Assembly: GCF_000194625.1 (NCBI RefSeq)
Contig: NC_015320.1
Span: 914,612-978,611 of the forward strand
DNA from: Archaeoglobus veneficus SNP6
GTDB taxonomy: Archaea > Halobacteriota > Archaeoglobi > Archaeoglobales > Archaeoglobaceae
DNA length: 64,000 nt
Reading direction: 5' to 3'
Shown: in pieces, positions 1-64,000 of the stretch
How positions within the stretch are numbered: the first letter of the stretch is position 1
How the letters are laid out: every line of letters begins with the position of its first letter
Notes under the pieces: model-generated
Databases searched by the model: none
Seen by the model: only the letters and a program-made list of their open reading frames with translations
What the model was told of the DNA's origin: nothing
Made by a program: the position numbers and the translations under genes

Positions 1-303
1 GGTGAGCACTACGAAAACACTGAAATGTACCCGGAATTTGCAAAAGTTGCTGAAGAGGAGGAACTTTACGAAATTGCTGGAAGACTGAGGTCTATCGCTC
101 AGGCTGAGAAACACCATGAGGAAAGGTTCAAGAGATTACTCGGAGAAATTGAAAACGGGACAATGTTCAGGAAAGACGAAGAGGTTGAGTGGATATGCCT
201 TGAGTGTGGCTACATACACAGAGGCACGGAACCACCCAAGAAGTGCCCATCGTGTGGCCACCCACAGAGTTACTACGTCGCGAGAGAACTGTTAGCTCTC
301 TGA
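1..303 (+). CDS. Rubrerythrin, C-terminal part (5' end outside window)
   Basis: The reading frame is open from base 1, so the gene starts before the window and only its last 100 residues are seen. The visible part holds the end of a ferritin-like helical domain (residues E-E-E and the A-E-x-H-H-E-E-R-F pattern, which supply di-iron ligands in this family) and a C-terminal rubredoxin-like domain with C-L-E-C-G and C-P-S-C-G knuckles. Rubrerythrins reduce hydrogen peroxide in the cytoplasm of anaerobes, using electrons passed through the rubredoxin iron. The stop is followed by an AT-rich gap and then a separate cytochrome gene, so this is the end of its unit. Confidence 0.93.
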   Translation, partial: GEHYENTEMYPEFAKVAEEEELYEIAGRLRSIAQAEKHHEERFKRLLGEIENGTMFRKDEEVEWICLECGYIHRGTEPPKKCPSCGHPQSYYVARELLAL

Positions 304-438
304 GTCAACTATTTTTGGGCTAAATTATTGGGAATAATAAGATTATAGCATTCATCATTATGAACCAAAAAACAGAAAGGTATAATTACGTACAGTTATT
401 ACAATTTCGTAATTAGATTAATAATAGAGGCGTAAAAA

Positions 439-1384
439 ATGAACGGGCAGAAAGCATTGCTGCTCGTAATCACATTTACAGCATTGGGGGTACTTGTTTT
501 ACGCAAACAGTCTCCATGTTCGCTGGACAGCATTATTGGTACGACTTGAGCGGAAATACAGTGATGTACCATGTGAAAAATGTCATGCTGATATAGTTGA
601 CGAAATGGAGGCTTTAGCTGGCCCACATATGGGTGAAAGTGGGTATACTGATACTGCAAAAAGGTTTGAGTGTGAGTACTGCCACAGAACCTTTCCTATT
701 AATTATTACACCAAAGATTGGCTCCCACGCCACATCAATCAGAGTATAAGGGCAACTTACTATTACACTTACGGGAGCGTGAAAGGTACAACTGTTGAAC
801 TAGGAAAAGAGGCACATGCAGCTTCTACGGTTCCATGCTTGTACTGCCATAGTGGCGGTGCTACGGGAGGATATGCTCACGCTGCTGGGGAAAGAAACTG
901 CTTTAGCTGCCACCCCGAGGAGGGGCATGCACACGATAAGCCAGAACACTTCAACGTTGAGGATTGCTGGAACTGCCATGTTGGTCCCCACCCCTCTTTG
1001 GATTATGCTGTATACTGGGTTCCACCAGCTGGCGGTTTTGGCTGGACGGAAGTTAGCGGCGATACAGGAAGTTTAGCGGCTCACAAAGCCTTCATAGACG
1101 AGGCCATCAGAGATAATACGCTCACTCACGCTAACGAAGCCTGTATTGCATGCCATACTGCAATAGCCGTAAAGATAAACTGGACCCATGCGAGAAGTAT
1201 AGAGTTCGTAATAGGGCTTGGTTATCCAGTTGTGACTGAGAACGGCCCACACAACTGGACAGTTACGAACTGGGATTACAACGGAACCGCAAAGGCAACA
1301 GTTTGGGGCAACACCTCTGGCTATGGAACAACAAACTATAGCAGTATAAAATGGCCCGGCGAAGTTGATAATATCTACAGCTGA
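439..1384 (+). CDS. Hexahaem c-type cytochrome, apparently frameshifted near its 5' end
   Basis: Six CxxCH haem-binding motifs are visible (CEKCH, CEYCH, CLYCH, CFSCH, CWNCH, CIACH), so an exported multihaem electron carrier is likely, possibly for extracellular or metal-linked respiration. The best start is ATG 439, with GAGG at 426-429, giving a signal-peptide-like start (MNGQKALLLVITFTALGVLV). That frame is lost at a T run at 497-500. The natural continuation (FTQTVSMFAGQHYWYDLSGN) is in frame 3, and a second shift near 560 moves into the long frame carrying the haem motifs, which stays open to 1384. Each shift is explained by one missing base. Either this is a recent pseudogene or the sequence has two indel errors. 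A downstream TTG at 494 would give an open frame but no signal peptide, so it is an unlikely start. Confidence 0.75.
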
Positions 1385-1511
1385 ATTATCTTGCTAATAT
1401 TATTTTGAATTTTTTAGTTAATTAATTTTAGTCGTCATCGATACTCCATCACAACAGTTTCACACCTTTGACAATCACAACATTTTTGTTACTCCTGTCA
1501 AACGCCTACCA

Positions 1512-2915
1512 ATGGATCGAAGGGCGGTGGCTGTAATTCTGCTGATATGTATCGCAACTAGATTCTTTGCCCTCGATACTCGTCCGATGGATCACGATGA
1601 GAGTGTTCACGCGTGGATTGCCTACAGGCTTCTAACAGACCATATTTACACTTACGATCCAGCCTTTCATGGCCCCTTCCTTTACTACGCCTCAGCTTTT
1701 CTGTTCTCTATTTTTGGCGACTCTGAATTTGTTGGAAGACTGACTCCTGTAATCTTCAGCCTGATAGGTGTTGCATTTGCCTGCCTCTACTGGCGATGGC
1801 TTGGAAAAAATGTTTACATCTTCGTGTTTCTCCTCCTTTTCTCTCCGGCTATTCTGTACTACTCCCGTTACATGAGAAACGACATAATTCTCGTTGGATC
1901 ATTCATCGCTGCAGTTTACTTCTACTTCAGGTATTCGGAGACTTTGAAGGAGCGATTCGCATATCTCTCAACGGCATTCCTTGCAGTAATGGTGTGCTCC
2001 AAGGAGAATGCATACATATACCTTGCAATCCTGCTATCCTTCGCATTGCTTTACGGCCTTTACACTGAACGCGGAAAGTACGTTTTCAACAAGCTCTTCA
2101 GGTGGAACTTCAGGAAGTTAAGAATCGTTCTGCTCAGCTTTGCCATATTCGCTCTCATCTTTACCTTTTTCTACACGTCTGCATTCTCCGACTTCAGCGG
2201 GCTTGAAAGAGGAACTGCTGGAGCCGTAGAGCACTGGCTTGAAAAACACGAACAGAAGGACCACTACAAACCACCCGGTTATTACGCTAAAATCCTGCTG
2301 GAGTACGAGTTCATGGCTACTGGCTTGGCCATAGCTGGCTTCTACTTCTTTGCAAGGAGATTGAAGGAGAAAAATGTCACAAAGTTTGAGTTATTCGTAG
2401 TCTACTGGGCATTAACAGCCCTTTTGGCGTACCACATTTTAGCTCACAAGGTTCCCTGGCTCGTCGTTCATCTCGTCACGCCCCTCGCCCTTCTGGGCTC
2501 GCTTTATACGAGAAACACGGGAGGTGCAAGAATAGCCATCGCCATAGCAGCCGTTGCAACCCTCGTCGTTGCAATCCATGTCACGTACGTGAACTACAAC
2601 GACGCGAGAAGCGAAGATCTGATTTACATACAGGTACAGCCCACAGCAGTAGAACTTGCAGAAGTAATAAAAGAGAAGTTTACTTCCGGAGAGAGAATCA
2701 TCGTTTACGAGCCGAAAAACGACTACTGGCCTTTGCCCTGGTATCTCAGACATTACAAGATTCCGTACAGCAGCAAGTGGATTCCCGGATACGATTATGT
2801 TGTTACATCGAACAGGGAAAGGACATTTGTTGAGGAAAAAGGTTACTCTGTCATCGGAAAGTACGAGATCAGGCCTGGCTACTTCATGGTTTTGATGGAG
2901 CGCAGCAAGGGCTGA
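1512..2915 (+). CDS. Agl23-like polytopic membrane glycosyltransferase family protein
   Basis: A 467-residue membrane protein with about ten hydrophobic segments. Its N-terminal first loop carries D-H-D-E-S (around residues 27-31), the acidic motif typical of GT-C (PMT/ArnT-type) glycosyltransferases. The overall pattern (F-H-G-P-F-L-Y-Y, S-R-Y-M-R-N-D) fits the TIGR03663 family, called flippase-activity-associated Agl23. A role in lipid-linked sugar transfer or S-layer/N-glycan assembly is inferred from the family. The ATG at 1512 is preceded at the right distance by a weak TATA-like tract (1479-1491), so a leaderless mRNA is possible. It is followed closely by a separately promoted radical SAM gene. 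Confidence 0.8.
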   Translation: MDRRAVAVILLICIATRFFALDTRPMDHDESVHAWIAYRLLTDHIYTYDPAFHGPFLYYASAFLFSIFGDSEFVGRLTPVIFSLIGVAFACLYWRWLGKNVYIFVFLLLFSPAILYYSRYMRNDIILVGSFIAAVYFYFRYSETLKERFAYLSTAFLAVMVCSKENAYIYLAILLSFALLYGLYTERGKYVFNKLFRWNFRKLRIVLLSFAIFALIFTFFYTSAFSDFSGLERGTAGAVEHWLEKHEQKDHYKPPGYYAKILLEYEFMATGLAIAGFYFFARRLKEKNVTKFELFVVYWALTALLAYHILAHKVPWLVVHLVTPLALLGSLYTRNTGGARIAIAIAAVATLVVAIHVTYVNYNDARSEDLIYIQVQPTAVELAEVIKEKFTSGERIIVYEPKNDYWPLPWYLRHYKIPYSSKWIPGYDYVVTSNRERTFVEEKGYSVIGKYEIRPGYFMVLMERSKG

Positions 2916-2946
2916 CTTTTTTATATTTTGGCGACAAGTAGTGTTG

Positions 2947-3966
2947 ATGGTACTGGGGCTCGAAAGATACCAAAGAATATACAACGGAGAAGCCGTAGCG
3001 AAGTTCCAGATAGCGAGGAGAATCAATGCTGAAAAGAAAGAGAGTATTGACGAGATGTGGAAGCACCACTCCGAGCTAAAAAAGGAGTTTAAAGCGCTGC
3101 TTGCTGAAAAAGGAGATGATATCGACTTCCTCACCTCACATCCAGCAGACTACTCGTTCCTTCATCTCAAGGTGGATTTGCTGAAGGAGATGCTAAAGGA
3201 GTGCTGCTTCTGCGAGAGGCGTTGCGGGGTAAACAGGTACGAGAAGAAAGGCTTCTGCAAGGTAGGTGCGAAGAGCTACTACGCGTCGGAGTTTCTGCAC
3301 ATGGGTGAAGAGCCCGAACTTATCCCGTCGCACACGATTTTCTTCAACCGCTGCACATTCGCATGTGTCTTCTGCCAGAACTACGACATAGTCTACGATG
3401 AAGACTACGAAGCTCTTCCGGAAGATCTTGCCGAAGTTATAGACAGGCGTTTCAGACAGGGCAGCAGGAACGTGAACTTCGTTGGAGGGAATCCAGACCA
3501 GCATGCACACACGATTCTGGAAACTCTGAGCCACGTCGAGTCGAATATTCCAGTGGTGTGGAACTCCAACATGTACCACAGCAGCGAGCTTGCTGAAGTG
3601 ATAGAGGACGTTGTTGACGTCTGGCTTGGTGACTTCAAGTACGGCAACGATAAATGCGCGGAGAAATACTCGAGAGTGAAGAACTACTGGAAGGTTGTAA
3701 CGAGAAACTTTTTGAGAGCTAAAGACAACGGAGAACTGCTGATAAGACATCTCGTCATGCCCAACCACATTGAGTGCTGCACAGAGCCAATAGTGAAATG
3801 GGTTGCAGAAAACCTTGGCAGGGACACGAGATTTAACCTCATGTTCCAGTACTATCCGGCCTTCAGAGCATTCGATTTTCCGGAGATCGCAAGGAGACTT
3901 ACGCCGGAAGAAATGCGGAGGGCTGTTGAGATTACTGAGAAGTACGGGCTGAGGAATTTAGTGTAA
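2947..3966 (+). CDS. Radical SAM protein, PflA-like
   Basis: A cytoplasmic radical SAM enzyme: the C-T-F-A-C-V-F-C motif (CxxxCxxC, about residue 135 on) binds the [4Fe-4S] cluster that cleaves S-adenosylmethionine. Upstream is a second cysteine group (CCFCERRCGV...GFC), typical of the archaeal and bacterial PflA-like proteins often annotated as pyruvate formate-lyase activating enzyme homologues. No glycyl-radical enzyme is nearby, so the substrate is unknown. ATG 2947 is preferred over the in-frame GTG 2941 and TTG 2944 because a TATA box (2918-2928) is centred about 25 bp upstream, giving a leaderless start. Confidence 0.85.
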   Translation: MVLGLERYQRIYNGEAVAKFQIARRINAEKKESIDEMWKHHSELKKEFKALLAEKGDDIDFLTSHPADYSFLHLKVDLLKEMLKECCFCERRCGVNRYEKKGFCKVGAKSYYASEFLHMGEEPELIPSHTIFFNRCTFACVFCQNYDIVYDEDYEALPEDLAEVIDRRFRQGSRNVNFVGGNPDQHAHTILETLSHVESNIPVVWNSNMYHSSELAEVIEDVVDVWLGDFKYGNDKCAEKYSRVKNYWKVVTRNFLRAKDNGELLIRHLVMPNHIECCTEPIVKWVAENLGRDTRFNLMFQYYPAFRAFDFPEIARRLTPEEMRRAVEITEKYGLRNLV

Positions 3967-4105
3967 GAGGATAGATTTAGCGACTCCAGTGGAATCCAGG
4001 GATTGGGAGATCCTATAAAGCTGAACCCGAGAAGACTGTAAATCTAATACCTCCACACCCCACAAATCCCCAACATTTTTATTTCGTCTATGCGCGCTGG
4101 ATTGC

Positions 4106-5356
4106 GTGAAGATCGAGAGGCCACGTGGAACGAGAGATTTTCTGCCTGACGAGATGGAAAAGCGAAGGGCCATCGAGGCGGTGATGCGAAGAATTGCGGA
4201 AAGTTACGGCTACAGGGAAATAGCAACGCCAACATTTGAGCACCTCGAGCTGTTCACGATTAAGTCCGGTGAGGGCATAGTTGAGGAGTTATACGCGTTC
4301 AAGGACAAGGGTGGAAGAGACCTTGCTCTCCGTCCGGAGCTTACGGCCCCTGTTATGCGCCTCTTTGTAAACGAATGCTCGGTCATGCCCCGCCCGTTAC
4401 GCTTCTACTACTTTGCTAACTGCTTCCGCTACGAAAGGCCGCAGAAGGGGAGATACAGAGAGTTCTGGCAGTTTGGCGTTGAGCTTATCGGTTCGTCATC
4501 ACATCTATCTGATGCGGAGGTCATAGCCCTTGCATACAGAATAATGGATGAGCTGAATCTTGACTTCGAGCTGCACATCGGCCACGTCGGGCTACTCAGG
4601 CATCTGCTGAAGGACATTGAAGAGGACAGGGCCTCGAAAATCATGCGTTTAATAGATAAGAAAGACGTTGAAGGGCTTAGCAGCTATCTGAGAGAGATTA
4701 ACGCTCCTGAGGAGCTGGCAGAGAAAATTTACGCCCTTATCGAGCTTACTGGCAGCAGAGATGTGCTTGTCGAAGCGTCGAGGCTCATTCCAGACTTCGA
4801 TATGAGTCATATGGAAAAACTGTGCGATGTTCTCGACTCGATGAATGTGAACTACGTCATCGATCTCGGCATCGCGAGAGGGCTCGACTACTACACCGGC
4901 GTTGTTTTCGAAGCGTACGCAAAACACGGCCTTGGAGCGCAGAAGCAGATATGTGGCGGAGGGAGCTACAGGCTTACGCACCTGTTTGGCGGGGAAGATG
5001 TACCATCGACAGGCTTTGCCCTTGGCTTCGACAGGATTGCGGAGATATGTGAAATAACGCCGCCACAAAAACCTGTCATCGTCGTAGTAAACGTCGGTTT
5101 TGAGGGCGAGGCGTTCAGGATTGCAGAAGAGCTGAGAAAACAGGGCTTTCGCGTGGTTACCGATGTCATGGAGAGGAACATCAGGAAGCAGTTCAGCTAC
5201 GCAAACGACATAAACGCAAGCTTTGCTGTGGTGGTTGGCAAACGGGAAATAGAGTCGGGCAGGTACACTCTCAAGAATATGGTGACGGGAGAACATTACG
5301 AGCTGAGCTTTGAGGAGCTCGTTAAACACCTAAGCAGAGAGGCGCAGCTCCCGTAA
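4106..5356 (+). CDS. hisS: Histidyl-tRNA synthetase
   Basis: Class II aminoacyl-tRNA synthetase that charges tRNA-His. The N-terminus (R-G-T-R-D-F-L-P) and motif 2 region (C-F-R-Y-E-R-P-Q-K-G-R-Y-R-E-F-W-Q) are diagnostic. The histidine-specific motifs L-D-Y-Y-T-G and G-G-G-S-Y-R are present near residues 255-295, followed by an anticodon-binding domain of about 90 residues. At 416 residues it has normal archaeal length. The start is GTG 4106, with a TATA-like sequence (4073-4085) about 26 bp upstream, so the transcript is probably leaderless. Confidence 0.97.
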   Translation: MKIERPRGTRDFLPDEMEKRRAIEAVMRRIAESYGYREIATPTFEHLELFTIKSGEGIVEELYAFKDKGGRDLALRPELTAPVMRLFVNECSVMPRPLRFYYFANCFRYERPQKGRYREFWQFGVELIGSSSHLSDAEVIALAYRIMDELNLDFELHIGHVGLLRHLLKDIEEDRASKIMRLIDKKDVEGLSSYLREINAPEELAEKIYALIELTGSRDVLVEASRLIPDFDMSHMEKLCDVLDSMNVNYVIDLGIARGLDYYTGVVFEAYAKHGLGAQKQICGGGSYRLTHLFGGEDVPSTGFALGFDRIAEICEITPPQKPVIVVVNVGFEGEAFRIAEELRKQGFRVVTDVMERNIRKQFSYANDINASFAVVVGKREIESGRYTLKNMVTGEHYELSFEELVKHLSREAQLP

Positions 5357-5400
5357 AGTTTTTATTTCCTCTGCTTTTCTCCCATCCGCTGGCAGCAAAG

Positions 5401-5409
5401 TTTTATATA
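5401..5409 (+). promoter_or_regulatory. TATA box of the EF-1 alpha/S10 unit
   Basis: TTTTATATA lies about 55 bp before the EF-1 alpha start. A start site about 25 bp downstream would leave a short leader that includes the strong GGAGG site at 5446-5450. This is a textbook archaeal promoter with a Shine-Dalgarno leader, in contrast to the leaderless genes around it. Confidence 0.65.
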
Positions 5410-5459
5410 CCCTTCAGCAGTAGGCGGAAAAAAGAAAAGATGAAAGGAGGATGGTGAAA

Positions 5460-6731
5460 ATGGCCAAGGAGAAGGAGCACATTAACGTTGCCATGATCGG
5501 GCACGTAGACCACGGAAAGAGCACCCTGATTGGCAGACTCCTCTATGAAGCTGGAGAGATCCCAGAGCACATAATTGAGAAATACAGAAAAGAGGCTCAG
5601 GAGAAGGGTAAAGCTACATTCGAATTCGCGTGGGTCATGGACAGGCTCAAGGAGGAGAGGGAGAGAGGTATTACCATCGACGTAGCTCACAGGAAGTTCA
5701 AGACTCAGAAGTACGAGATAACCATCGTGGACTGCCCCGGACACAGAGACTTCATCAAGAACATGATCACTGGAGCGTCCCAGGCTGACGCTGCAATTCT
5801 CGTAGTTGCTGCTGACGACGGTGTGCAGGCTCAGACCAAGGAGCACGTGTTCCTTTCGAGAACTCTCGGTATCAACCAGATGATTGTCGCAATAAACAAG
5901 ATGGACAAGGTGAACTACGACCAGAAGAGGTACGAGGAAGTCAAGGAGCAGGTAGTAAAGCTCCTCAAGATGGTAGGTTACAAGGTTGACGAAATCCCGT
6001 TCATTCCGACTTCTGCTTACAACGGTGACAACGTACTCAAGAAGAGTGACAAGACTCCCTGGTACAACGGCCCCACGATCTTCGAGGCGCTTGACACGCT
6101 CAAGCCACCCGAGAAGCCCGTTGACAAGCCACTCAGAATTCCGATCCAGGATGTTTACTCAATCAGCGGTGTCGGTACCGTCCCAGTTGGAAGAGTTGAG
6201 ACTGGAGTGCTCAAGGTCGGTGACAAGGTCATCTTTGAGCCGCCCGGTGTGAGCGGAGAAGTAAAGAGCATTGAGATGCACCACGAGCCAATCAAGGAGG
6301 CATATCCGGGAGACAACATCGGTTTCAACGTGCGTGGTGTTGGTAAGAACGACATAAGGCGTGGAGACGTCTGTGGACACCCGGACAACCCGCCAACGGT
6401 TGCAAGAGACTTCACCGCCCAGATTATCGTTCTGCAGCACCCGACTGCTATAACCGTCGGCTACACGCCTGTTGTGCACGCACACACCGCTCAGGTAGCA
6501 TGCAAGTTCGTTGAACTCCTGAAGAAGATCGACCCCAGAACCGGTCAGGTCAAGGAGGAGAACCCGCAGTTCCTGAAGACTGGAGACGCAGCAGTGGTGA
6601 AGCTTGAGCCAACGAGGCCAATGGTCGTCGAGAAGGTCAAGGAGATTCCACCGCTCGGCAGGTTTGCCATCAGAGACATGGGTATGACCGTCGCAGCGGG
6701 AATGGTTCTCGACGTTACGCCGAGGAAGTAA
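5460..6731 (+). CDS. tuf: Translation elongation factor EF-1 alpha
   Basis: GTPase that delivers aminoacyl-tRNA to the ribosome. The G motifs [13 protein letters not shown] and N-K-M-D are all present in the N-terminal domain, followed by two beta-barrel domains. An ATG at 5451 is in frame, but it touches the GGAGG ribosome site (5446-5450). The ATG at 5460 has the proper 9-base spacing and gives [10 protein letters not shown], a 423-residue protein as usual in this group. The next gene encodes ribosomal protein S10, the classic archaeal arrangement. Confidence 0.98.
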
Positions 6732-6766
6732 ACAAATTTTTTTATTTCTTCTTTAGGGTGTTTGAC

Positions 6767-7087
6767 ATGGCAATAAAAGGTTACAAGGCAAGAATAAGGC
6801 TTTCGGGGCTCAACCCATCGGATCTCGACAGAATCTGCAGCCAGATCAAGGAGATTGCCAACAAGACCGGCGTTGAAATTCGTGGCCCGGTTCCACTGCC
6901 AACGAAGAGGCTTGTTGTGCCAGTCAGGAAAGCGCCTGATGGAGAGGGCAGCGAAACGTGGGACCACTGGGAGATGAGGATACACAAGCGCCTGATAGAT
7001 ATAGCCGCGGACGAGAGAGCACTGAGGCAGATAATGAGAATTCAGGTGCCCAAGGACGTTAACATCGAGATAGTCCTCGAAAGCTAA
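6767..7087 (+). CDS. rpsJ: 30S ribosomal protein S10
   Basis: A 106-residue ribosomal protein S10/uS10 with the family pattern KARIRLSG...[10 protein letters not shown] and the C-terminal [13 protein letters not shown]. It is a small-subunit head protein. ATG 6767 is chosen over the in-frame GTG 6758 because AGGGTG at 6755-6760 serves as its ribosome site. It is 35 bp downstream of the EF-1 alpha gene and probably co-transcribed with it. Confidence 0.97.
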
Positions 7088-7116
7088 ATTTTTAAAGCAG
7101 TCAGCAAACATTTTTC

Positions 7117-8028
7117 ATGCTTCTTAAAATTACTTTTCTCGGCACATCTGGTACAATCCCGAGTGTCGAGCGCAACCCTTCTGCAGTTTTTGTTCGGCAT
7201 GGCTCTCATCGCATCTTATTCGACTGCGGCGAGGGGACGCAGAGACAGATGATGATAGCGAAAACGGGCTTCAAACTCGACGCCATTTTCATTACGCACC
7301 TGCACACCGACCACTTCATAGGCCTCTTTGGCCTGCTTGAAACCATGTCATTGAACGAAAGAAGGGAGAAATTAGCGATTTACTCTCCAAACGCCCGGTT
7401 CCTCGCTTCGCTCTTTAAAGCCTTTGGCTACGATGAGCTGAGCTATCCCATCGAAGTTGTGGAACTGCGGGATGGTGACGAGGTCAAGTTTGATGGCTTT
7501 AAAGTGGTGGCATTCAAAACTGATCACATAGTACCGAGTCTCGGATACGCGCTGATTGAGAAAGACAGACCGGGAAAGTTCTACAGAGAGAAGGCAGAGG
7601 CTCTTGGCATCCCTCCCGGGCCGCTGTATGCAAAGCTCGTAAAGGGCGAGAGCGTGGTAGTTGGCGGAAAAGTTATTACTCCAGAAATGGTGGTCGGTAA
7701 GCCCCGTCCAGGCAGAAAGATAGTTTATACAGGAGACACGAGGCCCTGTGAAAGAACTATCGAGATTGCGAGGAGTGCAGATGTGCTAATCCACGATGCA
7801 GCCTTCACCTCCGACCTGCAGGAGTGGGCGGAAGAGACGAAACATTCAACGGCAAGGGAAGCTGCAGAGGTTGCAAAGGCTGCCGGCGTTAAAAAACTCG
7901 TTCTCACCCACGTAAGCGCGAGGTACTCAAAGGATGCAACACCTCTGCTCGAGGAGGCAAGAGCTGTTTTTGAGAACGCCATGGTGGCTGAGGACTTTAT
8001 GGCCTTTGAGGTGAGATATAAGGATTAG
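7117..8028 (+). CDS. rnz: Ribonuclease Z (tRNA 3'-end processing)
   Basis: A 303-residue metallo-beta-lactamase fold enzyme that removes 3' trailers from pre-tRNAs. The F-L-G-T-S-G-T-I-P start, the zinc motif T-H-L-H-T-D-H (about residue 60), the late G-D-T-R, and H-S-T with T-H-V-S-A-R-Y are typical of RNase Z. ATG 7117 is preceded by AAATTTTTAAAG (7086-7097), a TATA box placed for a leaderless transcript. It converges with the aminotransferase gene on the other strand; the 50 bp between them hold nothing recognisable. Confidence 0.95.
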   Translation: MLLKITFLGTSGTIPSVERNPSAVFVRHGSHRILFDCGEGTQRQMMIAKTGFKLDAIFITHLHTDHFIGLFGLLETMSLNERREKLAIYSPNARFLASLFKAFGYDELSYPIEVVELRDGDEVKFDGFKVVAFKTDHIVPSLGYALIEKDRPGKFYREKAEALGIPPGPLYAKLVKGESVVVGGKVITPEMVVGKPRPGRKIVYTGDTRPCERTIEIARSADVLIHDAAFTSDLQEWAEETKHSTAREAAEVAKAAGVKKLVLTHVSARYSKDATPLLEEARAVFENAMVAEDFMAFEVRYKD

Positions 8029-8077
8029 AGATTCGTTGGACACGCAACATTTAACACCAGAGAGGAACAAAAAGAGG

Positions 8078-9205
8078 TTAAGACAAGAATCTTTTCAACC
8101 TTCTGATCGCTTCCTCGATGTTCTCTCTTGACGTTGCATAGCTCAGCCTGACCCACGTTGTGAAAACCCTTCCAAAAGCGCTGCCCGGAGTTGCTGCGAC
8201 GTATTCTTTCTTGAGGAACTCCTCGCAGAACTTCATGGAATCCTGCCCAACATCGACAAACATGTAGAATGCTCCCTTCGGCGGCGCATATTTCAAACCA
8301 ATCTCATCGAGCCCCTCCATGAGCATGTCCCTTCTCACTTTGAACTCCGCAACCATCTCTTCAACGCATTTCTGGTCGCCTTTGAGTGCGGCAACACCTG
8401 CGTACTGAACGAACGATGTTGGATGACTGACCGAGTGCGACTGAATGCGGAGCATGTGTTTGGTTATCTCTTCCGGAGCGATGGCGTAGCCAAGCCTCCA
8501 TCCAGTCATTGCATAAGTCTTTGAAAATCCGTTAATAACTATCGTTCTCTCCGGCATTCCGTCGAAGCCCGCTATGCTTACAAACTCACCTTCAAAAATG
8601 ATTTTGTCGTATATCTCGTCGGACATTACGAGGATGTCATTGTCTACGGCGATATCCCTCACCTTCTTCAGAAACTCCTTTGGGTACACCACTCCAAGTG
8701 GGTTGCTGGGCGAGTTGATTATAATCAGCTTTGTTTTCTGCTTTACGTACTCTTCAATCGGAGCATCGCTGAATCCCTCGCTGTGGGGAACCCAGACGAC
8801 CTTACCTCCAGCAACCTGAACGCACGGTTCGTAACTCACCCACGAGGGGTCGAGAAGAATGACCTCGTCACCCTCCTCAATTACGGCCAGTATGGCTTCG
8901 AAGATGGCATACTTGGCTCCGGGAGTCACTATAACGTTTTCAGCCTTTACGTCAAGCCCGTCCTGTTTGGCCTTCTCAACTATAGCATCTACGAGTTCAG
9001 GAATTCCTCTTGTAGGAGTGTAGAAGGTTTTTCCCTCGTTAAGGGCCTTGATTGCAGCCTCAATTATGTGTTTCGGCGTCACGAAATCGGGCTCACCAAC
9101 ACCCATGTTTATAACGGGTTTGCCCTGTCTCGCGAGCTCTTTTGCAGTGGATGAAATGGACAGAGTAGCAGAGGGCTGGATGGACTTAGCCCTTCTGCTT
9201 ATCAT
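8078..9205 (-). CDS. Class I/II aspartate-type aminotransferase
   Basis: A PLP-dependent fold type I aminotransferase of 375 residues. The PLP lysine is in N-G-F-S-K-T-Y-A-M-T-G-W-R-L-G, and the cofactor-binding N-S-P-S-N-P-L-G and D-E-I-Y-D are present. Archaeal members act on aspartate, aromatic amino acids or alanine, and the exact substrate cannot be told from sequence. The start overlaps the end of the lumazine synthase gene by 20 bp on the same strand, so the two are probably translated from one mRNA. Confidence 0.9.
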   Translation of the reverse strand: MISRRAKSIQPSATLSISSTAKELARQGKPVINMGVGEPDFVTPKHIIEAAIKALNEGKTFYTPTRGIPELVDAIVEKAKQDGLDVKAENVIVTPGAKYAIFEAILAVIEEGDEVILLDPSWVSYEPCVQVAGGKVVWVPHSEGFSDAPIEEYVKQKTKLIIINSPSNPLGVVYPKEFLKKVRDIAVDNDILVMSDEIYDKIIFEGEFVSIAGFDGMPERTIVINGFSKTYAMTGWRLGYAIAPEEITKHMLRIQSHSVSHPTSFVQYAGVAALKGDQKCVEEMVAEFKVRRDMLMEGLDEIGLKYAPPKGAFYMFVDVGQDSMKFCEEFLKKEYVAATPGSAFGRVFTTWVRLSYATSRENIEEAIRRLKRFLS

Positions 9206-9620
9206 AGTCCTTTAGCCTCCTGACGAGCTTGACTGCAGCTTCAACTGCACGCTTTGCGTAGTCAATTCTCTGGTGGGCTGCAAGCCTGCCCATACCCGGC
9301 CCCGAAATACCGAGGGTGACGGGCTTGTTGTATTCCAGGCCCAGATCCATAATTTTCCTTGCTGCGTGCTGCGCCACAACCTCGTCATGCTCAGTCTCAC
9401 CCTCAATAACGCAGCCTATGGTCACCACTGCATCCACATCGCCCTTTTCGAGAACGCGCTTAACAGCTATAGGCGTGTCAAAGACGCCGGGAACTCTTAT
9501 CACGTCCGTTATTTCCGCTCCAAGAAACTCCGCGTGCTCTTTTGCAAGAACCTCCATCATATACGTGATGTCCCTGTTGAATTCAGCAACCACAAGCCCG
9601 AGTTTGATTTTTTCGCACAT
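9186..9620 (-). CDS. ribH: 6,7-dimethyl-8-ribityllumazine synthase
   Basis: Catalyses the penultimate step of riboflavin synthesis; riboflavin is the precursor of FAD, FMN and F420-type deazaflavin chemistry. The motifs R-V-P-G-V-F-D-T-P, I-G-C-V-I-E-G-E-T-E-H-D-E and G-I-S-G-P-G-M-G are those of lumazine synthase and not of the related archaeal riboflavin synthase, which lacks G-E-T-x-H. The open frame extends upstream to 9713, but the ATG at 9620 has a GGTGA ribosome site just before it and yields the normal 144-residue length. Confidence 0.93.
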   Translation of the reverse strand: MCEKIKLGLVVAEFNRDITYMMEVLAKEHAEFLGAEITDVIRVPGVFDTPIAVKRVLEKGDVDAVVTIGCVIEGETEHDEVVAQHAARKIMDLGLEYNKPVTLGISGPGMGRLAAHQRIDYAKRAVEAAVKLVRRLKDYDKQKG

Positions 9621-9749
9621 GCTGTCACCTACCCATTCAAGCCTCAAGTCGTGCTTAACAGCCTTCCTGCACAATGGGTTTAATAACGTTATGCAAATCT
9701 TAACTGTTCTCATTGATTCAATTAACGATGTGCTGGGCTGAGTGCAAAA

Positions 9750-9759
9750 TTTTTATATC
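9750..9759 (+). promoter_or_regulatory. TATA box for the Lrp-like/top6B unit
   Basis: TTTTTATATC centred about 25 bp before ATG 9780 implies a leaderless transcript that begins at or next to the start codon. Confidence 0.6.
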
Positions 9760-9779
9760 TGGCATACAAAAAAAGAAGC

Positions 9780-10010
9780 ATGGTAATCGGAGTTACGATG
9801 GTAAACGTTTCTCCGGGGAAGGAGAAGGACGTTTACGTAGTTATAAAGGGCATGAAGAACGTTAGAGACATATACCACGTCTTTGGCGAGTTTGACTTTG
9901 TCGTTATAATTCAGGCCGAAAGCCTGTCTGAGCTGAACAGGACTGTTGACGATATAAGGAGTGTTGACGGCGTAACCAAGACTCAGACCGTTGTTGGAGC
10001 GGAAATTTAA
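9780..10010 (+). CDS. Stand-alone Lrp/AsnC ligand-binding (RAM) domain protein
   Basis: A 76-residue protein that is only the alpha-beta effector domain of Lrp/AsnC regulators ([11 protein letters not shown] start, V-F-G-E-F-D-F-V-V middle, T-Q-T-V-V end). It has no helix-turn-helix, so it cannot bind DNA alone. Such proteins form rings that bind amino acids and may modify full-length Lrp proteins; that role is inferred. A TATA box (9750-9759) makes ATG 9780 leaderless. top6B begins 13 bp after the stop, so the two are likely co-transcribed. Confidence 0.88.
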
Positions 10011-10023
10011 CCGTTATAGAGCT

Positions 10024-11844
10024 ATGAAGGCAGAAGAACTTGCGAAAAAGCAGAAAGAGATAAGTATAGCGGAGTTTTTTGAGAAAAACAAGCACATTCT
10101 CGGCTATTCGAACCCGGCCAAAGCCGTAATCACGTGTGTAAAAGAGGCGGTTGATAACAGCCTCGATGCTTGCGAGGAAGCTGGCATACTGCCGGACATA
10201 TTTGTAAAAGTGGATAGGGTCGACCGACATTACAGAATTGTAATTGAGGACAACGGCCCCGGAATAATCAGGGAACAGATTCCAAAAGTTTTCGGCAAGC
10301 TCCTTTATGGCTCTCGCTTTCACGCAATAAGACAGAGCAGAGGGCAGCAGGGAATAGGCATTTCCGCAGCGGTTCTTTACGCCCAGCTCACCACTGGAAA
10401 GCCTGCTGTTGTTACCTCCAAGACCTCACCTGACAGCAAAGCGGTCAGAATGGAGATTTTCATAAACACAAGAAAGAACGAGCCGGAAATAGTCAGCGAG
10501 GAGGAAGTGGAGTGGCTTGTGGCAAGAGGAACGAGGATCGAGCTCGAAATTGCCGGCAGCTACGTTAAAGAGAGAAAGCAGAGTGTTTTCGAGTACCTGA
10601 GGGAGACTTCCGTCGTCAACCCCCACGCCAAAATAACGTTTGTCGATCCAGATGGGGAAATTCACGAGTTTCCTCGCGTTAGCGAGGAGCTTCCGCCAGT
10701 GCCGAAGGAAATCAAGCCCCATCCGCATGGCATAGAACTTGGCCAGCTCATGGCAATGCTCCGCTATACAAAAGCGAGAGACCTGCGAAGCTTTCTTAAA
10801 AACGAGTTCGTGAGAGTCGGAGATAAGACGGCTGAAGAGGTCATATCGAGGGCGGGTCTCAGCGCTAACGTCAGCCCGCAAGAAATGGGGAGAGAAGAGG
10901 CGGTCAGACTCCTGCAGGCTTTCAGCGAGACGGACTTCCTTCCCCCACCTACAGACTGTCTCTCGCCTATAGGTGAATCTCTCATTATGAAAAGCCTGAT
11001 GGCAGAATACAAGCCGGAATGGGTTTACGCCGTAACAAGGAAGCCAAAAGTTCATTCCGGACACCCCTTCCTCGTTGAGGTGGGCATAGCGTATGGAGGG
11101 GAGATTTCTGAGGATAGAGTAACTCTTCTCAGATACGCGAACAAAATCCCCTTGCTCTACCAGCAGGGCGGATGCGCGCTGACCAAAGCTGTTGAAAGCG
11201 TTAACTGGAAGAACTACGGCCTGCAGCAGACGAGGGACGAGCTTCCGTCAGGAAGGGCGGTTATCCTCGTCCACCTCGCTTCAACAAACATACCGTACAC
11301 GTCAGAATCAAAGGAAGCGGTTGCAGCGATTCCGGAGATAATCGAGGAAGTTAGACTTGCTCTCCAGGAGGCGGGGAGACGGCTTAGAGAGTATTTGGAA
11401 AGGAAAGAAAGACTGATGAAAAAGAAGAAGAAGGAGGATGTCCTGTACAAGGTTCTTCCACTCCTCGCGAGAAAGGTTTGCGAGGTTCTCGAGAAAGACG
11501 AGATAGACGTAGATAGAATAGTTGCCAGAATCGTGGGCAATCTGCACGTCGAAAGAGAGGTCGTCGAAAAGGACGGCATGCTTGATGTAACTCTCAGGAT
11601 CTTCAACTTCACAAAAGCAAGGAGAGAACTGAAGGTTTACGAGATGTGCAGCGGTAGCGTTGAGGCAGACAATGCTAAAGTGTCGCAGTCAACGTACACA
11701 ACCGTATCATGGGACGTGCTGCTCAACCCCGGAGAGAGCATTGAGCTGAAGTATACCGTAAAGGGCAGGATCGTAAACAGAAGACCTCTTGTTGGCGGGG
11801 TTGATGCGGAACTGCTAAGTGGAGCCGAGCCGTTTGGTCTGTAG
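10024..11844 (+). CDS. top6B: Type II DNA topoisomerase VI subunit B
   Basis: ATPase subunit of topoisomerase VI, which relaxes and decatenates DNA together with the A subunit. GHKL ATPase motifs are clear: D-N-S-L-D-A-C-E (N-box), I-E-D-N-G-P-G-I (G1) and G-Q-Q-G-I-G-I-S-A (G2), followed by the H2tH and transducer regions; 606 residues from ATG 10024. A longer frame from TTG 9991 would overlap the previous gene and is not needed. The A subunit, often adjacent in other archaea, is absent here; the next gene is serB on the opposite strand. Confidence 0.96.
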
Positions 11845-11871
11845 ATTTGATAGCCGCTCAGCTTTAACAAA

Positions 11872-13101
11872 TTAAACACGCTTTTTAAACTCGGTCTGGA
11901 GTTTCAGTACGCTTGCAAGACCTATAAGGTGGTCTTTGGAAAGCGTACCATCTGCAACCTCTTTTAACGCCTTTTTTGCATTGAAAGCTATGCCCAGTCC
12001 GGCATTTTCTATCATAATCCTGTCGTTCGCCCCATCGCCAACGGCAACGACGTTTTCTCTGCTTATACCCTCCTTTCTTGCGAGTTCCTCAATTATCCTA
12101 GCCTTCTCCTCTGCGTCGATTATCCTGCCTTTCAGTCTCCCGGTCAGCTTCCCATCTTTGATTTCAAGTTCGTTGCCGAAAGCATAATCGAGGCCAAGTT
12201 CCTCCTTGAGCCTGTCGGTGAAGTAGGTAAAACCACCACTAACAAGTGCAACCCTGTATCCCGACTCTTTCAGGCTTTTAATCAGTTCCTTTGCCCCCTC
12301 TGTCAGCTTTATCTCACTATATATTCGTTCGAGGACGTCTACTGGCAATCCTTTCAGCAGCTTAACTCTCTCCCTCAGAGCCTCCTTGAAGTCTATTTCA
12401 CCATTCATCGCTTTTCTCGTCAGCTCTTTGACTTCATCCTCGACTCCAGCAGCTTTTGCAAGTTCGTCTATAATTTCAGCATCTACGAGTGTCGAATCCA
12501 TATCAAAAACTATGAGTCTCTTGTTCCTCTGGAAGAGGGAGTAAGGCTGGATTACAACATCGAGCCCCCTGCTCTCCACTTCTTCCTTGAGTCTCCTCTT
12601 GACTTCCTCAACGTCGCTTTTGCCCATGTCGATCAGAAACTCTATTGAGATCAGTCTGTCTCTCGCAGTGAGATTCGTCCGCTCGATGTTTATGCCCATC
12701 TCGTAGAGTATTCTTGTTATAGAATAAACAATTCCGACTCTGTCCTCTCCAAGAACAGTCAGGACGTAGAGATTCTTTTCATCTGAACTCTTCCTTTCGA
12801 ACGGTGATACCGAAACGTTAACTCCGAGTTTCTCTCCTTTCGAGGTGAGTTCTCTTTTCAGCTCCTCAATGTCCACGTTCTCCGCTTCTGCTACGATGAA
12901 CATGACAAAAAGACCCTGGAGGACTGTCTGCTCTATATCGATGATGTTCAGTCCCCTCTTTGCGAGAACCTCGGACATTCCACATATTATTCCCGGTCTG
13001 TCCATTCCGTAGACAGCTATTCCGATAAGCACGAGAGTATGTTTGAGCGTAGATATTTGAAGTCTTCTGTCTGGGCAAACCTCGTATGTCTGTAAAAGCA
13101 T
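11872..13101 (-). CDS. serB: Phosphoserine phosphatase with two N-terminal ACT domains
   Basis: Last step of serine synthesis. The C-terminal HAD domain (about residues 195-400) has D-M-D-S-T-L-V-D (catalytic aspartates), V-S-G-G-F-T-Y-F and G-D-G-A-N-D. Two ACT domains precede it (about residues 24-105 and 112-190), suggesting feedback control by an amino acid. ATG 13101 has GGAG a few bases upstream and gives 409 residues. An in-frame GTG at 13032, at the exact start of the first ACT strand with an AT-rich patch 25 bp upstream, is an alternative. It is convergent with top6B. Confidence 0.92.
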   Translation of the reverse strand: MLLQTYEVCPDRRLQISTLKHTLVLIGIAVYGMDRPGIICGMSEVLAKRGLNIIDIEQTVLQGLFVMFIVAEAENVDIEELKRELTSKGEKLGVNVSVSPFERKSSDEKNLYVLTVLGEDRVGIVYSITRILYEMGINIERTNLTARDRLISIEFLIDMGKSDVEEVKRRLKEEVESRGLDVVIQPYSLFQRNKRLIVFDMDSTLVDAEIIDELAKAAGVEDEVKELTRKAMNGEIDFKEALRERVKLLKGLPVDVLERIYSEIKLTEGAKELIKSLKESGYRVALVSGGFTYFTDRLKEELGLDYAFGNELEIKDGKLTGRLKGRIIDAEEKARIIEELARKEGISRENVVAVGDGANDRIMIENAGLGIAFNAKKALKEVADGTLSKDHLIGLASVLKLQTEFKKRV

Positions 13102-13222
13102 TATGCAGCTCCAGCTCCACTTTGATTATGGAAGAATGGATTTTATCCAGACTCCATAGAAAGAAGTTTCGTGACTCGCATAGTAGTTGATCGGATCAAA
13201 CTTCACATATCAGATATCTTAA

Positions 13223-13250
13223 CTTTTGGACCCCAAAAGGTATTTATAAC
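13223..13250 (+). promoter_or_regulatory. Palindromic operator next to the 2TM gene TATA box
   Basis: CTTTTGG (13223-13229) and CCAAAAG (13233-13239) form a perfect 7-bp inverted repeat with a 3-base spacer, directly followed by the TATA-like TATTTATAA (13241-13249). The placement against the BRE/TATA suggests a regulator site for the next gene. Confidence 0.5.
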
Positions 13251-13287
13251 AAAAATTTAAGACCAATACTATTAAAAGGTGAAAAAC

Positions 13288-13578
13288 ATGCCAGAAGAAA
13301 TTCTATTAGATGAATACAAAAAGGCATATAGAGAAGTAGTGGCAGAAGAGGAGAAAAGAGGGTTTTTAGTTCATCTGGTAGTGTACGTACTTGTTAACGC
13401 AATGTTGATATTAATTAACCTCATTTATTCCCCAGAAGCTATCTGGTTCTTTTATCCGCTCATAGGCTGGGGAATTGGCATATCAATGCACTACCTATTT
13501 GGAGTTCGTTGGATAGAGAAAGGGCTTAAGGAAAGAGAGGCAAAAGCAGAGTATAGGGTGAGAGAGAAGAGCAGTTAG
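13288..13578 (+). CDS. Small 2TM-domain membrane protein
   Basis: A 96-residue protein with a charged N-terminal helix, two hydrophobic segments (roughly residues 27-48 and 52-72) and a charged tail, matching the 2TM domain family (PF13239-like), whose function is unknown. ATG 13288 is chosen over GTG 13279 because GGTG (13277-13280) is a properly spaced ribosome site. A perfect palindrome and TATA box lie upstream, so it seems to have its own regulated promoter. Confidence 0.75.
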   Translation: MPEEILLDEYKKAYREVVAEEEKRGFLVHLVVYVLVNAMLILINLIYSPEAIWFFYPLIGWGIGISMHYLFGVRWIEKGLKEREAKAEYRVREKSS

Positions 13579-13610
13579 CAATAAAACCAAATAAAAACGA
13601 CGAAGTGACA

Positions 13611-13744
13611 ATGAGAATTCCCGCAGCACTGTCACTCGTTGCCGCATCCATCTTCTGATTATGTTCCTCGTGGTAGAGCCGACAGAGCGGGTAGTTGCTG
13701 GCGTGTCGTTTCTTGCAGGCTTTTACGTGAAAACTATCGTTTGA
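13611..13744 (+). pseudogene. Possible small membrane peptide gene with one frameshift
   Basis: The 339-bp gap between the 2TM gene and the hdrA-like gene holds this candidate. ATG 13611 reads MRIPAALSLVAASIF and then stops at 13656. One inserted base at that point would join it to LIMFLVVEPTERVVAGVSF and a further 10 residues, ending at 13744. The combined product of about 43 residues would be a single-span membrane peptide with a gene-like codon pattern. No clear ribosome site is seen. The remaining gap (13745-13917) shows nothing recognisable beyond the GGTGA site of the next gene. Confidence 0.35.
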
Positions 13745-13917
13745 AGCGCTTGGAGGGCTGACGAGACGTCTTTACGGTTCCAAAAGCAGGCACTGAAAAA
13801 GTAGGAAAAGGAAGATACTGCATCTGGGCTGCTATAGTTTCTTTTTAGTTTACAGAAGCAGAGGTCACAAAGTTTTAAAAGCCGTCCACAATGCTCAGGA
13901 TTAATAATGGTGATGCC

Positions 13918-16179
13918 ATGAAAATTGGCGTCTTCATCTGTCACTGTGGCTTAAACATAGCCAGTAAGATTAACGTTAAAGAACTCGTTGAGTATGCCCG
14001 CAGGCTGGGCGCAGCCTATGCTATCGATATCGATTACGCCTGCTCGGAGGCGGGCCAGGAAGAAATAGCGAGAGCAATTACCGAAGAAAAGCTGGATGCC
14101 ATAGTCGTGGCTGCCTGCAGCCCTAAGCTCCACGAAGCAACCTTCAGGCGAGTTGCTTTGAGAGCGGGTCTGAATCCGTATATGGTTTCCATTGCCAACA
14201 TAAGGGAGCAGTGTACGTGGGTGCATTCAGGCAGAGACGCGCAGCTAAAGGCGAGAGATCTACTCAGGATGGCCTTCGAACGGGCCAAGCACTCGAAACC
14301 CCTCGAGAGAAAGAGGGCGAGAATTAGAAGAAGCGTGGCAGTTATAGGTGGAGGAATTGCCGGGATAGAAGCGTCTCTTATCCTTGCAAAAGCAGGGATA
14401 AAGGTTTACCTTATCGAAAAGAAGCCCACCATTGGCGGTCACATGGCTTTACTTAACGAGGTTTTTCCAACCAACGACTGCTCCATATGCATACTTGCAC
14501 CGAAAATGAACGAAGTGTGGGAGAACGAGAATATCGAGCTTATAACGAATGCAGAAGTAAAGAAAATTGATGGACGCGTTGGAAACTTCAAACTGCGAAT
14601 TGTAAAGCATCCCCGGTACGTGAACGAGAACTGTAAGGGTTGTATAGAGGACTGCTCCTCAGTCTGTCCCGTTGACGTTTTTGACGGCGTTGGCATTAGA
14701 AAGGCTGTGTACATTCCTTTTCCTCAGGCAACACCTCTCTATGCTGCCATTGACTGGGAAAACTGTATTCGCTGTGAGCTATGTGTAAAAGCCTGCAAAC
14801 CCAATGCCATCGATTTTAATCAAAAACAGGAAGAGATAGACATAAATGTGGGATCCATTATAATTGCAACCGGATTTAAGCCATTCGACGCAAGGAGAAA
14901 GCCCGAATATGGTTACGGCAGGATAGATAACGTCATAACGAGTCTGGAGCTCGAAAGGCTGCTTTCTGCCAGCGGGCCGACAATGGGAGAACTCGTGAGG
15001 AAGGATGGCAAAAAACCGGAGAAAGTTGCGTTCATCCAGTGCGTTGGAAGCAGGGACGTCAACACCAACCCCTACTGTTCGAGGGTCTGCTGCATGGCAA
15101 GTATAAAGAATGCTCTGATTCTGAAAGAAAGGTTTGGCACGGATGTCACAATATTCTACACCGATATGAGAGCTTCGGGGAGAGGGTATGAAGAGTACTA
15201 CCGGATGGCGATGAAGAAAGGTGTCCGCTTCGTGAGGGGCATCGTCGGCCAGCTATGGGAAAATAACGGAAAGGTTGTTGTGAGATACGAGGATACGCTC
15301 CTCTGCAGGGTTTTTGAGGAGGACTTCGACCTGGTTGTGCTGGCAATAGGCATGGAAGGCACCAACACCTTTTCGAGGGGTGAGGATGGATTTATTGAGG
15401 TAGCTCATCCAAAGCTCAGGCCAGCAGAAACTAACACGAAAGGTATCTTTGTCGCTGGGGCTGCGAGTGGGCCAAAGGATATACAGGAGAGTGTAGCATC
15501 GGCAGGTCTTGCAGCGTCGAAGGCAATGCAGCTTATCTGCTCGGGTGAAGAAGAACTCGATCCATTCAACGCCTATGTAACAGAAAATTGCATCGGCTGC
15601 AGGCTATGCGCTGAGGTATGCAGGTTCAACGCAGTTGTCATTGATGAAAGAAGTGGAAAGGCAAAAATCGACGCAAACGCGTGTGCTATGTGTGGAGCCT
15701 GCGTCGCGGCCTGCCCGGTGGATGCGATAGACATGGGATTCTTCTCCGAAGAACAGATAACTGCCGAGATAGACGCCCTGACGGTTGAGAAGAATGCAGA
15801 CCCCCTCATTCTCGCTTTCTCCTGCTGGTATTGTGGATACGCAGCATTTGACCTTGCGGGAACGCTGAAGCTCACGTATCCTGCCAACGTCAGAGTTATC
15901 AGGGTTCTATGCACTTCCCGCGTTGACCCGGAGTGGATTGTGAGGGCAATTGAAAGGGGTGTCGACGGAGTCGTTGTTGTTGGCTGCCGGCCAGGAGAAT
16001 GTCACTTTGGTGTCAACAGCATAGCGATGGAGAGGATTGATAGAATAAACAGGGCTCTGGAACTTCTTGGCGAGGGTGGAAGAGTTAAAGGAATATGGTG
16101 CTCTGCCGGCGAGGCAAGAAAGCTCGTTGCCGAGCTGGAGGACTTCGTGGAAAGGTTAAAGCAGCAAAGAGGCGATTAA
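13918..16179 (+). CDS. HdrA-MvhD fusion, second paralogue
   Basis: Flavin- and Fe-S-containing subunit of a heterodisulfide-reductase-like complex. Order: N-terminal C-H-C-G segment, FAD-binding G-G-G-I-A-G-I-E (about residue 145), an irregular CKGC-CSSVCP site, the ferredoxin motifs CIRCELCVKAC, CIGCRLCAEVC and CAMCGACVAAC, then an MvhD-type [2Fe-2S] domain (CWYCGYA...CTSRVD...GCRPGECH). ATG 13918 with GGTGA (13909-13913) is preferred over ATG 13891. No hdrB or hdrC lies nearby; the partner is the polyferredoxin gene that starts 1 bp after the stop. Its substrate pathway is unknown. It is a divergent paralogue of the HdrA at 53090-55471. Confidence 0.9.
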   Translation: MKIGVFICHCGLNIASKINVKELVEYARRLGAAYAIDIDYACSEAGQEEIARAITEEKLDAIVVAACSPKLHEATFRRVALRAGLNPYMVSIANIREQCTWVHSGRDAQLKARDLLRMAFERAKHSKPLERKRARIRRSVAVIGGGIAGIEASLILAKAGIKVYLIEKKPTIGGHMALLNEVFPTNDCSICILAPKMNEVWENENIELITNAEVKKIDGRVGNFKLRIVKHPRYVNENCKGCIEDCSSVCPVDVFDGVGIRKAVYIPFPQATPLYAAIDWENCIRCELCVKACKPNAIDFNQKQEEIDINVGSIIIATGFKPFDARRKPEYGYGRIDNVITSLELERLLSASGPTMGELVRKDGKKPEKVAFIQCVGSRDVNTNPYCSRVCCMASIKNALILKERFGTDVTIFYTDMRASGRGYEEYYRMAMKKGVRFVRGIVGQLWENNGKVVVRYEDTLLCRVFEEDFDLVVLAIGMEGTNTFSRGEDGFIEVAHPKLRPAETNTKGIFVAGAASGPKDIQESVASAGLAASKAMQLICSGEEELDPFNAYVTENCIGCRLCAEVCRFNAVVIDERSGKAKIDANACAMCGACVAACPVDAIDMGFFSEEQITAEIDALTVEKNADPLILAFSCWYCGYAAFDLAGTLKLTYPANVRVIRVLCTSRVDPEWIVRAIERGVDGVVVVGCRPGECHFGVNSIAMERIDRINRALELLGEGGRVKGIWCSAGEARKLVAELEDFVERLKQQRGD

Positions 16180-16180
16180 A

Positions 16181-17488
16181 GTGAATACTGAAGGTGGAGA
16201 TCCGAGCAAGAAACTAAAACCTGAAAGAGACGTTGAAATTCCTGAGATCCCGGAGCAGTTAGGACTGCTCGTCTTTAAACAGCACTTTGAAGGAGAACTG
16301 AGGGAATTGATTTTCAACCCGGCTCTCTGCAACGGCTGCAAGTTCTGCGTTTACGCCTGTCCCGTTAAGGCAATAGAGTTCGCCGGCTTTGAAGCTCTCG
16401 CTGCAGGGATGCCATTGATAATCGATCATCTTAGCTGCGCCTATTGCGGTATATGCTATGCTTTTTGCCCCTTTAACGCATTTGAATTCAGAATAAACGG
16501 AGAAATAGTCGAAAAAAGTAAGCTTCCATTATCCCTTGGTGGAAAAATAGAGAAACTCGAGAACTGCGTTGACTGCATGCTGTGCGTTGAGGTATGTCCG
16601 GTGGATGCAATAGAGAGGCGGGTTCTCGCGAGAAGAGAAGATTTCCCAAAGGCCGATGCAAGAGGAAGTATAAGAATTGATACCGAGAAGTGTAATCTTT
16701 GCGGAATATGCGCGAGTTTTTGCGATGCGTTCAAGCTCGTAGATAAGGATGTAAAGCCCGGAAATCTTACTCCCTTCGCCGAAATACTGATCGATGAGGA
16801 AAAGTGCGACTACTGCGGGCTATGTGTCAAACTCTGTCCGGAGGAAGCAATAGAGGTTGAGAGCAGCAAAGTTATCGAGGCGGATGTGGAAAGAGTTGCC
16901 GAGGTTGTTTTCACGGATAGGTGCATCCACTGCGGTTACTGTGTTGCTGTATGTCCCTACGAAGCAGTCATAAACATTAAACCGGTGGAAGGAGAGATAA
17001 AGGTATACTGGAAGAGGCTTGCAAGGGTGTGTGAGCCGCTGAGCTGCAAGGCATGCGTTGTCGTGTGCAAAACCAGGGCTTGGCACATCGACAGTGAACT
17101 CAAGCTCGAGCCAGAGTTTTGCGTGTACTGCGGGGCGTGCGAGAACGTCTGTCCACACAGACTCATAGAAGTTGATGTCCACGCAATCCACCTCGCAGAG
17201 TCAATTAAGTGGCCCGCCTGGTGGAACGCAGTTAGCAGAATTCTCTCAAAGCAGACAGTCGAAAGGGAGATTGCTTTTTCAGCACCAGCTCCTGTTTCGA
17301 AAGTTCCGGAAGCTCTGGAGGCAGAAATAGGAGTGAGGGAAAAGGCAGGTATCAAAGCCAAGCTCATAAGGAGAAATCTGGCACCCTTGAGGGAAGCCTT
17401 AAAAAAGCCTGGCTACAGGAAAGCATTTGAACGAGGAAATATGAAAACGTTTCTTGGAGCGGTGAAGAGATATGCCAGGAAGACTTGA
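16181..17488 (+). CDS. Polyferredoxin with about eight 4Fe-4S motifs
   Basis: A 435-residue electron-wire protein. I count CNGCKFCVYAC, CAYCGICYAFC, CVDCMLCVEVC, CNLCGICASFC, CDYCGLCVKLC, CIHCGYCVAVC, an irregular CEPLSCKACVVVC and CVYCGACENVC. It resembles the FwdF/MvhB class. The last roughly 90 residues contain no cysteines and many basic residues, which may dock on a partner. It starts with GTG 16181, one base after the hdrA-mvhD stop, so the two are translationally coupled and probably form one complex. It overlaps coaBC by 17 bp. Confidence 0.9.
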   Translation: MNTEGGDPSKKLKPERDVEIPEIPEQLGLLVFKQHFEGELRELIFNPALCNGCKFCVYACPVKAIEFAGFEALAAGMPLIIDHLSCAYCGICYAFCPFNAFEFRINGEIVEKSKLPLSLGGKIEKLENCVDCMLCVEVCPVDAIERRVLARREDFPKADARGSIRIDTEKCNLCGICASFCDAFKLVDKDVKPGNLTPFAEILIDEEKCDYCGLCVKLCPEEAIEVESSKVIEADVERVAEVVFTDRCIHCGYCVAVCPYEAVINIKPVEGEIKVYWKRLARVCEPLSCKACVVVCKTRAWHIDSELKLEPEFCVYCGACENVCPHRLIEVDVHAIHLAESIKWPAWWNAVSRILSKQTVEREIAFSAPAPVSKVPEALEAEIGVREKAGIKAKLIRRNLAPLREALKKPGYRKAFERGNMKTFLGAVKRYARKT

Positions 17489-18647
17489 AGGAAAAACAGT
17501 TGTCCTCGGCATAACCGGGAGCCTCGCTGCCGTGGAATGTGTGAAGCTCGCGAGGGAACTCCAGCGGAGAGGAGCGAAGCTATTCGTCGTCATGAGTGAG
17601 AGCGCTGAAAGTATTATTGGGAAAGCAGCAATGGAATTCGTTGCAGAGGTTGTTGGTGAAGGTTACCACGTGAAGCTGCTTGGCAATCAGGGAATTGCAG
17701 ATGCAATGCTCATAGCTCCCGCAACTGCAAACACCATTTCAAAAATCGCAAACGGCATAGCAGATTCAGCGATCACAACCATGGCTCTCACAGCCCTTGG
17801 CTCTGGAAAGCCTGTTATCCTTGCCCCGGCAATGCACGGGAGTATGATGGAGAGTCCGTTCTTCGCTGAAAGCCTTGAAAAGGTGAAAAAGCACTGCATT
17901 GTGGTGGAGCCGAAGTATGCGGAGGGAAAGGCAAAGCTCGCTGACATCGAAACCATATGTCTCCACGTTGAGAGAGCCTTGAGCAGCAAGGAGTTTGAAG
18001 GGAAGAAAGTTGTCGTAACATCCGGCCCAACCTATGAATTCCTTGATCCAATTCGCTTCATAAGTAACAGGAGTTCAGGGAGAATGGGCAGGGAGCTTGC
18101 CCTCGAGTTCTGGAGAAGAGGAGCCAGCATCGTTCACATAACGTCAAAGCCCACAGGCCTGAACCTTCCGAACTTCAGAGAGGTGGCGGTCATCTCGGTT
18201 TCCGACATGCTTGAGGCGTGTCTATCAGAGATAAACGATTGCAATCTTTTCGTCTCCGCTGCCGCGCCAGCGGACTTCACGGTTGAGAAGGAAGAATCGA
18301 AAATCAAGACAGCCGAGGAGCTTGTTGTCAGGCTGAAAGCCGCACCGAAGATCCTCTGGGAGGTCAGGAAGGTTTACGACGGGCCTGTTATAGGCTTCAA
18401 GGCTGAGACTGGAATAAGTGAGGATGAGCTCTATGAAATTGCCTACGAGAAGATGCTCCACGACAGGCTCGATATGGTAGTTGCCAACGATGTTATCCAT
18501 AGGGGTATGGGAACTCCGGACACGAAGGTTCTCATAGTGACTGCAAAACGGAAGATCTGGGCTGAAGGTCTGAAGAGCGAGATTGCCAGGCGTATAGTGG
18601 ACATCTACGTGGAAGATTGCCTATGTTCTTCGCCCCCGCAAGCATAA
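17472..18647 (+). CDS. coaBC: Bifunctional phosphopantothenoylcysteine decarboxylase/phosphopantothenate-cysteine ligase
   Basis: Two consecutive steps of coenzyme A synthesis. The N-terminal half is the FMN-dependent decarboxylase (CoaC: G-I-T-G-S-L-A-A start, A-P-A-T-A-N-T, A-P-A-M-H). The C-terminal half is the ligase (CoaB: T-S-G-P-T-Y-E and N-R-S-S-G-R-M-G near residue 200). At 391 residues it has normal length. It overlaps the polyferredoxin gene at the start and pantoate kinase at the end, so CoA synthesis appears co-transcribed with the Hdr-like pair. Confidence 0.95.
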   Translation: MPGRLEGKTVVLGITGSLAAVECVKLARELQRRGAKLFVVMSESAESIIGKAAMEFVAEVVGEGYHVKLLGNQGIADAMLIAPATANTISKIANGIADSAITTMALTALGSGKPVILAPAMHGSMMESPFFAESLEKVKKHCIVVEPKYAEGKAKLADIETICLHVERALSSKEFEGKKVVVTSGPTYEFLDPIRFISNRSSGRMGRELALEFWRRGASIVHITSKPTGLNLPNFREVAVISVSDMLEACLSEINDCNLFVSAAAPADFTVEKEESKIKTAEELVVRLKAAPKILWEVRKVYDGPVIGFKAETGISEDELYEIAYEKMLHDRLDMVVANDVIHRGMGTPDTKVLIVTAKRKIWAEGLKSEIARRIVDIYVEDCLCSSPPQA

Positions 18648-19417
18648 CCTGCTTTTTCACTCCGGTAATCGGAAAAAATCCGGCAGAAACAGGCTCCTAT
18701 GGAGTTAGCATAGCTCTCAACAAAGGCGTCAGGGTGAATGTTAGCGATAAATTGCTCGTTAATGACAGGGAAGTAAGATTTCCAACGGTTGAATACGTGC
18801 TCGATGCTCTCGGTGGGAAAGGGGTCGAAATAGAAACGGATTTTCCTCTATCATGCGGGTTCGGTATGAGCGGGGCATCAGCCCTCGCAGCAGCCTTTGC
18901 CGTCAACGAGGAGAATGGTTTGAATCTGCCGTTTTACAGGCTTGCTGATCTTGCCCACGAGGCGGAAGTCGTTAACAGGACGGGCCTCGGTGACGTTGTC
19001 TGTCAGAGTTACGGCGGAATAGTGGTAAGAGTAGAGCCGGGATGTCCGTCCAATGCAAGAGTAGAGAGATTTCTGTGGAGGCTTGAGCTGGATATTCTCG
19101 TGCTCGGAAGCCTGAAAACTGAAGAGGTCTTGAGCGAAAACATTGATTTCTCTGTAGGAAAAGACTGTCTCAAAGAATTTATGCGAAAACCGAGCGTTGA
19201 GAATTTATTTGTCCAGGCAAAGAGGTTTTCCGTAGAAACGGGGCTTATAGAGGATGTTATGGATGTGATCGAGGCAGTTGAAGCTTCTGGTGGAATGGCA
19301 TCCATGGTTATGCTTGGAAAAGCAGTTTTCGCTGTAAACGGCTACGAAGCGCTTGAAGAGTTCGGTGAGCCGGTCAGAGCAACTGTAAGTCCGTATGGTG
19401 TTAGATTCTTATTTTAA
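18623..19417 (+). CDS. Pantoate kinase (archaeal CoA synthesis)
   Basis: GHMP-family kinase that phosphorylates pantoate, the archaeal route to phosphopantothenate. The ATP-binding motif L-S-C-G-F-G-M-S-G-A-S-A lies near residue 77, and the N-terminus F-A-P-A-S-I-T-C-F-F is typical of the archaeal PoK family. ATG 18623 is taken instead of TTG 18617. It overlaps coaBC by 25 bp, and the pairing with coaBC strongly supports the assignment. 264 residues. Confidence 0.92.
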   Translation: MFFAPASITCFFTPVIGKNPAETGSYGVSIALNKGVRVNVSDKLLVNDREVRFPTVEYVLDALGGKGVEIETDFPLSCGFGMSGASALAAAFAVNEENGLNLPFYRLADLAHEAEVVNRTGLGDVVCQSYGGIVVRVEPGCPSNARVERFLWRLELDILVLGSLKTEEVLSENIDFSVGKDCLKEFMRKPSVENLFVQAKRFSVETGLIEDVMDVIEAVEASGGMASMVMLGKAVFAVNGYEALEEFGEPVRATVSPYGVRFLF

Positions 19418-19507
19418 ATTTTTGTATGTCAATTAATATCGGATAGAAGGCCGATCCGATTTCGCTAATTTTTTATAAGCTAAGGACAAGTGGATGAGGG
19501 GGTAAGA

Positions 19508-20080
19508 ATGGTGGGGCTCTTCGAACTTGATGAAAAGGATAAGAAGATACTTGAAATTTTAGAGGAAAATCCCGAAATATCACAGAATGAGATAGCGAAG
19601 CTCGTAGGACTCTCTCAACCTTCGGTGGGTGCAAGAATAAAGAAAATGAAGGAACTCGGAATTATAAACCACACCTACGGCATCAACATAAGAAATCCCG
19701 GCCTGTATATACTGAAAGTTGATGTCAAATGCAGGCAGCCGAGAGAACTTCTTAAGCTCTTCGAAGGATGTCCGTTCTTCCTGAATGGATTCATCGTCGC
19801 AGGAAACAGAAATCTCACCATGATGTTCATCGGTGAAGACCTCTCTACTCTCGAGGCAATAGTTGACCAGCACATAAGGCCGAGTCCCGACGTTTACGAC
19901 ATAGACGTTGGAATAGTTGTAAGGGCGGAGAGAGATACTGTTGTGCCCATGAAAATCCACATAGAACCTGCTGACGTGCCATCGTGCGGTTCAAGCTGCG
20001 GGGATTGTGACTACTGGATAAACGAGCTGTGCCTTGGCTGTCCGATAACAGGCCACTACAGAGGCAAGATATGGAAGTAA
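19508..20080 (+). CDS. Lrp/AsnC-family regulator with cysteine-rich C-terminal tail
   Basis: A transcription regulator of 190 residues. The N-terminal winged helix-turn-helix (I-S-Q-N-E-I-A-K-L-V-G-L-S-Q-P-S-V) is followed by the alpha-beta RAM domain and then a tail with a CxxxCxxC-x7-CxxC pattern (CGSSCGDC...CLGCP) that could bind a metal or Fe-S cluster. The tail is not a standard part of Lrp proteins and suggests redox or metal sensing. ATG 19508 has a strong GAGGGGGT site (19495-19502), so the in-frame GTG 19490 is rejected. The next gene starts 4 bp downstream. Confidence 0.88.
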   Translation: MVGLFELDEKDKKILEILEENPEISQNEIAKLVGLSQPSVGARIKKMKELGIINHTYGINIRNPGLYILKVDVKCRQPRELLKLFEGCPFFLNGFIVAGNRNLTMMFIGEDLSTLEAIVDQHIRPSPDVYDIDVGIVVRAERDTVVPMKIHIEPADVPSCGSSCGDCDYWINELCLGCPITGHYRGKIWK

Positions 20081-20084
20081 GAGA

Positions 20085-20642
20085 ATGTTAAGTCAGATAA
20101 AGAGCTACACGACATCACTGCTTACACCCATAACGGCGGTTCTGGCGAAAGCTGGATTGAAGCCGAATCACCTTACTTTTCTTGGTCTGTTTTTTGGTTT
20201 TGCAGCAGCATTGCTGATATGCCAGGGTATGGCAGTCTTTGGAGCAATGGCAGTTCTACTGAGCGGTCTCATGGATATGCTTGACGGCGCTCTTGCAAGA
20301 AACGCCGGGAAAACTACACCTTTTGGTGGTTTTCTCGATTCCGTCTTCGACAGGTACGTTGACGTTGCAATCTTCATTGCTCTTGGGGTTTACGGCGCTG
20401 ACTGGCTCATCGTAAGCATTGCCCTTAGCGGAGCTTTGCTTGTTAGCTACACGAGAGCGAGAGCCGAGCATATAATTCCCAAGTGCGACGTTGGAATTGC
20501 CGAAAGGGGTGAGAGACTGCTCATAATCGTTGCTGGCCTGCTCACGAATCACATCTGGCATGCAGTTGCGATAGTTGCTGTTCTGTCACACATCACGGCC
20601 ATACACAGGGTTATCCATACCTACAGTGTGTCGAAGTCCTGA
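20085..20642 (+). CDS. CDP-alcohol phosphatidyltransferase (archaeal phospholipid head group)
   Basis: An integral membrane enzyme of 185 residues that transfers a polar alcohol to CDP-archaeol or a CDP-linked donor. The defining DxxDGxxARx8GxxxDxxxD signature is intact (D-M-L-D-G-A-L-A-R ... G-G-F-L-D-S-V-F-D, about residues 65-87), with about five hydrophobic segments. Archaetidylinositol-phosphate synthase is the likeliest function given its size, but the alcohol cannot be read from sequence. It follows the Lrp-like regulator by 4 bp and is likely co-transcribed with it. Confidence 0.88.
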   Translation: MLSQIKSYTTSLLTPITAVLAKAGLKPNHLTFLGLFFGFAAALLICQGMAVFGAMAVLLSGLMDMLDGALARNAGKTTPFGGFLDSVFDRYVDVAIFIALGVYGADWLIVSIALSGALLVSYTRARAEHIIPKCDVGIAERGERLLIIVAGLLTNHIWHAVAIVAVLSHITAIHRVIHTYSVSKS

Positions 20643-20665
20643 AGACGAAAAAACGAAACAAAAGA

Positions 20666-21508
20666 TCAAAGCAAAAAGTACGCCTCAACTCCCGAAATAA
20701 TCAGTATGGCTGCGATGAAAAATCTGAGACTGAAAACTTCCACATCACGAATGAAAATCCACGATAGGATGACTGTGAAGAGAGGATACGTGCTTAGAAA
20801 TGACTCCACCACGCTTACAGGATATAGCGACAGCGCCACATACCTCATGTAGTGACCAAATCCAACGAAGATGCCGCCGAGAATGAAAGGCCAGTAATCT
20901 CTGCCAATACTATTTATCTCAATCTTCTTTCCTGCCACGATCGGGAAGAGCAATAGGGCCGAGATGTAACCTATTGCCGTTCCGAGAACAGCATTGCTGG
21001 AGATCTCCATACCGGTTCTAACGACTACAGACGATAATGCGGCGACAAATCCTGTAAAGAGACCAAGAAGTATTCCACGTGCATCCTTTACGCCGCCAGG
21101 CCTTGATAGAGCGAACACGCCTGCAAAAATTAACCCTGCCATGAGAACAACTCTGGCAGTAATGTGCTCTGCAAGCAAAAGGAGGCCGAGCATCGCTGCG
21201 AAGAAAACTCTGGTTGTGGCAAGAGTGGCTGCAACGTTCGCACCAACTCTATCTATACAGACGTAGAAGGCCGTTCTTGCAACGAGGAAGTGCAGCACTC
21301 CGGCTATGATCATGGCGGCAACGAAAGCTGGCTGTAAATCAGACAAGGGGTTCAAAGACGGAAGGGAGAGAGCAGTAAAAAGGATGGCCGTTGTGGCTAT
21401 GCTCACGAACGTGCCCGTAGTTGTATCGCAGCTTATTGTGCCCTTCTTTATCGAAACCTGATGCAGGCTGAAGAACAGGGCGATTCCGAGGAGCAGCAGT
21501 ACCTTCAT
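20666..21508 (-). CDS. DMT-superfamily (EamA-like) transporter
   Basis: A 280-residue membrane protein with about ten hydrophobic segments arranged as two five-helix repeats, the EamA/DMT layout. Substrates in this family are small metabolites such as amino acids and cannot be predicted here. Its start overlaps the end of the UPF0280 gene by 4 bp (21505-21508), so it belongs to the homocysteine-synthesis operon. Export or import of a sulfur compound or amino acid is a reasonable inference only. Confidence 0.85.
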   Translation of the reverse strand: MKVLLLLGIALFFSLHQVSIKKGTISCDTTTGTFVSIATTAILFTALSLPSLNPLSDLQPAFVAAMIIAGVLHFLVARTAFYVCIDRVGANVAATLATTRVFFAAMLGLLLLAEHITARVVLMAGLIFAGVFALSRPGGVKDARGILLGLFTGFVAALSSVVVRTGMEISSNAVLGTAIGYISALLLFPIVAGKKIEINSIGRDYWPFILGGIFVGFGHYMRYVALSLYPVSVVESFLSTYPLFTVILSWIFIRDVEVFSLRFFIAAILIISGVEAYFLL

Positions 21509-22212
21509 CCCTTCGTTATGAGATCCGGGCTAACATTAACCTTTACTATCTCCGGCAACTCTCCGACAACTCCTACTACGTCGTCTTTTACCACCATTGC
21601 GCCATCTACGTGCTTTCTTGCCGTCTGCCAGAATTCCTCGAGAGCTTCTTCAATCTCATTCTTTCCAAAGTCCTCTTTAATCATGTTTCCAAGGGCTGTT
21701 GCAAAAGCGTCAGCGATGCAGGCGTCGCTGCCAACAACAGTCGCAGCATCAGCATATCCAAAGCTTATAGAATGTCCGATTTTGCCGCTTGACGTGCATA
21801 CTGCCCTGATTTTACCCTCTGGCTCTATTCTGAAGCCGAGGTTTGATGGGTATATTCCAACGATGAGTTCCCTGTCCGTGTAGATAGCTATGTCACCACC
21901 GTTGTCCACCACTATGAATTCGGAGAATCTGGAGACCTCCTCGACAGCATACTGTGCTATAGTGCCGGCAACCGCCGCCATTGGGCCGACGTTTGCTAGT
22001 TTTGATGCGTGGCACATTCTGCCAACTATCTCTCCGTGGCACTCATAGGGATCGAGGGTTGTAAAAAAGAGAGGGTCTCTTGTGATCTTTTCTTCTATTT
22101 CCTTTCTTGCTTTCAGCATGGCTTTTACCGCTCTTTCATAGTCATCTTCAGTATCCACGAGTACCGTTGCAATAGTCTGCTTGTGTCTGAAGCGGAACCG
22201 CAGGTAGCTCAT
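21505..22212 (-). CDS. UPF0280 (COG2122) protein of homocysteine synthesis
   Basis: A 235-residue member of UPF0280/COG2122, an ApbE-like fold family (V-D-N-G-G-D-I-A-I motif, A-D-A-A-T-V region). In Methanosarcina, members of COG1900, NIL-ferredoxin and COG2122 were linked genetically to homocysteine formation in anaerobes, and all three are adjacent here. Its exact step is not settled. The start is ATG 22212, whose ATGA overlaps the stop of the NIL-ferredoxin gene; the longer frame from 22239 would intrude further into that gene. Confidence 0.88.
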   Translation of the reverse strand: MSYLRFRFRHKQTIATVLVDTEDDYERAVKAMLKARKEIEEKITRDPLFFTTLDPYECHGEIVGRMCHASKLANVGPMAAVAGTIAQYAVEEVSRFSEFIVVDNGGDIAIYTDRELIVGIYPSNLGFRIEPEGKIRAVCTSSGKIGHSISFGYADAATVVGSDACIADAFATALGNMIKEDFGKNEIEEALEEFWQTARKHVDGAMVVKDDVVGVVGELPEIVKVNVSPDLITKG

Positions 22213-22592
22213 GGCAGCTTCAACGCCTTTACCGGACAAACGTTTACACAGTTACCGCAGTGAATGCACTTTGAGGCGTTTATGACGACCTTCTTTTCTC
22301 CGTTTAACTCTATGGCTTCGACGGGACATATGCTTATGCACGCTCCGCAGTGAATGCATTTCTCCTCGTCCTTTTCCACCGCACGCTCGATTATGTGCAC
22401 GTCCACGCCATACTTTGTGAAGACGTTAACAATCTGTTCGGCTTTCGAGTCGTCCACCTCAATTATCAATTCGCCCTCTCTCGGCCCAACGTTTGCCTTT
22501 ATTATGTTCAGGAGGGTTGATGTTTCAAGGGTTGCGAGGGATATTATCGGCTTCTTTACGGCTTTTGAACCAAATCTGAGTTGCAGCATCAT
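22209..22592 (-). CDS. NIL-domain ferredoxin of homocysteine synthesis
   Basis: A 127-residue protein with an N-terminal NIL domain (about residues 1-75) and two [4Fe-4S] motifs (CIHCGACISIC and CIHCGNCVNVC). It corresponds to the MA1822-type partner that supplies electrons to the DUF39 sulfurtransferase. The long upstream extension of the frame to 22814 lies within the DUF39 gene in another frame and is not real; ATG 22592 (or 22589) follows a GGTGAGGTGA ribosome site. It sits 5 bp downstream of the DUF39 gene. Confidence 0.92.
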   Translation of the reverse strand: MMLQLRFGSKAVKKPIISLATLETSTLLNIIKANVGPREGELIIEVDDSKAEQIVNVFTKYGVDVHIIERAVEKDEEKCIHCGACISICPVEAIELNGEKKVVINASKCIHCGNCVNVCPVKALKLP

Positions 22593-22597
22593 TGCAA

Positions 22598-24070
22598 TCA
22601 CCTCACCAGGAGTTTGCTCAGGTCTTCGCTGGTAACCATGCCAATGACGCGCTGTTTCGCATCTACGACGGGTAAAGCAGAGATGTTGTGCTTCTCCATC
22701 TTTCTCGCTGCGATCTCCACTGGCTCGTCTGGCAGTGCAGTTATCACTTTTCTCGTCATTATTTCGGCCACATTTCCAGTCTTCTTTGTTGCCACAGCCT
22801 TTGCTATGTCCCATGAAGTCACGATACCTACGAGTCTTCCATCCTTAACAACCGGCAGGTGGTTGACACCTTTCTGGATCATTATTCTCGACGCTTCATC
22901 CACGCTCGTCTCAGGTTCGATGGTTATTGCTGGGGTCATAACGCTCCTGACGAATTTTACTTCCCTTTGCCTCATTGGCTTGAAATTGCACTCTCTGCTT
23001 ATTCTTTCAGCCGGCGGAGACAGGAAGAACTCTGCCCTCTCTATCTGTCTCTTAAGCTCTTCCATAATTTTCTCTGCCATGTAGAAGCTCGAAAGAGGTG
23101 AAACCCTGACTTCCTCCCCGTTTATCTCCACCTTCCCGCTCTTAAGCTCCGCGTAGTTTACCTTCTTCACTACAGGCCTCTGTCTTCTCGGCACGCCGAA
23201 GTCGATAATTTCCGTCCAGATTTCCTCGTCTCTAATTGCCGTTGCCCTTGCCATGTCAGCGTCGAGTATCGGTATAGGTATTCCGATGCCCACGTACATC
23301 GTGACTCCGTAGCCGGGGAACACCGCAGCCCTCATGAATTCCGGCTTCATCTCTTTGAGGTTACCCTTGACCATGAGTGTACCAAAGGGTGGGCAGTGCT
23401 GTGTACCCTCGCCGATCACGTACCCCTTAGCCCCGCAGAGGAATATCCTCGTTCCCACACCAATTGTTCTGTATTCCGGATCGTTGTTGAGCGGAGATAT
23501 TTCGCCACAGCCCGCAAAGGTGACGTTTCCAAAGTTGGGCAGGAGCGTACCCATGTACGTTCGCAGGAGTTGCTGGGAAGAGTTTGTTGCTGCCTTGTAT
23601 CGCTGGTAGGCATTCCTTGGATTGAGCATCTCGGCCTGGTTCAGATCTTCGAGGGCAATTTCGGTGATTATCTCCTTCCTCGGATAGCAGTCCGTCCCCT
23701 TCGAAATTGCCCTGAGAACGACCTCCCTTCCCCTGACGAGTTCCTCTATCACATGAGCCCCACCGTACTCCTCGTGCTTTTCCGAGACCTGGGTGACTCC
23801 GAGGTAAGCATCCACGGCTGCAATGCCAGTGTATGCTTCAACATCGTTGAGCCAGATTTTCTGCATCTTGATGGGAGGGTCTGAATGACCGAAGTTCATG
23901 AATACACCAGAAGAGCACATCGCACCAAACGTGCCTGTAGTTACAACGTCAACTTCTTTTGCTGCTTTTTCGGCCCCAAGTTCGGCAACGAGTTCTTTCA
24001 TCTCGCTTGCTGTAACAACGCAGACATTACCTTCTCTAATCCTTTCGTTAATCTCCTCTACCGTTTTCAC
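22598..24070 (-). CDS. DUF39-CBS protein, L-aspartate semialdehyde sulfurtransferase (homocysteine synthesis)
   Basis: A COG1900 protein: an N-terminal DUF39 domain of about 365 residues (T-T-G-T-F-G-A-M-C-S-S-G, F-A-G-C-G-E-I-S-P, G-E-G-T-Q-H-C-P-P) followed by two CBS domains. Homologues (MA1821 type) convert aspartate semialdehyde plus sulfide to homocysteine, bypassing homoserine acylation. The start is GTG 24070, because a TATA box (24091-24099) lies 25 bp upstream; the longer frame to 24145 would begin before the promoter. It leads an operon with the NIL-ferredoxin, UPF0280 and a DMT transporter. Confidence 0.92.
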   Translation of the reverse strand: MKTVEEINERIREGNVCVVTASEMKELVAELGAEKAAKEVDVVTTGTFGAMCSSGVFMNFGHSDPPIKMQKIWLNDVEAYTGIAAVDAYLGVTQVSEKHEEYGGAHVIEELVRGREVVLRAISKGTDCYPRKEIITEIALEDLNQAEMLNPRNAYQRYKAATNSSQQLLRTYMGTLLPNFGNVTFAGCGEISPLNNDPEYRTIGVGTRIFLCGAKGYVIGEGTQHCPPFGTLMVKGNLKEMKPEFMRAAVFPGYGVTMYVGIGIPIPILDADMARATAIRDEEIWTEIIDFGVPRRQRPVVKKVNYAELKSGKVEINGEEVRVSPLSSFYMAEKIMEELKRQIERAEFFLSPPAERISRECNFKPMRQREVKFVRSVMTPAITIEPETSVDEASRIMIQKGVNHLPVVKDGRLVGIVTSWDIAKAVATKKTGNVAEIMTRKVITALPDEPVEIAARKMEKHNISALPVVDAKQRVIGMVTSEDLSKLLVR

Positions 24071-24090
24071 GCAACAAGCTTCGCTCTGCA

Positions 24091-24099
24091 GTATATAAA
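24091..24099 (-). promoter_or_regulatory. TATA box of the homocysteine operon
   Basis: Read on the minus strand it is GTTTATATAC, centred 25 bp before GTG 24070. This gives a leaderless start for the four-gene operon and fixes the start codon. Confidence 0.6.
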
Positions 24100-24162
24100 C
24101 ATTCCTAATTTTAGGACGCTCAAAAATTAATAATCGTAATAACAAACAAAAAAAGAAATAAA

Positions 24163-24354
24163 CTACTTTTTCTTCTTCTTCAGGACTTCCTCAAGCTTCT
24201 TTTCCAGTGGCTCTTCATGCGTGTACGGACACATGAGGTAGTGTTCTACAGCCTTCGCTATCGCGTCCTTGGTTGCACTCTCGCCTGTCTTCTTCTTGAG
24301 TTCCTCAAGCACGTGCTCAGGCAGCACGGTCTGGGCATGAACGATCTTAACCAT
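24163..24354 (-). CDS. Small conserved archaeal protein (DUF5371-like)
   Basis: A 63-residue acidic/basic helical protein starting MVKIVHAQTVLPEHVLEEL and ending in a lysine-rich stretch. The pattern (leader, a conserved ATKDAIAKAVEHYL helix, one cysteine) matches what I remember of DUF5371, found in Archaeoglobi and methanogens; no function is known. A GGTGGTGAG ribosome site precedes the ATG. It stands alone between the homocysteine operon and purB. Confidence 0.75.
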   Translation of the reverse strand: MVKIVHAQTVLPEHVLEELKKKTGESATKDAIAKAVEHYLMCPYTHEEPLEKKLEEVLKKKKK

Positions 24355-24435
24355 TGACTCTCACCACCTATGATAACAGTAGCACTTCAAGTACTTAAAC
24401 TTTACTCATTATTACAATGATGGATATTTGAGAAG

Positions 24436-25776
24436 TCAGCCAATGATAGATGTAACGTACTCTCTGACCATCTCGATCCTCTGCTTGGCTGTTCCGAGGT
24501 AGTTTTCTGGCCTGAGCAAACTTTCAAGCTCTTCCCTACTTAAATATTTTATTATTTCTTTCTCCGCAGCGAGTTCTTCCAGCAGAGACGTGTTATGCTC
24601 GTATGCCTTCATTGCTGCCCGCCTGAGCATTTCGTGGGCATCCTGTCTGCTGACACCTCTCTTTGTGAGGGCTATCATTACCGCCTCGCTCAGGTTGAGA
24701 CCTTTATGTATTTCAAGATTTCTCTTTATGTTTTCAATGTTCAGCGTGAGGGATGAGATTACTTTTATCATTTTGCTCAGTATATGGTCTGTGAGTACCG
24801 ATGCTTCGACAAGAATTATTCTTTCCGCTGAGGAATTCGTTAAATCTCTCTCTTCCCAGAGGATGGAACTCTGATGCTGGGGTTCGACAAAGCCCCTTAC
24901 AACTCTCGCAATTCCGCATATGTTTTCGCAGTCTATGGGGTTTCGCTTGTGGGGCATCGTCGAACTTCCAACCTGCATTTTCTCGAAACGCTCCATTACC
25001 TCTCCAACTTCCGCTCGCTGGAGCAGTCTTATGTTCGTTGCAATCTTTTCGAGGGTAGCCGCAAGATTTGCGAGGAATTCAACATACTCGCAGTACACGT
25101 CCCTCGGAATTATCTGACTCGAAATTATTGCAGGCCTGAGACCGAGGAGGGTCATGACCTCTCTTTCGATCTCAATGCCTTCGCTGCCAAATGCGGCTTG
25201 AGTGCCAACGGCTCCACTCATCTGACCAACGAGTAGCCGTTCTTTGAGCTGCTGGAGTCTCTGGTAGTGTCTCGCAACTTCCGATGCCCAGAGAGCAAAC
25301 CTGAAGCCGTAAGTTGTTGGCAAAGCAGCCTGACCGTGAGTTCTCCCGAGACAGACCACATCCTTGTACTCCTCTGCTCTCTCGAGCAGAAGTTCTGCGA
25401 GCTTTTTCAGTCTAACTTCGAAGACCTTGATCGCATCCCTGAACTGCGTAGCCGTAGCGGTATCGATTATATCGTTGGAAGTCGCGCCGAAGTGAACCCA
25501 TCTCGCAGCGCTACCCGCAACTTCAGATATTGCCTTTACGAGGGCCATTATGTCATGTTTGATCTCCGCCTCGATCTCCTTGACCCTTTCTGGCTTTATC
25601 TGGAGGGCCTTTCTCTTTACTTCCTCGACCTCCTCTTCACTAAGATAGCCGCGCTTTGCCAAAGCTTTGAGAAGAGCTATTTCGACCCTGATCATCCGCT
25701 TTATCTTGCTCTCCTCGCTCCATATCCTCTTCATCTGCGGCGTTCCATAGCGGTAGTCAATTGGATGAACTATCAT
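24436..25776 (-). CDS. purB: Adenylosuccinate lyase
   Basis: Fumarase/aspartase-superfamily enzyme acting twice in purine synthesis (SAICAR to AICAR; adenylosuccinate to AMP). The signature G-S-S-T-M-P-H-K-R-N-P with the catalytic serine, and T-S-N-D-I-I-D plus G-R-T-H-G-Q, are intact; 446 residues. A TATA box (25798-25806) centred 26 bp upstream makes ATG 25776 a leaderless start; the GTG at 25791 would be 5' of the predicted transcript start. Confidence 0.97.
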   Translation of the reverse strand: MIVHPIDYRYGTPQMKRIWSEESKIKRMIRVEIALLKALAKRGYLSEEEVEEVKRKALQIKPERVKEIEAEIKHDIMALVKAISEVAGSAARWVHFGATSNDIIDTATATQFRDAIKVFEVRLKKLAELLLERAEEYKDVVCLGRTHGQAALPTTYGFRFALWASEVARHYQRLQQLKERLLVGQMSGAVGTQAAFGSEGIEIEREVMTLLGLRPAIISSQIIPRDVYCEYVEFLANLAATLEKIATNIRLLQRAEVGEVMERFEKMQVGSSTMPHKRNPIDCENICGIARVVRGFVEPQHQSSILWEERDLTNSSAERIILVEASVLTDHILSKMIKVISSLTLNIENIKRNLEIHKGLNLSEAVMIALTKRGVSRQDAHEMLRRAAMKAYEHNTSLLEELAAEKEIIKYLSREELESLLRPENYLGTAKQRIEMVREYVTSIIG

Positions 25777-25797
25777 CGAGCAAAACTCCACGCTACC

Positions 25798-25806
25798 CTA
25801 TAAAAG
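25798..25806 (-). promoter_or_regulatory. TATA box of purB
   Basis: CTTTTATAG on the minus strand, about 26 bp before ATG 25776. It supports a leaderless transcript. Confidence 0.6.
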
Positions 25807-25828
25807 CTTGATGAATTAAAAAATGGTG

Positions 25829-26014
25829 TTAAAATTTCAGGCGTGAATCGACCTCCTTTACGGCTTCTCTGATGCAGAAGAACTCTTTTTTGATTTTAAT
25901 CAAATATTTGCATCTTTTGCCCGTATAACCGGCAATGCAGAGCTGACAGTCCTCGGGATAAACTCTCTTGATACCGAGTCCGTATCTCTCAGCGAGAAGT
26001 TCTATGGTGGTCAT
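25829..26014 (-). CDS. Small cysteine-containing hypothetical protein
   Basis: A 61-residue protein I do not recognise. It has four cysteines (C-Q-L-C, then K-R-C and F-F-C) spread over about 25 residues, and a basic middle (K-Y-L-I-K-I-K-K). A small metal- or Fe-S-binding fold is possible. The ATG at 26014 follows a strong GGAGGTGGTG site. The longer frame from TTG 26077 starts upstream of a TATA-like TTTAAAAAGG, so it is rejected. It stands alone between purB and the tRNA-Val gene. Confidence 0.65.
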   Translation of the reverse strand: MTTIELLAERYGLGIKRVYPEDCQLCIAGYTGKRCKYLIKIKKEFFCIREAVKEVDSRLKF

Positions 26015-26115
26015 CTGCACCACCTCCAATTCTATTTCGCCAAACCTTTTTAAATCTATCTGGCTTTTAGGTTGCAAGAGAAAGGATTAAATTCAGGTTA
26101 GCCAAGTACGCTCAA

Positions 26116-26188
26116 GGGCCCGTGGTCTAGTGGTTATGACGCCTGCCTCACACGCAGGAGGTCCCCGGTTCAAATCCGGGCGGGCCCA
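26116..26188 (+). tRNA. tRNA-Val (CAC)
   Basis: Full cloverleaf: acceptor GGGCCCG (26116-26122) pairs with CGGGCCC (26181-26187), with discriminator A 26188. The anticodon stem CCTGC/GCAGG encloses loop CTCACAC, giving anticodon CAC (valine). The T loop is GGTTCAAATCC. No intron and no encoded CCA. Its 3' end faces an AT-rich stretch that looks acquired. Confidence 0.95.
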
Positions 26189-26466
26189 CTTTTGCATCTT
26201 AGATCTGTTTTCTGTTTACGGCAAATCCATCCTTAATTCAAGCCTAAATACTACAGTAGCACACCAAGCAGAAATCGGTATTGCCAAAACAAGATAACAA
26301 GAGTTAGATACGTAGCAAATTAATTGAAATAAATTTGCAGAAAGAGCTAAAAAGGAGATGTGCAGTATCTTAGTCAACATGAGCGCAGAAATTTCGGGCT
26401 GGAAAAGGAGGATGCGAAGGGATTTTTTGATTACGCTGAGTGGTATTTGTTTAATGGGTGATTGGA

Positions 26467-27093
26467 ATGGCTTCAGAGCGTTCTTACGATTTTGTAAAAA
26501 AATTTGATGAACTAAGGAATGTGCTTGTTGCGTTAGTTCTTATTACCGCAGTTATTGGAGTGTTTGGATTAGTAATGATGTCATGTTATGGGTATAAAGA
26601 TCAACTGATGTTTATTGCTAATATTCTAAGCGTGTTGGTGGCAATCTTAATGATTGGTGTTGTTGGATACCAAGCTAAGATTTCAGAACATCAAGCGGAA
26701 ATTTTGTGGAAGCAGACTAAAATATTGGAACTTGATAAGCTACCTATGCTTGTTATTAGGAAAATAAAGCCAAAAGAATTGGCATTTGAGATAATTAATG
26801 CTTCAAAATACCCAATTAAAGTTGAGTATGGGGATTTTAAACCTTATGAAAGTTATGATAGAGAAACAATAGAAGAACAAATACGGAATTTTAGGCACAT
26901 ATTTAGATTAGGTCGAGGCATTTTGATCACCCCTGGGAGTAGTCTAAGAATTTCGGGCCAATTTGAAAAACCTATTGTGGTTCCGGGAGTTTTAAGGATA
27001 AAAGCATCAAACGTGTATTTTCCAGATCTTGTTATCGAATACGAGTATGTTATAAGCTCTGGGGAAATCAATAAGGTTGAGGGGCTTCCCTGA
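26467..27093 (+). CDS. Hypothetical membrane protein, AT-rich, probably acquired
   Basis: A 208-residue protein I do not recognise. Two transmembrane segments lie near residues 20-42 and 50-70, then a short coiled segment and a soluble beta-rich domain of about 110 residues. Its codon use (TTA, AAT, ATT, GGT) is much more AT-rich than that of neighbouring genes, and it lies between two convergent tRNA genes, so horizontal acquisition is likely. ATG 26467 has GGTGAT just upstream. Before it, 26189-26466 holds an out-of-frame 49-codon reading frame from 26358 with an AGGAG touching its ATG; I do not support that as a gene. Confidence 0.7.
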   Translation: MASERSYDFVKKFDELRNVLVALVLITAVIGVFGLVMMSCYGYKDQLMFIANILSVLVAILMIGVVGYQAKISEHQAEILWKQTKILELDKLPMLVIRKIKPKELAFEIINASKYPIKVEYGDFKPYESYDRETIEEQIRNFRHIFRLGRGILITPGSSLRISGQFEKPIVVPGVLRIKASNVYFPDLVIEYEYVISSGEINKVEGLP

Positions 27094-27120
27094 TTACTAC
27101 CTCTTTTTTGTTCCCATCCC

Positions 27121-27171
27121 TTTATATACTACATCGCCCCCTTATGTTCCACATGGAACAAGGTGGAACAT
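27121..27171 (+). promoter_or_regulatory. TATA box with three TGTTCCA-type operator half-sites
   Basis: TTTATATAC (27121-27129) is followed by TGTTCCAC (27145-27152), TGGAACA (27154-27160) and GTGGAACA (27163-27170). The outer two form a perfect 8-bp inverted repeat, and the first two an almost perfect shorter one. The sites cover the expected transcription start, as a repressor operator would; the small ORF after it resembles a DNA-binding antitoxin. Confidence 0.5.
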
Positions 27172-27231
27172 ATTCTGAATCAACATCTATAAGAGAGCCT
27201 CCAGCGAAAAAAACGGCAGGAGAGGGTTGAT

Positions 27232-27438
27232 TTGAAGCACATCAGAATTTCAAGAGAGAATTATATATTTTTGAAAGAAAATTTCAGAAATCGCTTTTCT
27301 GAGACTATTGATAAGCTGATAACTTCTTTCAGGACTGGAAAACCGATAAGCATTGAGATTCCCAAAATCGGAGCATGCCGAGGGGGGGATTCGAACCCCC
27401 GACCTCCTGATTATGAGTCAGGCGCCCCAACCAGCTAG
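27232..27438 (+). CDS. Small antitoxin-like ORF that reads into the tRNA-Met gene
   Basis: The TTG at 27232 sits behind a strong AGGAGAGGG site. The first roughly 45 residues (MKHIRISRENYIFLKENF... ETIDKLITSF) resemble the short VapB-like/DUF7557 type of antitoxin or DNA-binding protein. From about residue 49 the frame runs antisense through the tRNA-Met gene and gives the familiar tRNA-derived GGDSNPRPPDYESGA sequence, so the natural C-terminus has been replaced. This could mark an integration junction at the tRNA. No toxin gene follows. Confidence 0.5.
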   Translation: MKHIRISRENYIFLKENFRNRFSETIDKLITSFRTGKPISIEIPKIGACRGGDSNPRPPDYESGAPTS

Positions 27439-27449
27439 GCTACCTCGGC
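27376..27449 (-). tRNA. tRNA-Met (CAT), probably elongator
   Basis: On the minus strand the acceptor GCCGAGG pairs with CCTCGGC, with discriminator A. The anticodon stem CCTGA/TCAGG holds loop CTCATAA, anticodon CAT. It lacks the features expected of the initiator. A modified Ile (CAT) identity cannot be excluded without comparison. Its 3' end faces the AT-rich pocket. Confidence 0.9.
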
Positions 27450-27562
27450 TCAGGCAAATGGTTTCGCATGGGAATATTAAATCTTTTGCTATGAAGTGGA
27501 TATAAAATAGTGTCCGGGCAACACAATCCGGCTCTATTAGATAAATGGCTAAATGGAAAAAA

Positions 27563-27594
27563 ATTTATATAGTCTTTAGTATAACCATCGGTTA
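27563..27594 (+). promoter_or_regulatory. TATA box and TAACC-ATC-GGTTA palindrome before the HTH gene
   Basis: ATTTATATA (27563-27571) is followed by TAACC-ATC-GGTTA (about 27582-27594), with AGT/ACT arms extending it across one bulged base. It covers the expected transcription start and is a likely autoregulatory operator of the downstream regulator. Confidence 0.45.
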
Positions 27595-27612
27595 CTCAAA
27601 GAGGTGTTGTCG

Positions 27613-27984
27613 ATGGTCGAGGAACTTACTGAGAAGGAGGAGAAAATCGTCAGGCTGCTCTCAGAAACAGGACTCAACAAAAATATTGCTAAGGTAGTGG
27701 TTTTCCTATCCAAGAGCGGTGAGGCGATTTCGAGAGACATAGAGAGAGCAGCGAACCTAAGACAGCCAGAGGTCAGTCTCGCGATGAAAGAGCTTAAGGA
27801 ATGGGGATGGGTAAAAGAGAGAGAACTCAAAAAGAAGGGTAAAGGTAGGCCCCTCAAGAGTTACAAACTCACGCTTGATTTAAAGGAAATCGTTGCCGAA
27901 CTGATTGAGAAGAAGAGAGAGGAAATAAAGCGCATTGAAAAGGACCTCGAAGAGCTTGAAAAGCTCGTAGGCCTCAAATCCTGA
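27613..27984 (+). CDS. Winged helix-turn-helix transcriptional regulator
   Basis: A 123-residue regulator. An N-terminal winged helix (G-E-A-I-S-R-D-I-E-R-A-A ... R-Q-P-E-V-S-L-A-M-K-E-L) with a basic wing (K-K-K-G-K-G-R-P-L-K-S-Y) is followed by a C-terminal coiled coil, probably for dimerisation. It resembles TrmB/ArsR-like archaeal regulators. ATG 27613 follows GAGGTG with correct spacing; ATG 27604 does not. It is 12 bp from the alpha/beta hydrolase gene and likely shares a transcript. Confidence 0.85.
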   Translation: MVEELTEKEEKIVRLLSETGLNKNIAKVVVFLSKSGEAISRDIERAANLRQPEVSLAMKELKEWGWVKERELKKKGKGRPLKSYKLTLDLKEIVAELIEKKREEIKRIEKDLEELEKLVGLKS

Positions 27985-27996
27985 TTTCTTTATTCC

Positions 27997-28710
27997 ATGT
28001 TCATCGATGTCAATATTTCCGGCAATTTTGCAAGAATATACATCGAGAATGTGGTCCTCATCTGTCACGGCCTACCAGCGGAACCAGGTTCTGTTGTTGA
28101 GAAAAGCTACGACAGGCTTGCAAGGTACTTTTCGAAGTACTTTAATCCAGTTATCTTCGATTTTCCCGGCTGCGGACTGAGCAGAGGTGAATTCAGGCTC
28201 AGAAGGTGGGTGGAGGATTTCGTCACAATTGCAGACAGCTTTTCTGCCGTGGATATAGTTGCATTCAGCATGGGTGGTGTGCCTGCAGTGTACGCTGCAG
28301 CGAACCTGCGCCACGTAAGGAGCCTTACCCTTGTCGCCACACCCTGCTGCTTTGAAGCCATATCCGAAGACGTGCTCCACCAGATATATTCAAACGCGAA
28401 GTCCAGGGGAACGCTGAAGGGAGTCAGAGACTTCGGGACTTTCATAAGAGAGTTAAAAGAGGACATGATCGAGTTTGAGCCATTAAAGTGGATTGAAAAC
28501 ATCAGAAACGTACTCTTTATTCACGGAACGAAGGACGATGTCATCCCAATCGAGAGCTCTGAGAGGATGTTCAGACTCGCAAAGAATCCGAAGAAGTTCC
28601 TGCGGGTAGTGGGAGGAGGGCACAAGCTGAGGCAGGAGAAGGCCGTGATAGATGCCATAATCCAGTGGATTGTCGAAGAAAAGAAAAAAGAGGGCGTCGA
28701 AGACCTTTAA
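27997..28710 (+). CDS. Alpha/beta hydrolase
   Basis: A 237-residue serine hydrolase. The oxyanion segment C-H-G-L-P, nucleophile elbow A-F-S-M-G-G (about residues 88-93), acid in H-G-T-K-D-D and histidine in G-G-G-H-K complete the catalytic triad. Substrate unknown; esterase or peptidase-like acyl hydrolases share this layout. It sits 12 bp after the winged-helix gene, which may control it. It converges with adk. Confidence 0.87.
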   Translation: MFIDVNISGNFARIYIENVVLICHGLPAEPGSVVEKSYDRLARYFSKYFNPVIFDFPGCGLSRGEFRLRRWVEDFVTIADSFSAVDIVAFSMGGVPAVYAAANLRHVRSLTLVATPCCFEAISEDVLHQIYSNAKSRGTLKGVRDFGTFIRELKEDMIEFEPLKWIENIRNVLFIHGTKDDVIPIESSERMFRLAKNPKKFLRVVGGGHKLRQEKAVIDAIIQWIVEEKKKEGVEDL

Positions 28711-28716
28711 GGGTGT

Positions 28717-29370
28717 TTAACCCTTAATCTTTTCGAGAATTGCCTCAATATCCTTGAACACATCATCTATGCTCTTCGTTCCGTCAATGTTGTAGAGTAG
28801 GCCCTTCTTCTGGTAGTAGTCAATGAGTGGCTCGGTCTGCTCCCTGTAAACCTGATACCTTGCCCTTACAGTGTCTTCTTTGTCGTCGTCTCTCTGATAG
28901 AGTTCGCCGCCACACTTGTCACATTTGCCCTCCTCTTTTGGCGGCTTGTAGATGAGGTGGTAAACGGCACCACAGTTTCTGCAGCTTCTGCGGTTGACAA
29001 TTCTTTTAACAACCTCCTCTTCGGGAACCTGAATGTTGATTACGGCATCAATCTTCTTTCCAAGTTCCTCGAGCATTTTGTCCAGCGCCTCTGCCTGCGC
29101 AATCGTCCTCGGGAAGCCATCGAGGATGAAGCCCTTATCACAGTCGGGCTGCTTGAGTCTCTCCTTAACGATGCCTATAACAACCTCGTCCGGCACGAGC
29201 TGTCCCTTGTCCATGTACTCCTTCGCCTTCTTGCCAAGCTCTGTTCCCTTTGCTACAGCTTCTCTCAGCATGTCTCCTGTGGAAATCTGCGGGATTCCGT
29301 ATTTCTCCACAATAAGCTTTGCCTGCGTTCCCTTTCCGGATCCGGGTGGGCCAAGTAAAATCAGGTTCAT
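28717..29370 (-). CDS. adk: Adenylate kinase
   Basis: Interconverts ATP+AMP and 2 ADP. The P-loop G-P-P-G-S-G-K-G-T is at residue 7, with D-G-F-P-R-T at about residue 84, and a long LID that carries a four-cysteine zinc site (CRNC ... CDKC, about residues 129-152). 217 residues: the long bacterial-type adenylate kinase with a structural metal, which is also found in Archaeoglobales. Confidence 0.97.
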
Positions 29371-29545
29371 AGCTGGGCTGAGATTTCGAAGGTTTAAAAG
29401 TTTTCTATTTTATACTCAATTTCGAACAATTTTGAAATACTGCAGATGGTGTGCTTATGCTGTGTAGGCAGCAAAGGGTAAAAGATTTATCCGCTCGAGT
29501 GTCAGAAGCGGCAGAGTGAGCTTCAGGTACCGGAGGGCCAGCAAG

Positions 29546-30277
29546 TTGATAGGAATAATTGGCGGGACGAACATTCTGGAAATAGAGGTTTTGCGCGATG
29601 TTGTTGAGAAGAAAGTTGAAACTGCTTACGGCACGGCGGAGGTTGATGTGGGCTACATAGATGATATAAAAGTTGCACTGATACAGAGACACGGAAAGAA
29701 GCAGGACAAACCTCCGCACGTTATAAATCACGCAGCAAACTTCGCAGCATTGAAGGAACTTGGAGTTGAGTATGTTATTGGGATGGGCTCTGTTGGATGT
29801 CTGAGAGAGGAAATAGAGCTACCGGCCTTAATTATTCCCGACGACTACATTGACTTCTTCAGCGGCGCTACGATATTCAACAACGAACTCGTCCACATAA
29901 CGCCCGGTTTTGACGAAGAAATCAGAGAAGTGCTCATCAGGTGCGCAAGAGGTGCTGACGTAAACGTCATTGAGAAAGGTGTTTACTTCCAGAGCAGAGG
30001 ACCGAGGCTGGAAACCAGAGCCGAAATCAGGGTTATCAAGAACTGGGCAGACTGTGTTGGAATGACCGCGGCAGCAGAAGCGACCATTGCAAAAGAACTT
30101 GGCCTGAAATACGCTGTGATCTGCACGATGGACAACTACGCCCACGGAATCAAGAGCGAGGTCGTGGACTACGAAGAGATAAGAAGAAGGGCTAAGGAGA
30201 ATGCAGGCCTGTGTTTGAAGGTTATCGAAGAGGCTGTTAGGGTGATTTGGAATGAGTATATTGATAAAGGACGTTAA
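29546..30277 (+). CDS. S-methyl-5'-thioadenosine/thioinosine phosphorylase
   Basis: Nucleoside phosphorylase of the MTAP/PNP family (I-G-I-I-G-G-T start, R-H-G motif, G-P-R-L-E-T-R-A-E, G-M-T-A-A-A-E, C-T-M-D-N-Y-A-H-G), releasing the base from methylthio-nucleosides made during polyamine and other SAM chemistry. TTG 29546 with a cGGAGGg site upstream gives 243 residues; GTG 29516 is an alternative start. The following gene, overlapping by 26 bp, encodes the matching deaminase, so methylthioinosine may be the true substrate. Confidence 0.9.
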   Translation: MIGIIGGTNILEIEVLRDVVEKKVETAYGTAEVDVGYIDDIKVALIQRHGKKQDKPPHVINHAANFAALKELGVEYVIGMGSVGCLREEIELPALIIPDDYIDFFSGATIFNNELVHITPGFDEEIREVLIRCARGADVNVIEKGVYFQSRGPRLETRAEIRVIKNWADCVGMTAAAEATIAKELGLKYAVICTMDNYAHGIKSEVVDYEEIRRRAKENAGLCLKVIEEAVRVIWNEYIDKGR

Positions 30278-31517
30278 GATAGTTGACGCCCGCAAGGCTG
30301 TTGAGGGAGACATCTACATCGAGGAAAATAGAATTGCAGAGGTTGGCGAAGTAAAAGGCAAAAAGGACGATATCGTTATCGACGGAAAAGGTAAGGCAGT
30401 AATCCCCGGGCTTGTTAACACTCACACCCACGCAGCAATGGTTCTGTTCAGAAGCTACGCTGACGACATGCCCCTGATGGAGTGGCTGGAGAAAAAGATA
30501 TGGCCGCTCGAAGCGAAACTGAAGCCCGATGATATCTACCACGGAACGAAGCTCGCGTGCCTGGAGATGATAAAGTCCGGAACTACTGCTTTTAACGACA
30601 TGTATTTCGAAGTCGAATCCATCGCTAAGGCCGTAGAAGAGATGGGGATGAGAGCCTGCATCTCTTCGGCCTTCTTCGACTTCTTCGACAAGCAGAGGCT
30701 TGAAGAGAGCCTGAAAAAAGTGGAGGATGACCTGAAGAAACTCAGGAAGTTCAAAAACGTTATCCCAGCAGTGGGCCCTCACGCACCCTACACGGTCAGT
30801 CTTGACGGGTTGAAAGCATCTATGGAACTCGCCGAGAAATACGATGCACTCGTCCACTTTCATTTAGCGGAGACGAAGGGGGAAATTGAAGAATTCAAAA
30901 AGAAGTACGGAAAAGGGATCGTTGAAGCTCTAAACGAGATAGGATTTTTAAACGAGAGGCTAATCGCCGCTCACTGCGTATGGCTGAGCGAGGAAGAGAT
31001 AAGGCTGATGGCCGAAAAGAATGTGAACGTTAGCCATTGCCCTGCAAGCAACATGAAACTCTGTGTTGGAAGTGCGTTGAACTATTCGGCGATGAAGAAA
31101 TACAGTCTGAACGTCACGCTTGGCACCGACAGCGCTGCGAGCAACAACAACTTGGATATGTTCGAGGAAATGAAGTTTGCTACGCTGCTTCAGAAGTACC
31201 ATTATAGCGCTCCGACGCTCATGAACGCAGCCGAAATTTTCGAAATCGCAACGCTTAACGGGGCGAAGGCACTGGGGATTAAAGCGGGACTGATAGAATC
31301 CGGTTATTTGGCAGACCTGGTGATGATAGATCTGAAGAAGCCCTACTTCACGCCGGGACACAATCTGATAGCTGACATTGTTTATTCAGCAAAAGGGGAC
31401 TGCGTTGATACGGTAATAATAGACGGGAAGGTCGTCATGGAGGGCGGAAAGGTTGAAGGCGAGGAAAAGATAATGGAGGAAGCAAGGGAGGCTGCACTCG
31501 ATCTTATCAGCAGATAG
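30252..31517 (+). CDS. dadD: 5'-deoxyadenosine/S-adenosylhomocysteine/methylthioadenosine deaminase
   Basis: Amidohydrolase of 421 residues in the MtaD/SahH-deaminase/DadD group: metal ligands in N-T-H-T-H (about residue 57) and H-F-H-L-A-E, with S-H-C-P-A-S-N and G-T-D-S-A-A-S-N-N. In methanogens DadD deaminates the adenosine by-products of radical SAM and methyltransferase reactions to inosine forms, which are then cleaved by the phosphorylase encoded just upstream. ATG 30252 follows GGTGATTTGG. Confidence 0.9.
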   Translation: MSILIKDVKIVDARKAVEGDIYIEENRIAEVGEVKGKKDDIVIDGKGKAVIPGLVNTHTHAAMVLFRSYADDMPLMEWLEKKIWPLEAKLKPDDIYHGTKLACLEMIKSGTTAFNDMYFEVESIAKAVEEMGMRACISSAFFDFFDKQRLEESLKKVEDDLKKLRKFKNVIPAVGPHAPYTVSLDGLKASMELAEKYDALVHFHLAETKGEIEEFKKKYGKGIVEALNEIGFLNERLIAAHCVWLSEEEIRLMAEKNVNVSHCPASNMKLCVGSALNYSAMKKYSLNVTLGTDSAASNNNLDMFEEMKFATLLQKYHYSAPTLMNAAEIFEIATLNGAKALGIKAGLIESGYLADLVMIDLKKPYFTPGHNLIADIVYSAKGDCVDTVIIDGKVVMEGGKVEGEEKIMEEAREAALDLISR

Positions 31518-31529
31518 CCTGGCAACACT

Positions 31530-32201
31530 TTATTTTTTCAGTCTCCAGAACAGCTTTCCTCCTTTCTCGACTTGCATGGCTATGCCTCTTCTAACCATTT
31601 CAGACAGAACGTCTCGAAGCTTTCCGGGCTGGGCGATTTCAAGACTCGTCGGCTCTATTCCGTGCTTCATATACAGCCCCCACTTGATGTCCCACTCGCT
31701 CCAGTCCGTGTCGCGTTCACTCATGAGCTTTCCAATTATATCTATCATATCCTCGTAGAAGTTCCACGGGAAGACAATCCACGCGTCCTCGACAACATAC
31801 TCGCCGAAGTAGTCCGGGGTGAAGGAGGAAGTATAGATTAGCTGCAGTACCGCGGTTTTTATCTCTGCAGCACCATTTTTCTCGGCGTAATCCTTTGCTA
31901 CGCTTATGCTCTGCCCCGTGTTCGCAACGTCGTCAACTATCAGTACCCTCCTTCCCTCAAGCTCCGAAAGTGCTGCTGCGTTAACACTGAGCTTCTTTTC
32001 CTCAATGCCAGCATAGTGCTCCACTCTAACACTGACGAGCTCAGGGATACCGAGGAGGTCGCACAGGATGTTTCCTGCAAACCAGCCACCCTTGGCAAGG
32101 GCGACGATGACGTCAGGGGAAAAACCATCTTCCCTTATCTCCTCAGCCACCCTCCTGCACAGCGAGTCCATGTAATCCCAGTTCGTTACTATGCACTTCA
32201 T
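31530..32201 (-). CDS. Phosphoribosyltransferase with C-terminal extension (COG2236-like)
   Basis: A 223-residue protein whose first 150 residues form a type I phosphoribosyltransferase domain with the PRPP loop V-L-I-V-D-D-V-A-N-T-G-Q-S (about residues 88-100). The last 75 residues look like a small winged-helix domain (L-R-D-V-L-S-E-M-V-R-R-G-I). The base specificity is unknown; purine salvage is likely from its neighbours adeC and hpt. It is divergent from adeC with an 82-bp gap. Confidence 0.85.
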   Translation of the reverse strand: MKCIVTNWDYMDSLCRRVAEEIREDGFSPDVIVALAKGGWFAGNILCDLLGIPELVSVRVEHYAGIEEKKLSVNAAALSELEGRRVLIVDDVANTGQSISVAKDYAEKNGAAEIKTAVLQLIYTSSFTPDYFGEYVVEDAWIVFPWNFYEDMIDIIGKLMSERDTDWSEWDIKWGLYMKHGIEPTSLEIAQPGKLRDVLSEMVRRGIAMQVEKGGKLFWRLKK

Positions 32202-32283
32202 CGGGTGTAGCTTGGCATGGAGGACTTAACGCTTTTGATTTAACGAAAACATTTTGTATTCCCCGGTGTTCCCAGCCTGTGCT

Positions 32284-33969
32284 ATGCCTGATGTCACCGA
32301 CGTGGCGATGAAAAGAGCCAAACCCGACCTCGTTCTGAGCGGTAACGTTTTTTCCGTATTCACAGGCGAGACTTTTGAAGCTGATGTAGCGATCTGCAAC
32401 GGGAGAATTGCCGGAATTGGCGATTATGGCGGTGGAATCGAAGTTGACTATATTCTTCCCGGCTTCATTGATGCTCACATCCACCTTGAGAGCACACTTC
32501 TTCATCCTGCAGAGTTTGCGAAAGCTGCGATTCCCCATGGCACCACTGCGGTTATTGCTGATCCGCACGAAATCGCAAACGTAGCGGGGAAAGCAGGGAT
32601 AAGGTACCTCATCGACGCAACAGCAAACCTGCCCATTGACTTCTACTTCATGGCCCCTTCATGCGTCCCTGCTGTTGAGGGACTTGAAACTTTTGCCTGC
32701 AGACTCGATGCACTGGATATAGAGGAGATTTTGCAGTGGGAGCGTGTGCTCGGGCTTGCAGAACTCATGAACTTTCCGGGCGTTGTGATGGGTTCCAGAG
32801 ATGTCCTTGAAAAAATCGAAGCGGCAAAGAAGGCTAAAAAGCTGATAGATGGGCATTCGCCTGGCCTTACGGGCAGAGAGCTTAACGCGTACATCGCTGC
32901 TGGCATAACGACTGACCACGAGTGCATATCTGCAATAGAAGCGATGGAGAAGGTAAGAAGGGGAATGAAGGTGATGATCCGCGAAGGCTCCGTGGCGAAG
33001 AACATGCGAGAACTCGTCAAGATTGTCAACGACTTCAACTCGTGCTTCTTTATGCTCGTCAGCGACGATTTGCTTCCAGTGGATATAGAGCAGGGGCACA
33101 TGGATTACAGGATTAAGCTTGCGGTGCAGTACGGCGTAAAACCTGAGGTCGCAGTAAGAATGGCCACATTAAGCCCCGCGATGCATTTCGGACTTGACTG
33201 CGGAGCAATCGTACCGGGCTTTAAGGCAGATCTCGTAGCCGTTGATAGTTTTGAGGACTTTAACGTGCAGCTCGTCGTTAAGGACGGAAAAATCGTCTGG
33301 GATGGTAAGCTTAGAGCTGAAATTAAGAGAGTGTACCCACCAGCGGAGCTGACGAACACGGTAAAAATGCCAGCACTCAGCCCAGAAGACGTTGCAATAG
33401 AAGCAAGAGGGAAGGTTTGCAGGCTGATTGAAGTTGTTTCCGGGCAAATAGTGACGAAGGCTGCAGAGTGGGAGCCAGTAATAAATGATGGATACGCCCT
33501 TCCAGACCCGCAGCAGGAGGTTGCAAAGGTCGTCGTTGTTGACAGGCATCGTGGGGAGAAGAAGATTGGAAAAGGTTTTGTTAGGTTCCCTATTGAAAAG
33601 GGGGCCATTGCAAGCAGCGTTTCTCACGACTCCCACAACTGTATCTGCGTTGGTGTTGATGACATGGCGATGGTTAAGGCCCTAAAGAGGATTCAGGAGA
33701 TGCGGGGCGGTTTCGTTGTTGTGGATGGTGATGTTAAGGCGGAACTTCCGCTGCCCATCGCGGGCTTAATGTCAGACCTCAGTTTTGAAGAAGTCGTCAG
33801 TAGACTTAATAAACTGTACAAGGCTGCGAGAGAGCTGGGTGTAAAAGCCGAACATCCCTTCACAACCCTGAGTTTCCTCGCGCTCCCCGTAATACCTGAG
33901 CTCAGAATAACGGATTACGGGCTCGTCGATGTAAAAGCCATGAAAATAGTCGATCTGTGGGTGGAATGA
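32284..33969 (+). CDS. adeC: Adenine deaminase
   Basis: Converts adenine to hypoxanthine. Amidohydrolase metal ligands are in D-A-H-I-H-L-E-S and the family motif A-D-P-H-E-I-A-N-V; the long C-terminal domain (after about residue 380) is typical of AdeC. 561 residues from ATG 32284; ATG 32308 and a longer frame from 32254 are alternatives, and no clear ribosome site decides. Its stop overlaps the start of hpt, so hypoxanthine made here can be salvaged directly. Confidence 0.93.
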   Translation: MPDVTDVAMKRAKPDLVLSGNVFSVFTGETFEADVAICNGRIAGIGDYGGGIEVDYILPGFIDAHIHLESTLLHPAEFAKAAIPHGTTAVIADPHEIANVAGKAGIRYLIDATANLPIDFYFMAPSCVPAVEGLETFACRLDALDIEEILQWERVLGLAELMNFPGVVMGSRDVLEKIEAAKKAKKLIDGHSPGLTGRELNAYIAAGITTDHECISAIEAMEKVRRGMKVMIREGSVAKNMRELVKIVNDFNSCFFMLVSDDLLPVDIEQGHMDYRIKLAVQYGVKPEVAVRMATLSPAMHFGLDCGAIVPGFKADLVAVDSFEDFNVQLVVKDGKIVWDGKLRAEIKRVYPPAELTNTVKMPALSPEDVAIEARGKVCRLIEVVSGQIVTKAAEWEPVINDGYALPDPQQEVAKVVVVDRHRGEKKIGKGFVRFPIEKGAIASSVSHDSHNCICVGVDDMAMVKALKRIQEMRGGFVVVDGDVKAELPLPIAGLMSDLSFEEVVSRLNKLYKAARELGVKAEHPFTTLSFLALPVIPELRITDYGLVDVKAMKIVDLWVE

Positions 33970-34493
33970 TGGAGTTGGAGCTGCTGATAGGCGGAGAGGA
34001 GATAAGGGGCCGAGTTAAGGAGCTTGCGGAGCAGATAAGCAAGGACTACAGGGACAGAATTGGGGACGAGACGCCGCTCCTTATAGGAATCCTCAACGGG
34101 GCTTTTATATTCCTCGCAGATCTGATAAGGGAGCTGAGCATTCCCGTGGAGGTAGACTTCGTCAAGCTGAAGAGTTACGTTGGAACGAATTCGACTGGTA
34201 CGGTTGAAGTTAAGCTTGACGTGGAGAGGGAGATCGAGGGAAGGGACGTTATAGTTGTTGAGGATATAATCGACACAGGGATAACGATGGAGTTCTTCCT
34301 CAACAGACTGAAAAAGAAGAAGCCTAAAAGCATCGCCGTGTGCACACTCCTCGACAAGCCTGAGAGGAGGATCGTGGACGTCAAGCCAGACTACGTTGGA
34401 TTTACGATTCCCGATTACTTCGTCGTTGGCTATGGTCTGGATTTCAACGGCCGCTACAGAGAACTGCCGGCTATATACCGGGTAAAACCCTAA
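33969..34493 (+). CDS. hpt: Hypoxanthine phosphoribosyltransferase
   Basis: Type I phosphoribosyltransferase, 174 residues, making IMP from hypoxanthine and PRPP. The PRPP loop V-V-E-D-I-I-D-T-G-I-T and the base-binding K-P-D-Y-V-G-F-T-I-P-D-Y-F-V-V-G-Y are of the bacterial/archaeal HPRT type. Two tandem ATGs (33966, 33969) are possible; GGTGG at 33960-33964 favours the second. It overlaps the adeC stop. Confidence 0.94.
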   Translation: MELELLIGGEEIRGRVKELAEQISKDYRDRIGDETPLLIGILNGAFIFLADLIRELSIPVEVDFVKLKSYVGTNSTGTVEVKLDVEREIEGRDVIVVEDIIDTGITMEFFLNRLKKKKPKSIAVCTLLDKPERRIVDVKPDYVGFTIPDYFVVGYGLDFNGRYRELPAIYRVKP

Positions 34494-34543
34494 CGTTCTT
34501 CATTCCTGAGCACTAAATACCCGGAAAGTCTGAATGCCAAAAG

Positions 34544-34552
34544 CTTAAATAA
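34544..34552 (+). promoter_or_regulatory. TATA box of glyA
   Basis: CTTAAATAA centred about 25 bp before ATG 34573, indicating a leaderless transcript. Confidence 0.5.
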
Positions 34553-34572
34553 CAGGGGACAGAGCGAAGGGC

Positions 34573-35877
34573 ATGCTTGAACACTCCGAGTACTACTCGA
34601 AGCTCGTTGAAACCCTCAGGCAGCACCACGAGTTTTACAGACAGTCGATTCCCCTTATAGCCAGCGAGAACTTAGCCAGTCTGGCTGTAAGAAGCATGTA
34701 TCTTACAGACTTCGGCCACCGCTATGCAGAGGGCAGAGTGGGCAAGCGCTTCTATCAGGGGTGTCAGTACATAGATGTCGTCGAAGACATGGCAATTCAG
34801 CTCACGAAGGAAATATTCAACGCTGAACACGCGAATGTTCAGCCTATCTCTGGAGTTACTGCGAATATTGCAGCATTTTTCGCTCTCACCTCTCCTGGAG
34901 ACAAACTCATGGCTTTATCTGTTCCGTGTGGTGGGCACATCTCCCACGACAGGTTTTCGGCTGCCGGTATAAGGGGGCTCGAAGTTCTTCACTATCCTTT
35001 CGACATGGATAATCTGAACGTCGACGTTGATGAAACGAGGAAGGTTGCGGAGAAGGAGAAACCGAAGGTTTTCGTTCTGGGTTCGAGCTTGATTCTATTC
35101 CCCCACCCCGTGAAGGAGATTGCGGAAATCGCAGCAGAAATCGGTGCAAGGGTAGTTTACGACGGAAGCCACGTTCTCGGGCTTATAGCTGGAAAGCAGT
35201 TCCAGGATCCGGTTAAGGAGGGGGCAGACGTCATTACGGCCTCAACACATAAAACCTTCTTCGGCCCACAGCGCGCCATAATTCTCTGCAAGGCCGAGCT
35301 GGCGAAGAAGATTGACAACGCTGTATTCCCCGGCGTTGTGAGCAACCACCACCTCCACAGCCTTGCCGGCTACGTTATCGCATGCCTCGAAATGCTGGAG
35401 TTTGGTGAAGCTTATGCGAGGCAGATAGTCAGGAATGCAAAGAGGCTTGCGGAGAGAATGCACGAACTCGGTTTCAACGTCGTTGGTGAACATTTGGGCT
35501 TTACGGAGTCTCATCAGGTTGCCGTTGACGTTACCGAGTTTGGTGGCGGTGACCCAGTTGCCAAGCTCTTCGAACGCATAAACATAATCCTGAACAAAAA
35601 CCTCCTGCCCTGGGATGACCTAACAAAGACCAAGAATCCCTCGGGGATAAGAATCGGCGTTCAGGAGATAACGAGACTCGGAATGAAGGAAGGCGAGATG
35701 GAGAAACTCGCAGAGATAATGTGGGATGCCGTTAACGGAAAGAAGAGCGAAGATAAGTTGAGGCAGGAAGTAATCGAACTCAAGAAGGAATTTAACACGA
35801 TTAAGTATGCTTTTGAGGAGACCGAAGCGTACACATTCTTCGAAAACTTTTTAAGCGCCCCTCAGAGAAAGATTTAA
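34573..35877 (+). CDS. glyA: Serine hydroxymethyltransferase
   Basis: PLP enzyme of 434 residues exchanging a C1 unit between serine and tetrahydromethanopterin. The PLP lysine is in T-A-S-T-H-K-T-F-F-G-P, with N-x-Q-P-x-S-G-x-x-A-N-like N-V-Q-P-I-S-G-V-T-A-N and E-G-R-V-G-K-R-F-Y-Q-G-C at the active site. A TATA box 25 bp upstream supports a leaderless start. It links the serine made by SerB to the C1 pathway encoded on the right of the window. Confidence 0.96.
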   Translation: MLEHSEYYSKLVETLRQHHEFYRQSIPLIASENLASLAVRSMYLTDFGHRYAEGRVGKRFYQGCQYIDVVEDMAIQLTKEIFNAEHANVQPISGVTANIAAFFALTSPGDKLMALSVPCGGHISHDRFSAAGIRGLEVLHYPFDMDNLNVDVDETRKVAEKEKPKVFVLGSSLILFPHPVKEIAEIAAEIGARVVYDGSHVLGLIAGKQFQDPVKEGADVITASTHKTFFGPQRAIILCKAELAKKIDNAVFPGVVSNHHLHSLAGYVIACLEMLEFGEAYARQIVRNAKRLAERMHELGFNVVGEHLGFTESHQVAVDVTEFGGGDPVAKLFERINIILNKNLLPWDDLTKTKNPSGIRIGVQEITRLGMKEGEMEKLAEIMWDAVNGKKSEDKLRQEVIELKKEFNTIKYAFEETEAYTFFENFLSAPQRKI

Positions 35878-35942
35878 ATCTCAGTTCATTAACGCTGAGC
35901 AAAGCTCCAGTGTTACAAAAAAGGCAAAGCTGTTGTGAGAGC

Positions 35943-36803
35943 ATGATGCTGGAAAAGTTGGTTGAGAGGAAAGAACAACTGGAAAAGGAATTGCAGGAGT
36001 ACATTGCCAGGAGGGATGAACTCAACAAGGCCGCGAGAGAGTATGCAGACAAGAGAGACCAGCTCAATAAAGAAGTCAAGGAGCTTCTCGTGAAGGCAAA
36101 AGAGCTTAAAGAAAAGAGGGACGAGCTTAACGAGAAGGCTAAGGAGATAAAGAGTCAGAGAAACAAAATCCACAAGGAGATAGATAAGCTCTACAAGGAG
36201 CTCGACAAGCTGAGGAAGGACATCGACAGGGGTGGGAGACCTCTCGGCGACATCGAGAAGGAAATCCGACGCCTTGAGTTCAAGCAGCAGACGGCTGTTC
36301 TGACGATAGAGAAGGAAAGGGCCCTTGTTGAGCGAATAGCCAAGCTGAGGAGAGAGCTGGAGGAGAGGAAGGAACAGCTCGAAAAGCACGAGGAGTTCAA
36401 GAAGCTGATTGGCAAGATCAGGGAACTAAAGGAAGAGGCAAGAAAGCTCCACCAGCAGATGCTTGAGTATGTCGAGAAGGCCGACGTTTTCCACGCAGAG
36501 ATGCTGAACATATTCAGCCAGGTTGACGAGAAGAGGAAGCTCGCCGACGAGATGCACATGAAGTTCGTCGAGAGTAAGAAAGAGGCTGACAGGTGCCACA
36601 GTGAGGTTGTAAAGATAAGGAAGGATATCAGAGACCTTGACAAGGTTATAAAGGCTCTGAAGGCCAAGCAGGCAAAGAGCAAGGAAGAGAGGGAGAAGGA
36701 AGAACTCATCAGGAGAGCAAAGGAAGTCTACGAGATGTTCAAGCGTGGCGAGAAGCTCGAAACAGAGGATATTTTGCTGCTCCAGAGAGCAGGACTTATC
36801 TAA
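35943..36803 (+). CDS. Archaeal coiled-coil protein (COG1340-like)
   Basis: A 286-residue protein made almost entirely of charged heptad repeats (E/K/R/L-rich), with no catalytic motif. It matches the conserved archaeal coiled-coil family COG1340, whose function is not established; a structural or phosphoserine-phosphatase-adjacent label is sometimes given without proof. A short C-terminal globular end (T-E-D-I-L-L-L-Q-R-A-G-L-I) is typical. ATG 35943 or 35946 is the start; the frame extends to 35910, but that would precede the likely transcript start. Confidence 0.82.
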   Translation: MMLEKLVERKEQLEKELQEYIARRDELNKAAREYADKRDQLNKEVKELLVKAKELKEKRDELNEKAKEIKSQRNKIHKEIDKLYKELDKLRKDIDRGGRPLGDIEKEIRRLEFKQQTAVLTIEKERALVERIAKLRRELEERKEQLEKHEEFKKLIGKIRELKEEARKLHQQMLEYVEKADVFHAEMLNIFSQVDEKRKLADEMHMKFVESKKEADRCHSEVVKIRKDIRDLDKVIKALKAKQAKSKEEREKEELIRRAKEVYEMFKRGEKLETEDILLLQRAGLI

Positions 36804-37326
36804 CTTTTCTTTTAAATTTGCTGATTGTTACTGGTTCACTGTTGTCGGTTCGATTTCAGGCCTTCTGTTGTGGATCTTTATTTTTCTGCGTGGAACTTAC
36901 TCCGTTGAAAACTTGAAAAATCCGCTTGAAGATTGGGAGATTTTCGGGTTTAATCATTAATGCACTTCTCTTGTCCTTCCTATTGAGTTACATGATGCTG
37001 GAAACGTCGGTCAGGCTCTGCAAAAGTATTAAATTAAACTTTTGAAACCTATTAATTGGTATACAAGAGTTCAAAATTATTATTTCTGGTAGAGGAGGTC
37101 CCATCACCTACCTGTACACTGCAGGGACGCTGGTGGACGAGTATAGCTGGTGACATTATCAAAAATTGTCTGCCAAGGTGCAAGATTATGGGAACTCAGA
37201 TTTTTTTACTAATAGATAGATACATAGCCCATCTTGGTAAGTTATATTTGCAAATGGTTTCATGCCCGCCATACTAAGCTACAATATATTAAGAAAGTTT
37301 TTAAAAGAATAAACCATAAATTAGGT
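36804..37326 (+). other. 523-bp gap with gene relics
   Basis: No intact gene seen. Around 36815-36960 one frame gives a membrane-segment-like stretch (SISGLLLWIFIFLRG, then a polar end and stop at 36960), but it has no start codon. At 36991-37003 the bases ATGATGCTGGAAA repeat the beginning of the coiled-coil gene (35943). Around 37070-37150 another frame gives a gene-like piece (SGRGGPITYLYTAGTLVDEY, stop near 37154). These look like eroded genes. The right end carries the TATA box of the next gene (37297-37307). Confidence 0.4.
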
Positions 37327-38577
37327 ATGGCAATGACTCAAGAACTCTTAAAAAGATATTTCTCGTCAAGAGGGTACTATTTCCCCGAACAGACAATTTC
37401 ATCCTTTTACACTGCACTCAAGACAAAGGGATTTGTGATTCTCACCGGTCTGAGCGGAACCGGAAAGACTAAGCTCGCCCTTGAGTTCGCGGAGCTGCTG
37501 AGAACTCCTCTAAAAAACTACATATTTCTCTCCGTCAGACCTGACTGGAGAGACGGGGTACTCCTGATAGGATACCCGCTGGATGAGAAATACGAAGTCA
37601 CTGCATTGCTGGAGTTTATACTGAGTGCAAAGGAAGACTATGAGCGGAATAGGGATGAAGCAGCACCCTTCTTCATAATACTCGACGAGATGAGCCTGGC
37701 TCGCGTTGAGTACTATTTCGCAGACTTCTTGAGCGTTTTAGAGAGTGGAAGAGACGAGACAGGGTACACAAAGGAGGGAATAAAGCTCCACAGCAAGAGT
37801 AATCTCGATGTACCTGAAGAGATAATGCTACCTCCAAATATCTACATCATCGGCACCGTAAACGTAGACGAGACGATGTACATGTTCAGCCCAAAGGTGC
37901 TGGACAGGGCATTCACGATAGAGCTCAGCGACGTTGACTTCGCATCTTACCTAGATCTGGGCTACGAGAGCATGAATGAAGATGATGTCAGTTTCTTGGC
38001 GGGGAGGGTGAGGGAAGACCTTTCAAGGGGCGGGATGTTTGTAGCCATTACCAAGGACGGCGAGCTGATAAAGAGGGCCCTGGGCTACCTTCGCGAAAGC
38101 GGGTATATCGACTTCATCGAAAGGCTTAACGAGGTTTTGAAGGCCCACGACCTGCACTTTGGCTACCGCGTTCTGGACGAGATCTCACTGTTCTTCAGGA
38201 ACGCGAAGGAGAGTCAGGATAAGGGGATAATAAGTTTTGAGAGCGACGACGAGATCGTAGACCTGGCGATTCTGATGAAAGTACTGCCAAAATTCCACGG
38301 ACCAAGAAGAAAACTGGAGAGGCCCCTGTTACATGTGGTCAACCTATCGCTTGAGAAGAGTATCGACGTTACGGCCAGAGAAACGGAAAGCATCAGGAGA
38401 GAGCTGCTGAGCAAAATAATTGGCCAGGACGTCGGAAGGGTGGGTGGATACACCCTGGAGGAAGTGCTCTCCAACTGGAAGGAATACGAGCAGAAGTTCA
38501 GGTTCCCGCACACTGCCAAAAAGTGCCTGAGGATGCTGAGGCAGCTGTACGAAGTCGGGTTCGCGAGTTTTTCTTAA
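37327..38577 (+). CDS. McrB-like AAA+ NTPase without McrC
   Basis: A 416-residue AAA+ protein of the McrB/dynein-related class. The N-terminal helix F-S-S-R-G-Y-Y-F-P is followed by Walker A G-L-S-G-T-G-K-T (residues 41-48), Walker B F-F-I-I-L-D-E-M (115-122) and the McrB-type G-T-V-N-V-D-E-T (176-183), then V-L-D-R-A-F. In type IV restriction McrB loads the McrC nuclease, but no McrC or other nuclease follows; only a degenerate 176-bp stretch does. A TATA box (37297-37307) makes ATG 37327 leaderless. Defence is inferred from family only. Confidence 0.85.
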   Translation: MAMTQELLKRYFSSRGYYFPEQTISSFYTALKTKGFVILTGLSGTGKTKLALEFAELLRTPLKNYIFLSVRPDWRDGVLLIGYPLDEKYEVTALLEFILSAKEDYERNRDEAAPFFIILDEMSLARVEYYFADFLSVLESGRDETGYTKEGIKLHSKSNLDVPEEIMLPPNIYIIGTVNVDETMYMFSPKVLDRAFTIELSDVDFASYLDLGYESMNEDDVSFLAGRVREDLSRGGMFVAITKDGELIKRALGYLRESGYIDFIERLNEVLKAHDLHFGYRVLDEISLFFRNAKESQDKGIISFESDDEIVDLAILMKVLPKFHGPRRKLERPLLHVVNLSLEKSIDVTARETESIRRELLSKIIGQDVGRVGGYTLEEVLSNWKEYEQKFRFPHTAKKCLRMLRQLYEVGFASFS

Positions 38578-38583
38578 ATCAAT

Positions 38584-38709
38584 TCATCTAATGTGGACGG
38601 GAAGACTCCGTCCGACATGGCGGGGTGATTCACTCTTCATCTCATCTGCGAGAATGGAGACAACATCGCCGAGCTGGAACTCTGTATCCACGAGAAAATC
38701 AAAACTCAA
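38584..38709 (-). CDS. Possible 41-codon ORF in the gap after the McrB-like gene
   Basis: On the minus strand, TTG 38709 behind GGAAGG opens a 41-codon frame (SFDFLVDTEFQLGDVVSI ...) with a gene-like codon pattern. On the plus strand the same DNA, allowing one frameshift, gives a piece reading CENGDNIAELELCIHEKIK, which could equally be the eroded remains of a partner gene of the McrB-like ATPase. Only one reading can be right and I cannot decide; both are weak. Confidence 0.22.
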   Translation of the reverse strand: MSFDFLVDTEFQLGDVVSILADEMKSESPRHVGRSLPVHIR

Positions 38710-38753
38710 CTAACCTTCCATCTTCTCCAATCTTAAACCTTGCAAATCCAGGT

Positions 38754-39416
38754 CTAAATATTCATAATTATGCTTTGGTCTACCCCAATCATGTAGCTCT
38801 CCTCAAAACCGAGAAACTCTCCCTCGCTCCTTTCCACCCTCAGAACTACATCGTAAAGCCTCTCCATAACCTTCTCCACTTGCCCATCGTAGAGCTTTTT
38901 AGAGCATTTATTGATCAATGTTACGTCTTCAGAGATCTGGTCGAGAAGCTTGAGCATGTCAATCATCGCCTTCCTCCCGTACAGGGTTGGTATTATAGAA
39001 AAGCCATGGAAGAGCAGCACGTCATCCTCACCAAGTCCTTTAACAACATCAGATAGGTTCCTGTGCCAGTTTAGATCGGGATTTATGAGTTCGTAAAGCT
39101 CACCGAACGAGGTTCTGTCTTTTGACCCAATTTTTATAATCTTGGCTCTGTCGAGCAACTTTGCTATATCTGGAGATGATTTTAAAATGGACTCGTACGT
39201 TTTCTCAAGCCTCCTGTACATCGTGTCTGAGTACACGGCAATGAAAATGTTCTTGGATGAGAAGTGCGGAAGTATGTGGTAAAATAGCAGACTCCTGGCT
39301 GCATAGGGGGTGTTGTAGACTATCAGTGTTCTCAAGTGTTCGAGCCTGGGAAGGAGGCTGTCAAGGTCGAAATTTTCGTTTTCACCCCTCTCGAAGTAGT
39401 TATTTGATATTTCCAT
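38754..39416 (-). CDS. Hypothetical RecA/KaiC-fold-like protein lacking Walker A
   Basis: A 220-residue protein I do not recognise. Its alternating hydrophobic strands and helices (T-L-I-V-Y-N-T-P-Y-A-A-R-S-L-L-F-Y, then I-F-I-A-V-Y-S-D, D-D-V-L-L-F-H-G-F-S, V-V-L-R-V-E-R) look like the RecA/KaiC/GvpD core, but the P-loop position reads N-T-P-Y-A-A-R-S with no GK[ST], so nucleotide hydrolysis is unlikely. ATG 39416 follows GAGGAG with 9-base spacing and a TATA-like tract. It is convergent with the McrB-like gene; a functional link is unproven. Confidence 0.65.
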   Translation of the reverse strand: MEISNNYFERGENENFDLDSLLPRLEHLRTLIVYNTPYAARSLLFYHILPHFSSKNIFIAVYSDTMYRRLEKTYESILKSSPDIAKLLDRAKIIKIGSKDRTSFGELYELINPDLNWHRNLSDVVKGLGEDDVLLFHGFSIIPTLYGRKAMIDMLKLLDQISEDVTLINKCSKKLYDGQVEKVMERLYDVVLRVERSEGEFLGFEESYMIGVDQSIIMNI

Positions 39417-39734
39417 GGCTATATACTCCTCTAAAATTTAATAAAATTTTTGGAATTGATCATTATGACTTTGCAAAGCCAAAATCATCTAATTTGTCTA
39501 ATTTTTGGTGTTTCAAAAATCCTTATTAAAAAAAGTTGAGGTGGTCCACATACTCCCGGGACATCTGAGTGTTATTTCATTTTGACCTATTTTTAAAAAC
39601 CAGCGGCACATTCAGAAAGTGCCACGAAAGTGTTTCGTTTCAAAACTCAGAAATTTGTGGAGGGGATTTATATGTCCCCACAAGACTTAACAGGTTCAAA
39701 AAGATGTCTTTTGAGATGAGCGTCCTTCAGACTT
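39417..39734 (+). other. 318-bp gap with a TATA box inside a hairpin
   Basis: AT-rich sequence without a supported gene. GGCAC/GTGCC arms around 39604-39622 could form a small hairpin. GGGGA-TTTATATG-TCCCC (39662-39679) encloses a TATA-like core, but the ATG that follows at 39704 opens only 13 codons. The left end holds the GAGGAG ribosome site of the minus-strand gene. Confidence 0.35.
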
Positions 39735-39905
39735 TCACCGGTTAAAACAACCCTTTAGATTTGGTCTTACAACTTTTTCAGGAATACTCTCAAGTTCGCT
39801 GAACATCCTACTTCGATACCTATTGTTTTTCCTGTTCTCCTTCCATGTGCGAAGGTCAGGCAGCGGCTTGTTGTCGAAGAAGAACGGCAGGATAGTTCTA
39901 CCCAT
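39735..39905 (-). CDS. Leaderless 56-residue hypothetical protein
   Basis: ATG 39905 opens a 56-codon frame (MGRTILPFFFDNKPLPDL..., basic middle, end LKGCFNR) with a codon pattern like real genes of this genome. A good TATA box (39924-39934) is centred about 25 bp upstream, as for other leaderless genes here. I do not recognise the protein. It may be a complete small basic protein or the N-terminal fragment of a lost gene. The overlapping 77-codon frame at 39767-40000 on the same strand has no such support. Confidence 0.45.
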   Translation of the reverse strand: MGRTILPFFFDNKPLPDLRTWKENRKNNRYRSRMFSELESIPEKVVRPNLKGCFNR

Positions 39906-39968
39906 AAGGTTAAGTTTGACTTAAAATTATAAATTTTTCTTTTTGCTTCTACATAGGCGACCGAATTG

Positions 39969-40055
39969 CTACTTCCACCTCTCAACCACCTCAAATACAC
40001 CTCCCGCGACTTTGATGACCTTGCCCGCTGCGACCTCGGGGATCCCTGATGGGGG
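39969..40055 (-). pseudogene. 3' relic of a gene downstream of copB
   Basis: Between the copper ATPase stop and the small leaderless gene, one minus-strand frame reads LRPPSGIPEVAAGKVIKVAG and ten more residues before a stop at 39969. It is closed by an in-frame stop upstream and has no start codon, so it looks like the surviving C-terminus of a lost protein. The parent family is not recognised. Confidence 0.3.
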
Positions 40056-40072
40056 CCGTAGCCACTAATACC

Positions 40073-42202
40073 TCAACTTACCGATAGGAATTTTGCATTA
40101 ATTGCCACTATCACTGTGCTGAGAGACATGAGAATTGCTCCTACTGCCGGAGTTAGAATTACTCCAGCGGAGTAGAGAATTCCTGCTGCGAGGGGTATGG
40201 CAATTGCGTTGTATCCTGTTGCCCATAACAGGTTCTGGAACATCTTCCTGTAAGTTGCCTTTGAGAGGGTGATTATGTCCACAACATCCCTCGGATCGTT
40301 TCTGACCAGTATTATGTCAGCCGTTTCAATGGCAACATCGGTTCCAGCCCCTATCGCTATACCCACATCAGCCTGGGCCAGAGCGGGGGCATCGTTCACA
40401 CCATCGCCAACCATGGCAACGGTAAGGCCCTGATCCTGAACTTTTTTGATCATCTCAGCCTTCTCGTGGGGTAACACTTCAGCAAAGAAGTCATCAAGTT
40501 CCAGTTCTTTAGCAACCCAGTTTGCAACGAATCTGTTGTCTCCGGTTAGCATCATACACTTTATTCCCATTGATCTGAGTTTTTTAACAGCCTCTCTCGA
40601 TTCAGGCCTGATTCTATCTGCCAGAGCTATAGCGCCCAGTACAGCATCATTTTCCATAACGAAAACAACCGTTTTGCCCTCGCCTGCAATTCTCTCTATT
40701 CGTTCGTCTTCGATGCTGATTCTATTCTCCTTCAGGTATCCTGGACTTACTATTCTGAACGTTCTGCCGTTAACAACTCCCTCCACACCTTTGCCCGGTA
40801 TCGCCCTGAACTCTTCGACGTCTTTGATCTCTATGCCTCTCTCCTTTGCACTTTCCACAATACCTTTTGCTATGGGGTGCTCGGATCTAATTTCCAGCGA
40901 TGCAGCAATACCAAGAATTTCATCCTCGTTCACATCTGAAAAGGTGATGACGTCGGTTACACCAAATCTACCCTCGGTAAGTGTTCCTGTTTTATCAAAA
41001 ACAACAGCTTGAAGATCTTTTGCCCTCTCAAAGGCACTTCTATCTCTTATGAGTAGCCCACTTCTGGCTGCGAGGGATGTTGATACTGCCACAACAAGCG
41101 GGACTGCAAGTCCCAAAGCATGAGGACAGGCAATAACCATGACGGTTACAGCCCTCTCAATGGCAAACGCAAGATCGGCATAATTCAGCCATACAAGAAG
41201 AGTAATCAGCCCTGCACTGAGAGCAACAATGGTAAGAACGAATGCTGCCCTATTCGCAAGATCCTGAGTTTTGGATCTGCTTTCCTGGGCCTGTCTAACA
41301 AGTTCTATAACCTGCGAAAGGTAGCTGTCCTTCCCAACCTTCCTGACCTCAACCACTATAGAGCCCTCGCCATTTATCGAACCGCCTATGACCTCATCTC
41401 CCGGCTTCTTCTCCACAGGCTTTGACTCTCCTGTCAGCATAGCCTCGTTTACTGTTGTTATTCCTTCAACCACAACCCCATCTACCGGGATCTTCTCCCC
41501 TGGCTTCACGATAACTCTGTCCCCAGGCTTGAGTTCATTAATTGGAACATCTACTATTTCGCCATCTTTCATGAGGTGGGCATGTGAAGGCATCAGCTTG
41601 ACCATTTCTTCCAGGGCCCTTGAAGCCCCAAGAACAGACTTCATCTCCACCCAGTGTCCCAGAAGCATGATGTCAATAAGCGTTGCAAGTTCCCAGAAGA
41701 ACACCTTACCTTTCAAGCCAAAAACCACAGCCGAGCTGTAAAAGTAGGCAACGCTTATGGCAACCGCAACGAGGGTCATCATTCCCGGATTTTTCTTCCT
41801 AAGTTCGTCAACGAGCCCCTTTAAGAATGGATAGCCTCCGTAGAAATACACCAGAGATGAGAGAACGAAGAGAATGACGAAATCACCAGCAAACGATATT
41901 CTGAATCCGAAAATAGACTGGATTAAGGGTGATAGAAGGAGTATGGGTATGGTAAGAATAGAGGATATTATGAACCTCTTCTTGAAGTCTTCTGCCATGT
42001 GTGCGTGATGATCGTGTGCTTCATGCCCTGCATGCCCCTTACCCATGTCGTGCTTCATGCCTTCGTGAGCGTGATCTTCCTCCATTTTCCTCATTTCGTG
42101 CTCATGTTCGTGTTGCATCTTGTGATCCATCCCATGTTCGTGATCGTGTCCGTGGGTCTCGTGTTTGTGATTTCCATGTGCATGCTCCTTTTTGTCGTGC
42201 AC
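40073..42202 (-). CDS. copB: CopB-type copper-translocating P-type ATPase
   Basis: A P1B-type ATPase of 709 residues. The first 70 residues are a His/Met-rich metal-binding tail instead of CxxC domains. The transmembrane metal motif is C-P-H (V-I-A-C-P-H-A-L-G), which marks the CopB (P1B-3) class thought to export Cu(II) or Cu(I). The D-K-T-G-T phosphorylation site, the T-G-E-S loop and G-D-G-V-N-D are intact. GTG 42202 follows GGAGGTGA; the TTG at 42220 overlaps that site and is rejected. It directly follows the SHOCT gene, with the stop and start adjacent. Confidence 0.93.
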   Translation of the reverse strand: MHDKKEHAHGNHKHETHGHDHEHGMDHKMQHEHEHEMRKMEEDHAHEGMKHDMGKGHAGHEAHDHHAHMAEDFKKRFIISSILTIPILLLSPLIQSIFGFRISFAGDFVILFVLSSLVYFYGGYPFLKGLVDELRKKNPGMMTLVAVAISVAYFYSSAVVFGLKGKVFFWELATLIDIMLLGHWVEMKSVLGASRALEEMVKLMPSHAHLMKDGEIVDVPINELKPGDRVIVKPGEKIPVDGVVVEGITTVNEAMLTGESKPVEKKPGDEVIGGSINGEGSIVVEVRKVGKDSYLSQVIELVRQAQESRSKTQDLANRAAFVLTIVALSAGLITLLVWLNYADLAFAIERAVTVMVIACPHALGLAVPLVVAVSTSLAARSGLLIRDRSAFERAKDLQAVVFDKTGTLTEGRFGVTDVITFSDVNEDEILGIAASLEIRSEHPIAKGIVESAKERGIEIKDVEEFRAIPGKGVEGVVNGRTFRIVSPGYLKENRISIEDERIERIAGEGKTVVFVMENDAVLGAIALADRIRPESREAVKKLRSMGIKCMMLTGDNRFVANWVAKELELDDFFAEVLPHEKAEMIKKVQDQGLTVAMVGDGVNDAPALAQADVGIAIGAGTDVAIETADIILVRNDPRDVVDIITLSKATYRKMFQNLLWATGYNAIAIPLAAGILYSAGVILTPAVGAILMSLSTVIVAINAKFLSVS

Positions 42203-42203
42203 T

Positions 42204-42515
42204 CTACTCACCTCCTTCAAGCTCCTTCTTCATCCTGAGGTACTCTTCTCTGTTTATCTCTCCCCTTGCATATCGCTCATCCAGGATCTCCAGTGCTCTT
42301 TTTCCCGTTGCAGGCCTCTCCTCCCTCATGACGAGGTAGAGTATCAGAAAGAGAAAACCAACCATAGGGAGTATTACCAGTATAAACCACAGGAGTCCAT
42401 TCATTCCCCGTTTTTCTGCATCCTGATAAACCAAGTAACCAATGGCAAGAAAAATCAGCCACCAGAAAAACATTCCAAACCCATAAAATCCTGTCATGGG
42501 CATAAACCCGTCCAT
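42204..42515 (-). CDS. SHOCT-domain small membrane protein, partner of copB
   Basis: A 103-residue protein with two transmembrane segments (about residues 12-30 and 38-63), a short basic linker and a C-terminal SHOCT motif ([16 protein letters not shown]). SHOCT proteins are often next to metal-transport genes and are thought to act as oligomerisation modules. A TATA-like GATTTAAATAA (about 42536-42546) implies a leaderless start at ATG 42515. It leads a two-gene operon with copB. Confidence 0.85.
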
Positions 42516-42641
42516 ATATTATGTTTTGAATTGAGGATTTATTTAAATCTTTAGGATTATAATGATGAGGTAGTTCCCTTTACCCCGGCCCTTACAGTCG
42601 CCTAAACCAGTAGTCCACCGAAACCCATAAAAATTAAAAAA

Positions 42642-43826
42642 TCACGTAACAATCTCCGAAAGCCTGCCGTCCTCTATCGCCTTCTTTATCTCCATCATGC
42701 TCAAGTCCAGCGGGTCTTCGATTTTAACGCCGTGCTTTAAGCTGAGGTTTCTCATCTCCGGAGAAGTTGGGCCTATAGCCGGGTCGCCGGGCACACGCAT
42801 TGAGACATCGAAAACGACGAACTCGAGCTTCGTTTCGTCCTCTGGTGAGTACGCCACGGCTCCCTGCAGTCCGAACAACCCGATTATTCCTGGCGGGTAT
42901 TCAGCTTCGCACGCTCTAATGAAATTCTCTGCAGTTTCGTAAACCATCTGCTGCTTGCTTTCCCTCATCGTGATACCAAAGTGTCCGATTTCCTCATTCT
43001 TGACTGGAACATTTATCTTTAGCTGGTCTTTCGCCGGAAGGTTGAGGAAACCCTGCAGATTCACCTGCCTTCTGTCGCTGAAGCCAACAAAGTCGAAGTC
43101 TCCGAAAGCATCCTTGAGAGCATAGCTGTGGAAGTTGGCGTTGAAGCGCGCGCCAAGAACGTACTCCTCGATCCTCGCATTCTTTAACCCTTCCTCGTTG
43201 ATAACTCCCGCCTTCAATAGCTCCTCTGCCTGTCGGTAGTAGTCCTCAGGCGAGACAGCGTAGAAGAACGCCCTTTCAAGCGGATTCTTTGCCTGCTGAA
43301 CTTTAACAACTACAAGACGGTCTATCTCCTCAGGGGAGGAGAACTCCTTCGGAATCCTAACTCCCGCCTTTTTGAGCAGGTAGTACTGTCCCTTCTCGTA
43401 GTTTCTCTCCTCAGCCCTCAGCAGAAAGCGGTTGCCGTATATGGGCACCTCAAACTCGTTCTCTATTCCGTCGTAGCCCACGTAGACCGCGAAGCTCCTG
43501 TTGGGAATGAAGACCGTATTGAGTTCTCTTAGCCTTTCCTGCACTTCTTCATTGAGCATGTCCTTAAAGCGGTCGAGAACTATGACCTCGTCGTAAAGCC
43601 AGCGATTGTACTTGGTGTACAGCTTTTCCCTACCCTTCTGGACTACTATAACCGTCCTGAAACCCCACGCTTTGGCGGACATGCCAACTTCTTTTCCGGA
43701 ATGTGAGCCAAAGATGCCAATCGTTACATCTTTATAGTCCTCCGCAATTTTCGCGGCCTTCTTCGAGATATCGTGCATTGCCATCCCCGGTCCCGCTTGT
43801 TTTTGCGGGTAAATAACAGTTACCAT
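42642..43826 (-). CDS. purP: PurP-family ATP-grasp (FAICAR synthetase or paralogue)
   Basis: A 394-residue ATP-grasp protein of the archaeal PurP family, which makes FAICAR from AICAR, formate and ATP in purine synthesis. Typical parts include the N-terminal G-S-H-S-G-K-E domain, R-I-E-E-Y-V-L-G-A-R-F-N, N-F-H-S-Y, and G-P-T-S-P-E-M-R-N-L-S near the end. Archaeal genomes may carry paralogues that do a different reaction, so the assignment as PurP proper is likely but not certain. ATG 43826 with a GGTGG site is preferred over the upstream TTG-type extension to 43859. Confidence 0.82.
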   Translation of the reverse strand: MVTVIYPQKQAGPGMAMHDISKKAAKIAEDYKDVTIGIFGSHSGKEVGMSAKAWGFRTVIVVQKGREKLYTKYNRWLYDEVIVLDRFKDMLNEEVQERLRELNTVFIPNRSFAVYVGYDGIENEFEVPIYGNRFLLRAEERNYEKGQYYLLKKAGVRIPKEFSSPEEIDRLVVVKVQQAKNPLERAFFYAVSPEDYYRQAEELLKAGVINEEGLKNARIEEYVLGARFNANFHSYALKDAFGDFDFVGFSDRRQVNLQGFLNLPAKDQLKINVPVKNEEIGHFGITMRESKQQMVYETAENFIRACEAEYPPGIIGLFGLQGAVAYSPEDETKLEFVVFDVSMRVPGDPAIGPTSPEMRNLSLKHGVKIEDPLDLSMMEIKKAIEDGRLSEIVT

Positions 43827-43881
43827 CTGCCCACCTGTCTGGCCACAACGTATAAACACATTTCAATAAGACTCTACACAA

Positions 43882-44463
43882 GTGCGCTCCTGGGAGCTGT
43901 ACAGGCAGGAGAAACTCAGGAGGCTCGAGAATGCAGTAGAGAGGAGCGAAGTTGACGAGGATATTACAGCGCTCCTCACCACAATAAATGAAATTTCTGA
44001 ATACGTGACCCTATCGAGCTGCTCGGGCAGAATAGCAGTCATGGACATGCCGGAGTTTGGCAACAAACTTGAGGCAGTATTCCTCGGTAAGTGGCACCGC
44101 TGCGTTACAGTCGAGGAAGTGTCTAAAGCAGTTGAAAAGGGCAGGCTCACTACTTGGTTCATGGTTCATCCGCCAATAATTCACATTGCCTGCAGAAACC
44201 TGCGTTCGGCAGGCAGGCTGATGGAAGCTGCGAACAGAGCCGGCTTCAGGCGGTGTGGGCTTATATCACTCAGGAACAACGTCGTGGAGATAGCGTCTCT
44301 CGAAAGAATGGAGGTTCCCGTTGCTGTCAGGGGTAGAAAACTCGTTGACAGCTCCTCGCTTGAAATCATGGTCGAGATAGCAAACAGAAAGCTTGAAAGA
44401 GCGAAGGAGAAATTGAAAAGACTCGAAGAGGAAATCAAAAGACTCAATCGATTTCAGCCCTGA
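43882..44463 (+). CDS. taw3: Wybutosine-pathway tRNA-Phe methyltransferase Taw3
   Basis: A 193-residue SAM-dependent methyltransferase of the TYW3/Taw3 family acting on N4 of 4-demethylwyosine at position 37 of tRNA-Phe. The motifs T-L-S-S-C-S-G-R-I, L-G-K-W-H and W-F-M-V-H-P-P-I-I-H-I-A-C-R are diagnostic. It starts at GTG 43882, is divergent from purP across a 55-bp gap, and overlaps the end of sepS by 20 bp on the opposite strand. The C-terminus is a basic coiled coil. Confidence 0.93.
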   Translation: MRSWELYRQEKLRRLENAVERSEVDEDITALLTTINEISEYVTLSSCSGRIAVMDMPEFGNKLEAVFLGKWHRCVTVEEVSKAVEKGRLTTWFMVHPPIIHIACRNLRSAGRLMEAANRAGFRRCGLISLRNNVVEIASLERMEVPVAVRGRKLVDSSSLEIMVEIANRKLERAKEKLKRLEEEIKRLNRFQP

Positions 44464-46057
44464 CGGTTATGAACATCGGGCCACGCACGTCTATTTTTCC
44501 GCCCTTGGAGGCTATGTATCTCCTGACGTTGTCCTGCATCGAGAGGTTCACGTCGGAAAGCCCCTCCACCACTCTGACCCTCGTCTCTACCTCTGCGTTT
44601 CCTCTCGCCGCTCCCTCCTCGATCTGCCTGGCAGCGAGACAGGCAAAGCTGTCTATGTAGCGCATGCCGGTCGAGATACCTTTCTCGAAGTATTCTGACC
44701 ATTTTTCTGTTCTTGGCACTCCGTAAACGCTGCCCTGGTAAACTACAACCTCGTTTGCGTAAGCCGGCCCGCAGAGCTTTGTGCTCGGTTCTCTTTCAAC
44801 AACGTAAACTTTCACGCTTCTGCCGTAAAGCTCTCCCTGCCAGGCAAGAAACTCACACGGACTTTGCTCGTTTGCGTACTTTTCTGCAGTTTCTGCGATT
44901 GCATTCGCCATTCTCAATCCTGCGGTGGTATTTGGCACCTCAGCAACCTTTATCGCCCTTGCTATGTCCATGTCACTAAGCTCAATTCTGCCGTAAAGCC
45001 ACGGATAAACGAGCTCTCTTACGTCTGAGTAGTCGTAGAGAATCATTGCAAGCCTCTCAACACCCAGACCGAGGTTCATAACGGGGTATTCGATGTCGTA
45101 CTGGGAGAGAGCAGTAGGAGAGTATATGCCGAAGGTTGCAATCTCTATCCAGCCGTCTTTGTACTTCGTGTTTCCTCCAACGAGCTTCGGATGGAAGGCA
45201 AAAACCTCTGTCTGTGTTCCCGGGATGTAGTACTTGCTCCTCTTCTCGTCAGGCTTAAAGCGGAACTTCTCGAAGCCGAACTGCCTGAGCAAAGCTTCTG
45301 CTACAGCCTTCCCCTCATCAACGCTTACATCCTCGTCAACGACGACACAACTTGCTGAGAAGTAGGTGTAGAGTCTCGTCGCATCCTCTCCCTGCTCTTT
45401 CCTGAAGCAGCGGTCAATGCTGAAAAGTTTGATTGGTAGAGGCAGCTTATCTGCAACCTTGCTGAGGGTTATGAACCACCCGGTTGTCATATGGCTCCTG
45501 AGCGTTAAGCTGCTCGCCTCCGGTTTCAGTTCCTTGAACTCGGGAAACACCTCGTCGAGTATCCTGACAGCCGTTATATCGTCAATCTTTAAGGCTTTTG
45601 CGACTTCAAAGCTTAAATCGTCGCCGTCTATCTTCCCCTTCTTGTACGCGTGGAATATCTGCTGGAGGCTGCCTACTTCTTCGCTGCCAACACTCCTGCC
45701 GATTATTTCGCCAATTTTCGCTATCTTCTCTGCTGACATTCCAACGTTTGGCTTTGGAAGAGATGCAAGGTAAAAACAGCGATCGAGAACAGCAAGCGCT
45801 TCCTTACCGAACTGTCTCCTCACGTGGGAATCCTCAACGATGAGCGGGTTTACAACTTCCCTGAAGCCGAGTGAGAGATAGGCTTTCCTCAAATCGTTAA
45901 TTGTTTTGAAGAGAGGGTGCTCTTCTCCGTAAGCATACCCATAGCGTGGATAAACGGCATTTGGGTTCTTTGGCGAGAGAACTTCAACACTCCTTTTCCA
46001 CGCGTCCTCAAAGTCTTCTTCGACGAGTTCCCTGTATCTGCGTGCGTCGAATTTCAT
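44444..46057 (-). CDS. sepS: O-phosphoseryl-tRNA synthetase (SepRS)
   Basis: Class II synthetase that charges tRNA-Cys with O-phosphoserine, later converted to Cys-tRNA by SepCysS. The 537-residue length, the N-terminal R-Y-R-E-L-V-E-E-D-F-E, the S-L-T-L-R-S-H-M-T-T-G-W-F phosphoserine-binding region and F-R-K-E-Q-G-E-D are all family features. SepRS is found in methanogens and Archaeoglobales, which supports the taxonomy. The partner sepCysS is not in the window. Phosphoserine is linked to the SerB pathway encoded at the left. Confidence 0.96.
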   Translation of the reverse strand: MKFDARRYRELVEEDFEDAWKRSVEVLSPKNPNAVYPRYGYAYGEEHPLFKTINDLRKAYLSLGFREVVNPLIVEDSHVRRQFGKEALAVLDRCFYLASLPKPNVGMSAEKIAKIGEIIGRSVGSEEVGSLQQIFHAYKKGKIDGDDLSFEVAKALKIDDITAVRILDEVFPEFKELKPEASSLTLRSHMTTGWFITLSKVADKLPLPIKLFSIDRCFRKEQGEDATRLYTYFSASCVVVDEDVSVDEGKAVAEALLRQFGFEKFRFKPDEKRSKYYIPGTQTEVFAFHPKLVGGNTKYKDGWIEIATFGIYSPTALSQYDIEYPVMNLGLGVERLAMILYDYSDVRELVYPWLYGRIELSDMDIARAIKVAEVPNTTAGLRMANAIAETAEKYANEQSPCEFLAWQGELYGRSVKVYVVEREPSTKLCGPAYANEVVVYQGSVYGVPRTEKWSEYFEKGISTGMRYIDSFACLAARQIEEGAARGNAEVETRVRVVEGLSDVNLSMQDNVRRYIASKGGKIDVRGPMFITVRAEID

Positions 46058-46172
46058 TGGTAGCCATGGAAGCAGAGGGGTTATTTACGTTTTTTCCTGC
46101 AGTCAGGTGCATCAACGGAATGAAGTATCTCTTTGCTCGATACCTCCGGTGAAACGTCCGAAAATTAGTAAG

Positions 46173-46246
46173 TGCGCCGGCCGGGATTTGAACCCGGGGC
46201 AGGGGCGTGGCAGGCCCCTGTGTTAGCCAGGCTACACCACCGGCGC
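46173..46246 (-). tRNA. tRNA-Gly (GCC)
   Basis: On the minus strand, acceptor GCGCCGG pairs with CCGGCGC, with discriminator A. The anticodon stem GGGGC/GCCCC encloses CTGCCAC, anticodon GCC. The T arm GGGTTCAAATCCC is perfect. No intron. Confidence 0.94.
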
Positions 46247-46292
46247 TTGGCGCTTAAGCTCATGGGGACTGGTTGATTAATAATTCTTTCGC

Positions 46293-46484
46293 TCAGTGGG
46301 TCGGCATGAACATCAGCATGAACAGAATGCCAAAGAGGATCAGGAACATGATTATCGTGAAGTTTCTCTGCTTTTTTCTCTCCTTCTCCATCTCTGCTCT
46401 GCAGTCATCACTGCAGAACGTCTTATCAGGCTCTATAGCCTTACCGCATACGATACAGTGGCGGTGAGGAATTATGCCGGGCAT
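46293..46484 (-). CDS. Small zinc-ribbon membrane protein (DUF2116-like)
   Basis: A 63-residue protein with a four-cysteine zinc ribbon (C-I-V-C-G-K ... F-C-S-D-D-C, residues 10-28), a charged linker and one C-terminal transmembrane helix rich in methionine (F-L-I-L-F-G-I-L-F-M-L-M-F). This matches the archaeal DUF2116 Zn-ribbon family. Function unknown; membrane anchoring of a nucleic-acid or protein-binding knuckle is plausible. It lies between tRNA-Gly and the Fwd locus. Confidence 0.82.
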   Translation of the reverse strand: MPGIIPHRHCIVCGKAIEPDKTFCSDDCRAEMEKERKKQRNFTIIMFLILFGILFMLMFMPTH

Positions 46485-46571
46485 GATAGCGGAAAGGTAA
46501 GCATTCTTTATAAGCTTTTGTGCTGGAGCTTCGGCGAAAAAATTAAATTATTTTTCATGACAGCACCTCCA

Positions 46572-47036
46572 ATGCCAAACCCCATGGAGATATACAAACT
46601 CCTGCCAAAAACCAACTGCAAGCAGTGTGGGGAGCAGACCTGCATGAGCTTCGCCTTCAAGCTCCTCACGAAGGAAAGAAAACTCGAGGAATGTAGACCC
46701 CTCTATGAGGCCAAGTATGAAGCGAGCAGAAAAAAGCTCGAGGAGATGCTCGCTGTTGTTGAAAAGGCAACTGAGACGGGTTTAATAGTTGATGAGACAA
46801 AGTGTGTTGGTTGCGCGAACTGTGTGGTTTCCTGCCCTGTCCACGTTGAAAAGGACCCCTATGGGGCGGCGATGGGGAAGGGTATCACGATAGACGAGCC
46901 AATTCTCAGGATAGAAGATGGAGTTGTTAAGGTGTTTAACCTGTCGCTCTGCAGGAGATACGGGAAACACCGTACCCTCTGCATCATTTGCAGGGAGAAC
47001 TGCCCCAGCGAGGCTATAAGCTTCCTGGAGGATTGA
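46572..47036 (+). CDS. Fe-S protein of the Fwd locus (FeS domain plus ferredoxin)
   Basis: A 154-residue protein: an N-terminal CODH-gamma-type Fe-S domain (N-C-K-Q-C-G-E-Q-T-C, Cys at about 16-25, with a further C after E-E), then a ferredoxin-like motif C-V-G-C-A-N-C-V-V-S-C-P and a second, irregular cysteine set (CRRYG...CIICRENCP). It leads the fwdB-fwdD unit and probably brings electrons to it. ATG 46572 has an AT-rich TATA-like tract (46537-46550) about 26 bp upstream; ATG 46557 in the same frame is an alternative. Confidence 0.82.
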   Translation: MPNPMEIYKLLPKTNCKQCGEQTCMSFAFKLLTKERKLEECRPLYEAKYEASRKKLEEMLAVVEKATETGLIVDETKCVGCANCVVSCPVHVEKDPYGAAMGKGITIDEPILRIEDGVVKVFNLSLCRRYGKHRTLCIICRENCPSEAISFLED

Positions 47037-47065
47037 CAATGGTTTTGGATTGACGGTGGTCTGAC

Positions 47066-48232
47066 ATGGTAGTATGTACTGGCTGTTCCTGTCTGTGCGA
47101 TGATATAGTCCTGCAAGATGGAAAAATTCTTCACACCTGCAGAAAGGGCGTCAAGCTCTTCAGAGCTGAAAGAAATACACCATTGATTGACTCGAAGCCA
47201 TCAGACATTGAGGAAGCGCTGAAGGCTGCAGGAGAAATTGTAAGCAATTCGGACAATTTGGTAATTTACGGCCTCGACACGATTCCCTGCGAGGCGCAGG
47301 AAAAAGCCATAGAACTCGCAAAGGAAAAGGGAGCTGCCATCGATGACTGTTCATCCTTCTGTCTCGGCGATCTGGTTGAACTCGTTCTCAAGGGCGAGTT
47401 GCCAACTGCTACACTCGACGAAGTCAGGGATAACGCATACGTGATTGTTTACTGGGGGGCGAATCCCCATCAGAGTCTACCAAGGCACATGTCTCGCTTT
47501 ACGTACTATCCGAGGAGCGGAAAGAGGCAGAGGGGCTATGAAGAAGACCGCTACCTCGTTGTGGTTGATGTGAGGCTTAGCGAAACCGCAAAGCTTGCAA
47601 GAAAGGGCGGGAAATTCATTATGGGCAGCGATGCTGACGTTATCGACTCGTTCCTCAAAGCCCTCGATGGAAAGGCTGGCAAACACCCAGAAGTTGCGGC
47701 TATCATAAAGGAGATGCAGAGGGCAGATTTCAACGTAATTTTTGGCGGGCTTGGGCTAAAGTATGGGCTTGGCGGTGATTACAGCAGGTTTATCGAGATG
47801 GTGGAGAGACTTAACGAGTTTACGAGAGTGGCTTTCATTCCCGCTGGCTTTCATGCAAACATGCGCGGTTTCAACGAGCTAATGTTCCGCAAAACCGGAG
47901 TCGTTAACGCCTATGATTTCTCGAGTAACGAAAGAGTGGCGTTCAGCGAAGCGATAATGAAGGCCGACGCAGCACTGATAATCGGCAGCGATCCTGTGAA
48001 ATCTCTCCCGTGGCACGTAGCAAAGCGGCTTGCAGAAATTGATACGATTCTTGTTGACCCATCGCCATCTCTTACGTCGAGAGTGGCGAAGGTCATCATT
48101 CCGACTGCGATTTCTGGTATAGATCAGGGAGGAACGATGGTAAGGAGCGATGGTGTTGCTGTAGAACTCCAGCCCTTTAAAGAGGGCCTGGAGGATGTTA
48201 GTGTTATATCTTCTTTAATGGAGGGCGTCTGA
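47066..48232 (+). CDS. Formylmethanofuran dehydrogenase subunit B, divergent paralogue
   Basis: Molybdopterin/tungstopterin-binding catalytic subunit family (FwdB/FmdB), reducing CO2 to formate inside the complex. An N-terminal [4Fe-4S] site (CTGCSCLC ... C, residues 4-25) and the pterin-dinucleotide domains are present; 388 residues. The metal-ligand region reads C-S-S-F-C-L-G-D (Cys 99) where the usual sequence is S-V-C-H-G-P, which the second paralogue (49387-50703) keeps. So this copy has an altered active-site loop. It is 29 bp after the Fe-S gene, and its stop overlaps the fwdD start. Confidence 0.88.
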   Translation: MVVCTGCSCLCDDIVLQDGKILHTCRKGVKLFRAERNTPLIDSKPSDIEEALKAAGEIVSNSDNLVIYGLDTIPCEAQEKAIELAKEKGAAIDDCSSFCLGDLVELVLKGELPTATLDEVRDNAYVIVYWGANPHQSLPRHMSRFTYYPRSGKRQRGYEEDRYLVVVDVRLSETAKLARKGGKFIMGSDADVIDSFLKALDGKAGKHPEVAAIIKEMQRADFNVIFGGLGLKYGLGGDYSRFIEMVERLNEFTRVAFIPAGFHANMRGFNELMFRKTGVVNAYDFSSNERVAFSEAIMKADAALIIGSDPVKSLPWHVAKRLAEIDTILVDPSPSLTSRVAKVIIPTAISGIDQGGTMVRSDGVAVELQPFKEGLEDVSVISSLMEGV

Positions 48233-48570
48233 TGCTCGAATTCAGCAAGTTTCTGCGGGTTGAGGCAAGTATCGTGGTTGCAAGGGATGTGCTTAATGAA
48301 GGAGAGGCTGTGGCTCTTGTCAGTAAAGAGTTTGCAGAGAAGATAGGGCTTAAAGACGGACAGGTGGTAAAGATTACGAAAGGTGACCGTTACGTCTGTC
48401 TCAAGGCAGTCATCTCGCAGTTTGCCGAAGGCGTCGATGTAGTCATCCCAAACGGCCTCTACGCGAGCCAGCTTGCAGATTTTCAGTCTTTCAAGCGCTT
48501 TAACGCCTCTGTCGAGCTTTCAGACGAAGCTGATACTGTGAACAGAATCCTCGAAAGAAGTTTGCGGTAA
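48232..48570 (+). CDS. fwdD: Formylmethanofuran dehydrogenase subunit D
   Basis: A 112-residue molybdopterin-dinucleotide-binding beta-barrel subunit (N-E-G-E-A-V-A-L-V-S, G-L-K-D-G-Q-V-V-K-I, V-V-I-P-N-G-L-Y-A-S-Q-L). It completes the pterin site of FwdB. Its ATG overlaps the stop of the divergent fwdB copy (TGATG), so the two are translationally coupled. The following 112-bp gap is AT-rich and carries the promoter of the next gene. Confidence 0.93.
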   Translation: MLEFSKFLRVEASIVVARDVLNEGEAVALVSKEFAEKIGLKDGQVVKITKGDRYVCLKAVISQFAEGVDVVIPNGLYASQLADFQSFKRFNASVELSDEADTVNRILERSLR

Positions 48571-48645
48571 TTTTATGTGTGCTCGATTTATGGTATAAAT
48601 TTATTAAATTGAAAGTCGTTAGTTTTAAAAAATAATACCACAAGG

Positions 48646-48656
48646 AAAAGATTTAA
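48646..48656 (+). promoter_or_regulatory. TATA box of the CdhB-ferredoxin gene
   Basis: AAAGATTTAAG lies about 30 bp before GTG 48683. It gives the fusion gene its own promoter within the Fwd locus, and suggests a near-leaderless start at the GTG. Confidence 0.5.
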
Positions 48657-48682
48657 GAACTGTCACGAATGTTCATGACGAA

Positions 48683-49375
48683 GTGAGGAGGTACATCTTC
48701 CTGCCGAGGGGCTACAAGCAGTCGGAACTGCAATGTGAGAAGGCGGCATGTGTCACCCCAAAGGAGGCGGCGGATATCATCAGCTACTCCAGACCAGTTC
48801 TTATAACCGGTGGAATGCTGCTTGAAAACAGCAGACTTGTGGAGTACGCCGTAAAGCTGAGCGAGCACATGCCCGTTATTGCAACGGGGGCGTCGAGCAA
48901 AGTTCTCGTCAGTAGAGGCGTTAAACCGCTGTCGTGTGTCTTCACAATGCACCACATAGCACAGTTCATCCTCGATGGAGGGTGGGATGTTACAAAGAGA
49001 TTTGACACGGCGGTATTCCTCGGATTCAGACCGTACTACCTCTCCCGCGTACTCTCAACGCTAAAACACTTCTCCGGAATGACAACTATCAGCCTCGACG
49101 AACTGTACCAGCCCAACGCCCACTACAGCCTGACGACACTTGCCATAGTCATCGATGAGGATCGATGTTCTGGCTGTGGCGATTGTGTTGCCGCATGTAA
49201 AACGATGTCGAGAGGGGCCGCTCTCAGCGTTGTGCTCGGTAAACTCGTCGTCAGGCCAGAACTCTGCATTGCATGCGGTATGTGTGCTGAATTCTGCAGC
49301 AGAGATGCTATAGGGCTTGAGAGAGGAGAGCGGCTGTACTACAGAATGCTCGACGAAATTATCAGGTTATTATAG
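48683..49375 (+). CDS. CODH epsilon (CdhB-like) domain fused to a two-cluster ferredoxin
   Basis: A 230-residue fusion. Residues about 20-150 match the CdhB epsilon subunit: I-T-G-G-M-L-L-E, A-T-G-A-S-S, and F-L-G-F-R-P-Y-Y-L-S-R align directly with the true CdhB at 61356-61922. After residue 155 there are two [4Fe-4S] motifs: C162-x2-C165-x2-C168-x3-C172 and C195-x2-C198-x2-C201-x3-C205. CdhB binds nucleotide/flavin-like ligands and may steer electrons in CODH; here it is joined to its own ferredoxin and placed between fwdD and the second fwdB. The proposed role is an electron shuttle between CODH and formylmethanofuran dehydrogenase, an inference. GTG start behind a TATA box. Confidence 0.85.
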   Translation: MRRYIFLPRGYKQSELQCEKAACVTPKEAADIISYSRPVLITGGMLLENSRLVEYAVKLSEHMPVIATGASSKVLVSRGVKPLSCVFTMHHIAQFILDGGWDVTKRFDTAVFLGFRPYYLSRVLSTLKHFSGMTTISLDELYQPNAHYSLTTLAIVIDEDRCSGCGDCVAACKTMSRGAALSVVLGKLVVRPELCIACGMCAEFCSRDAIGLERGERLYYRMLDEIIRLL

Positions 49376-49386
49376 GAGGTGGTGGT

Positions 49387-50703
49387 TTGGGAAAAGAATT
49401 AACTGCGTCGTTCGGATTTGATAGCATGAGAGTTGAAGCCTTCGTCTGCCCCTTCTGCGGGGCACTCTGCGATGACATCATCGTTGAAACTGGTAACAAT
49501 GGCGATGTAAAAATTGAGAATGCGTGTGTTCTTGGCACTCGCAAAATAATGGCCAGAACACGCGGAAGGATAACGAAGCCGATGATTGGCGGAAAAGAAG
49601 TTTCAATAGATGAGGCAATTGAGAGAGCTGCCGAAATCCTCGTGAATGCAAAGAAACCTCTTCTCTACGGCTTCTCGTCAACAAGCTGTGAAGCTCACAG
49701 CGCTGGCATAGAGCTTGCGGAGCTTGTTGGCGGAGTCGTTGATTGCACATCCTCTGTCTGTCACGGCCCGACGATTTTAGCGATTCATGAGGTTGGCGTT
49801 CCGAGCGTTACACTTGGCGAGGTGAAAAACAGAGCAGATCTTATCATTTACTGGGGCTGCAATCCAATGCATGCACACCCGAGGCACATGTCCCGCTACT
49901 CCACGTTCCAGAAGGGGCGCTTCAGGAAGGGGAGAATCAGCAGGAAGGTTGTGGCTGTTGACGTCAGGCCGACGGAAAGCACGAAGCTTGCAGACGAGTT
50001 CATTCAGGTTGAGCCCAACCGCGATTTTGAAATTTTCAACGCGATGCGAGCGATACTGAACTCTGGAGATTGCAGAGGGGACGTAATCGGAGGTGTTCCG
50101 AAGGAGAAACTGAAGAAGCTTGTTGAAGAAATGAAGTCGTGTCAGTTTGGAGTAATTTTCTTCGGAATGGGGCTGACACACACGTATGGCAACTACCGAA
50201 ACGTCAGAGAAGCAATACTCCTCGTTAGAGACCTGAACATGTATACCAAGTTTGCAATAATCCCAATGAGGGGACACTACAACGTCACCGGCTTCAACGA
50301 AGTGTGCACGTGGCAGACTGGCTATCCGTACGCAGTGGATTTTACGAGGGATTATCCGTGGTATAACCCCGGCGAGACCGATGCGAACTCCCTCCTGATT
50401 GCCGAGGACGTCGATGCGATGCTCGTGATAGCTGCTGATCCTGCAGCCCACTTTCCGAAGCAGGCCGTGGAATATATGAAGCGGATACCACTGGTGGTAA
50501 TAGACCCGTTCGAAAGCCTGACGTCGAAGCTCGCCGATGTGGTAATTCCCGCTGCCATAGCAGGTGTGGAGGTCGAAGGTTCAGCGTACAGAATGGACGG
50601 CGTACCGCTCAGACTTAAAAAGGTGTTTGAACCTCCAGAAGGTGTGCTCAGCGATGAGGAGATTTTGAAGAGGATAATAAGCAAAGTTAAAGAATTTTTA
50701 TAA
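49387..50703 (+). CDS. fwdB: Formylmethanofuran dehydrogenase subunit B
   Basis: Catalytic tungsten/molybdenum-pterin subunit, 438 residues. N-terminal [4Fe-4S] ligands C21-P-F-C24-x3-C28 and C47; metal ligand Cys125 in S-V-C-H-G-P; Y-W-G-C-N-P and H-P-R-H-M-S-R pterin-contact motifs. The cysteine (not selenocysteine) form is encoded. TTG 49387 follows GGAGGT with 6-base spacing, 11 bp after the CdhB-ferredoxin stop, so the two are likely coupled. It converges with, and overlaps by 17 bp, fwdC on the minus strand. Confidence 0.95.
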   Translation: MGKELTASFGFDSMRVEAFVCPFCGALCDDIIVETGNNGDVKIENACVLGTRKIMARTRGRITKPMIGGKEVSIDEAIERAAEILVNAKKPLLYGFSSTSCEAHSAGIELAELVGGVVDCTSSVCHGPTILAIHEVGVPSVTLGEVKNRADLIIYWGCNPMHAHPRHMSRYSTFQKGRFRKGRISRKVVAVDVRPTESTKLADEFIQVEPNRDFEIFNAMRAILNSGDCRGDVIGGVPKEKLKKLVEEMKSCQFGVIFFGMGLTHTYGNYRNVREAILLVRDLNMYTKFAIIPMRGHYNVTGFNEVCTWQTGYPYAVDFTRDYPWYNPGETDANSLLIAEDVDAMLVIAADPAAHFPKQAVEYMKRIPLVVIDPFESLTSKLADVVIPAAIAGVEVEGSAYRMDGVPLRLKKVFEPPEGVLSDEEILKRIISKVKEFL

Positions 50704-51445
50704 ATATTTTCCCATTGCTCTTTTTCTCCGCCTTATCTCCTGTAAACACCGCGTATTTCACGCCGTTTATTTCCTCTTCGCCCTCGTAGATAAATCCAGG
50801 AGGCAGGACTTCGTCGATATCCTTTGCTTCATCGAGAAATATCTGCCCGTTTATCATTCCTGCACCGACCCTTCTCCCTGTTTTTGCCCTTATTACTCCT
50901 CCTGTCATGCCTGCCCCGAGGAATGCTCCTGCCTCTCTGCCAACAATCAACTCTCCACCGCACATGTTCGCTCCCGCCTCATCACCGCATCGCCCTTCAA
51001 TAATCAGTCTTCCCCCTGCCATTCCTGTGCTACCTCTGTAAGCAGCGCCAGCGTAGTCTCCACAATCGCCTTTCACTACCACTTCCCCACCAATCATGCC
51101 TATGGCTGCAAATCGTCCAGCATTGCCCTCGATGACTATTCTGCCACCCCGCATAAACGCTCCAACGTACATGCCTGCATTGCCCTTCACGATGATTTCT
51201 CCCTCTCTCATGCCGAAACCTATGCGTTTCACTCTTGTCAAATCTCCCTCGAAAACGAGCGTACCGTTTACTTTTCCCTCGATGTCGAAAAATTCTCCTG
51301 CATCGACGAGCAGCTTTCCGTACTGGATCTTAACGTTCTCGATTTCTCTCGCATTCATGCCGGAGAGCTTTTCCGGGAGAAGCGCATCAACCTCGATGCA
51401 CAGATCCGGCTTATCTTTCAGCCTGAGCACGCACACGTTTTGCAT
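50687..51445 (-). CDS. fwdC: Formylmethanofuran dehydrogenase subunit C
   Basis: A 252-residue beta-helix protein with glycine-rich repeats (G-D-C-G-D-Y-A-G-A, G-R-C-G-D-E-A-G-A-N-M, G-R-E-A-G-A-F-L-G-A-G-M) homologous to the glutamate synthase alpha C-terminal domain. FwdC bridges FwdA and FwdB in the known complex. ATG 51445 follows GGAGGTAG. It is last in the minus-strand operon, 17 bp after fwdA. Confidence 0.95.
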   Translation of the reverse strand: MQNVCVLRLKDKPDLCIEVDALLPEKLSGMNAREIENVKIQYGKLLVDAGEFFDIEGKVNGTLVFEGDLTRVKRIGFGMREGEIIVKGNAGMYVGAFMRGGRIVIEGNAGRFAAIGMIGGEVVVKGDCGDYAGAAYRGSTGMAGGRLIIEGRCGDEAGANMCGGELIVGREAGAFLGAGMTGGVIRAKTGRRVGAGMINGQIFLDEAKDIDEVLPPGFIYEGEEEINGVKYAVFTGDKAEKKSNGKIFIKIL

Positions 51446-51462
51446 GTTCTACCTCCTTCGGG

Positions 51463-53124
51463 CTATGCACACACGCATTCGGCCCTTCTTAATTCGTCAC
51501 TTTCGACGATAAAGTTCTGCATCGACACACTGTAGTTTTCGGCGAAATACCTTCTTAACTCTCTCTCAATCCACTTCTCGTAGTCTGTCTTCACCCAGTA
51601 TGTTCTGCCGTACGTCGAATTCACAACCTCGCCATCTCTAACAACGATTTCTCCATCCTTTATTGTCAGGTACGATGATGAAAATGCCTTTTCTATGATT
51701 CTGTAGTCTGACGAATTCACTTCAAGCGGATTGATGTCGTAAACAGCGATGTCCGCCACCGCCCCCACACCGAGGTGTCCCCTGTCAAGCATACCTGTGG
51801 CTTTCGCCTGATTGCTCCTCGTTACCATGGCTATCTCGTAGAAATCGTATTCCCTGTCTATGGCTCCGAGCATGGTTCTGCTCTCGACAGCTCTGTTAAC
51901 TTTTGCCATCTCCTTTTCCCTGTACTTTCTGCTCATGAGCATGGCTATAACTTTCGGATACGCCGTAAAGGGTGCGCCATTTGGATGGTCTGTTGTTAGC
52001 ATGACTTTCTCCGTATCCACCAGTAGAGCAAGTTCGAGGCCTATGGCCCACTGCACGGCGTTAACCGCAGAACGAGGACTGTAGGTTACTGGCGTGACAC
52101 CGGGAGCAGTTTCAGCTTCGACATCCTTGTTCATCCACTTTCTGCCTGTGAGCAACTGCAAATGAAATTCCATTGGTCCGTCTGCAGTCATCGTGGTTGT
52201 ATCGCCGAACATGATGTTGCCTGTGTCAATGGTAACGCTGTGCCTGTCAACGTACTTTGCAATTTCATCGCTCCTCGACTCGAAATCCCTCCACGAGTCC
52301 CCACCATAGCTGTGGAACTGCACGTGTGTCAGGTGTAAAAGCTGCCTATCGCCGGCCTCCATCCTGCCAGCAATTTTGATTGTTTGAAGGGTTGTTTCGT
52401 AATTTCCAGGCATACCGAGGTTGTTACAGTGGAGATGGACTGAATGAGGCAGATTCAGATCCTCACAGACTCTCATAATACAGCATATTATCTCCCTCGG
52501 CGTAACCTCGAAGAGAGGAACTGGATCATCCAGACAGGCTATCTCCCTCCTCCATCCCCACGCTTCAGTCCCGCCCGGGTTTACGAGCTTGATTGCGTAC
52601 CCCTTCGTTGCCTCAAGCAGCCATGCGACGTAGTTTTTCAGCATCTCGATGTCTCCCTCTGCTATGCAGTCCATGACGAACCAGTTACCATCTAAAAGAG
52701 GAAACGCAGCTTTGTCGAGGATTGGCAGCTCGTTAAGTTCGTGATGCGTGTGTCTTGCAAACAGTGGCGGCATCGCAGGTGTTATGACAGTTGTGTATCC
52801 CATTCTGGCGTACTCGTAGCCCGTCAGGAAGATGCTTGGAACGGAGTATCCGCTCCCACTCCTCAACCCGTTGTTTTTTGGAAATACCTTCCTCAGGCTA
52901 TCCTCTGGCCTGAGCATCCTTCCCGCATTCTCCTTCCCTCCAGCCACATGCGAATGGATGTCGAAGCCACCGGGCATAACGAGTTTGTTGCTGACGTCGA
53001 TTACCTTTGCTCCAAACCAGATTCTGTCAACTATTCTTCCATCTTTAATGTATATGTCCATTTTTTCTCCGTTTATTCCATTGATGGGGTCATAAACTAT
53101 TCCGTTCTTTAAGACTAACTTCAT
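51463..53124 (-). CDS. fwdA: Formylmethanofuran dehydrogenase subunit A
   Basis: Amidohydrolase-type subunit, 553 residues, which condenses formate with methanofuran at a binuclear zinc site. Metal ligands G-F-D-I-H-S-H-V-A, the V-H-L-H-C-N-N segment and L-T-T-D-H-P-N-G are intact. ATG 53124 follows GGAGGTGG and overlaps the end of the hdrA gene by 35 bp, so the Hdr and Fwd subunits share one mRNA. Confidence 0.96.
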   Translation of the reverse strand: MKLVLKNGIVYDPINGINGEKMDIYIKDGRIVDRIWFGAKVIDVSNKLVMPGGFDIHSHVAGGKENAGRMLRPEDSLRKVFPKNNGLRSGSGYSVPSIFLTGYEYARMGYTTVITPAMPPLFARHTHHELNELPILDKAAFPLLDGNWFVMDCIAEGDIEMLKNYVAWLLEATKGYAIKLVNPGGTEAWGWRREIACLDDPVPLFEVTPREIICCIMRVCEDLNLPHSVHLHCNNLGMPGNYETTLQTIKIAGRMEAGDRQLLHLTHVQFHSYGGDSWRDFESRSDEIAKYVDRHSVTIDTGNIMFGDTTTMTADGPMEFHLQLLTGRKWMNKDVEAETAPGVTPVTYSPRSAVNAVQWAIGLELALLVDTEKVMLTTDHPNGAPFTAYPKVIAMLMSRKYREKEMAKVNRAVESRTMLGAIDREYDFYEIAMVTRSNQAKATGMLDRGHLGVGAVADIAVYDINPLEVNSSDYRIIEKAFSSSYLTIKDGEIVVRDGEVVNSTYGRTYWVKTDYEKWIERELRRYFAENYSVSMQNFIVESDELRRAECVCA

Positions 53125-55471
53125 TCTCCACCTCCTGGCTCATTCGGACGAGATTTCTGATTTCATCGTCGATGTCGGGCAGAGACTTCAGCTTCTCAAC
53201 AAAATCGGTCACAACTTTCGCGAACTTCTCACCCTCGCTGGCAGAAATCCAGGTTAGGAGCAGCCTCTCCTTCCTGACACCGAACTGCTCCATCAGCGCC
53301 TGCAGCTTTTCCATCCTGCGCTTGGCCTTGTAATTTCCGGTCATGTAGTGGCAGTCGCCAAGGTGGCAGCCTGCAACGATTACACCATCTGCCCCACTCA
53401 GAAACGCCTTGATGACGAAGACGGGATCGACCCTTGCAGAACACATGACCCTGATAGCCTTCACATTTACGGGATACTTTAGCCTCGCAAGTCCTGCCGC
53501 ATCCGCTCCAGCATAACTGCACCAGTTGCACAGGAATGCGAGAACTCTCGGCTTCTCATCATCGAAATCGAAGGCTTCGCTAACTTGGGCAAGTATCTGC
53601 ACATCGGTGAAACAACCTATCTGCATAGCATTCGTGGGGCATGCAGCAGCACAGGCTCCGCAGCCGGTGCAGTTGGGCTTCACGTACGCCTTGCCCCATG
53701 CCATATCTATTGCATTAAAGTCGCACACCTCCTTACAGAGATTGCACCCGAAGCAAAGCTCTGGAATAACGTAGGCAGTGATGGGATCGATTTCGAGCTT
53801 TCTCTTCGCCATAAGGGCTGCAGCTCTGCTCGCAGCAGCACTTGCCTGCGCGACAGTCGATGGAATGTCCTTGGGCGAATGGGCACAGCCAGCAATGAAT
53901 ATGCCTGATATCGGAGCTTCGACTGGTCTGAGCTTGGCGTGAGCTTCCATAAGAAATCCGTCTTTATCTGCTGGAATTGCAAGCATCTGCCTTAGTTTAT
54001 CATTTTCGGCTGGAATAATGGCTGGAGCGAGCACTACCATATCAAACTCGTATTCCAATGGTTTCCCGAGAAGCGTGTCTTCTGCAACTACCCTTAGCTT
54101 CCCATCCTCCTCATAAATCCTTGCTGGTCTCCCCCTCACGAAGTTAACCCCAGAATCCCTCGCTTTCCAGTAGAACTCTTCGTATCCCTTGCCAACGGCT
54201 CTTATATCCATGTAGAACACGTAAACTTCAGTTTCAGGGTTCTTCTCCTTGATCTGCATTGTGTGCTTCAGCGTGTACATGCAGCAAATTCCGGAACAGT
54301 ATTTCTTCGCCCTCTCGCTTCTGCTGCCAACGCACTGGATGAATGCGATTCTTTTTGGCTCCTTCCCATCGGATAACCTTATAATCTTACCACCCGTAGG
54401 CCCGGCGGCGTTTACGAGCCTTTCGAACTCGAGGGAAGTAATCACATCTTTAAACCTTCCATAGCCGTATTCAGACAGCTTCTTCACGTCATAAAGCTCG
54501 TATCCCGTGGCGACTATTATTGTTCCAACATCAATCTCCACGATTTTGTCCTGCTGGAAGAAGTCGATGGCGCTTGCAGAACAAACATCGCTGCACATCC
54601 CGCAGCCGAGGCAATGCTCGGCATCGATCGTGTATTGCAACGGCACGGCCTGCGGAAATGGAATGTATATGGCTTTCCGGTTCGCGAGCCCCATCTCAAA
54701 CTCGTTTGGAACTTCGACGGGGCATAGCGTTGCACATACACCACAGCCCGTACATGCATCGGTGACGAACCTTGCCTTCTTTCTTATTTTGACCTTGAAG
54801 TTTCCGACGTATCCGCTTACCTCCTCAACTTCGGAGTAAGTAAACACGTGAATGCGCTCGTGTCTCCACGCCTCAACCATCTTCGGGCCGAGGATGCAGA
54901 TTGAGCAATCCATTGTCGGGAAGGTTTTGTCGAGCATTGCCATGTGACCGCCTATGCTTGGTTGTTTTTCAACAAGGTAAACTTCGAAACCCTGCTCAGC
55001 AAGATCAAGAGATGCCTGAATACCTGCAACACCTCCACCTATCACGAGAACCTTCGGCGTTATCTCTATCTGTATCTTCTCGAGGGGCTTGAGGTGTTTT
55101 GCCTTTGCAACAGCCATCCTCACAAGGGCCTTTGCCTTCTGCGTAGCTTCTCCTGCTGTGTGTACCCACGAGCACTGCTCTCTGATGTTTGCAACCTCGA
55201 GCATGTACGGGTTGATACCCGCCTCCTCTATCGTCTTCCTGAAGAGCTGTTCGTGCATTCTCGGACTGCAGGCAGCGATAACAACTGCATCGAGGTTGTA
55301 CTCTTTTATTGCGTTTGCAACCTCCTGCTGGCCAGAACTTGAGCAGAGATACCTGTCATCCTTCGCAATGACGACATTATCGAGGCTCGAAGCGTAGCTG
55401 ACAACCTCGTCAATATCAACGACGCCGGCTATGTTTCTCCCACAGTGGCAGACGAAAACTCCGATCCTCAT
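53090..55471 (-). CDS. hdrA: HdrA-MvhD fusion (flavin-based electron bifurcation subunit)
   Basis: Electron-bifurcating subunit, 793 residues. Order: N-terminal V-C-H-C-G-R-N segment; FAD site V-I-G-G-G-V-A-G-I-Q (about residue 147); ferredoxin motifs CTGCGVCATLC and CLGCGMCSDVC; after the flavin domain, CFGCNLCKEVC and CTGCGACAAAC; then a fused MvhD domain (CNWCSYA...CSARVD...GCHLGDCHY). MvhD is a separate subunit in hydrogenotrophic methanogens. The gene overlaps the FrhB-like gene by 4 bp upstream and fwdA by 35 bp downstream. It works with HdrC and HdrB encoded divergently at 57552-58800. Confidence 0.95.
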   Translation of the reverse strand: MRIGVFVCHCGRNIAGVVDIDEVVSYASSLDNVVIAKDDRYLCSSSGQQEVANAIKEYNLDAVVIAACSPRMHEQLFRKTIEEAGINPYMLEVANIREQCSWVHTAGEATQKAKALVRMAVAKAKHLKPLEKIQIEITPKVLVIGGGVAGIQASLDLAEQGFEVYLVEKQPSIGGHMAMLDKTFPTMDCSICILGPKMVEAWRHERIHVFTYSEVEEVSGYVGNFKVKIRKKARFVTDACTGCGVCATLCPVEVPNEFEMGLANRKAIYIPFPQAVPLQYTIDAEHCLGCGMCSDVCSASAIDFFQQDKIVEIDVGTIIVATGYELYDVKKLSEYGYGRFKDVITSLEFERLVNAAGPTGGKIIRLSDGKEPKRIAFIQCVGSRSERAKKYCSGICCMYTLKHTMQIKEKNPETEVYVFYMDIRAVGKGYEEFYWKARDSGVNFVRGRPARIYEEDGKLRVVAEDTLLGKPLEYEFDMVVLAPAIIPAENDKLRQMLAIPADKDGFLMEAHAKLRPVEAPISGIFIAGCAHSPKDIPSTVAQASAAASRAAALMAKRKLEIDPITAYVIPELCFGCNLCKEVCDFNAIDMAWGKAYVKPNCTGCGACAAACPTNAMQIGCFTDVQILAQVSEAFDFDDEKPRVLAFLCNWCSYAGADAAGLARLKYPVNVKAIRVMCSARVDPVFVIKAFLSGADGVIVAGCHLGDCHYMTGNYKAKRRMEKLQALMEQFGVRKERLLLTWISASEGEKFAKVVTDFVEKLKSLPDIDDEIRNLVRMSQEVENEVSLKERNSL

Positions 55472-56685
55472 GCCTTGCCCCTCTTCCTCTTTGCCATACT
55501 CACAACCTTCTCAACATCGCACCTCCCCATCTGGATGTATCCCTTCGAAATCGCTCCGCTGACGATTTTCTCGCCGATTTCAGTCCTCACGATTATAGTT
55601 CTCCAGCCCTTCGGAGAACCGGTGTTTCCGAAGGAAACGTCAGCATGTTCAGCTGTCAGATCTTCGCACTCCCTGCAGGCAACTGCATCTTTTTCCGGAT
55701 GGTTACCCCGGGGACAGAACACACCGAAAATGAGCTTTATCTCGTCACATCCGAGCTTCTGCATCTTTCTCGCAGCGGTGACATGGCAGGGAACGCCAAC
55801 GACTGCTATCTTCCTGAAGCCCCTCTTCACGGCATCTTTTAGCAGGGCAAGGGTTGGCGCAACAGCGAACTTTATTCCTGCTGCTTTCGTAAGCTCGTGT
55901 GGTTTTGTCGCGATGAAAGGCTTCTTTCCGACGACTATTGCACAGTCGATTAATTCAGCTTCCATAGCGTAAATCAGTAAAGACGTTGCCGCTCCACTTC
56001 CTGCAGCAACGGCGTCTATTCTGGTACTCTTTGCCGAAAGAATCTGCCTGTAAGGCCCGATGTCTCCTTCACTTTCTAAGGTAAAGAAATCTGTCTTGGG
56101 GCACTTCAGCAGGCATGAGGCGCAGTTCTTGCATTCGTCAACAAGGTGAGGATAACCGTCCATTTCCAGTGCATCTTCTGGACAGGACGCGATGCATGCT
56201 CCGCACAGCGAGCAGAGCTTTTTGTCTATTACCAGGTCTTTTAGCAGGGGAAAGATACTTCCTGCTTTCTCGAACCTCTTAATGAGCTCAGGGATGTCCA
56301 CGTTAAAGCCGTCTGCCTCGAAGACACGCCTGAGAAGGCCTGTAGAGAACCACTCCGAGAAGTAGTCAGGGTACGATGACCCGACTCTTGTGACTTTCTT
56401 CGTCTTCTCTGCCTTCCCCGGACTACCTCCGGTATTGACTTCTACTTCGTTCCCGCTGGCGGAAAGGGATACATACTTCTCGAAGCTCTTGAAGCCAGGG
56501 AGTTTAAGCTCCAGTGCGTTAAAGGGACATGCAGAGATGCACACTCCGCACCCCTCGCATCTGATGTCTGGCTTTAGCCTGCCCCCCACTATCCTGAGAA
56601 CGCCCGACGGAACGTTAAGGGGGCATGCAACCGCACAATTGCCGCAGCCCGTGCATCTTTCCTCGTAATATATGAGCTCAATCAA
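55468..56685 (-). CDS. F420-type FrhB/FdhB-like flavoprotein with four ferredoxin motifs
   Basis: A 405-residue iron-sulfur flavoprotein. N-terminal motifs CTGCGNCAVAC, CEGCGVCISAC, CSLCGACIASC and CKNCASCLLKC, then the FrhB/FdhB/FpoF F420-binding core (S-G-A-A-T-S-L-L, V-G-V-P-C-H-V-T-A, F-C-P-R-G-N...C-R-E-C-E-D, F-G-N-T-G). F420-linked enzymes of this family exchange hydride with F420. No hydrogenase or formate dehydrogenase catalytic subunit is beside it, so F420H2 itself is probably the electron partner for HdrA-MvhD. It overlaps its neighbours by 4 bp on both sides. Confidence 0.88.
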   Translation of the reverse strand: MIELIYYEERCTGCGNCAVACPLNVPSGVLRIVGGRLKPDIRCEGCGVCISACPFNALELKLPGFKSFEKYVSLSASGNEVEVNTGGSPGKAEKTKKVTRVGSSYPDYFSEWFSTGLLRRVFEADGFNVDIPELIKRFEKAGSIFPLLKDLVIDKKLCSLCGACIASCPEDALEMDGYPHLVDECKNCASCLLKCPKTDFFTLESEGDIGPYRQILSAKSTRIDAVAAGSGAATSLLIYAMEAELIDCAIVVGKKPFIATKPHELTKAAGIKFAVAPTLALLKDAVKRGFRKIAVVGVPCHVTAARKMQKLGCDEIKLIFGVFCPRGNHPEKDAVACRECEDLTAEHADVSFGNTGSPKGWRTIIVRTEIGEKIVSGAISKGYIQMGRCDVEKVVSMAKRKRGKA

Positions 56686-57446
56686 GAGTTTTCACCTCGA
56701 ACGAGCTTTTTAAAAGCTATTTCGTGCTGGAGACTCCAGGCAGTCCTTCTAACGGCTTCAATTCTCACGTCTGTCCTGACAACCTCTATGGCATTTGTCG
56801 GACAGGCATTGCTGCACGCCCCACAGTAAATGCACCTGTCTTCGTCAATTTCCACCGATTTGCTTGGGTCCTGGAGGGATATTGCCATAGAAGGACATAT
56901 CTCGCAGCAGACTCCACAACCCTGACAGGCATCATCGTTAACGATTACACTGCCCGAAAACGGCTTTTCGACGTATATTGCCTCCTCCGGGCAAGCTTTG
57001 CTGCAAGCACCACAGTAAATGCACAGTTCGTCGTCCCTCATCCTTCCGCCGAGCATTATTGCATTTCTCGGGCACGAATCTTTACAGACAGTACACTGCG
57101 GTGGACATTTGTTCAGATCAGCGAGAAATATTGCTCGATACTTGGGGCTGTACAGTCTGGTGGGTTTATCACCAGCATACACGTTTATGGCGTTAAGAAG
57201 ACAGACCTCGCTGCATATCCCGCAGAGAATGCATGTTTCAGCATCTATTACCACGGGTGGATACCCGAGCTTTACCGATGCGGGTGGGTTGAGTTTTATT
57301 GCATTTTTCGGGCAGGCAGTGCTGCACAACTCGCAGCCAACACATCTCTGGACATTGTAAACGAGAACTCTCTTGCCCACACCTTCCCTAATTATTTTAT
57401 ACAGACCGCCATCAAAGGATGCGTGGACCCTTAAATTCATCATCAT
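56682..57446 (-). CDS. Polyferredoxin with six 4Fe-4S motifs (FwdF/G-like)
   Basis: A 254-residue electron carrier. Motifs: CVGCELCSTAC, CILCGICSEVC, CPPQCTVCKDSC (irregular), CIYCGACSKAC, CQGCGVCCEIC and CIYCGACSNAC. It leads the minus-strand Hdr-Fwd operon and overlaps the FrhB-like gene by 4 bp, which suits a wire between HdrA and Fwd. Three tandem ATGs (57446, 57443, 57440) are possible; a TATA box (57471-57480) centred 26 bp upstream favours 57446, leaderless. The frame continues to 57518, but that lies before the promoter. Confidence 0.9.
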   Translation of the reverse strand: MMMNLRVHASFDGGLYKIIREGVGKRVLVYNVQRCVGCELCSTACPKNAIKLNPPASVKLGYPPVVIDAETCILCGICSEVCLLNAINVYAGDKPTRLYSPKYRAIFLADLNKCPPQCTVCKDSCPRNAIMLGGRMRDDELCIYCGACSKACPEEAIYVEKPFSGSVIVNDDACQGCGVCCEICPSMAISLQDPSKSVEIDEDRCIYCGACSNACPTNAIEVVRTDVRIEAVRRTAWSLQHEIAFKKLVRGENS

Positions 57447-57470
57447 CAAGCATGTGGAATCGTGTCCAGT

Positions 57471-57480
57471 ATTTAATTTT
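57471..57480 (-). promoter_or_regulatory. TATA box of the minus-strand Hdr-Fwd operon
   Basis: AAAATTAAAT on the minus strand about 26 bp before ATG 57446. It shares the 105-bp divergent intergenic region with hdrC. Confidence 0.55.
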
Positions 57481-57506
57481 TGCCACGACGTATGTCGAAT
57501 TTTGGA

Positions 57507-57552
57507 TTTTAGTAACAAAAATTGCTACAATTCATATCTATTGTCACTAAAA
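57507..57552. promoter_or_regulatory. Inverted-repeat operator between divergent hdr units
   Basis: TTTTAGTAACAA (57507-57518) and TTGTCACTAAAA (57541-57552) match in 11 of 12 positions as an inverted repeat flanking a possible hdrC TATA-like sequence (about 57530-57540). The right arm touches the hdrC ATG. The same core, TTTTAGT/ACTAAAA, recurs as a perfect palindrome before cdhA (58806-58819), hinting at one regulator for Hdr-Fwd and CODH. Confidence 0.45.
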
Positions 57553-58016
57553 TGATAGATAGTGTTAAATTACGCAGCACGGTTCGGCGCTGCATGGGTA
57601 CCTGCTACCAGTGCGGGACGTGCACGGCTGACTGTCCGGTTGCGAGACATGCAGAGTTCAATCCAAGGAAGCTGATGCTCGAACCGGATGGAAAACTTAG
57701 CTGGCTTTGTGCAACGTGTTTCAAGTGCTACAGGTGTCCGAAAGATGTCAAGCCGTACGAAGTGCTGGCGGAATTCAGGAGCAGAGATGTAAAGGAAGGA
57801 AGCTACCCGGCGTACGTTCGAGCTTTCGTTGACGTTGTGAAAAACTACGGTGAGCTGGATGAAGCAGCCCTCTTTATGAGGTTACTGAGATCCGGGAAGA
57901 TTATGGACATCTCGCTAATCCTTGCTGCCCTCAGGATGAGACGGGTGTCACTGCCTGTAAAATCCGAATGCGCCAGCGAGGTTAGGCGAATATTCGAGGT
58001 GGTTGGGAATGCGTAA
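57552..58016 (+). CDS. hdrC: CoB-CoM heterodisulfide reductase-type subunit C
   Basis: A 154-residue Fe-S protein with two clusters (C-Y-Q-C-G-T-C-T-A-D-C, about residues 19-29, and C-A-T-C-F-K-C-Y-R-C, about residues 53-62) and the helical HdrC tail. It passes electrons from HdrA to HdrB. ATG 57552 is used; the frame open to 57522 crosses the operator. It is transcribed divergently from the polyferredoxin-FrhB-HdrA-Fwd operon and overlaps hdrB by 8 bp. Whether the disulfide is CoM-CoB is unclear, since no methyl-CoM reductase is seen. Confidence 0.94.
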   Translation: MIDSVKLRSTVRRCMGTCYQCGTCTADCPVARHAEFNPRKLMLEPDGKLSWLCATCFKCYRCPKDVKPYEVLAEFRSRDVKEGSYPAYVRAFVDVVKNYGELDEAALFMRLLRSGKIMDISLILAALRMRRVSLPVKSECASEVRRIFEVVGNA

Positions 58017-58800
58017 GTTTGCTTATTTTCCGGGGTGTTCGTCGAAGCAGAGTGCTGTAGAATACGATCTGTCGGCAAGGGTTGTGGCTGAAAAACTCGG
58101 AATTGAACTTGTTGACTTCAATGCCAACTGCTGCGGCACACACGTAATCGAGGAGTACAGTAAAGACATCTGGTTAGCTCTGAATGCGAGAAATCTCGCA
58201 ATAGCCGAATCTCTTGGTCTTGACGTGCTTACTCTGTGCCCGGCGTGCTACCTCAACATGAAGAAGGCGAACTCAATGCTCAATACAGAGCTTGAGAGAA
58301 TAAACAGCATTTTGGCGAAAATTGGGAGAAGTTATTGTGGAAAAACGAATGTTTTTCACATAATTGAGGCTGTAGTCGAAGCGAAGCCAGAAAAAGATGT
58401 TAAATTCGAACCCAGCATGAGAGTTGCGCCCTACTATGGATGCCAGCTTCTCCGCCCGCCAGAGATATCTGGCATCGACGACCCCGAGAATCCCTCAATT
58501 TTCGAGGAATTGCTCGAAGGCATCGGCTATCATGTTGTGGACTTTCCTGCAAAGACAGATTGCTGTGGTGCAACACTGTTACTTCAAAATTCGGCCATCC
58601 ACCGATCCATGTCTCTTGAAATAATCAGAAAGGCAAAAAAAGCTGGGGCAGAATGCATCGCGACACTCTGCCCGCTGTGCCAGTTCTCTCTTGAAGTTGT
58701 GCAGACAAAAACGGTTGTGCCTGTATATCCTTTCACCCGGCTCGTTGGGGCATCTATAGGCGTGGAGGGATTCAATGTACACGTTTTTAAAAATTTGTAA
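58009..58800 (+). CDS. hdrB: CoB-CoM heterodisulfide reductase-type subunit B
   Basis: Catalytic subunit, 263 residues, with two CCG domains that bind the noncubane [4Fe-4S] clusters used to cleave the heterodisulfide: first F-P-G-C...N-C-C-G-T-H...C-P-A-C, second Y-Y-G-C...D-C-C-G-A...C-P-L-C. Both are complete, so a thiol-disulfide reductase is expected. ATG 58009 follows GAGGTGG and overlaps the hdrC stop. The cdh operon starts 157 bp downstream on the same strand. Confidence 0.95.
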   Translation: MRKFAYFPGCSSKQSAVEYDLSARVVAEKLGIELVDFNANCCGTHVIEEYSKDIWLALNARNLAIAESLGLDVLTLCPACYLNMKKANSMLNTELERINSILAKIGRSYCGKTNVFHIIEAVVEAKPEKDVKFEPSMRVAPYYGCQLLRPPEISGIDDPENPSIFEELLEGIGYHVVDFPAKTDCCGATLLLQNSAIHRSMSLEIIRKAKKAGAECIATLCPLCQFSLEVVQTKTVVPVYPFTRLVGASIGVEGFNVHVFKNL

Positions 58801-58805
58801 CACTT

Positions 58806-58819
58806 TTTTAGTACTAAAA
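58806..58819. promoter_or_regulatory. Perfect 14-bp palindrome TTTTAGTACTAAAA before cdhA
   Basis: It lies just after the hdrB stop and about 22 bp before the TATA box of cdhA (58841-58849). It resembles the arms of the inverted repeat upstream of hdrC. It may be a regulator site; the preceding T run could alternatively act as the hdrB terminator. Confidence 0.4.
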
Positions 58820-58840
58820 TGCAATAGAGTAATAACTCAA

Positions 58841-58849
58841 TTATAAATA
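58841..58849 (+). promoter_or_regulatory. TATA box of the CODH/ACS operon
   Basis: TTATAAATA about 115 bp before cdhA ATG would give a leader of about 85 bases that carries the GGAGGGG ribosome site (58946-58952). A second AT-rich tract at 58908-58914 (AATATAA) is an alternative promoter. Confidence 0.45.
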
Positions 58850-58957
58850 CCGATAATTTTAAAAAGCCGATGTGTTAGAGAAGAGCAAACGCGTGATGGA
58901 TAGTGTAGAATATAACTTTGGGCTAAATTAATAATATTCAGGTTTGGAGGGGAAGAG

Positions 58958-61351
58958 ATGGATCTCGAACTCAGAGAAGGTATATTCGTACTGGATGAGA
59001 TGAGGAATGTAAGCATAAAAATCGGCAGGATTATTGATGAAGAGGAGGAGAAAGAGAAGGAGTGGGAGCCCCTTGGTCCCACACCAAAACCCCACATTCT
59101 CGACTTAAGGCACTGGGATCGCAGACTACTCGAGCGCTACGAGCCAATTTACGCACCGATGCAGGATTTCTGTAACCTTTGCACAATGGGGCCGTGTGAG
59201 CTTTCGCAGAACAAGGAGGGTGCTTGTGGAATCGATTTGAAGACCCAGAAAGCGAGGCTTGTAACCCTTGCGTGCCTCATAGGTGCTTCATCCCACACAG
59301 CACACGCCAGACACCTCGTCCACTACCTCATCGAGAAGTTTGGTCATGATTATCCAATCGATCTTGGGGGCGATATAAACGTCGAGGCACCGAACATCAG
59401 GCTTGTATTCGGAATCAAGCCCAAGAAACTGGGTGACCTCGAAAAAGTTCTCGACTATGTGGAACAGGACCTTGTCAGAATTCTTCATACGACGCATACT
59501 GGACAAGAAGAAGACCACCTCGACTACGAGTCAAAAGCAATGCATGTGGGCATGCTTGACCACGTTGCCATGGAAGTTGCAGACATCGCACAGGTTGTAG
59601 CATTCAACTATCCTCTCGGCGACCCCAATGCGCCGTTAATTGACATCGGCTTTGGTGTGCTTGAGACAGAAAAACCGGTAATTCTCGTCATAGGACACAA
59701 CATTCTTCCTGCGAGGAACATAGATGATTATCTGAGGGAGCACGGACTCGAGGATGAGGTTGAAATCGCTGGCCTGTGCTGTACAGCCATCGACACGACT
59801 CGCTACGACCCCAAGGCCAAGATAGTTGGAACGCTGAGCTACGAACTGAGAGCGATAAGGTCAGGCATTCCCGATGTGGTTGTTACAGACGAGCAGTGTA
59901 TAAGAGCAGACACCCTTCGTGAATGCTCCAAGCTCGGAATTCCTGTCATAGCATCATCGGAAGCCGCAGCAAGAGGTCTACCTGACAGAACTCACGAAAA
60001 CCCCGACGTAATAGTCAACGACCTCGTGAGTGGGAGAGCGAAGGGTGTGCTGATTCGCGATCCGGACAAGGTTGGCGAGATAGCCGTCAGAGTTGCCATG
60101 GAGATCAGAAAGAAGAAGGGTAAGAAGCCGCCCTTCATGAGCGAAGAGGAGCTAAAAACCGAGATTGACAGATGTACGGGCTGTATGAACTGTGTTTTTG
60201 CCTGTCCACACAATTTAAGGATTGACAAGGCGATGAGTGCTGCGAAAGATGGAGATTTCAGCGTGTTTAAGACTGTCGAGGATTCATGCATTGCATGCGG
60301 GCGATGCGAGCAGGTTTGTCCGAGGGACATCAGGATAGTTGACGTTATCATGAAGGCGAGCTACGACAGCCTTGTAAGAAAGACTGGCAAGATGAGAGCT
60401 GGAAGAGGTCCAATTCAGGACACTGAAATCAGAAACGTTGGTCAGCCAATAGTTATGGGAACGATTCCGGGAATAATTGCTCCAATAGGCTGTCCCAACT
60501 ATCCAAAAGCGAGAAACGAAATTGTGGAGATAATCGAGGAATTCCTCAAACGCAAGTTCATTGTTGTCTCATCTGGCTGTCACGCAATGGATTTAGGTAT
60601 GTACAGAGACGAGGATGGTAAGAGCCTCTACGAAAAGTATCCGGGAGCTTTCGACGCTGGCTGTCTGACAAACGTTGGTAGCTGTGTTGCAAACAGCCAC
60701 ATAAGCGGAGCAGCGATAAAAGTTGCCAACATCTTTGCCATGCGCCCGCTGCGTGCAAACTATGCAGAGATAGCAGACTACATTCTCAACAGAGTTGGAG
60801 CCGTCGGCCTTGCATGGGGGCCGTACAGTCAGAAGGCTGCGAGCATCGCAACAGGTTTCAACCGCCTTGGCGTTCCTGCAGTTGTTGGGCCTCATGCTGC
60901 CAAGTACCGCAGGGCTTTCATAGGTAAAGTCTGGAAGAAGGAGGACTGGTGGGTTTACGACATAAAGTCGAAACAGCGCATGTACGTCGAGCCGTGCCCA
61001 GATGCGCTGCTCGTTGTGGCGGAAACGAAAGAGGAGGCAATCGTACAGCTTGCGAGACTCTGCATAAGACCTGCAGACACGTACATGGGCAGACAGATCA
61101 AGCTGACTCACTACATAGAACTCAGCAAGAAGTACCTTGGCTGCCTGCCGGATGACTGGCACCTCTACGTGAGGACAGAAGCAGACCTGCCGCTGAAGAT
61201 GAAGGACGAACTTCTCAAGATACTCGAAGAAGAGCACGGATGGAAGATAGACTGGAGCAAGAAGAAGATTCTCGAAGGACCAATAAGGCCGTACGACTCC
61301 GGATTTAATCCGACGATACTTGAAGAAGTCTTCGAAAAGTACGCGAGGTGA
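58958..61351 (+). CDS. cdhA: CODH/ACS alpha subunit (carbon monoxide dehydrogenase)
   Basis: Ni-Fe-S carbon monoxide dehydrogenase of the acetyl-CoA decarbonylase/synthase complex, 797 residues. The D/B-cluster cysteines (C-N-L-C-T-M-G-P-C-E-L, about residue 69), two ferredoxin motifs (CTGCMNCVFAC and CIACGRCEQVC, about residues 405-455) and the C-cluster region residues (S-S-G-C-H-A-M-D, G-S-C-V-A-N-S-H) are present. The strong GGAGGGG site fixes ATG 58958. It oxidises CO or reduces CO2 and opens the cdhABC-cooC operon. Confidence 0.97.
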   Translation: MDLELREGIFVLDEMRNVSIKIGRIIDEEEEKEKEWEPLGPTPKPHILDLRHWDRRLLERYEPIYAPMQDFCNLCTMGPCELSQNKEGACGIDLKTQKARLVTLACLIGASSHTAHARHLVHYLIEKFGHDYPIDLGGDINVEAPNIRLVFGIKPKKLGDLEKVLDYVEQDLVRILHTTHTGQEEDHLDYESKAMHVGMLDHVAMEVADIAQVVAFNYPLGDPNAPLIDIGFGVLETEKPVILVIGHNILPARNIDDYLREHGLEDEVEIAGLCCTAIDTTRYDPKAKIVGTLSYELRAIRSGIPDVVVTDEQCIRADTLRECSKLGIPVIASSEAAARGLPDRTHENPDVIVNDLVSGRAKGVLIRDPDKVGEIAVRVAMEIRKKKGKKPPFMSEEELKTEIDRCTGCMNCVFACPHNLRIDKAMSAAKDGDFSVFKTVEDSCIACGRCEQVCPRDIRIVDVIMKASYDSLVRKTGKMRAGRGPIQDTEIRNVGQPIVMGTIPGIIAPIGCPNYPKARNEIVEIIEEFLKRKFIVVSSGCHAMDLGMYRDEDGKSLYEKYPGAFDAGCLTNVGSCVANSHISGAAIKVANIFAMRPLRANYAEIADYILNRVGAVGLAWGPYSQKAASIATGFNRLGVPAVVGPHAAKYRRAFIGKVWKKEDWWVYDIKSKQRMYVEPCPDALLVVAETKEEAIVQLARLCIRPADTYMGRQIKLTHYIELSKKYLGCLPDDWHLYVRTEADLPLKMKDELLKILEEEHGWKIDWSKKKILEGPIRPYDSGFNPTILEEVFEKYAR

Positions 61352-61355
61352 TCGC

Positions 61356-61922
61356 ATGGCCGAAGCAAAAAAGAAGGTTAGGAAGCCTCCTGAAAAGCTG
61401 TTCAACACGGCCGACATTCAGGCCAGCAGATCGGCGAAGCTGATCAAGCCAGATGTACTTGCAAAAATGGTCGGCAGGGCAAAGAACCCTGTACTGGTTA
61501 CGGGAGGAAAGTTACTTGAGGACGAAAAGCTCGTTGAATATGCGGTAAAACTATACGAGAACGGTGTTGCTATTATCGCAACGGGAGCATCGAGCAGGCC
61601 CTTAATCGAGAGGGGTGTTGAGCCGCAGGCGTGTGTTTTCACCCTGCATCACGTTACCCAGTTCTTGCTCGACGAAAGCTGGAGTGGTTTTAAGGGCGAG
61701 CCGTACGACCTCGTTCTTTTCCTCGGATTCGAGCCGTACTACCTCTCCAGAATGCTGTCTGCTTTGAAACACTTTTCCAAGCTGACAACGGTTAGTATAG
61801 ACGCATTCTATCAGCCACACGCAAGGTTCAGCTTCCCGAACACCCTTGATCTGCATCACGAGATTCTTGAGGAGTTTGTTACTGCCCTTGGAGGTGGCAG
61901 CGTTGGAAAGAAGGAAGATTGA
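61356..61922 (+). CDS. cdhB: CODH/ACS epsilon subunit
   Basis: A 188-residue subunit that binds CdhA and is thought to help electron flow to FAD or ferredoxin. V-T-G-G-K-L-L-E, A-T-G-A-S-S-R-P and F-L-G-F-E-P-Y-Y-L-S-R-M are typical. ATG 61356 follows GAGGTGATC; the upstream extension to 61320 lies within cdhA. It overlaps cdhC by 20 bp. It is the plain version of the domain in the ferredoxin fusion at 48683. Confidence 0.96.
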   Translation: MAEAKKKVRKPPEKLFNTADIQASRSAKLIKPDVLAKMVGRAKNPVLVTGGKLLEDEKLVEYAVKLYENGVAIIATGASSRPLIERGVEPQACVFTLHHVTQFLLDESWSGFKGEPYDLVLFLGFEPYYLSRMLSALKHFSKLTTVSIDAFYQPHARFSFPNTLDLHHEILEEFVTALGGGSVGKKED

Positions 61923-63408
61923 GATTCCGGAAGGAGTTAAGACGAAGGTGAGTGTGGGGGAGGAGCTGGACTTCCCCTTCGACATCTCTCCGATGCATGA
62001 AGGAGAGCGCATCAGGAAAGGAGAAATGTACGTGGAACTTGGAGGGCCAAAACAGCCAGGATTCGAGCTTGTAGTCGCTCTAAAGCCTGAAGAAGTCGAG
62101 GACATGAAGGTAACGCTCATAGGTAGTGACCTCGACGAACTCGAGGAGGGCAAGGCACATCCGTACGCGATGATATACTATGTTGCGGGCTCGCAGGTTG
62201 ATCCTGATTTGGAACCAATCATAGAGCGAAGAAATCACGACTTCCAGAACTTCATAGAGGGCTACATGCACCTCAACCAGAGATACGACGTCTGGGTTAG
62301 GATAAGCAAGGAAGCTGTCAAGAAGGGACTCAACAGTCTAACCCAGATAGCGAAGGCGACGATGATGCTGTTCAAGAACGAGATGCCGTTTATTGAAAAG
62401 ATCGAGGCACTATACATCACTGACGGAGAGCTTGTCGAGAAACTGCTGAAAGAGTACGCAATGCCGATATACGATGAAAGAGATGCAAGAATTGAATCGC
62501 TCCATGACGAAGATGTCGAGGAGTTCTACTCGTGCACGCTCTGTCAGAGCTTCGCTCCAACCAACGTGTGTATAATAAGTCCCGACCGCCCGTCGCTTTG
62601 TGGAGCCATAACGTGGTTCGATGGAAGGGCTGCAGCAAGGGTCGATCCGGAGGGGCCAAACAGAGCCGTGCCCAAGGGCGAGGTCATCGACCCCATTGGC
62701 GGTGAGTACACCGGCGTTAACGAATTTGCTAAGGATGAGAGCGGTGGAGAATGCGAGCGCATAAAGCTCCACAGCTTCTTCGAGTATCCGCACACATCCT
62801 GCGGGTGTTTCGAGGTTATAGGCTTCTACATGCCGGAAGTCGATGGGATAGGCTGGGTGCACAGGGGCTATGGAGAGCCTGCTCCCAACGGCCTGACGTT
62901 CTCCACCATGGCCGGGCAGACGGGTGGAGGAAAGCAGATCGTTGGGTTCCTCGGCGTTGGTGTGGGCTACTTCAGAAGCAAGAAGTTCATACAGGCTGAT
63001 GGAGGATGGTACAGGGTTGTGTGGATGCCCAAGGAACTCAAGCAGAGAATTGAGAAGTACATACCAGAGGACATTAGGGACAAGATTGCGACTGAGGAGG
63101 ATGCAAAGACAATTGACGAGCTGAAGGAGTTCCTCAAGAAGGTAAACCATCCGGTCGTTACGGGTGTTGTCAGGCCGGTTGATGGAGCGAAGATAACAGA
63201 AGGCTGGGTTGAGGAAAAGAAGGAGGCAGAGGTGGAGAAGGAAGAGATGAAAGTAGAAGAGACAAAGCCAGCAGCTCCACAGGTCTCTTTCACACCATCG
63301 GGCATAAGCATAACACCTCCAGGTACGCCGGGGATAAAACTCGTGATAAAGAACGCAAACATTTACATCGACAAGATAGTCCTGAGAAAGAAGAAAGAGG
63401 AAGAGTAG
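61903..63408 (+). CDS. cdhC: CODH/ACS beta subunit (acetyl-CoA synthase)
   Basis: Carries the A-cluster where a methyl group, CO and CoA are joined. The A-cluster ligands appear in C-T-L-C-Q-S-F-A-P...N-V-C and H-T-S-C-G-C-F-E. The end is a charged linker (E-E-K-K-E-A-E-V-E-K-E) and a short beta region as in other archaeal CdhC. 501 residues from TTG 61903, which has GGAGGTGGC upstream inside cdhB; the longer frame from 61846 is an overlap artefact. Confidence 0.96.
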   Translation: MERRKIEIPEGVKTKVSVGEELDFPFDISPMHEGERIRKGEMYVELGGPKQPGFELVVALKPEEVEDMKVTLIGSDLDELEEGKAHPYAMIYYVAGSQVDPDLEPIIERRNHDFQNFIEGYMHLNQRYDVWVRISKEAVKKGLNSLTQIAKATMMLFKNEMPFIEKIEALYITDGELVEKLLKEYAMPIYDERDARIESLHDEDVEEFYSCTLCQSFAPTNVCIISPDRPSLCGAITWFDGRAAARVDPEGPNRAVPKGEVIDPIGGEYTGVNEFAKDESGGECERIKLHSFFEYPHTSCGCFEVIGFYMPEVDGIGWVHRGYGEPAPNGLTFSTMAGQTGGGKQIVGFLGVGVGYFRSKKFIQADGGWYRVVWMPKELKQRIEKYIPEDIRDKIATEEDAKTIDELKEFLKKVNHPVVTGVVRPVDGAKITEGWVEEKKEAEVEKEEMKVEETKPAAPQVSFTPSGISITPPGTPGIKLVIKNANIYIDKIVLRKKKEEE

Positions 63409-63419
63409 GAGAGGTCTCC

Positions 63420-64000
63420 TTGGTGGTAATTGCCGTCACAGGAAAAGGGGGGACCGGAAAAACCCTGATTGCTGGTCTGCTCGTCCGTTTGCTGGCGAAA
63501 AAGTACCGCGTGCTGGCGGTAGATGCAGATCCAGATGCAAATCTCGGTGAGGCGCTTGGAGTTGAGAGCTACAAAACACTTGGCGAAATCAGGGAGATAT
63601 TCCAGCACAGCAGGGATGACATGATTTCGATAAACAAGGAGAGCTGGCTCGAGGGAAAAATCTATGGCGAAGTAATATACGAAGCGGAAGACTTTGACCT
63701 TCTGGTTATGGGAAGGCCAGAAGGAGAGGGTTGCTACTGCTTCGCCAACAACCTGCTGAGAGCCGTGCTGAGGAAGCTGATGAGACACTACGATGTGATC
63801 ATCGTTGACTGCGAGGCGGGGCTTGAGCACATAAGCCGAAGGACTATAGATGGGGCGGACATTATATTGATTGTAACCGATGCATCGAGGAAAGGTCTCA
63901 TGACTGCGAAAAGAATCAGGGAGCTTGCAGAAGAGCTGAACCTCAGGGCGAGGATATATCTTATTGCCAACAGGGTTGAAGGTAGCGCGGTGCAAGCAAT
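63420..64000 (+). CDS. cooC: CooC-like nickel-insertion ATPase (3' end outside window)
   Basis: P-loop ATPase of the CooC/MinD type that loads nickel into CODH/ACS. The deviant Walker A G-K-G-G-T-G-K-T is at residue 8, with V-D-A-D-P-D-A-N and D-C-E-A-G-L-E-H-I-S-R following. The start is TTG 63420 or GTG 63423, behind GAGAGG and 11 bp after the cdhC stop. The frame is open to the end of the window; cdhD and cdhE probably follow outside. Confidence 0.92.
   Translation, partial: MVVIAVTGKGGTGKTLIAGLLVRLLAKKYRVLAVDADPDANLGEALGVESYKTLGEIREIFQHSRDDMISINKESWLEGKIYGEVIYEAEDFDLLVMGRPEGEGCYCFANNLLRAVLRKLMRHYDVIIVDCEAGLEHISRRTIDGADIILIVTDASRKGLMTAKRIRELAEELNLRARIYLIANRVEGSAVQA

Follow-up and report, generated by a model that had tools for sequence, protein, structure and literature searches.

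The locus

The window analysed here is a stretch of 64,000 nt from the genome of Archaeoglobus veneficus, which consists of a single contig of 1,901,943 bases. At 48683..49375 (+ strand) it carries a gene for a protein of 230 amino acids (~25.5 kDa), hereafter called the fusion, in which a CdhB-type epsilon subunit of CO dehydrogenase (CODH), the enzyme converting CO and CO2 into each other, contains an inserted 2[4Fe-4S] ferredoxin. The gene is read in one frame from a GTG start codon at 48683 to a stop codon ending at 49375, and is followed on the same strand, after 11 nt, by fwdB(2), encoding subunit B of a formylmethanofuran dehydrogenase (49387..50703, +). Facing this pair on the opposite strand are fwdC(2) (50687..51445, -) and fwdA(2) (51463..53124, -), both assigned by profile match, then an hdrA-like gene (53090..55471, -), which has homologues in the same gene order and is named by sequence resemblance, a gene for an F420-reductase subunit that resembles FrhB and has four ferredoxin motifs (55468..56685, -), and a gene for a FwdF-like polyferredoxin (56682..57518, -), whose best NCBIfam match is FwdF at a score below the cut-off. 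Further on lie an hdrC-like gene (57522..58016, +; Fer4 match and synteny), an hdrB-like gene with two CCG domains (58003..58800, +), cdhA (58958..61351, +), which encodes the only CdhA found in the A. veneficus genome, the ordinary cdhB for epsilon (61356..61922, +), which is intact, and cdhC (61846..63408, +; profile match).

A first-pass annotation of this DNA had placed the fusion gene between fwdD and fwdB. Its linkage to the fwdB at 49387 is genuine, as detailed below, but the fwdD in question (48232-48570) belongs to another, paralogous set made up of a FeS/ferredoxin protein, fwdB' and fwdD' (46374..48570, +). The same set is found directly upstream of cdhA in the congener G019 and in genus g11, and represents an older CODH-Fwd gene linkage that is independent of the fusion.

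A ferredoxin within the epsilon fold

The CdhB-like domain and the two complete CxxCxxCxxxC motifs recognised at first reading both withstood closer analysis. Residues 18-153 match the cdhB model TIGR00315, as do all 12 copies of the fusion that we found (see below), here with 109.6 bits (cut-off 101.2), and PF02552 is matched with 87 bits; the CdhB-type motifs ITGGMLLE, ATGASS and FLGFRPYYLSR are all present, and the two cysteine motifs begin at residues 162 and 195. The Rossmann-like epsilon core (residues 1-149; 48683..49129, +) keeps 39 of the 53 columns conserved among the CdhBs of non-carriers, 37 of the 53 being retained in at least 11 of the 12 copies, and the eight cluster cysteines are invariant in every carrier genome (n = 12). 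No FrhB domain was detected in the protein by domain search, the FrhB-like subunit being encoded by a separate gene. An N-terminal motif, IP..S..QC, which includes an invariant cysteine at residue 18 (48734-48736), occurs in all 12 copies and is absent from the aligned CdhBs.

The first-pass annotation described an epsilon domain fused to a ferredoxin. The two do reside in one protein, but the ferredoxin, 65 residues long with two clusters (49130..49324, +), is inserted within the fold where CdhB has a 6-residue loop, and is followed by a retained C-terminal epsilon helix (residues 215-230, GERLYYRMLDEIIRLL; 49325..49372, +). Residues 215-229 of this helix (GERLYYRMLDEIIRL) match the helix with which CdhB ends (e.g. 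NKELYYRMLDEVVNG). When scored with a position-specific matrix built from 13 CdhB tails, the last helix ranked first among 18,632 background windows with 18.4 bits; its counterparts in the other copies reached 6.5-21.9 bits, those of genus g12 being weaker. Correspondingly, the YQPxAxxS strand is separated from the last helix by 6 residues in CdhB versus 65 in A. veneficus and g12 or 68 in g11. An AlphaFold2 model reached a pLDDT of 77.6 and a pTM of 0.77 from an input alignment of only 12 sequences, and the top eight PDB matches returned for it by Foldseek are epsilon subunits, among them 3cf4_G with a TM-score of 0.85 by target and an alignment spanning the entire query. Since the tail matrix, the loop lengths and the AlphaFold2 and Foldseek results agree, the ferredoxin is, judging from sequence and predicted structure, set into an epsilon fold that is itself complete, after its last strand and ahead of its C-terminal helix. 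An end-to-end fusion was dropped in favour of internal insertion, given the persistence of the CdhB helix after the ferredoxin. An analogous case is provided by CdhA itself, in which an insert that separates two Rossmann folds holds the E and F clusters (PMC11474084).

A frameshift, two genes split by a sequencing error, or chance were ruled out as origins of this architecture: it recurs in a single frame in 11 further genomes, with all eight cysteines unchanged. We also asked whether the insert is particularly similar to FwdF, which it resembles most among solved structures. The likeness is weak, multi-repeat polyferredoxins gain from summed scores, and the fusion, scoring 34.7 bits where the cut-off is 375, falls outside the FwdF family profile.

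Distribution and gene neighbourhood

A family profile search of 394 Halobacteriota genomes returned 12 full-length copies of the fusion at 371-425 bits, followed by plain CdhBs with no more than 215 bits. The carriers, most of which are drafts in many contigs, are the A. veneficus genome, all six genomes of g12 and all five of g11, i.e. heat-loving archaea of three Archaeoglobaceae genera. The recurrence in Archaeoglobales that the first-pass annotation proposed to look for was thus found, and since only 12 of the 59 genomes of the class carry the fusion, it is not a ubiquitous known variant. Nor is it a genus-wide trait, being absent from the congeners G018 and G019. A wider scan of genome contigs with short seeds yielded L009 as the sole true fusion. 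The 12 fusion epsilon domains form one clade in the tree (support 99/96), by which a single origin is shown at the sequence level. The dN/dS ratios of the fusion, 0.037-0.071, indicate that the whole protein is under strong purifying selection. No description of an epsilon-ferredoxin protein was found in the open-licence literature searched, and on these genomic data the fusion is a real CdhB variant that is undescribed in that literature.

The usual context of CdhB is directly after cdhA, although this is no strict criterion; the fusion gene lies before fwdB in seven genomes and elsewhere in g11. In the seven (A. veneficus and g12) the same fwdB is found immediately 3' on the same strand, at a distance of 11-101 nt, and the outer neighbours of the pair vary, e.g. 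HerA plus DUF555, a P-type ATPase or CGI-121. The g11 copies lie by themselves, with SRP54 and TYW3 nearby and fwdB elsewhere. TYW3 also occurs in the window (43882-44463), 4.2 kb upstream of the fusion gene, and in g11 it adjoins that gene; its proximity in both is possibly a trace of an older common location.

The genes from fwdC to hdrB are arranged in the same order in g11 (L116-L118), and partly so in G040 and G044. Among the 59 class genomes, the FrhB-like subunit is present in exactly the 12 that carry the fusion, a coincidence of which relatedness leaves only 2-3 independent contrasts. The fusion and the Fwd-Hdr-FrhB module lie on different contigs in several carriers, and are unlinked in g11 and G040. 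In the loci read, no fwdG-type gene adjoins Fwd(2).

Loss of the ordinary cdhB in carriers

Of the 12 carriers, 5 have either a deletion of the ordinary cdhB or a broken copy of it, versus none of the approximately 40 non-carriers with a readable locus (Fisher test, 0.0003, ignoring relatedness). On the CdhA tree, these losses require four changes, or three if a shared deletion is counted as one event. In G039, G040 and G043, cdhC comes directly after cdhA on one contig, with no room for cdhB, which excludes contig ends as the cause, and the fusion is the sole epsilon-like protein found in these genomes, of which G040 is 99% complete. Because the three share their cdhA-cdhC intergenic sequence, comparison of the loci suggests a single deletion event. 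In G041, cdhB is reduced to a short remnant, and in G036, which belongs to another genus, to a 99-residue remnant with a damaged glycine motif, the dN/dS of which (0.217) may be inflated by a tail that is possibly out of frame. Four of the five g11 genomes keep the ordinary gene, and the surviving cdhB of g12, like that of G035, evolves fast. In the cdhB-less genomes, cdhA and the cluster cysteines of CdhA are intact. Contig ends were accepted as explaining a missing cdhB in the non-carriers G007 and G021, and probably in G049.

Two further observations concern neighbouring genes. G040, G039 and G043 (L125, L126 and L127) keep a lone fwdD1, whose fwdB-fwdA-fwdC partners are gone in the loci read; therefore, the only FwdB found there is the one linked to the fusion. 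G020 contains a second cdhA copy with six in-frame stop codons (C71:5803-8142), beside an intact cdhB.

A model for the role of the fusion

The explanation that we favour, and consider reasonably probable, is that the fusion acts as an alternative epsilon of CODH that brings a ferredoxin of its own, takes over from CdhB and wires the enzyme to the Fwd-Hdr-F420 module. The first half of this proposal, the epsilon role, is well supported by the genomics: because cdhB decays only where the fusion is present, the fusion probably takes the epsilon position on CdhA. The second half we infer from the restriction of the fusion to genomes that also possess the Fwd-Hdr-F420 module, which suggests that the two enzymes are wired together. 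The adaptor between CODH and Fwd postulated in the first-pass annotation fits both the fwdB linkage and the co-occurrence with Fwd-Hdr-FrhB, with the refinement that the protein would probably occupy the place of epsilon itself. Several points speak against our explanation: the g11 gene is not beside fwdB, four of the five g11 genomes retain cdhB, the co-occurrence with the module comes down to 2-3 independent contrasts, most carriers are drafts, and the loss of cdhB could reflect a dispensable epsilon instead of a replaced one.

Mechanistically, we propose that the fusion would sit in CdhB's place on CdhA, with the inserted ferredoxin near the surface F cluster of CdhA, by analogy roughly in the region to which zeta brings its ferredoxin domain in the CODH of Ca. 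Ethanoperedens. From there it would pass electrons, with no need of free ferredoxin, between CODH and a hub of FwdF-like polyferredoxin, HdrABC, the FrhB-like subunit and Fwd(2), such that a single electron supply or outlet, linked to F420 and heterodisulfide, would serve both CO2-converting enzymes. That the ferredoxin-carrying epsilon physically joins CODH to this module, placing both enzymes on one bifurcating hub without recourse to free ferredoxin, is a more tentative proposition, which we hold possible and rather short of probable. The presence in A. veneficus of one CdhA and two epsilon proteins suggests that free-ferredoxin and wired forms of the enzyme may be interchangeable. A. veneficus reportedly retains cdhAB and fails to grow with CO (PMC4543118), which makes a role of the fusion in biosynthesis or in a shared hub as likely as one in CO oxidation.

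The fusion could also replace epsilon and do nothing more, its ferredoxin serving as an extra electron port of CODH with no physical joint to Fwd, and its linkage to fwdB reflecting co-regulation of two CO2 steps. The decay of cdhB in carriers and the remoteness of the g11 copies from fwdB speak for this possibility, and the pairing with fwdB in seven genomes despite changing outer neighbours, together with the exact co-occurrence with the Fwd-Hdr-FrhB module, speaks against it. We regard it as unlikely. Less probable still is that the fusion is a subunit of Fwd, its ferredoxin being the FwdG- or FwdF-type part of Fwd(2) and its epsilon fold a docking domain that does not bind CdhA, with CODH working without epsilon. 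Linkage to fwdB, the lack of an adjoining fwdG-type gene in the loci read and the resemblance of the insert to FwdF are in keeping with it. Against it stand the 37 of 53 conserved CdhB positions preserved in at least 11 copies and the restriction of cdhB loss to carriers of the fusion, and the ranks of FwdF may be inflated by its many repeats. Finally, a decoy or regulator of CdhA, the other role offered in the first-pass annotation, would share the conserved CdhB core as the fusion does, but is very improbable: all eight cluster cysteines are strongly constrained, dN/dS is 0.04-0.07 across the protein and five carriers have lost the genuine cdhB, which together point to a working subunit.

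Comparison with known systems

With CdhB of archaeal CODH/ACS (TIGR00315; 3CF4, 1YTL, 9C0Q) the fusion has its fold, conserved motifs and C-terminal helix in common, and it differs by the dicluster ferredoxin of 65-68 residues before the last helix, by the N-terminal motif described above and by its gene position, beside fwdB or alone, whereas cdhB lies between cdhA and cdhC. A precedent is zeta of the Ca. Ethanoperedens CODH (8RIU), the ferredoxin domain of which docks at the intersection of alpha and epsilon by the peripheral cluster of alpha and delivers electrons to an F420 reductase. The Fwd of the same organism carries a parallel subunit, FwdI, and it is by zeta and FwdI that CODH and Fwd are connected to F420 (PMC11493965). 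Both zeta and the fusion thus put a 2[4Fe-4S] ferredoxin on the alpha-epsilon unit in an F420-linked rewiring, but zeta forms a chain of its own, which includes an F420-reductase domain and joins an epsilon of the ordinary kind, whereas here the ferredoxin is inside epsilon and the FrhB-like protein is encoded separately. The electron-carrying Fwd subunits FwdI and FwdF/FwdG (5T5I, 7BKB) likewise connect FwdB with an external redox partner by ferredoxin modules, and they have no epsilon domain.

How archaeal CODH/ACS and Fwd gain or shed electrons of very low potential is a central question of the acetyl-CoA pathway. A ferredoxin-bearing epsilon that travels with a Fwd-Hdr-F420 module would represent a second, independent rewiring of CODH beside the zeta of ethane oxidisers, and would open the question of channelling between the two CO2 enzymes to direct tests. 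Genomes with cdhA and without cdhB are in addition natural tests of the need for epsilon, and so bear on its function. We know of no CODH component reported in the methanogen Hdr-Fwd supercomplex. That assembly (7BKB) links Fwd, polyferredoxin and Hdr parts, as does the module here, and in Methanosarcina Hdr, ACDS and Mer are reported to associate (PMC4169405).

Upstream region of the fusion gene

The first-pass annotation credited the gene with its own TATA box. A TATA-like box, TTTAAG, does lie at -31 to -26 of the GTG codon (48652..48657, +), and by eye A/T-rich boxes are found approximately 25-38 nt upstream of the fusion in A. veneficus and its six g12 relatives; since they are similarly placed, a promoter of its own is plausible for the gene, short of proof. 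Between box and start codon lies an operator-like palindrome, TCACGAATGTTCATGA (48663..48678, +). No regulon was found, as the pattern has a single match in the A. veneficus genome, the one before the fusion. Matching elements precede the fusion gene in G040, G043 and G044, and a degenerate one in G039; a palindrome shared between genera at this position makes a dedicated regulator possible.
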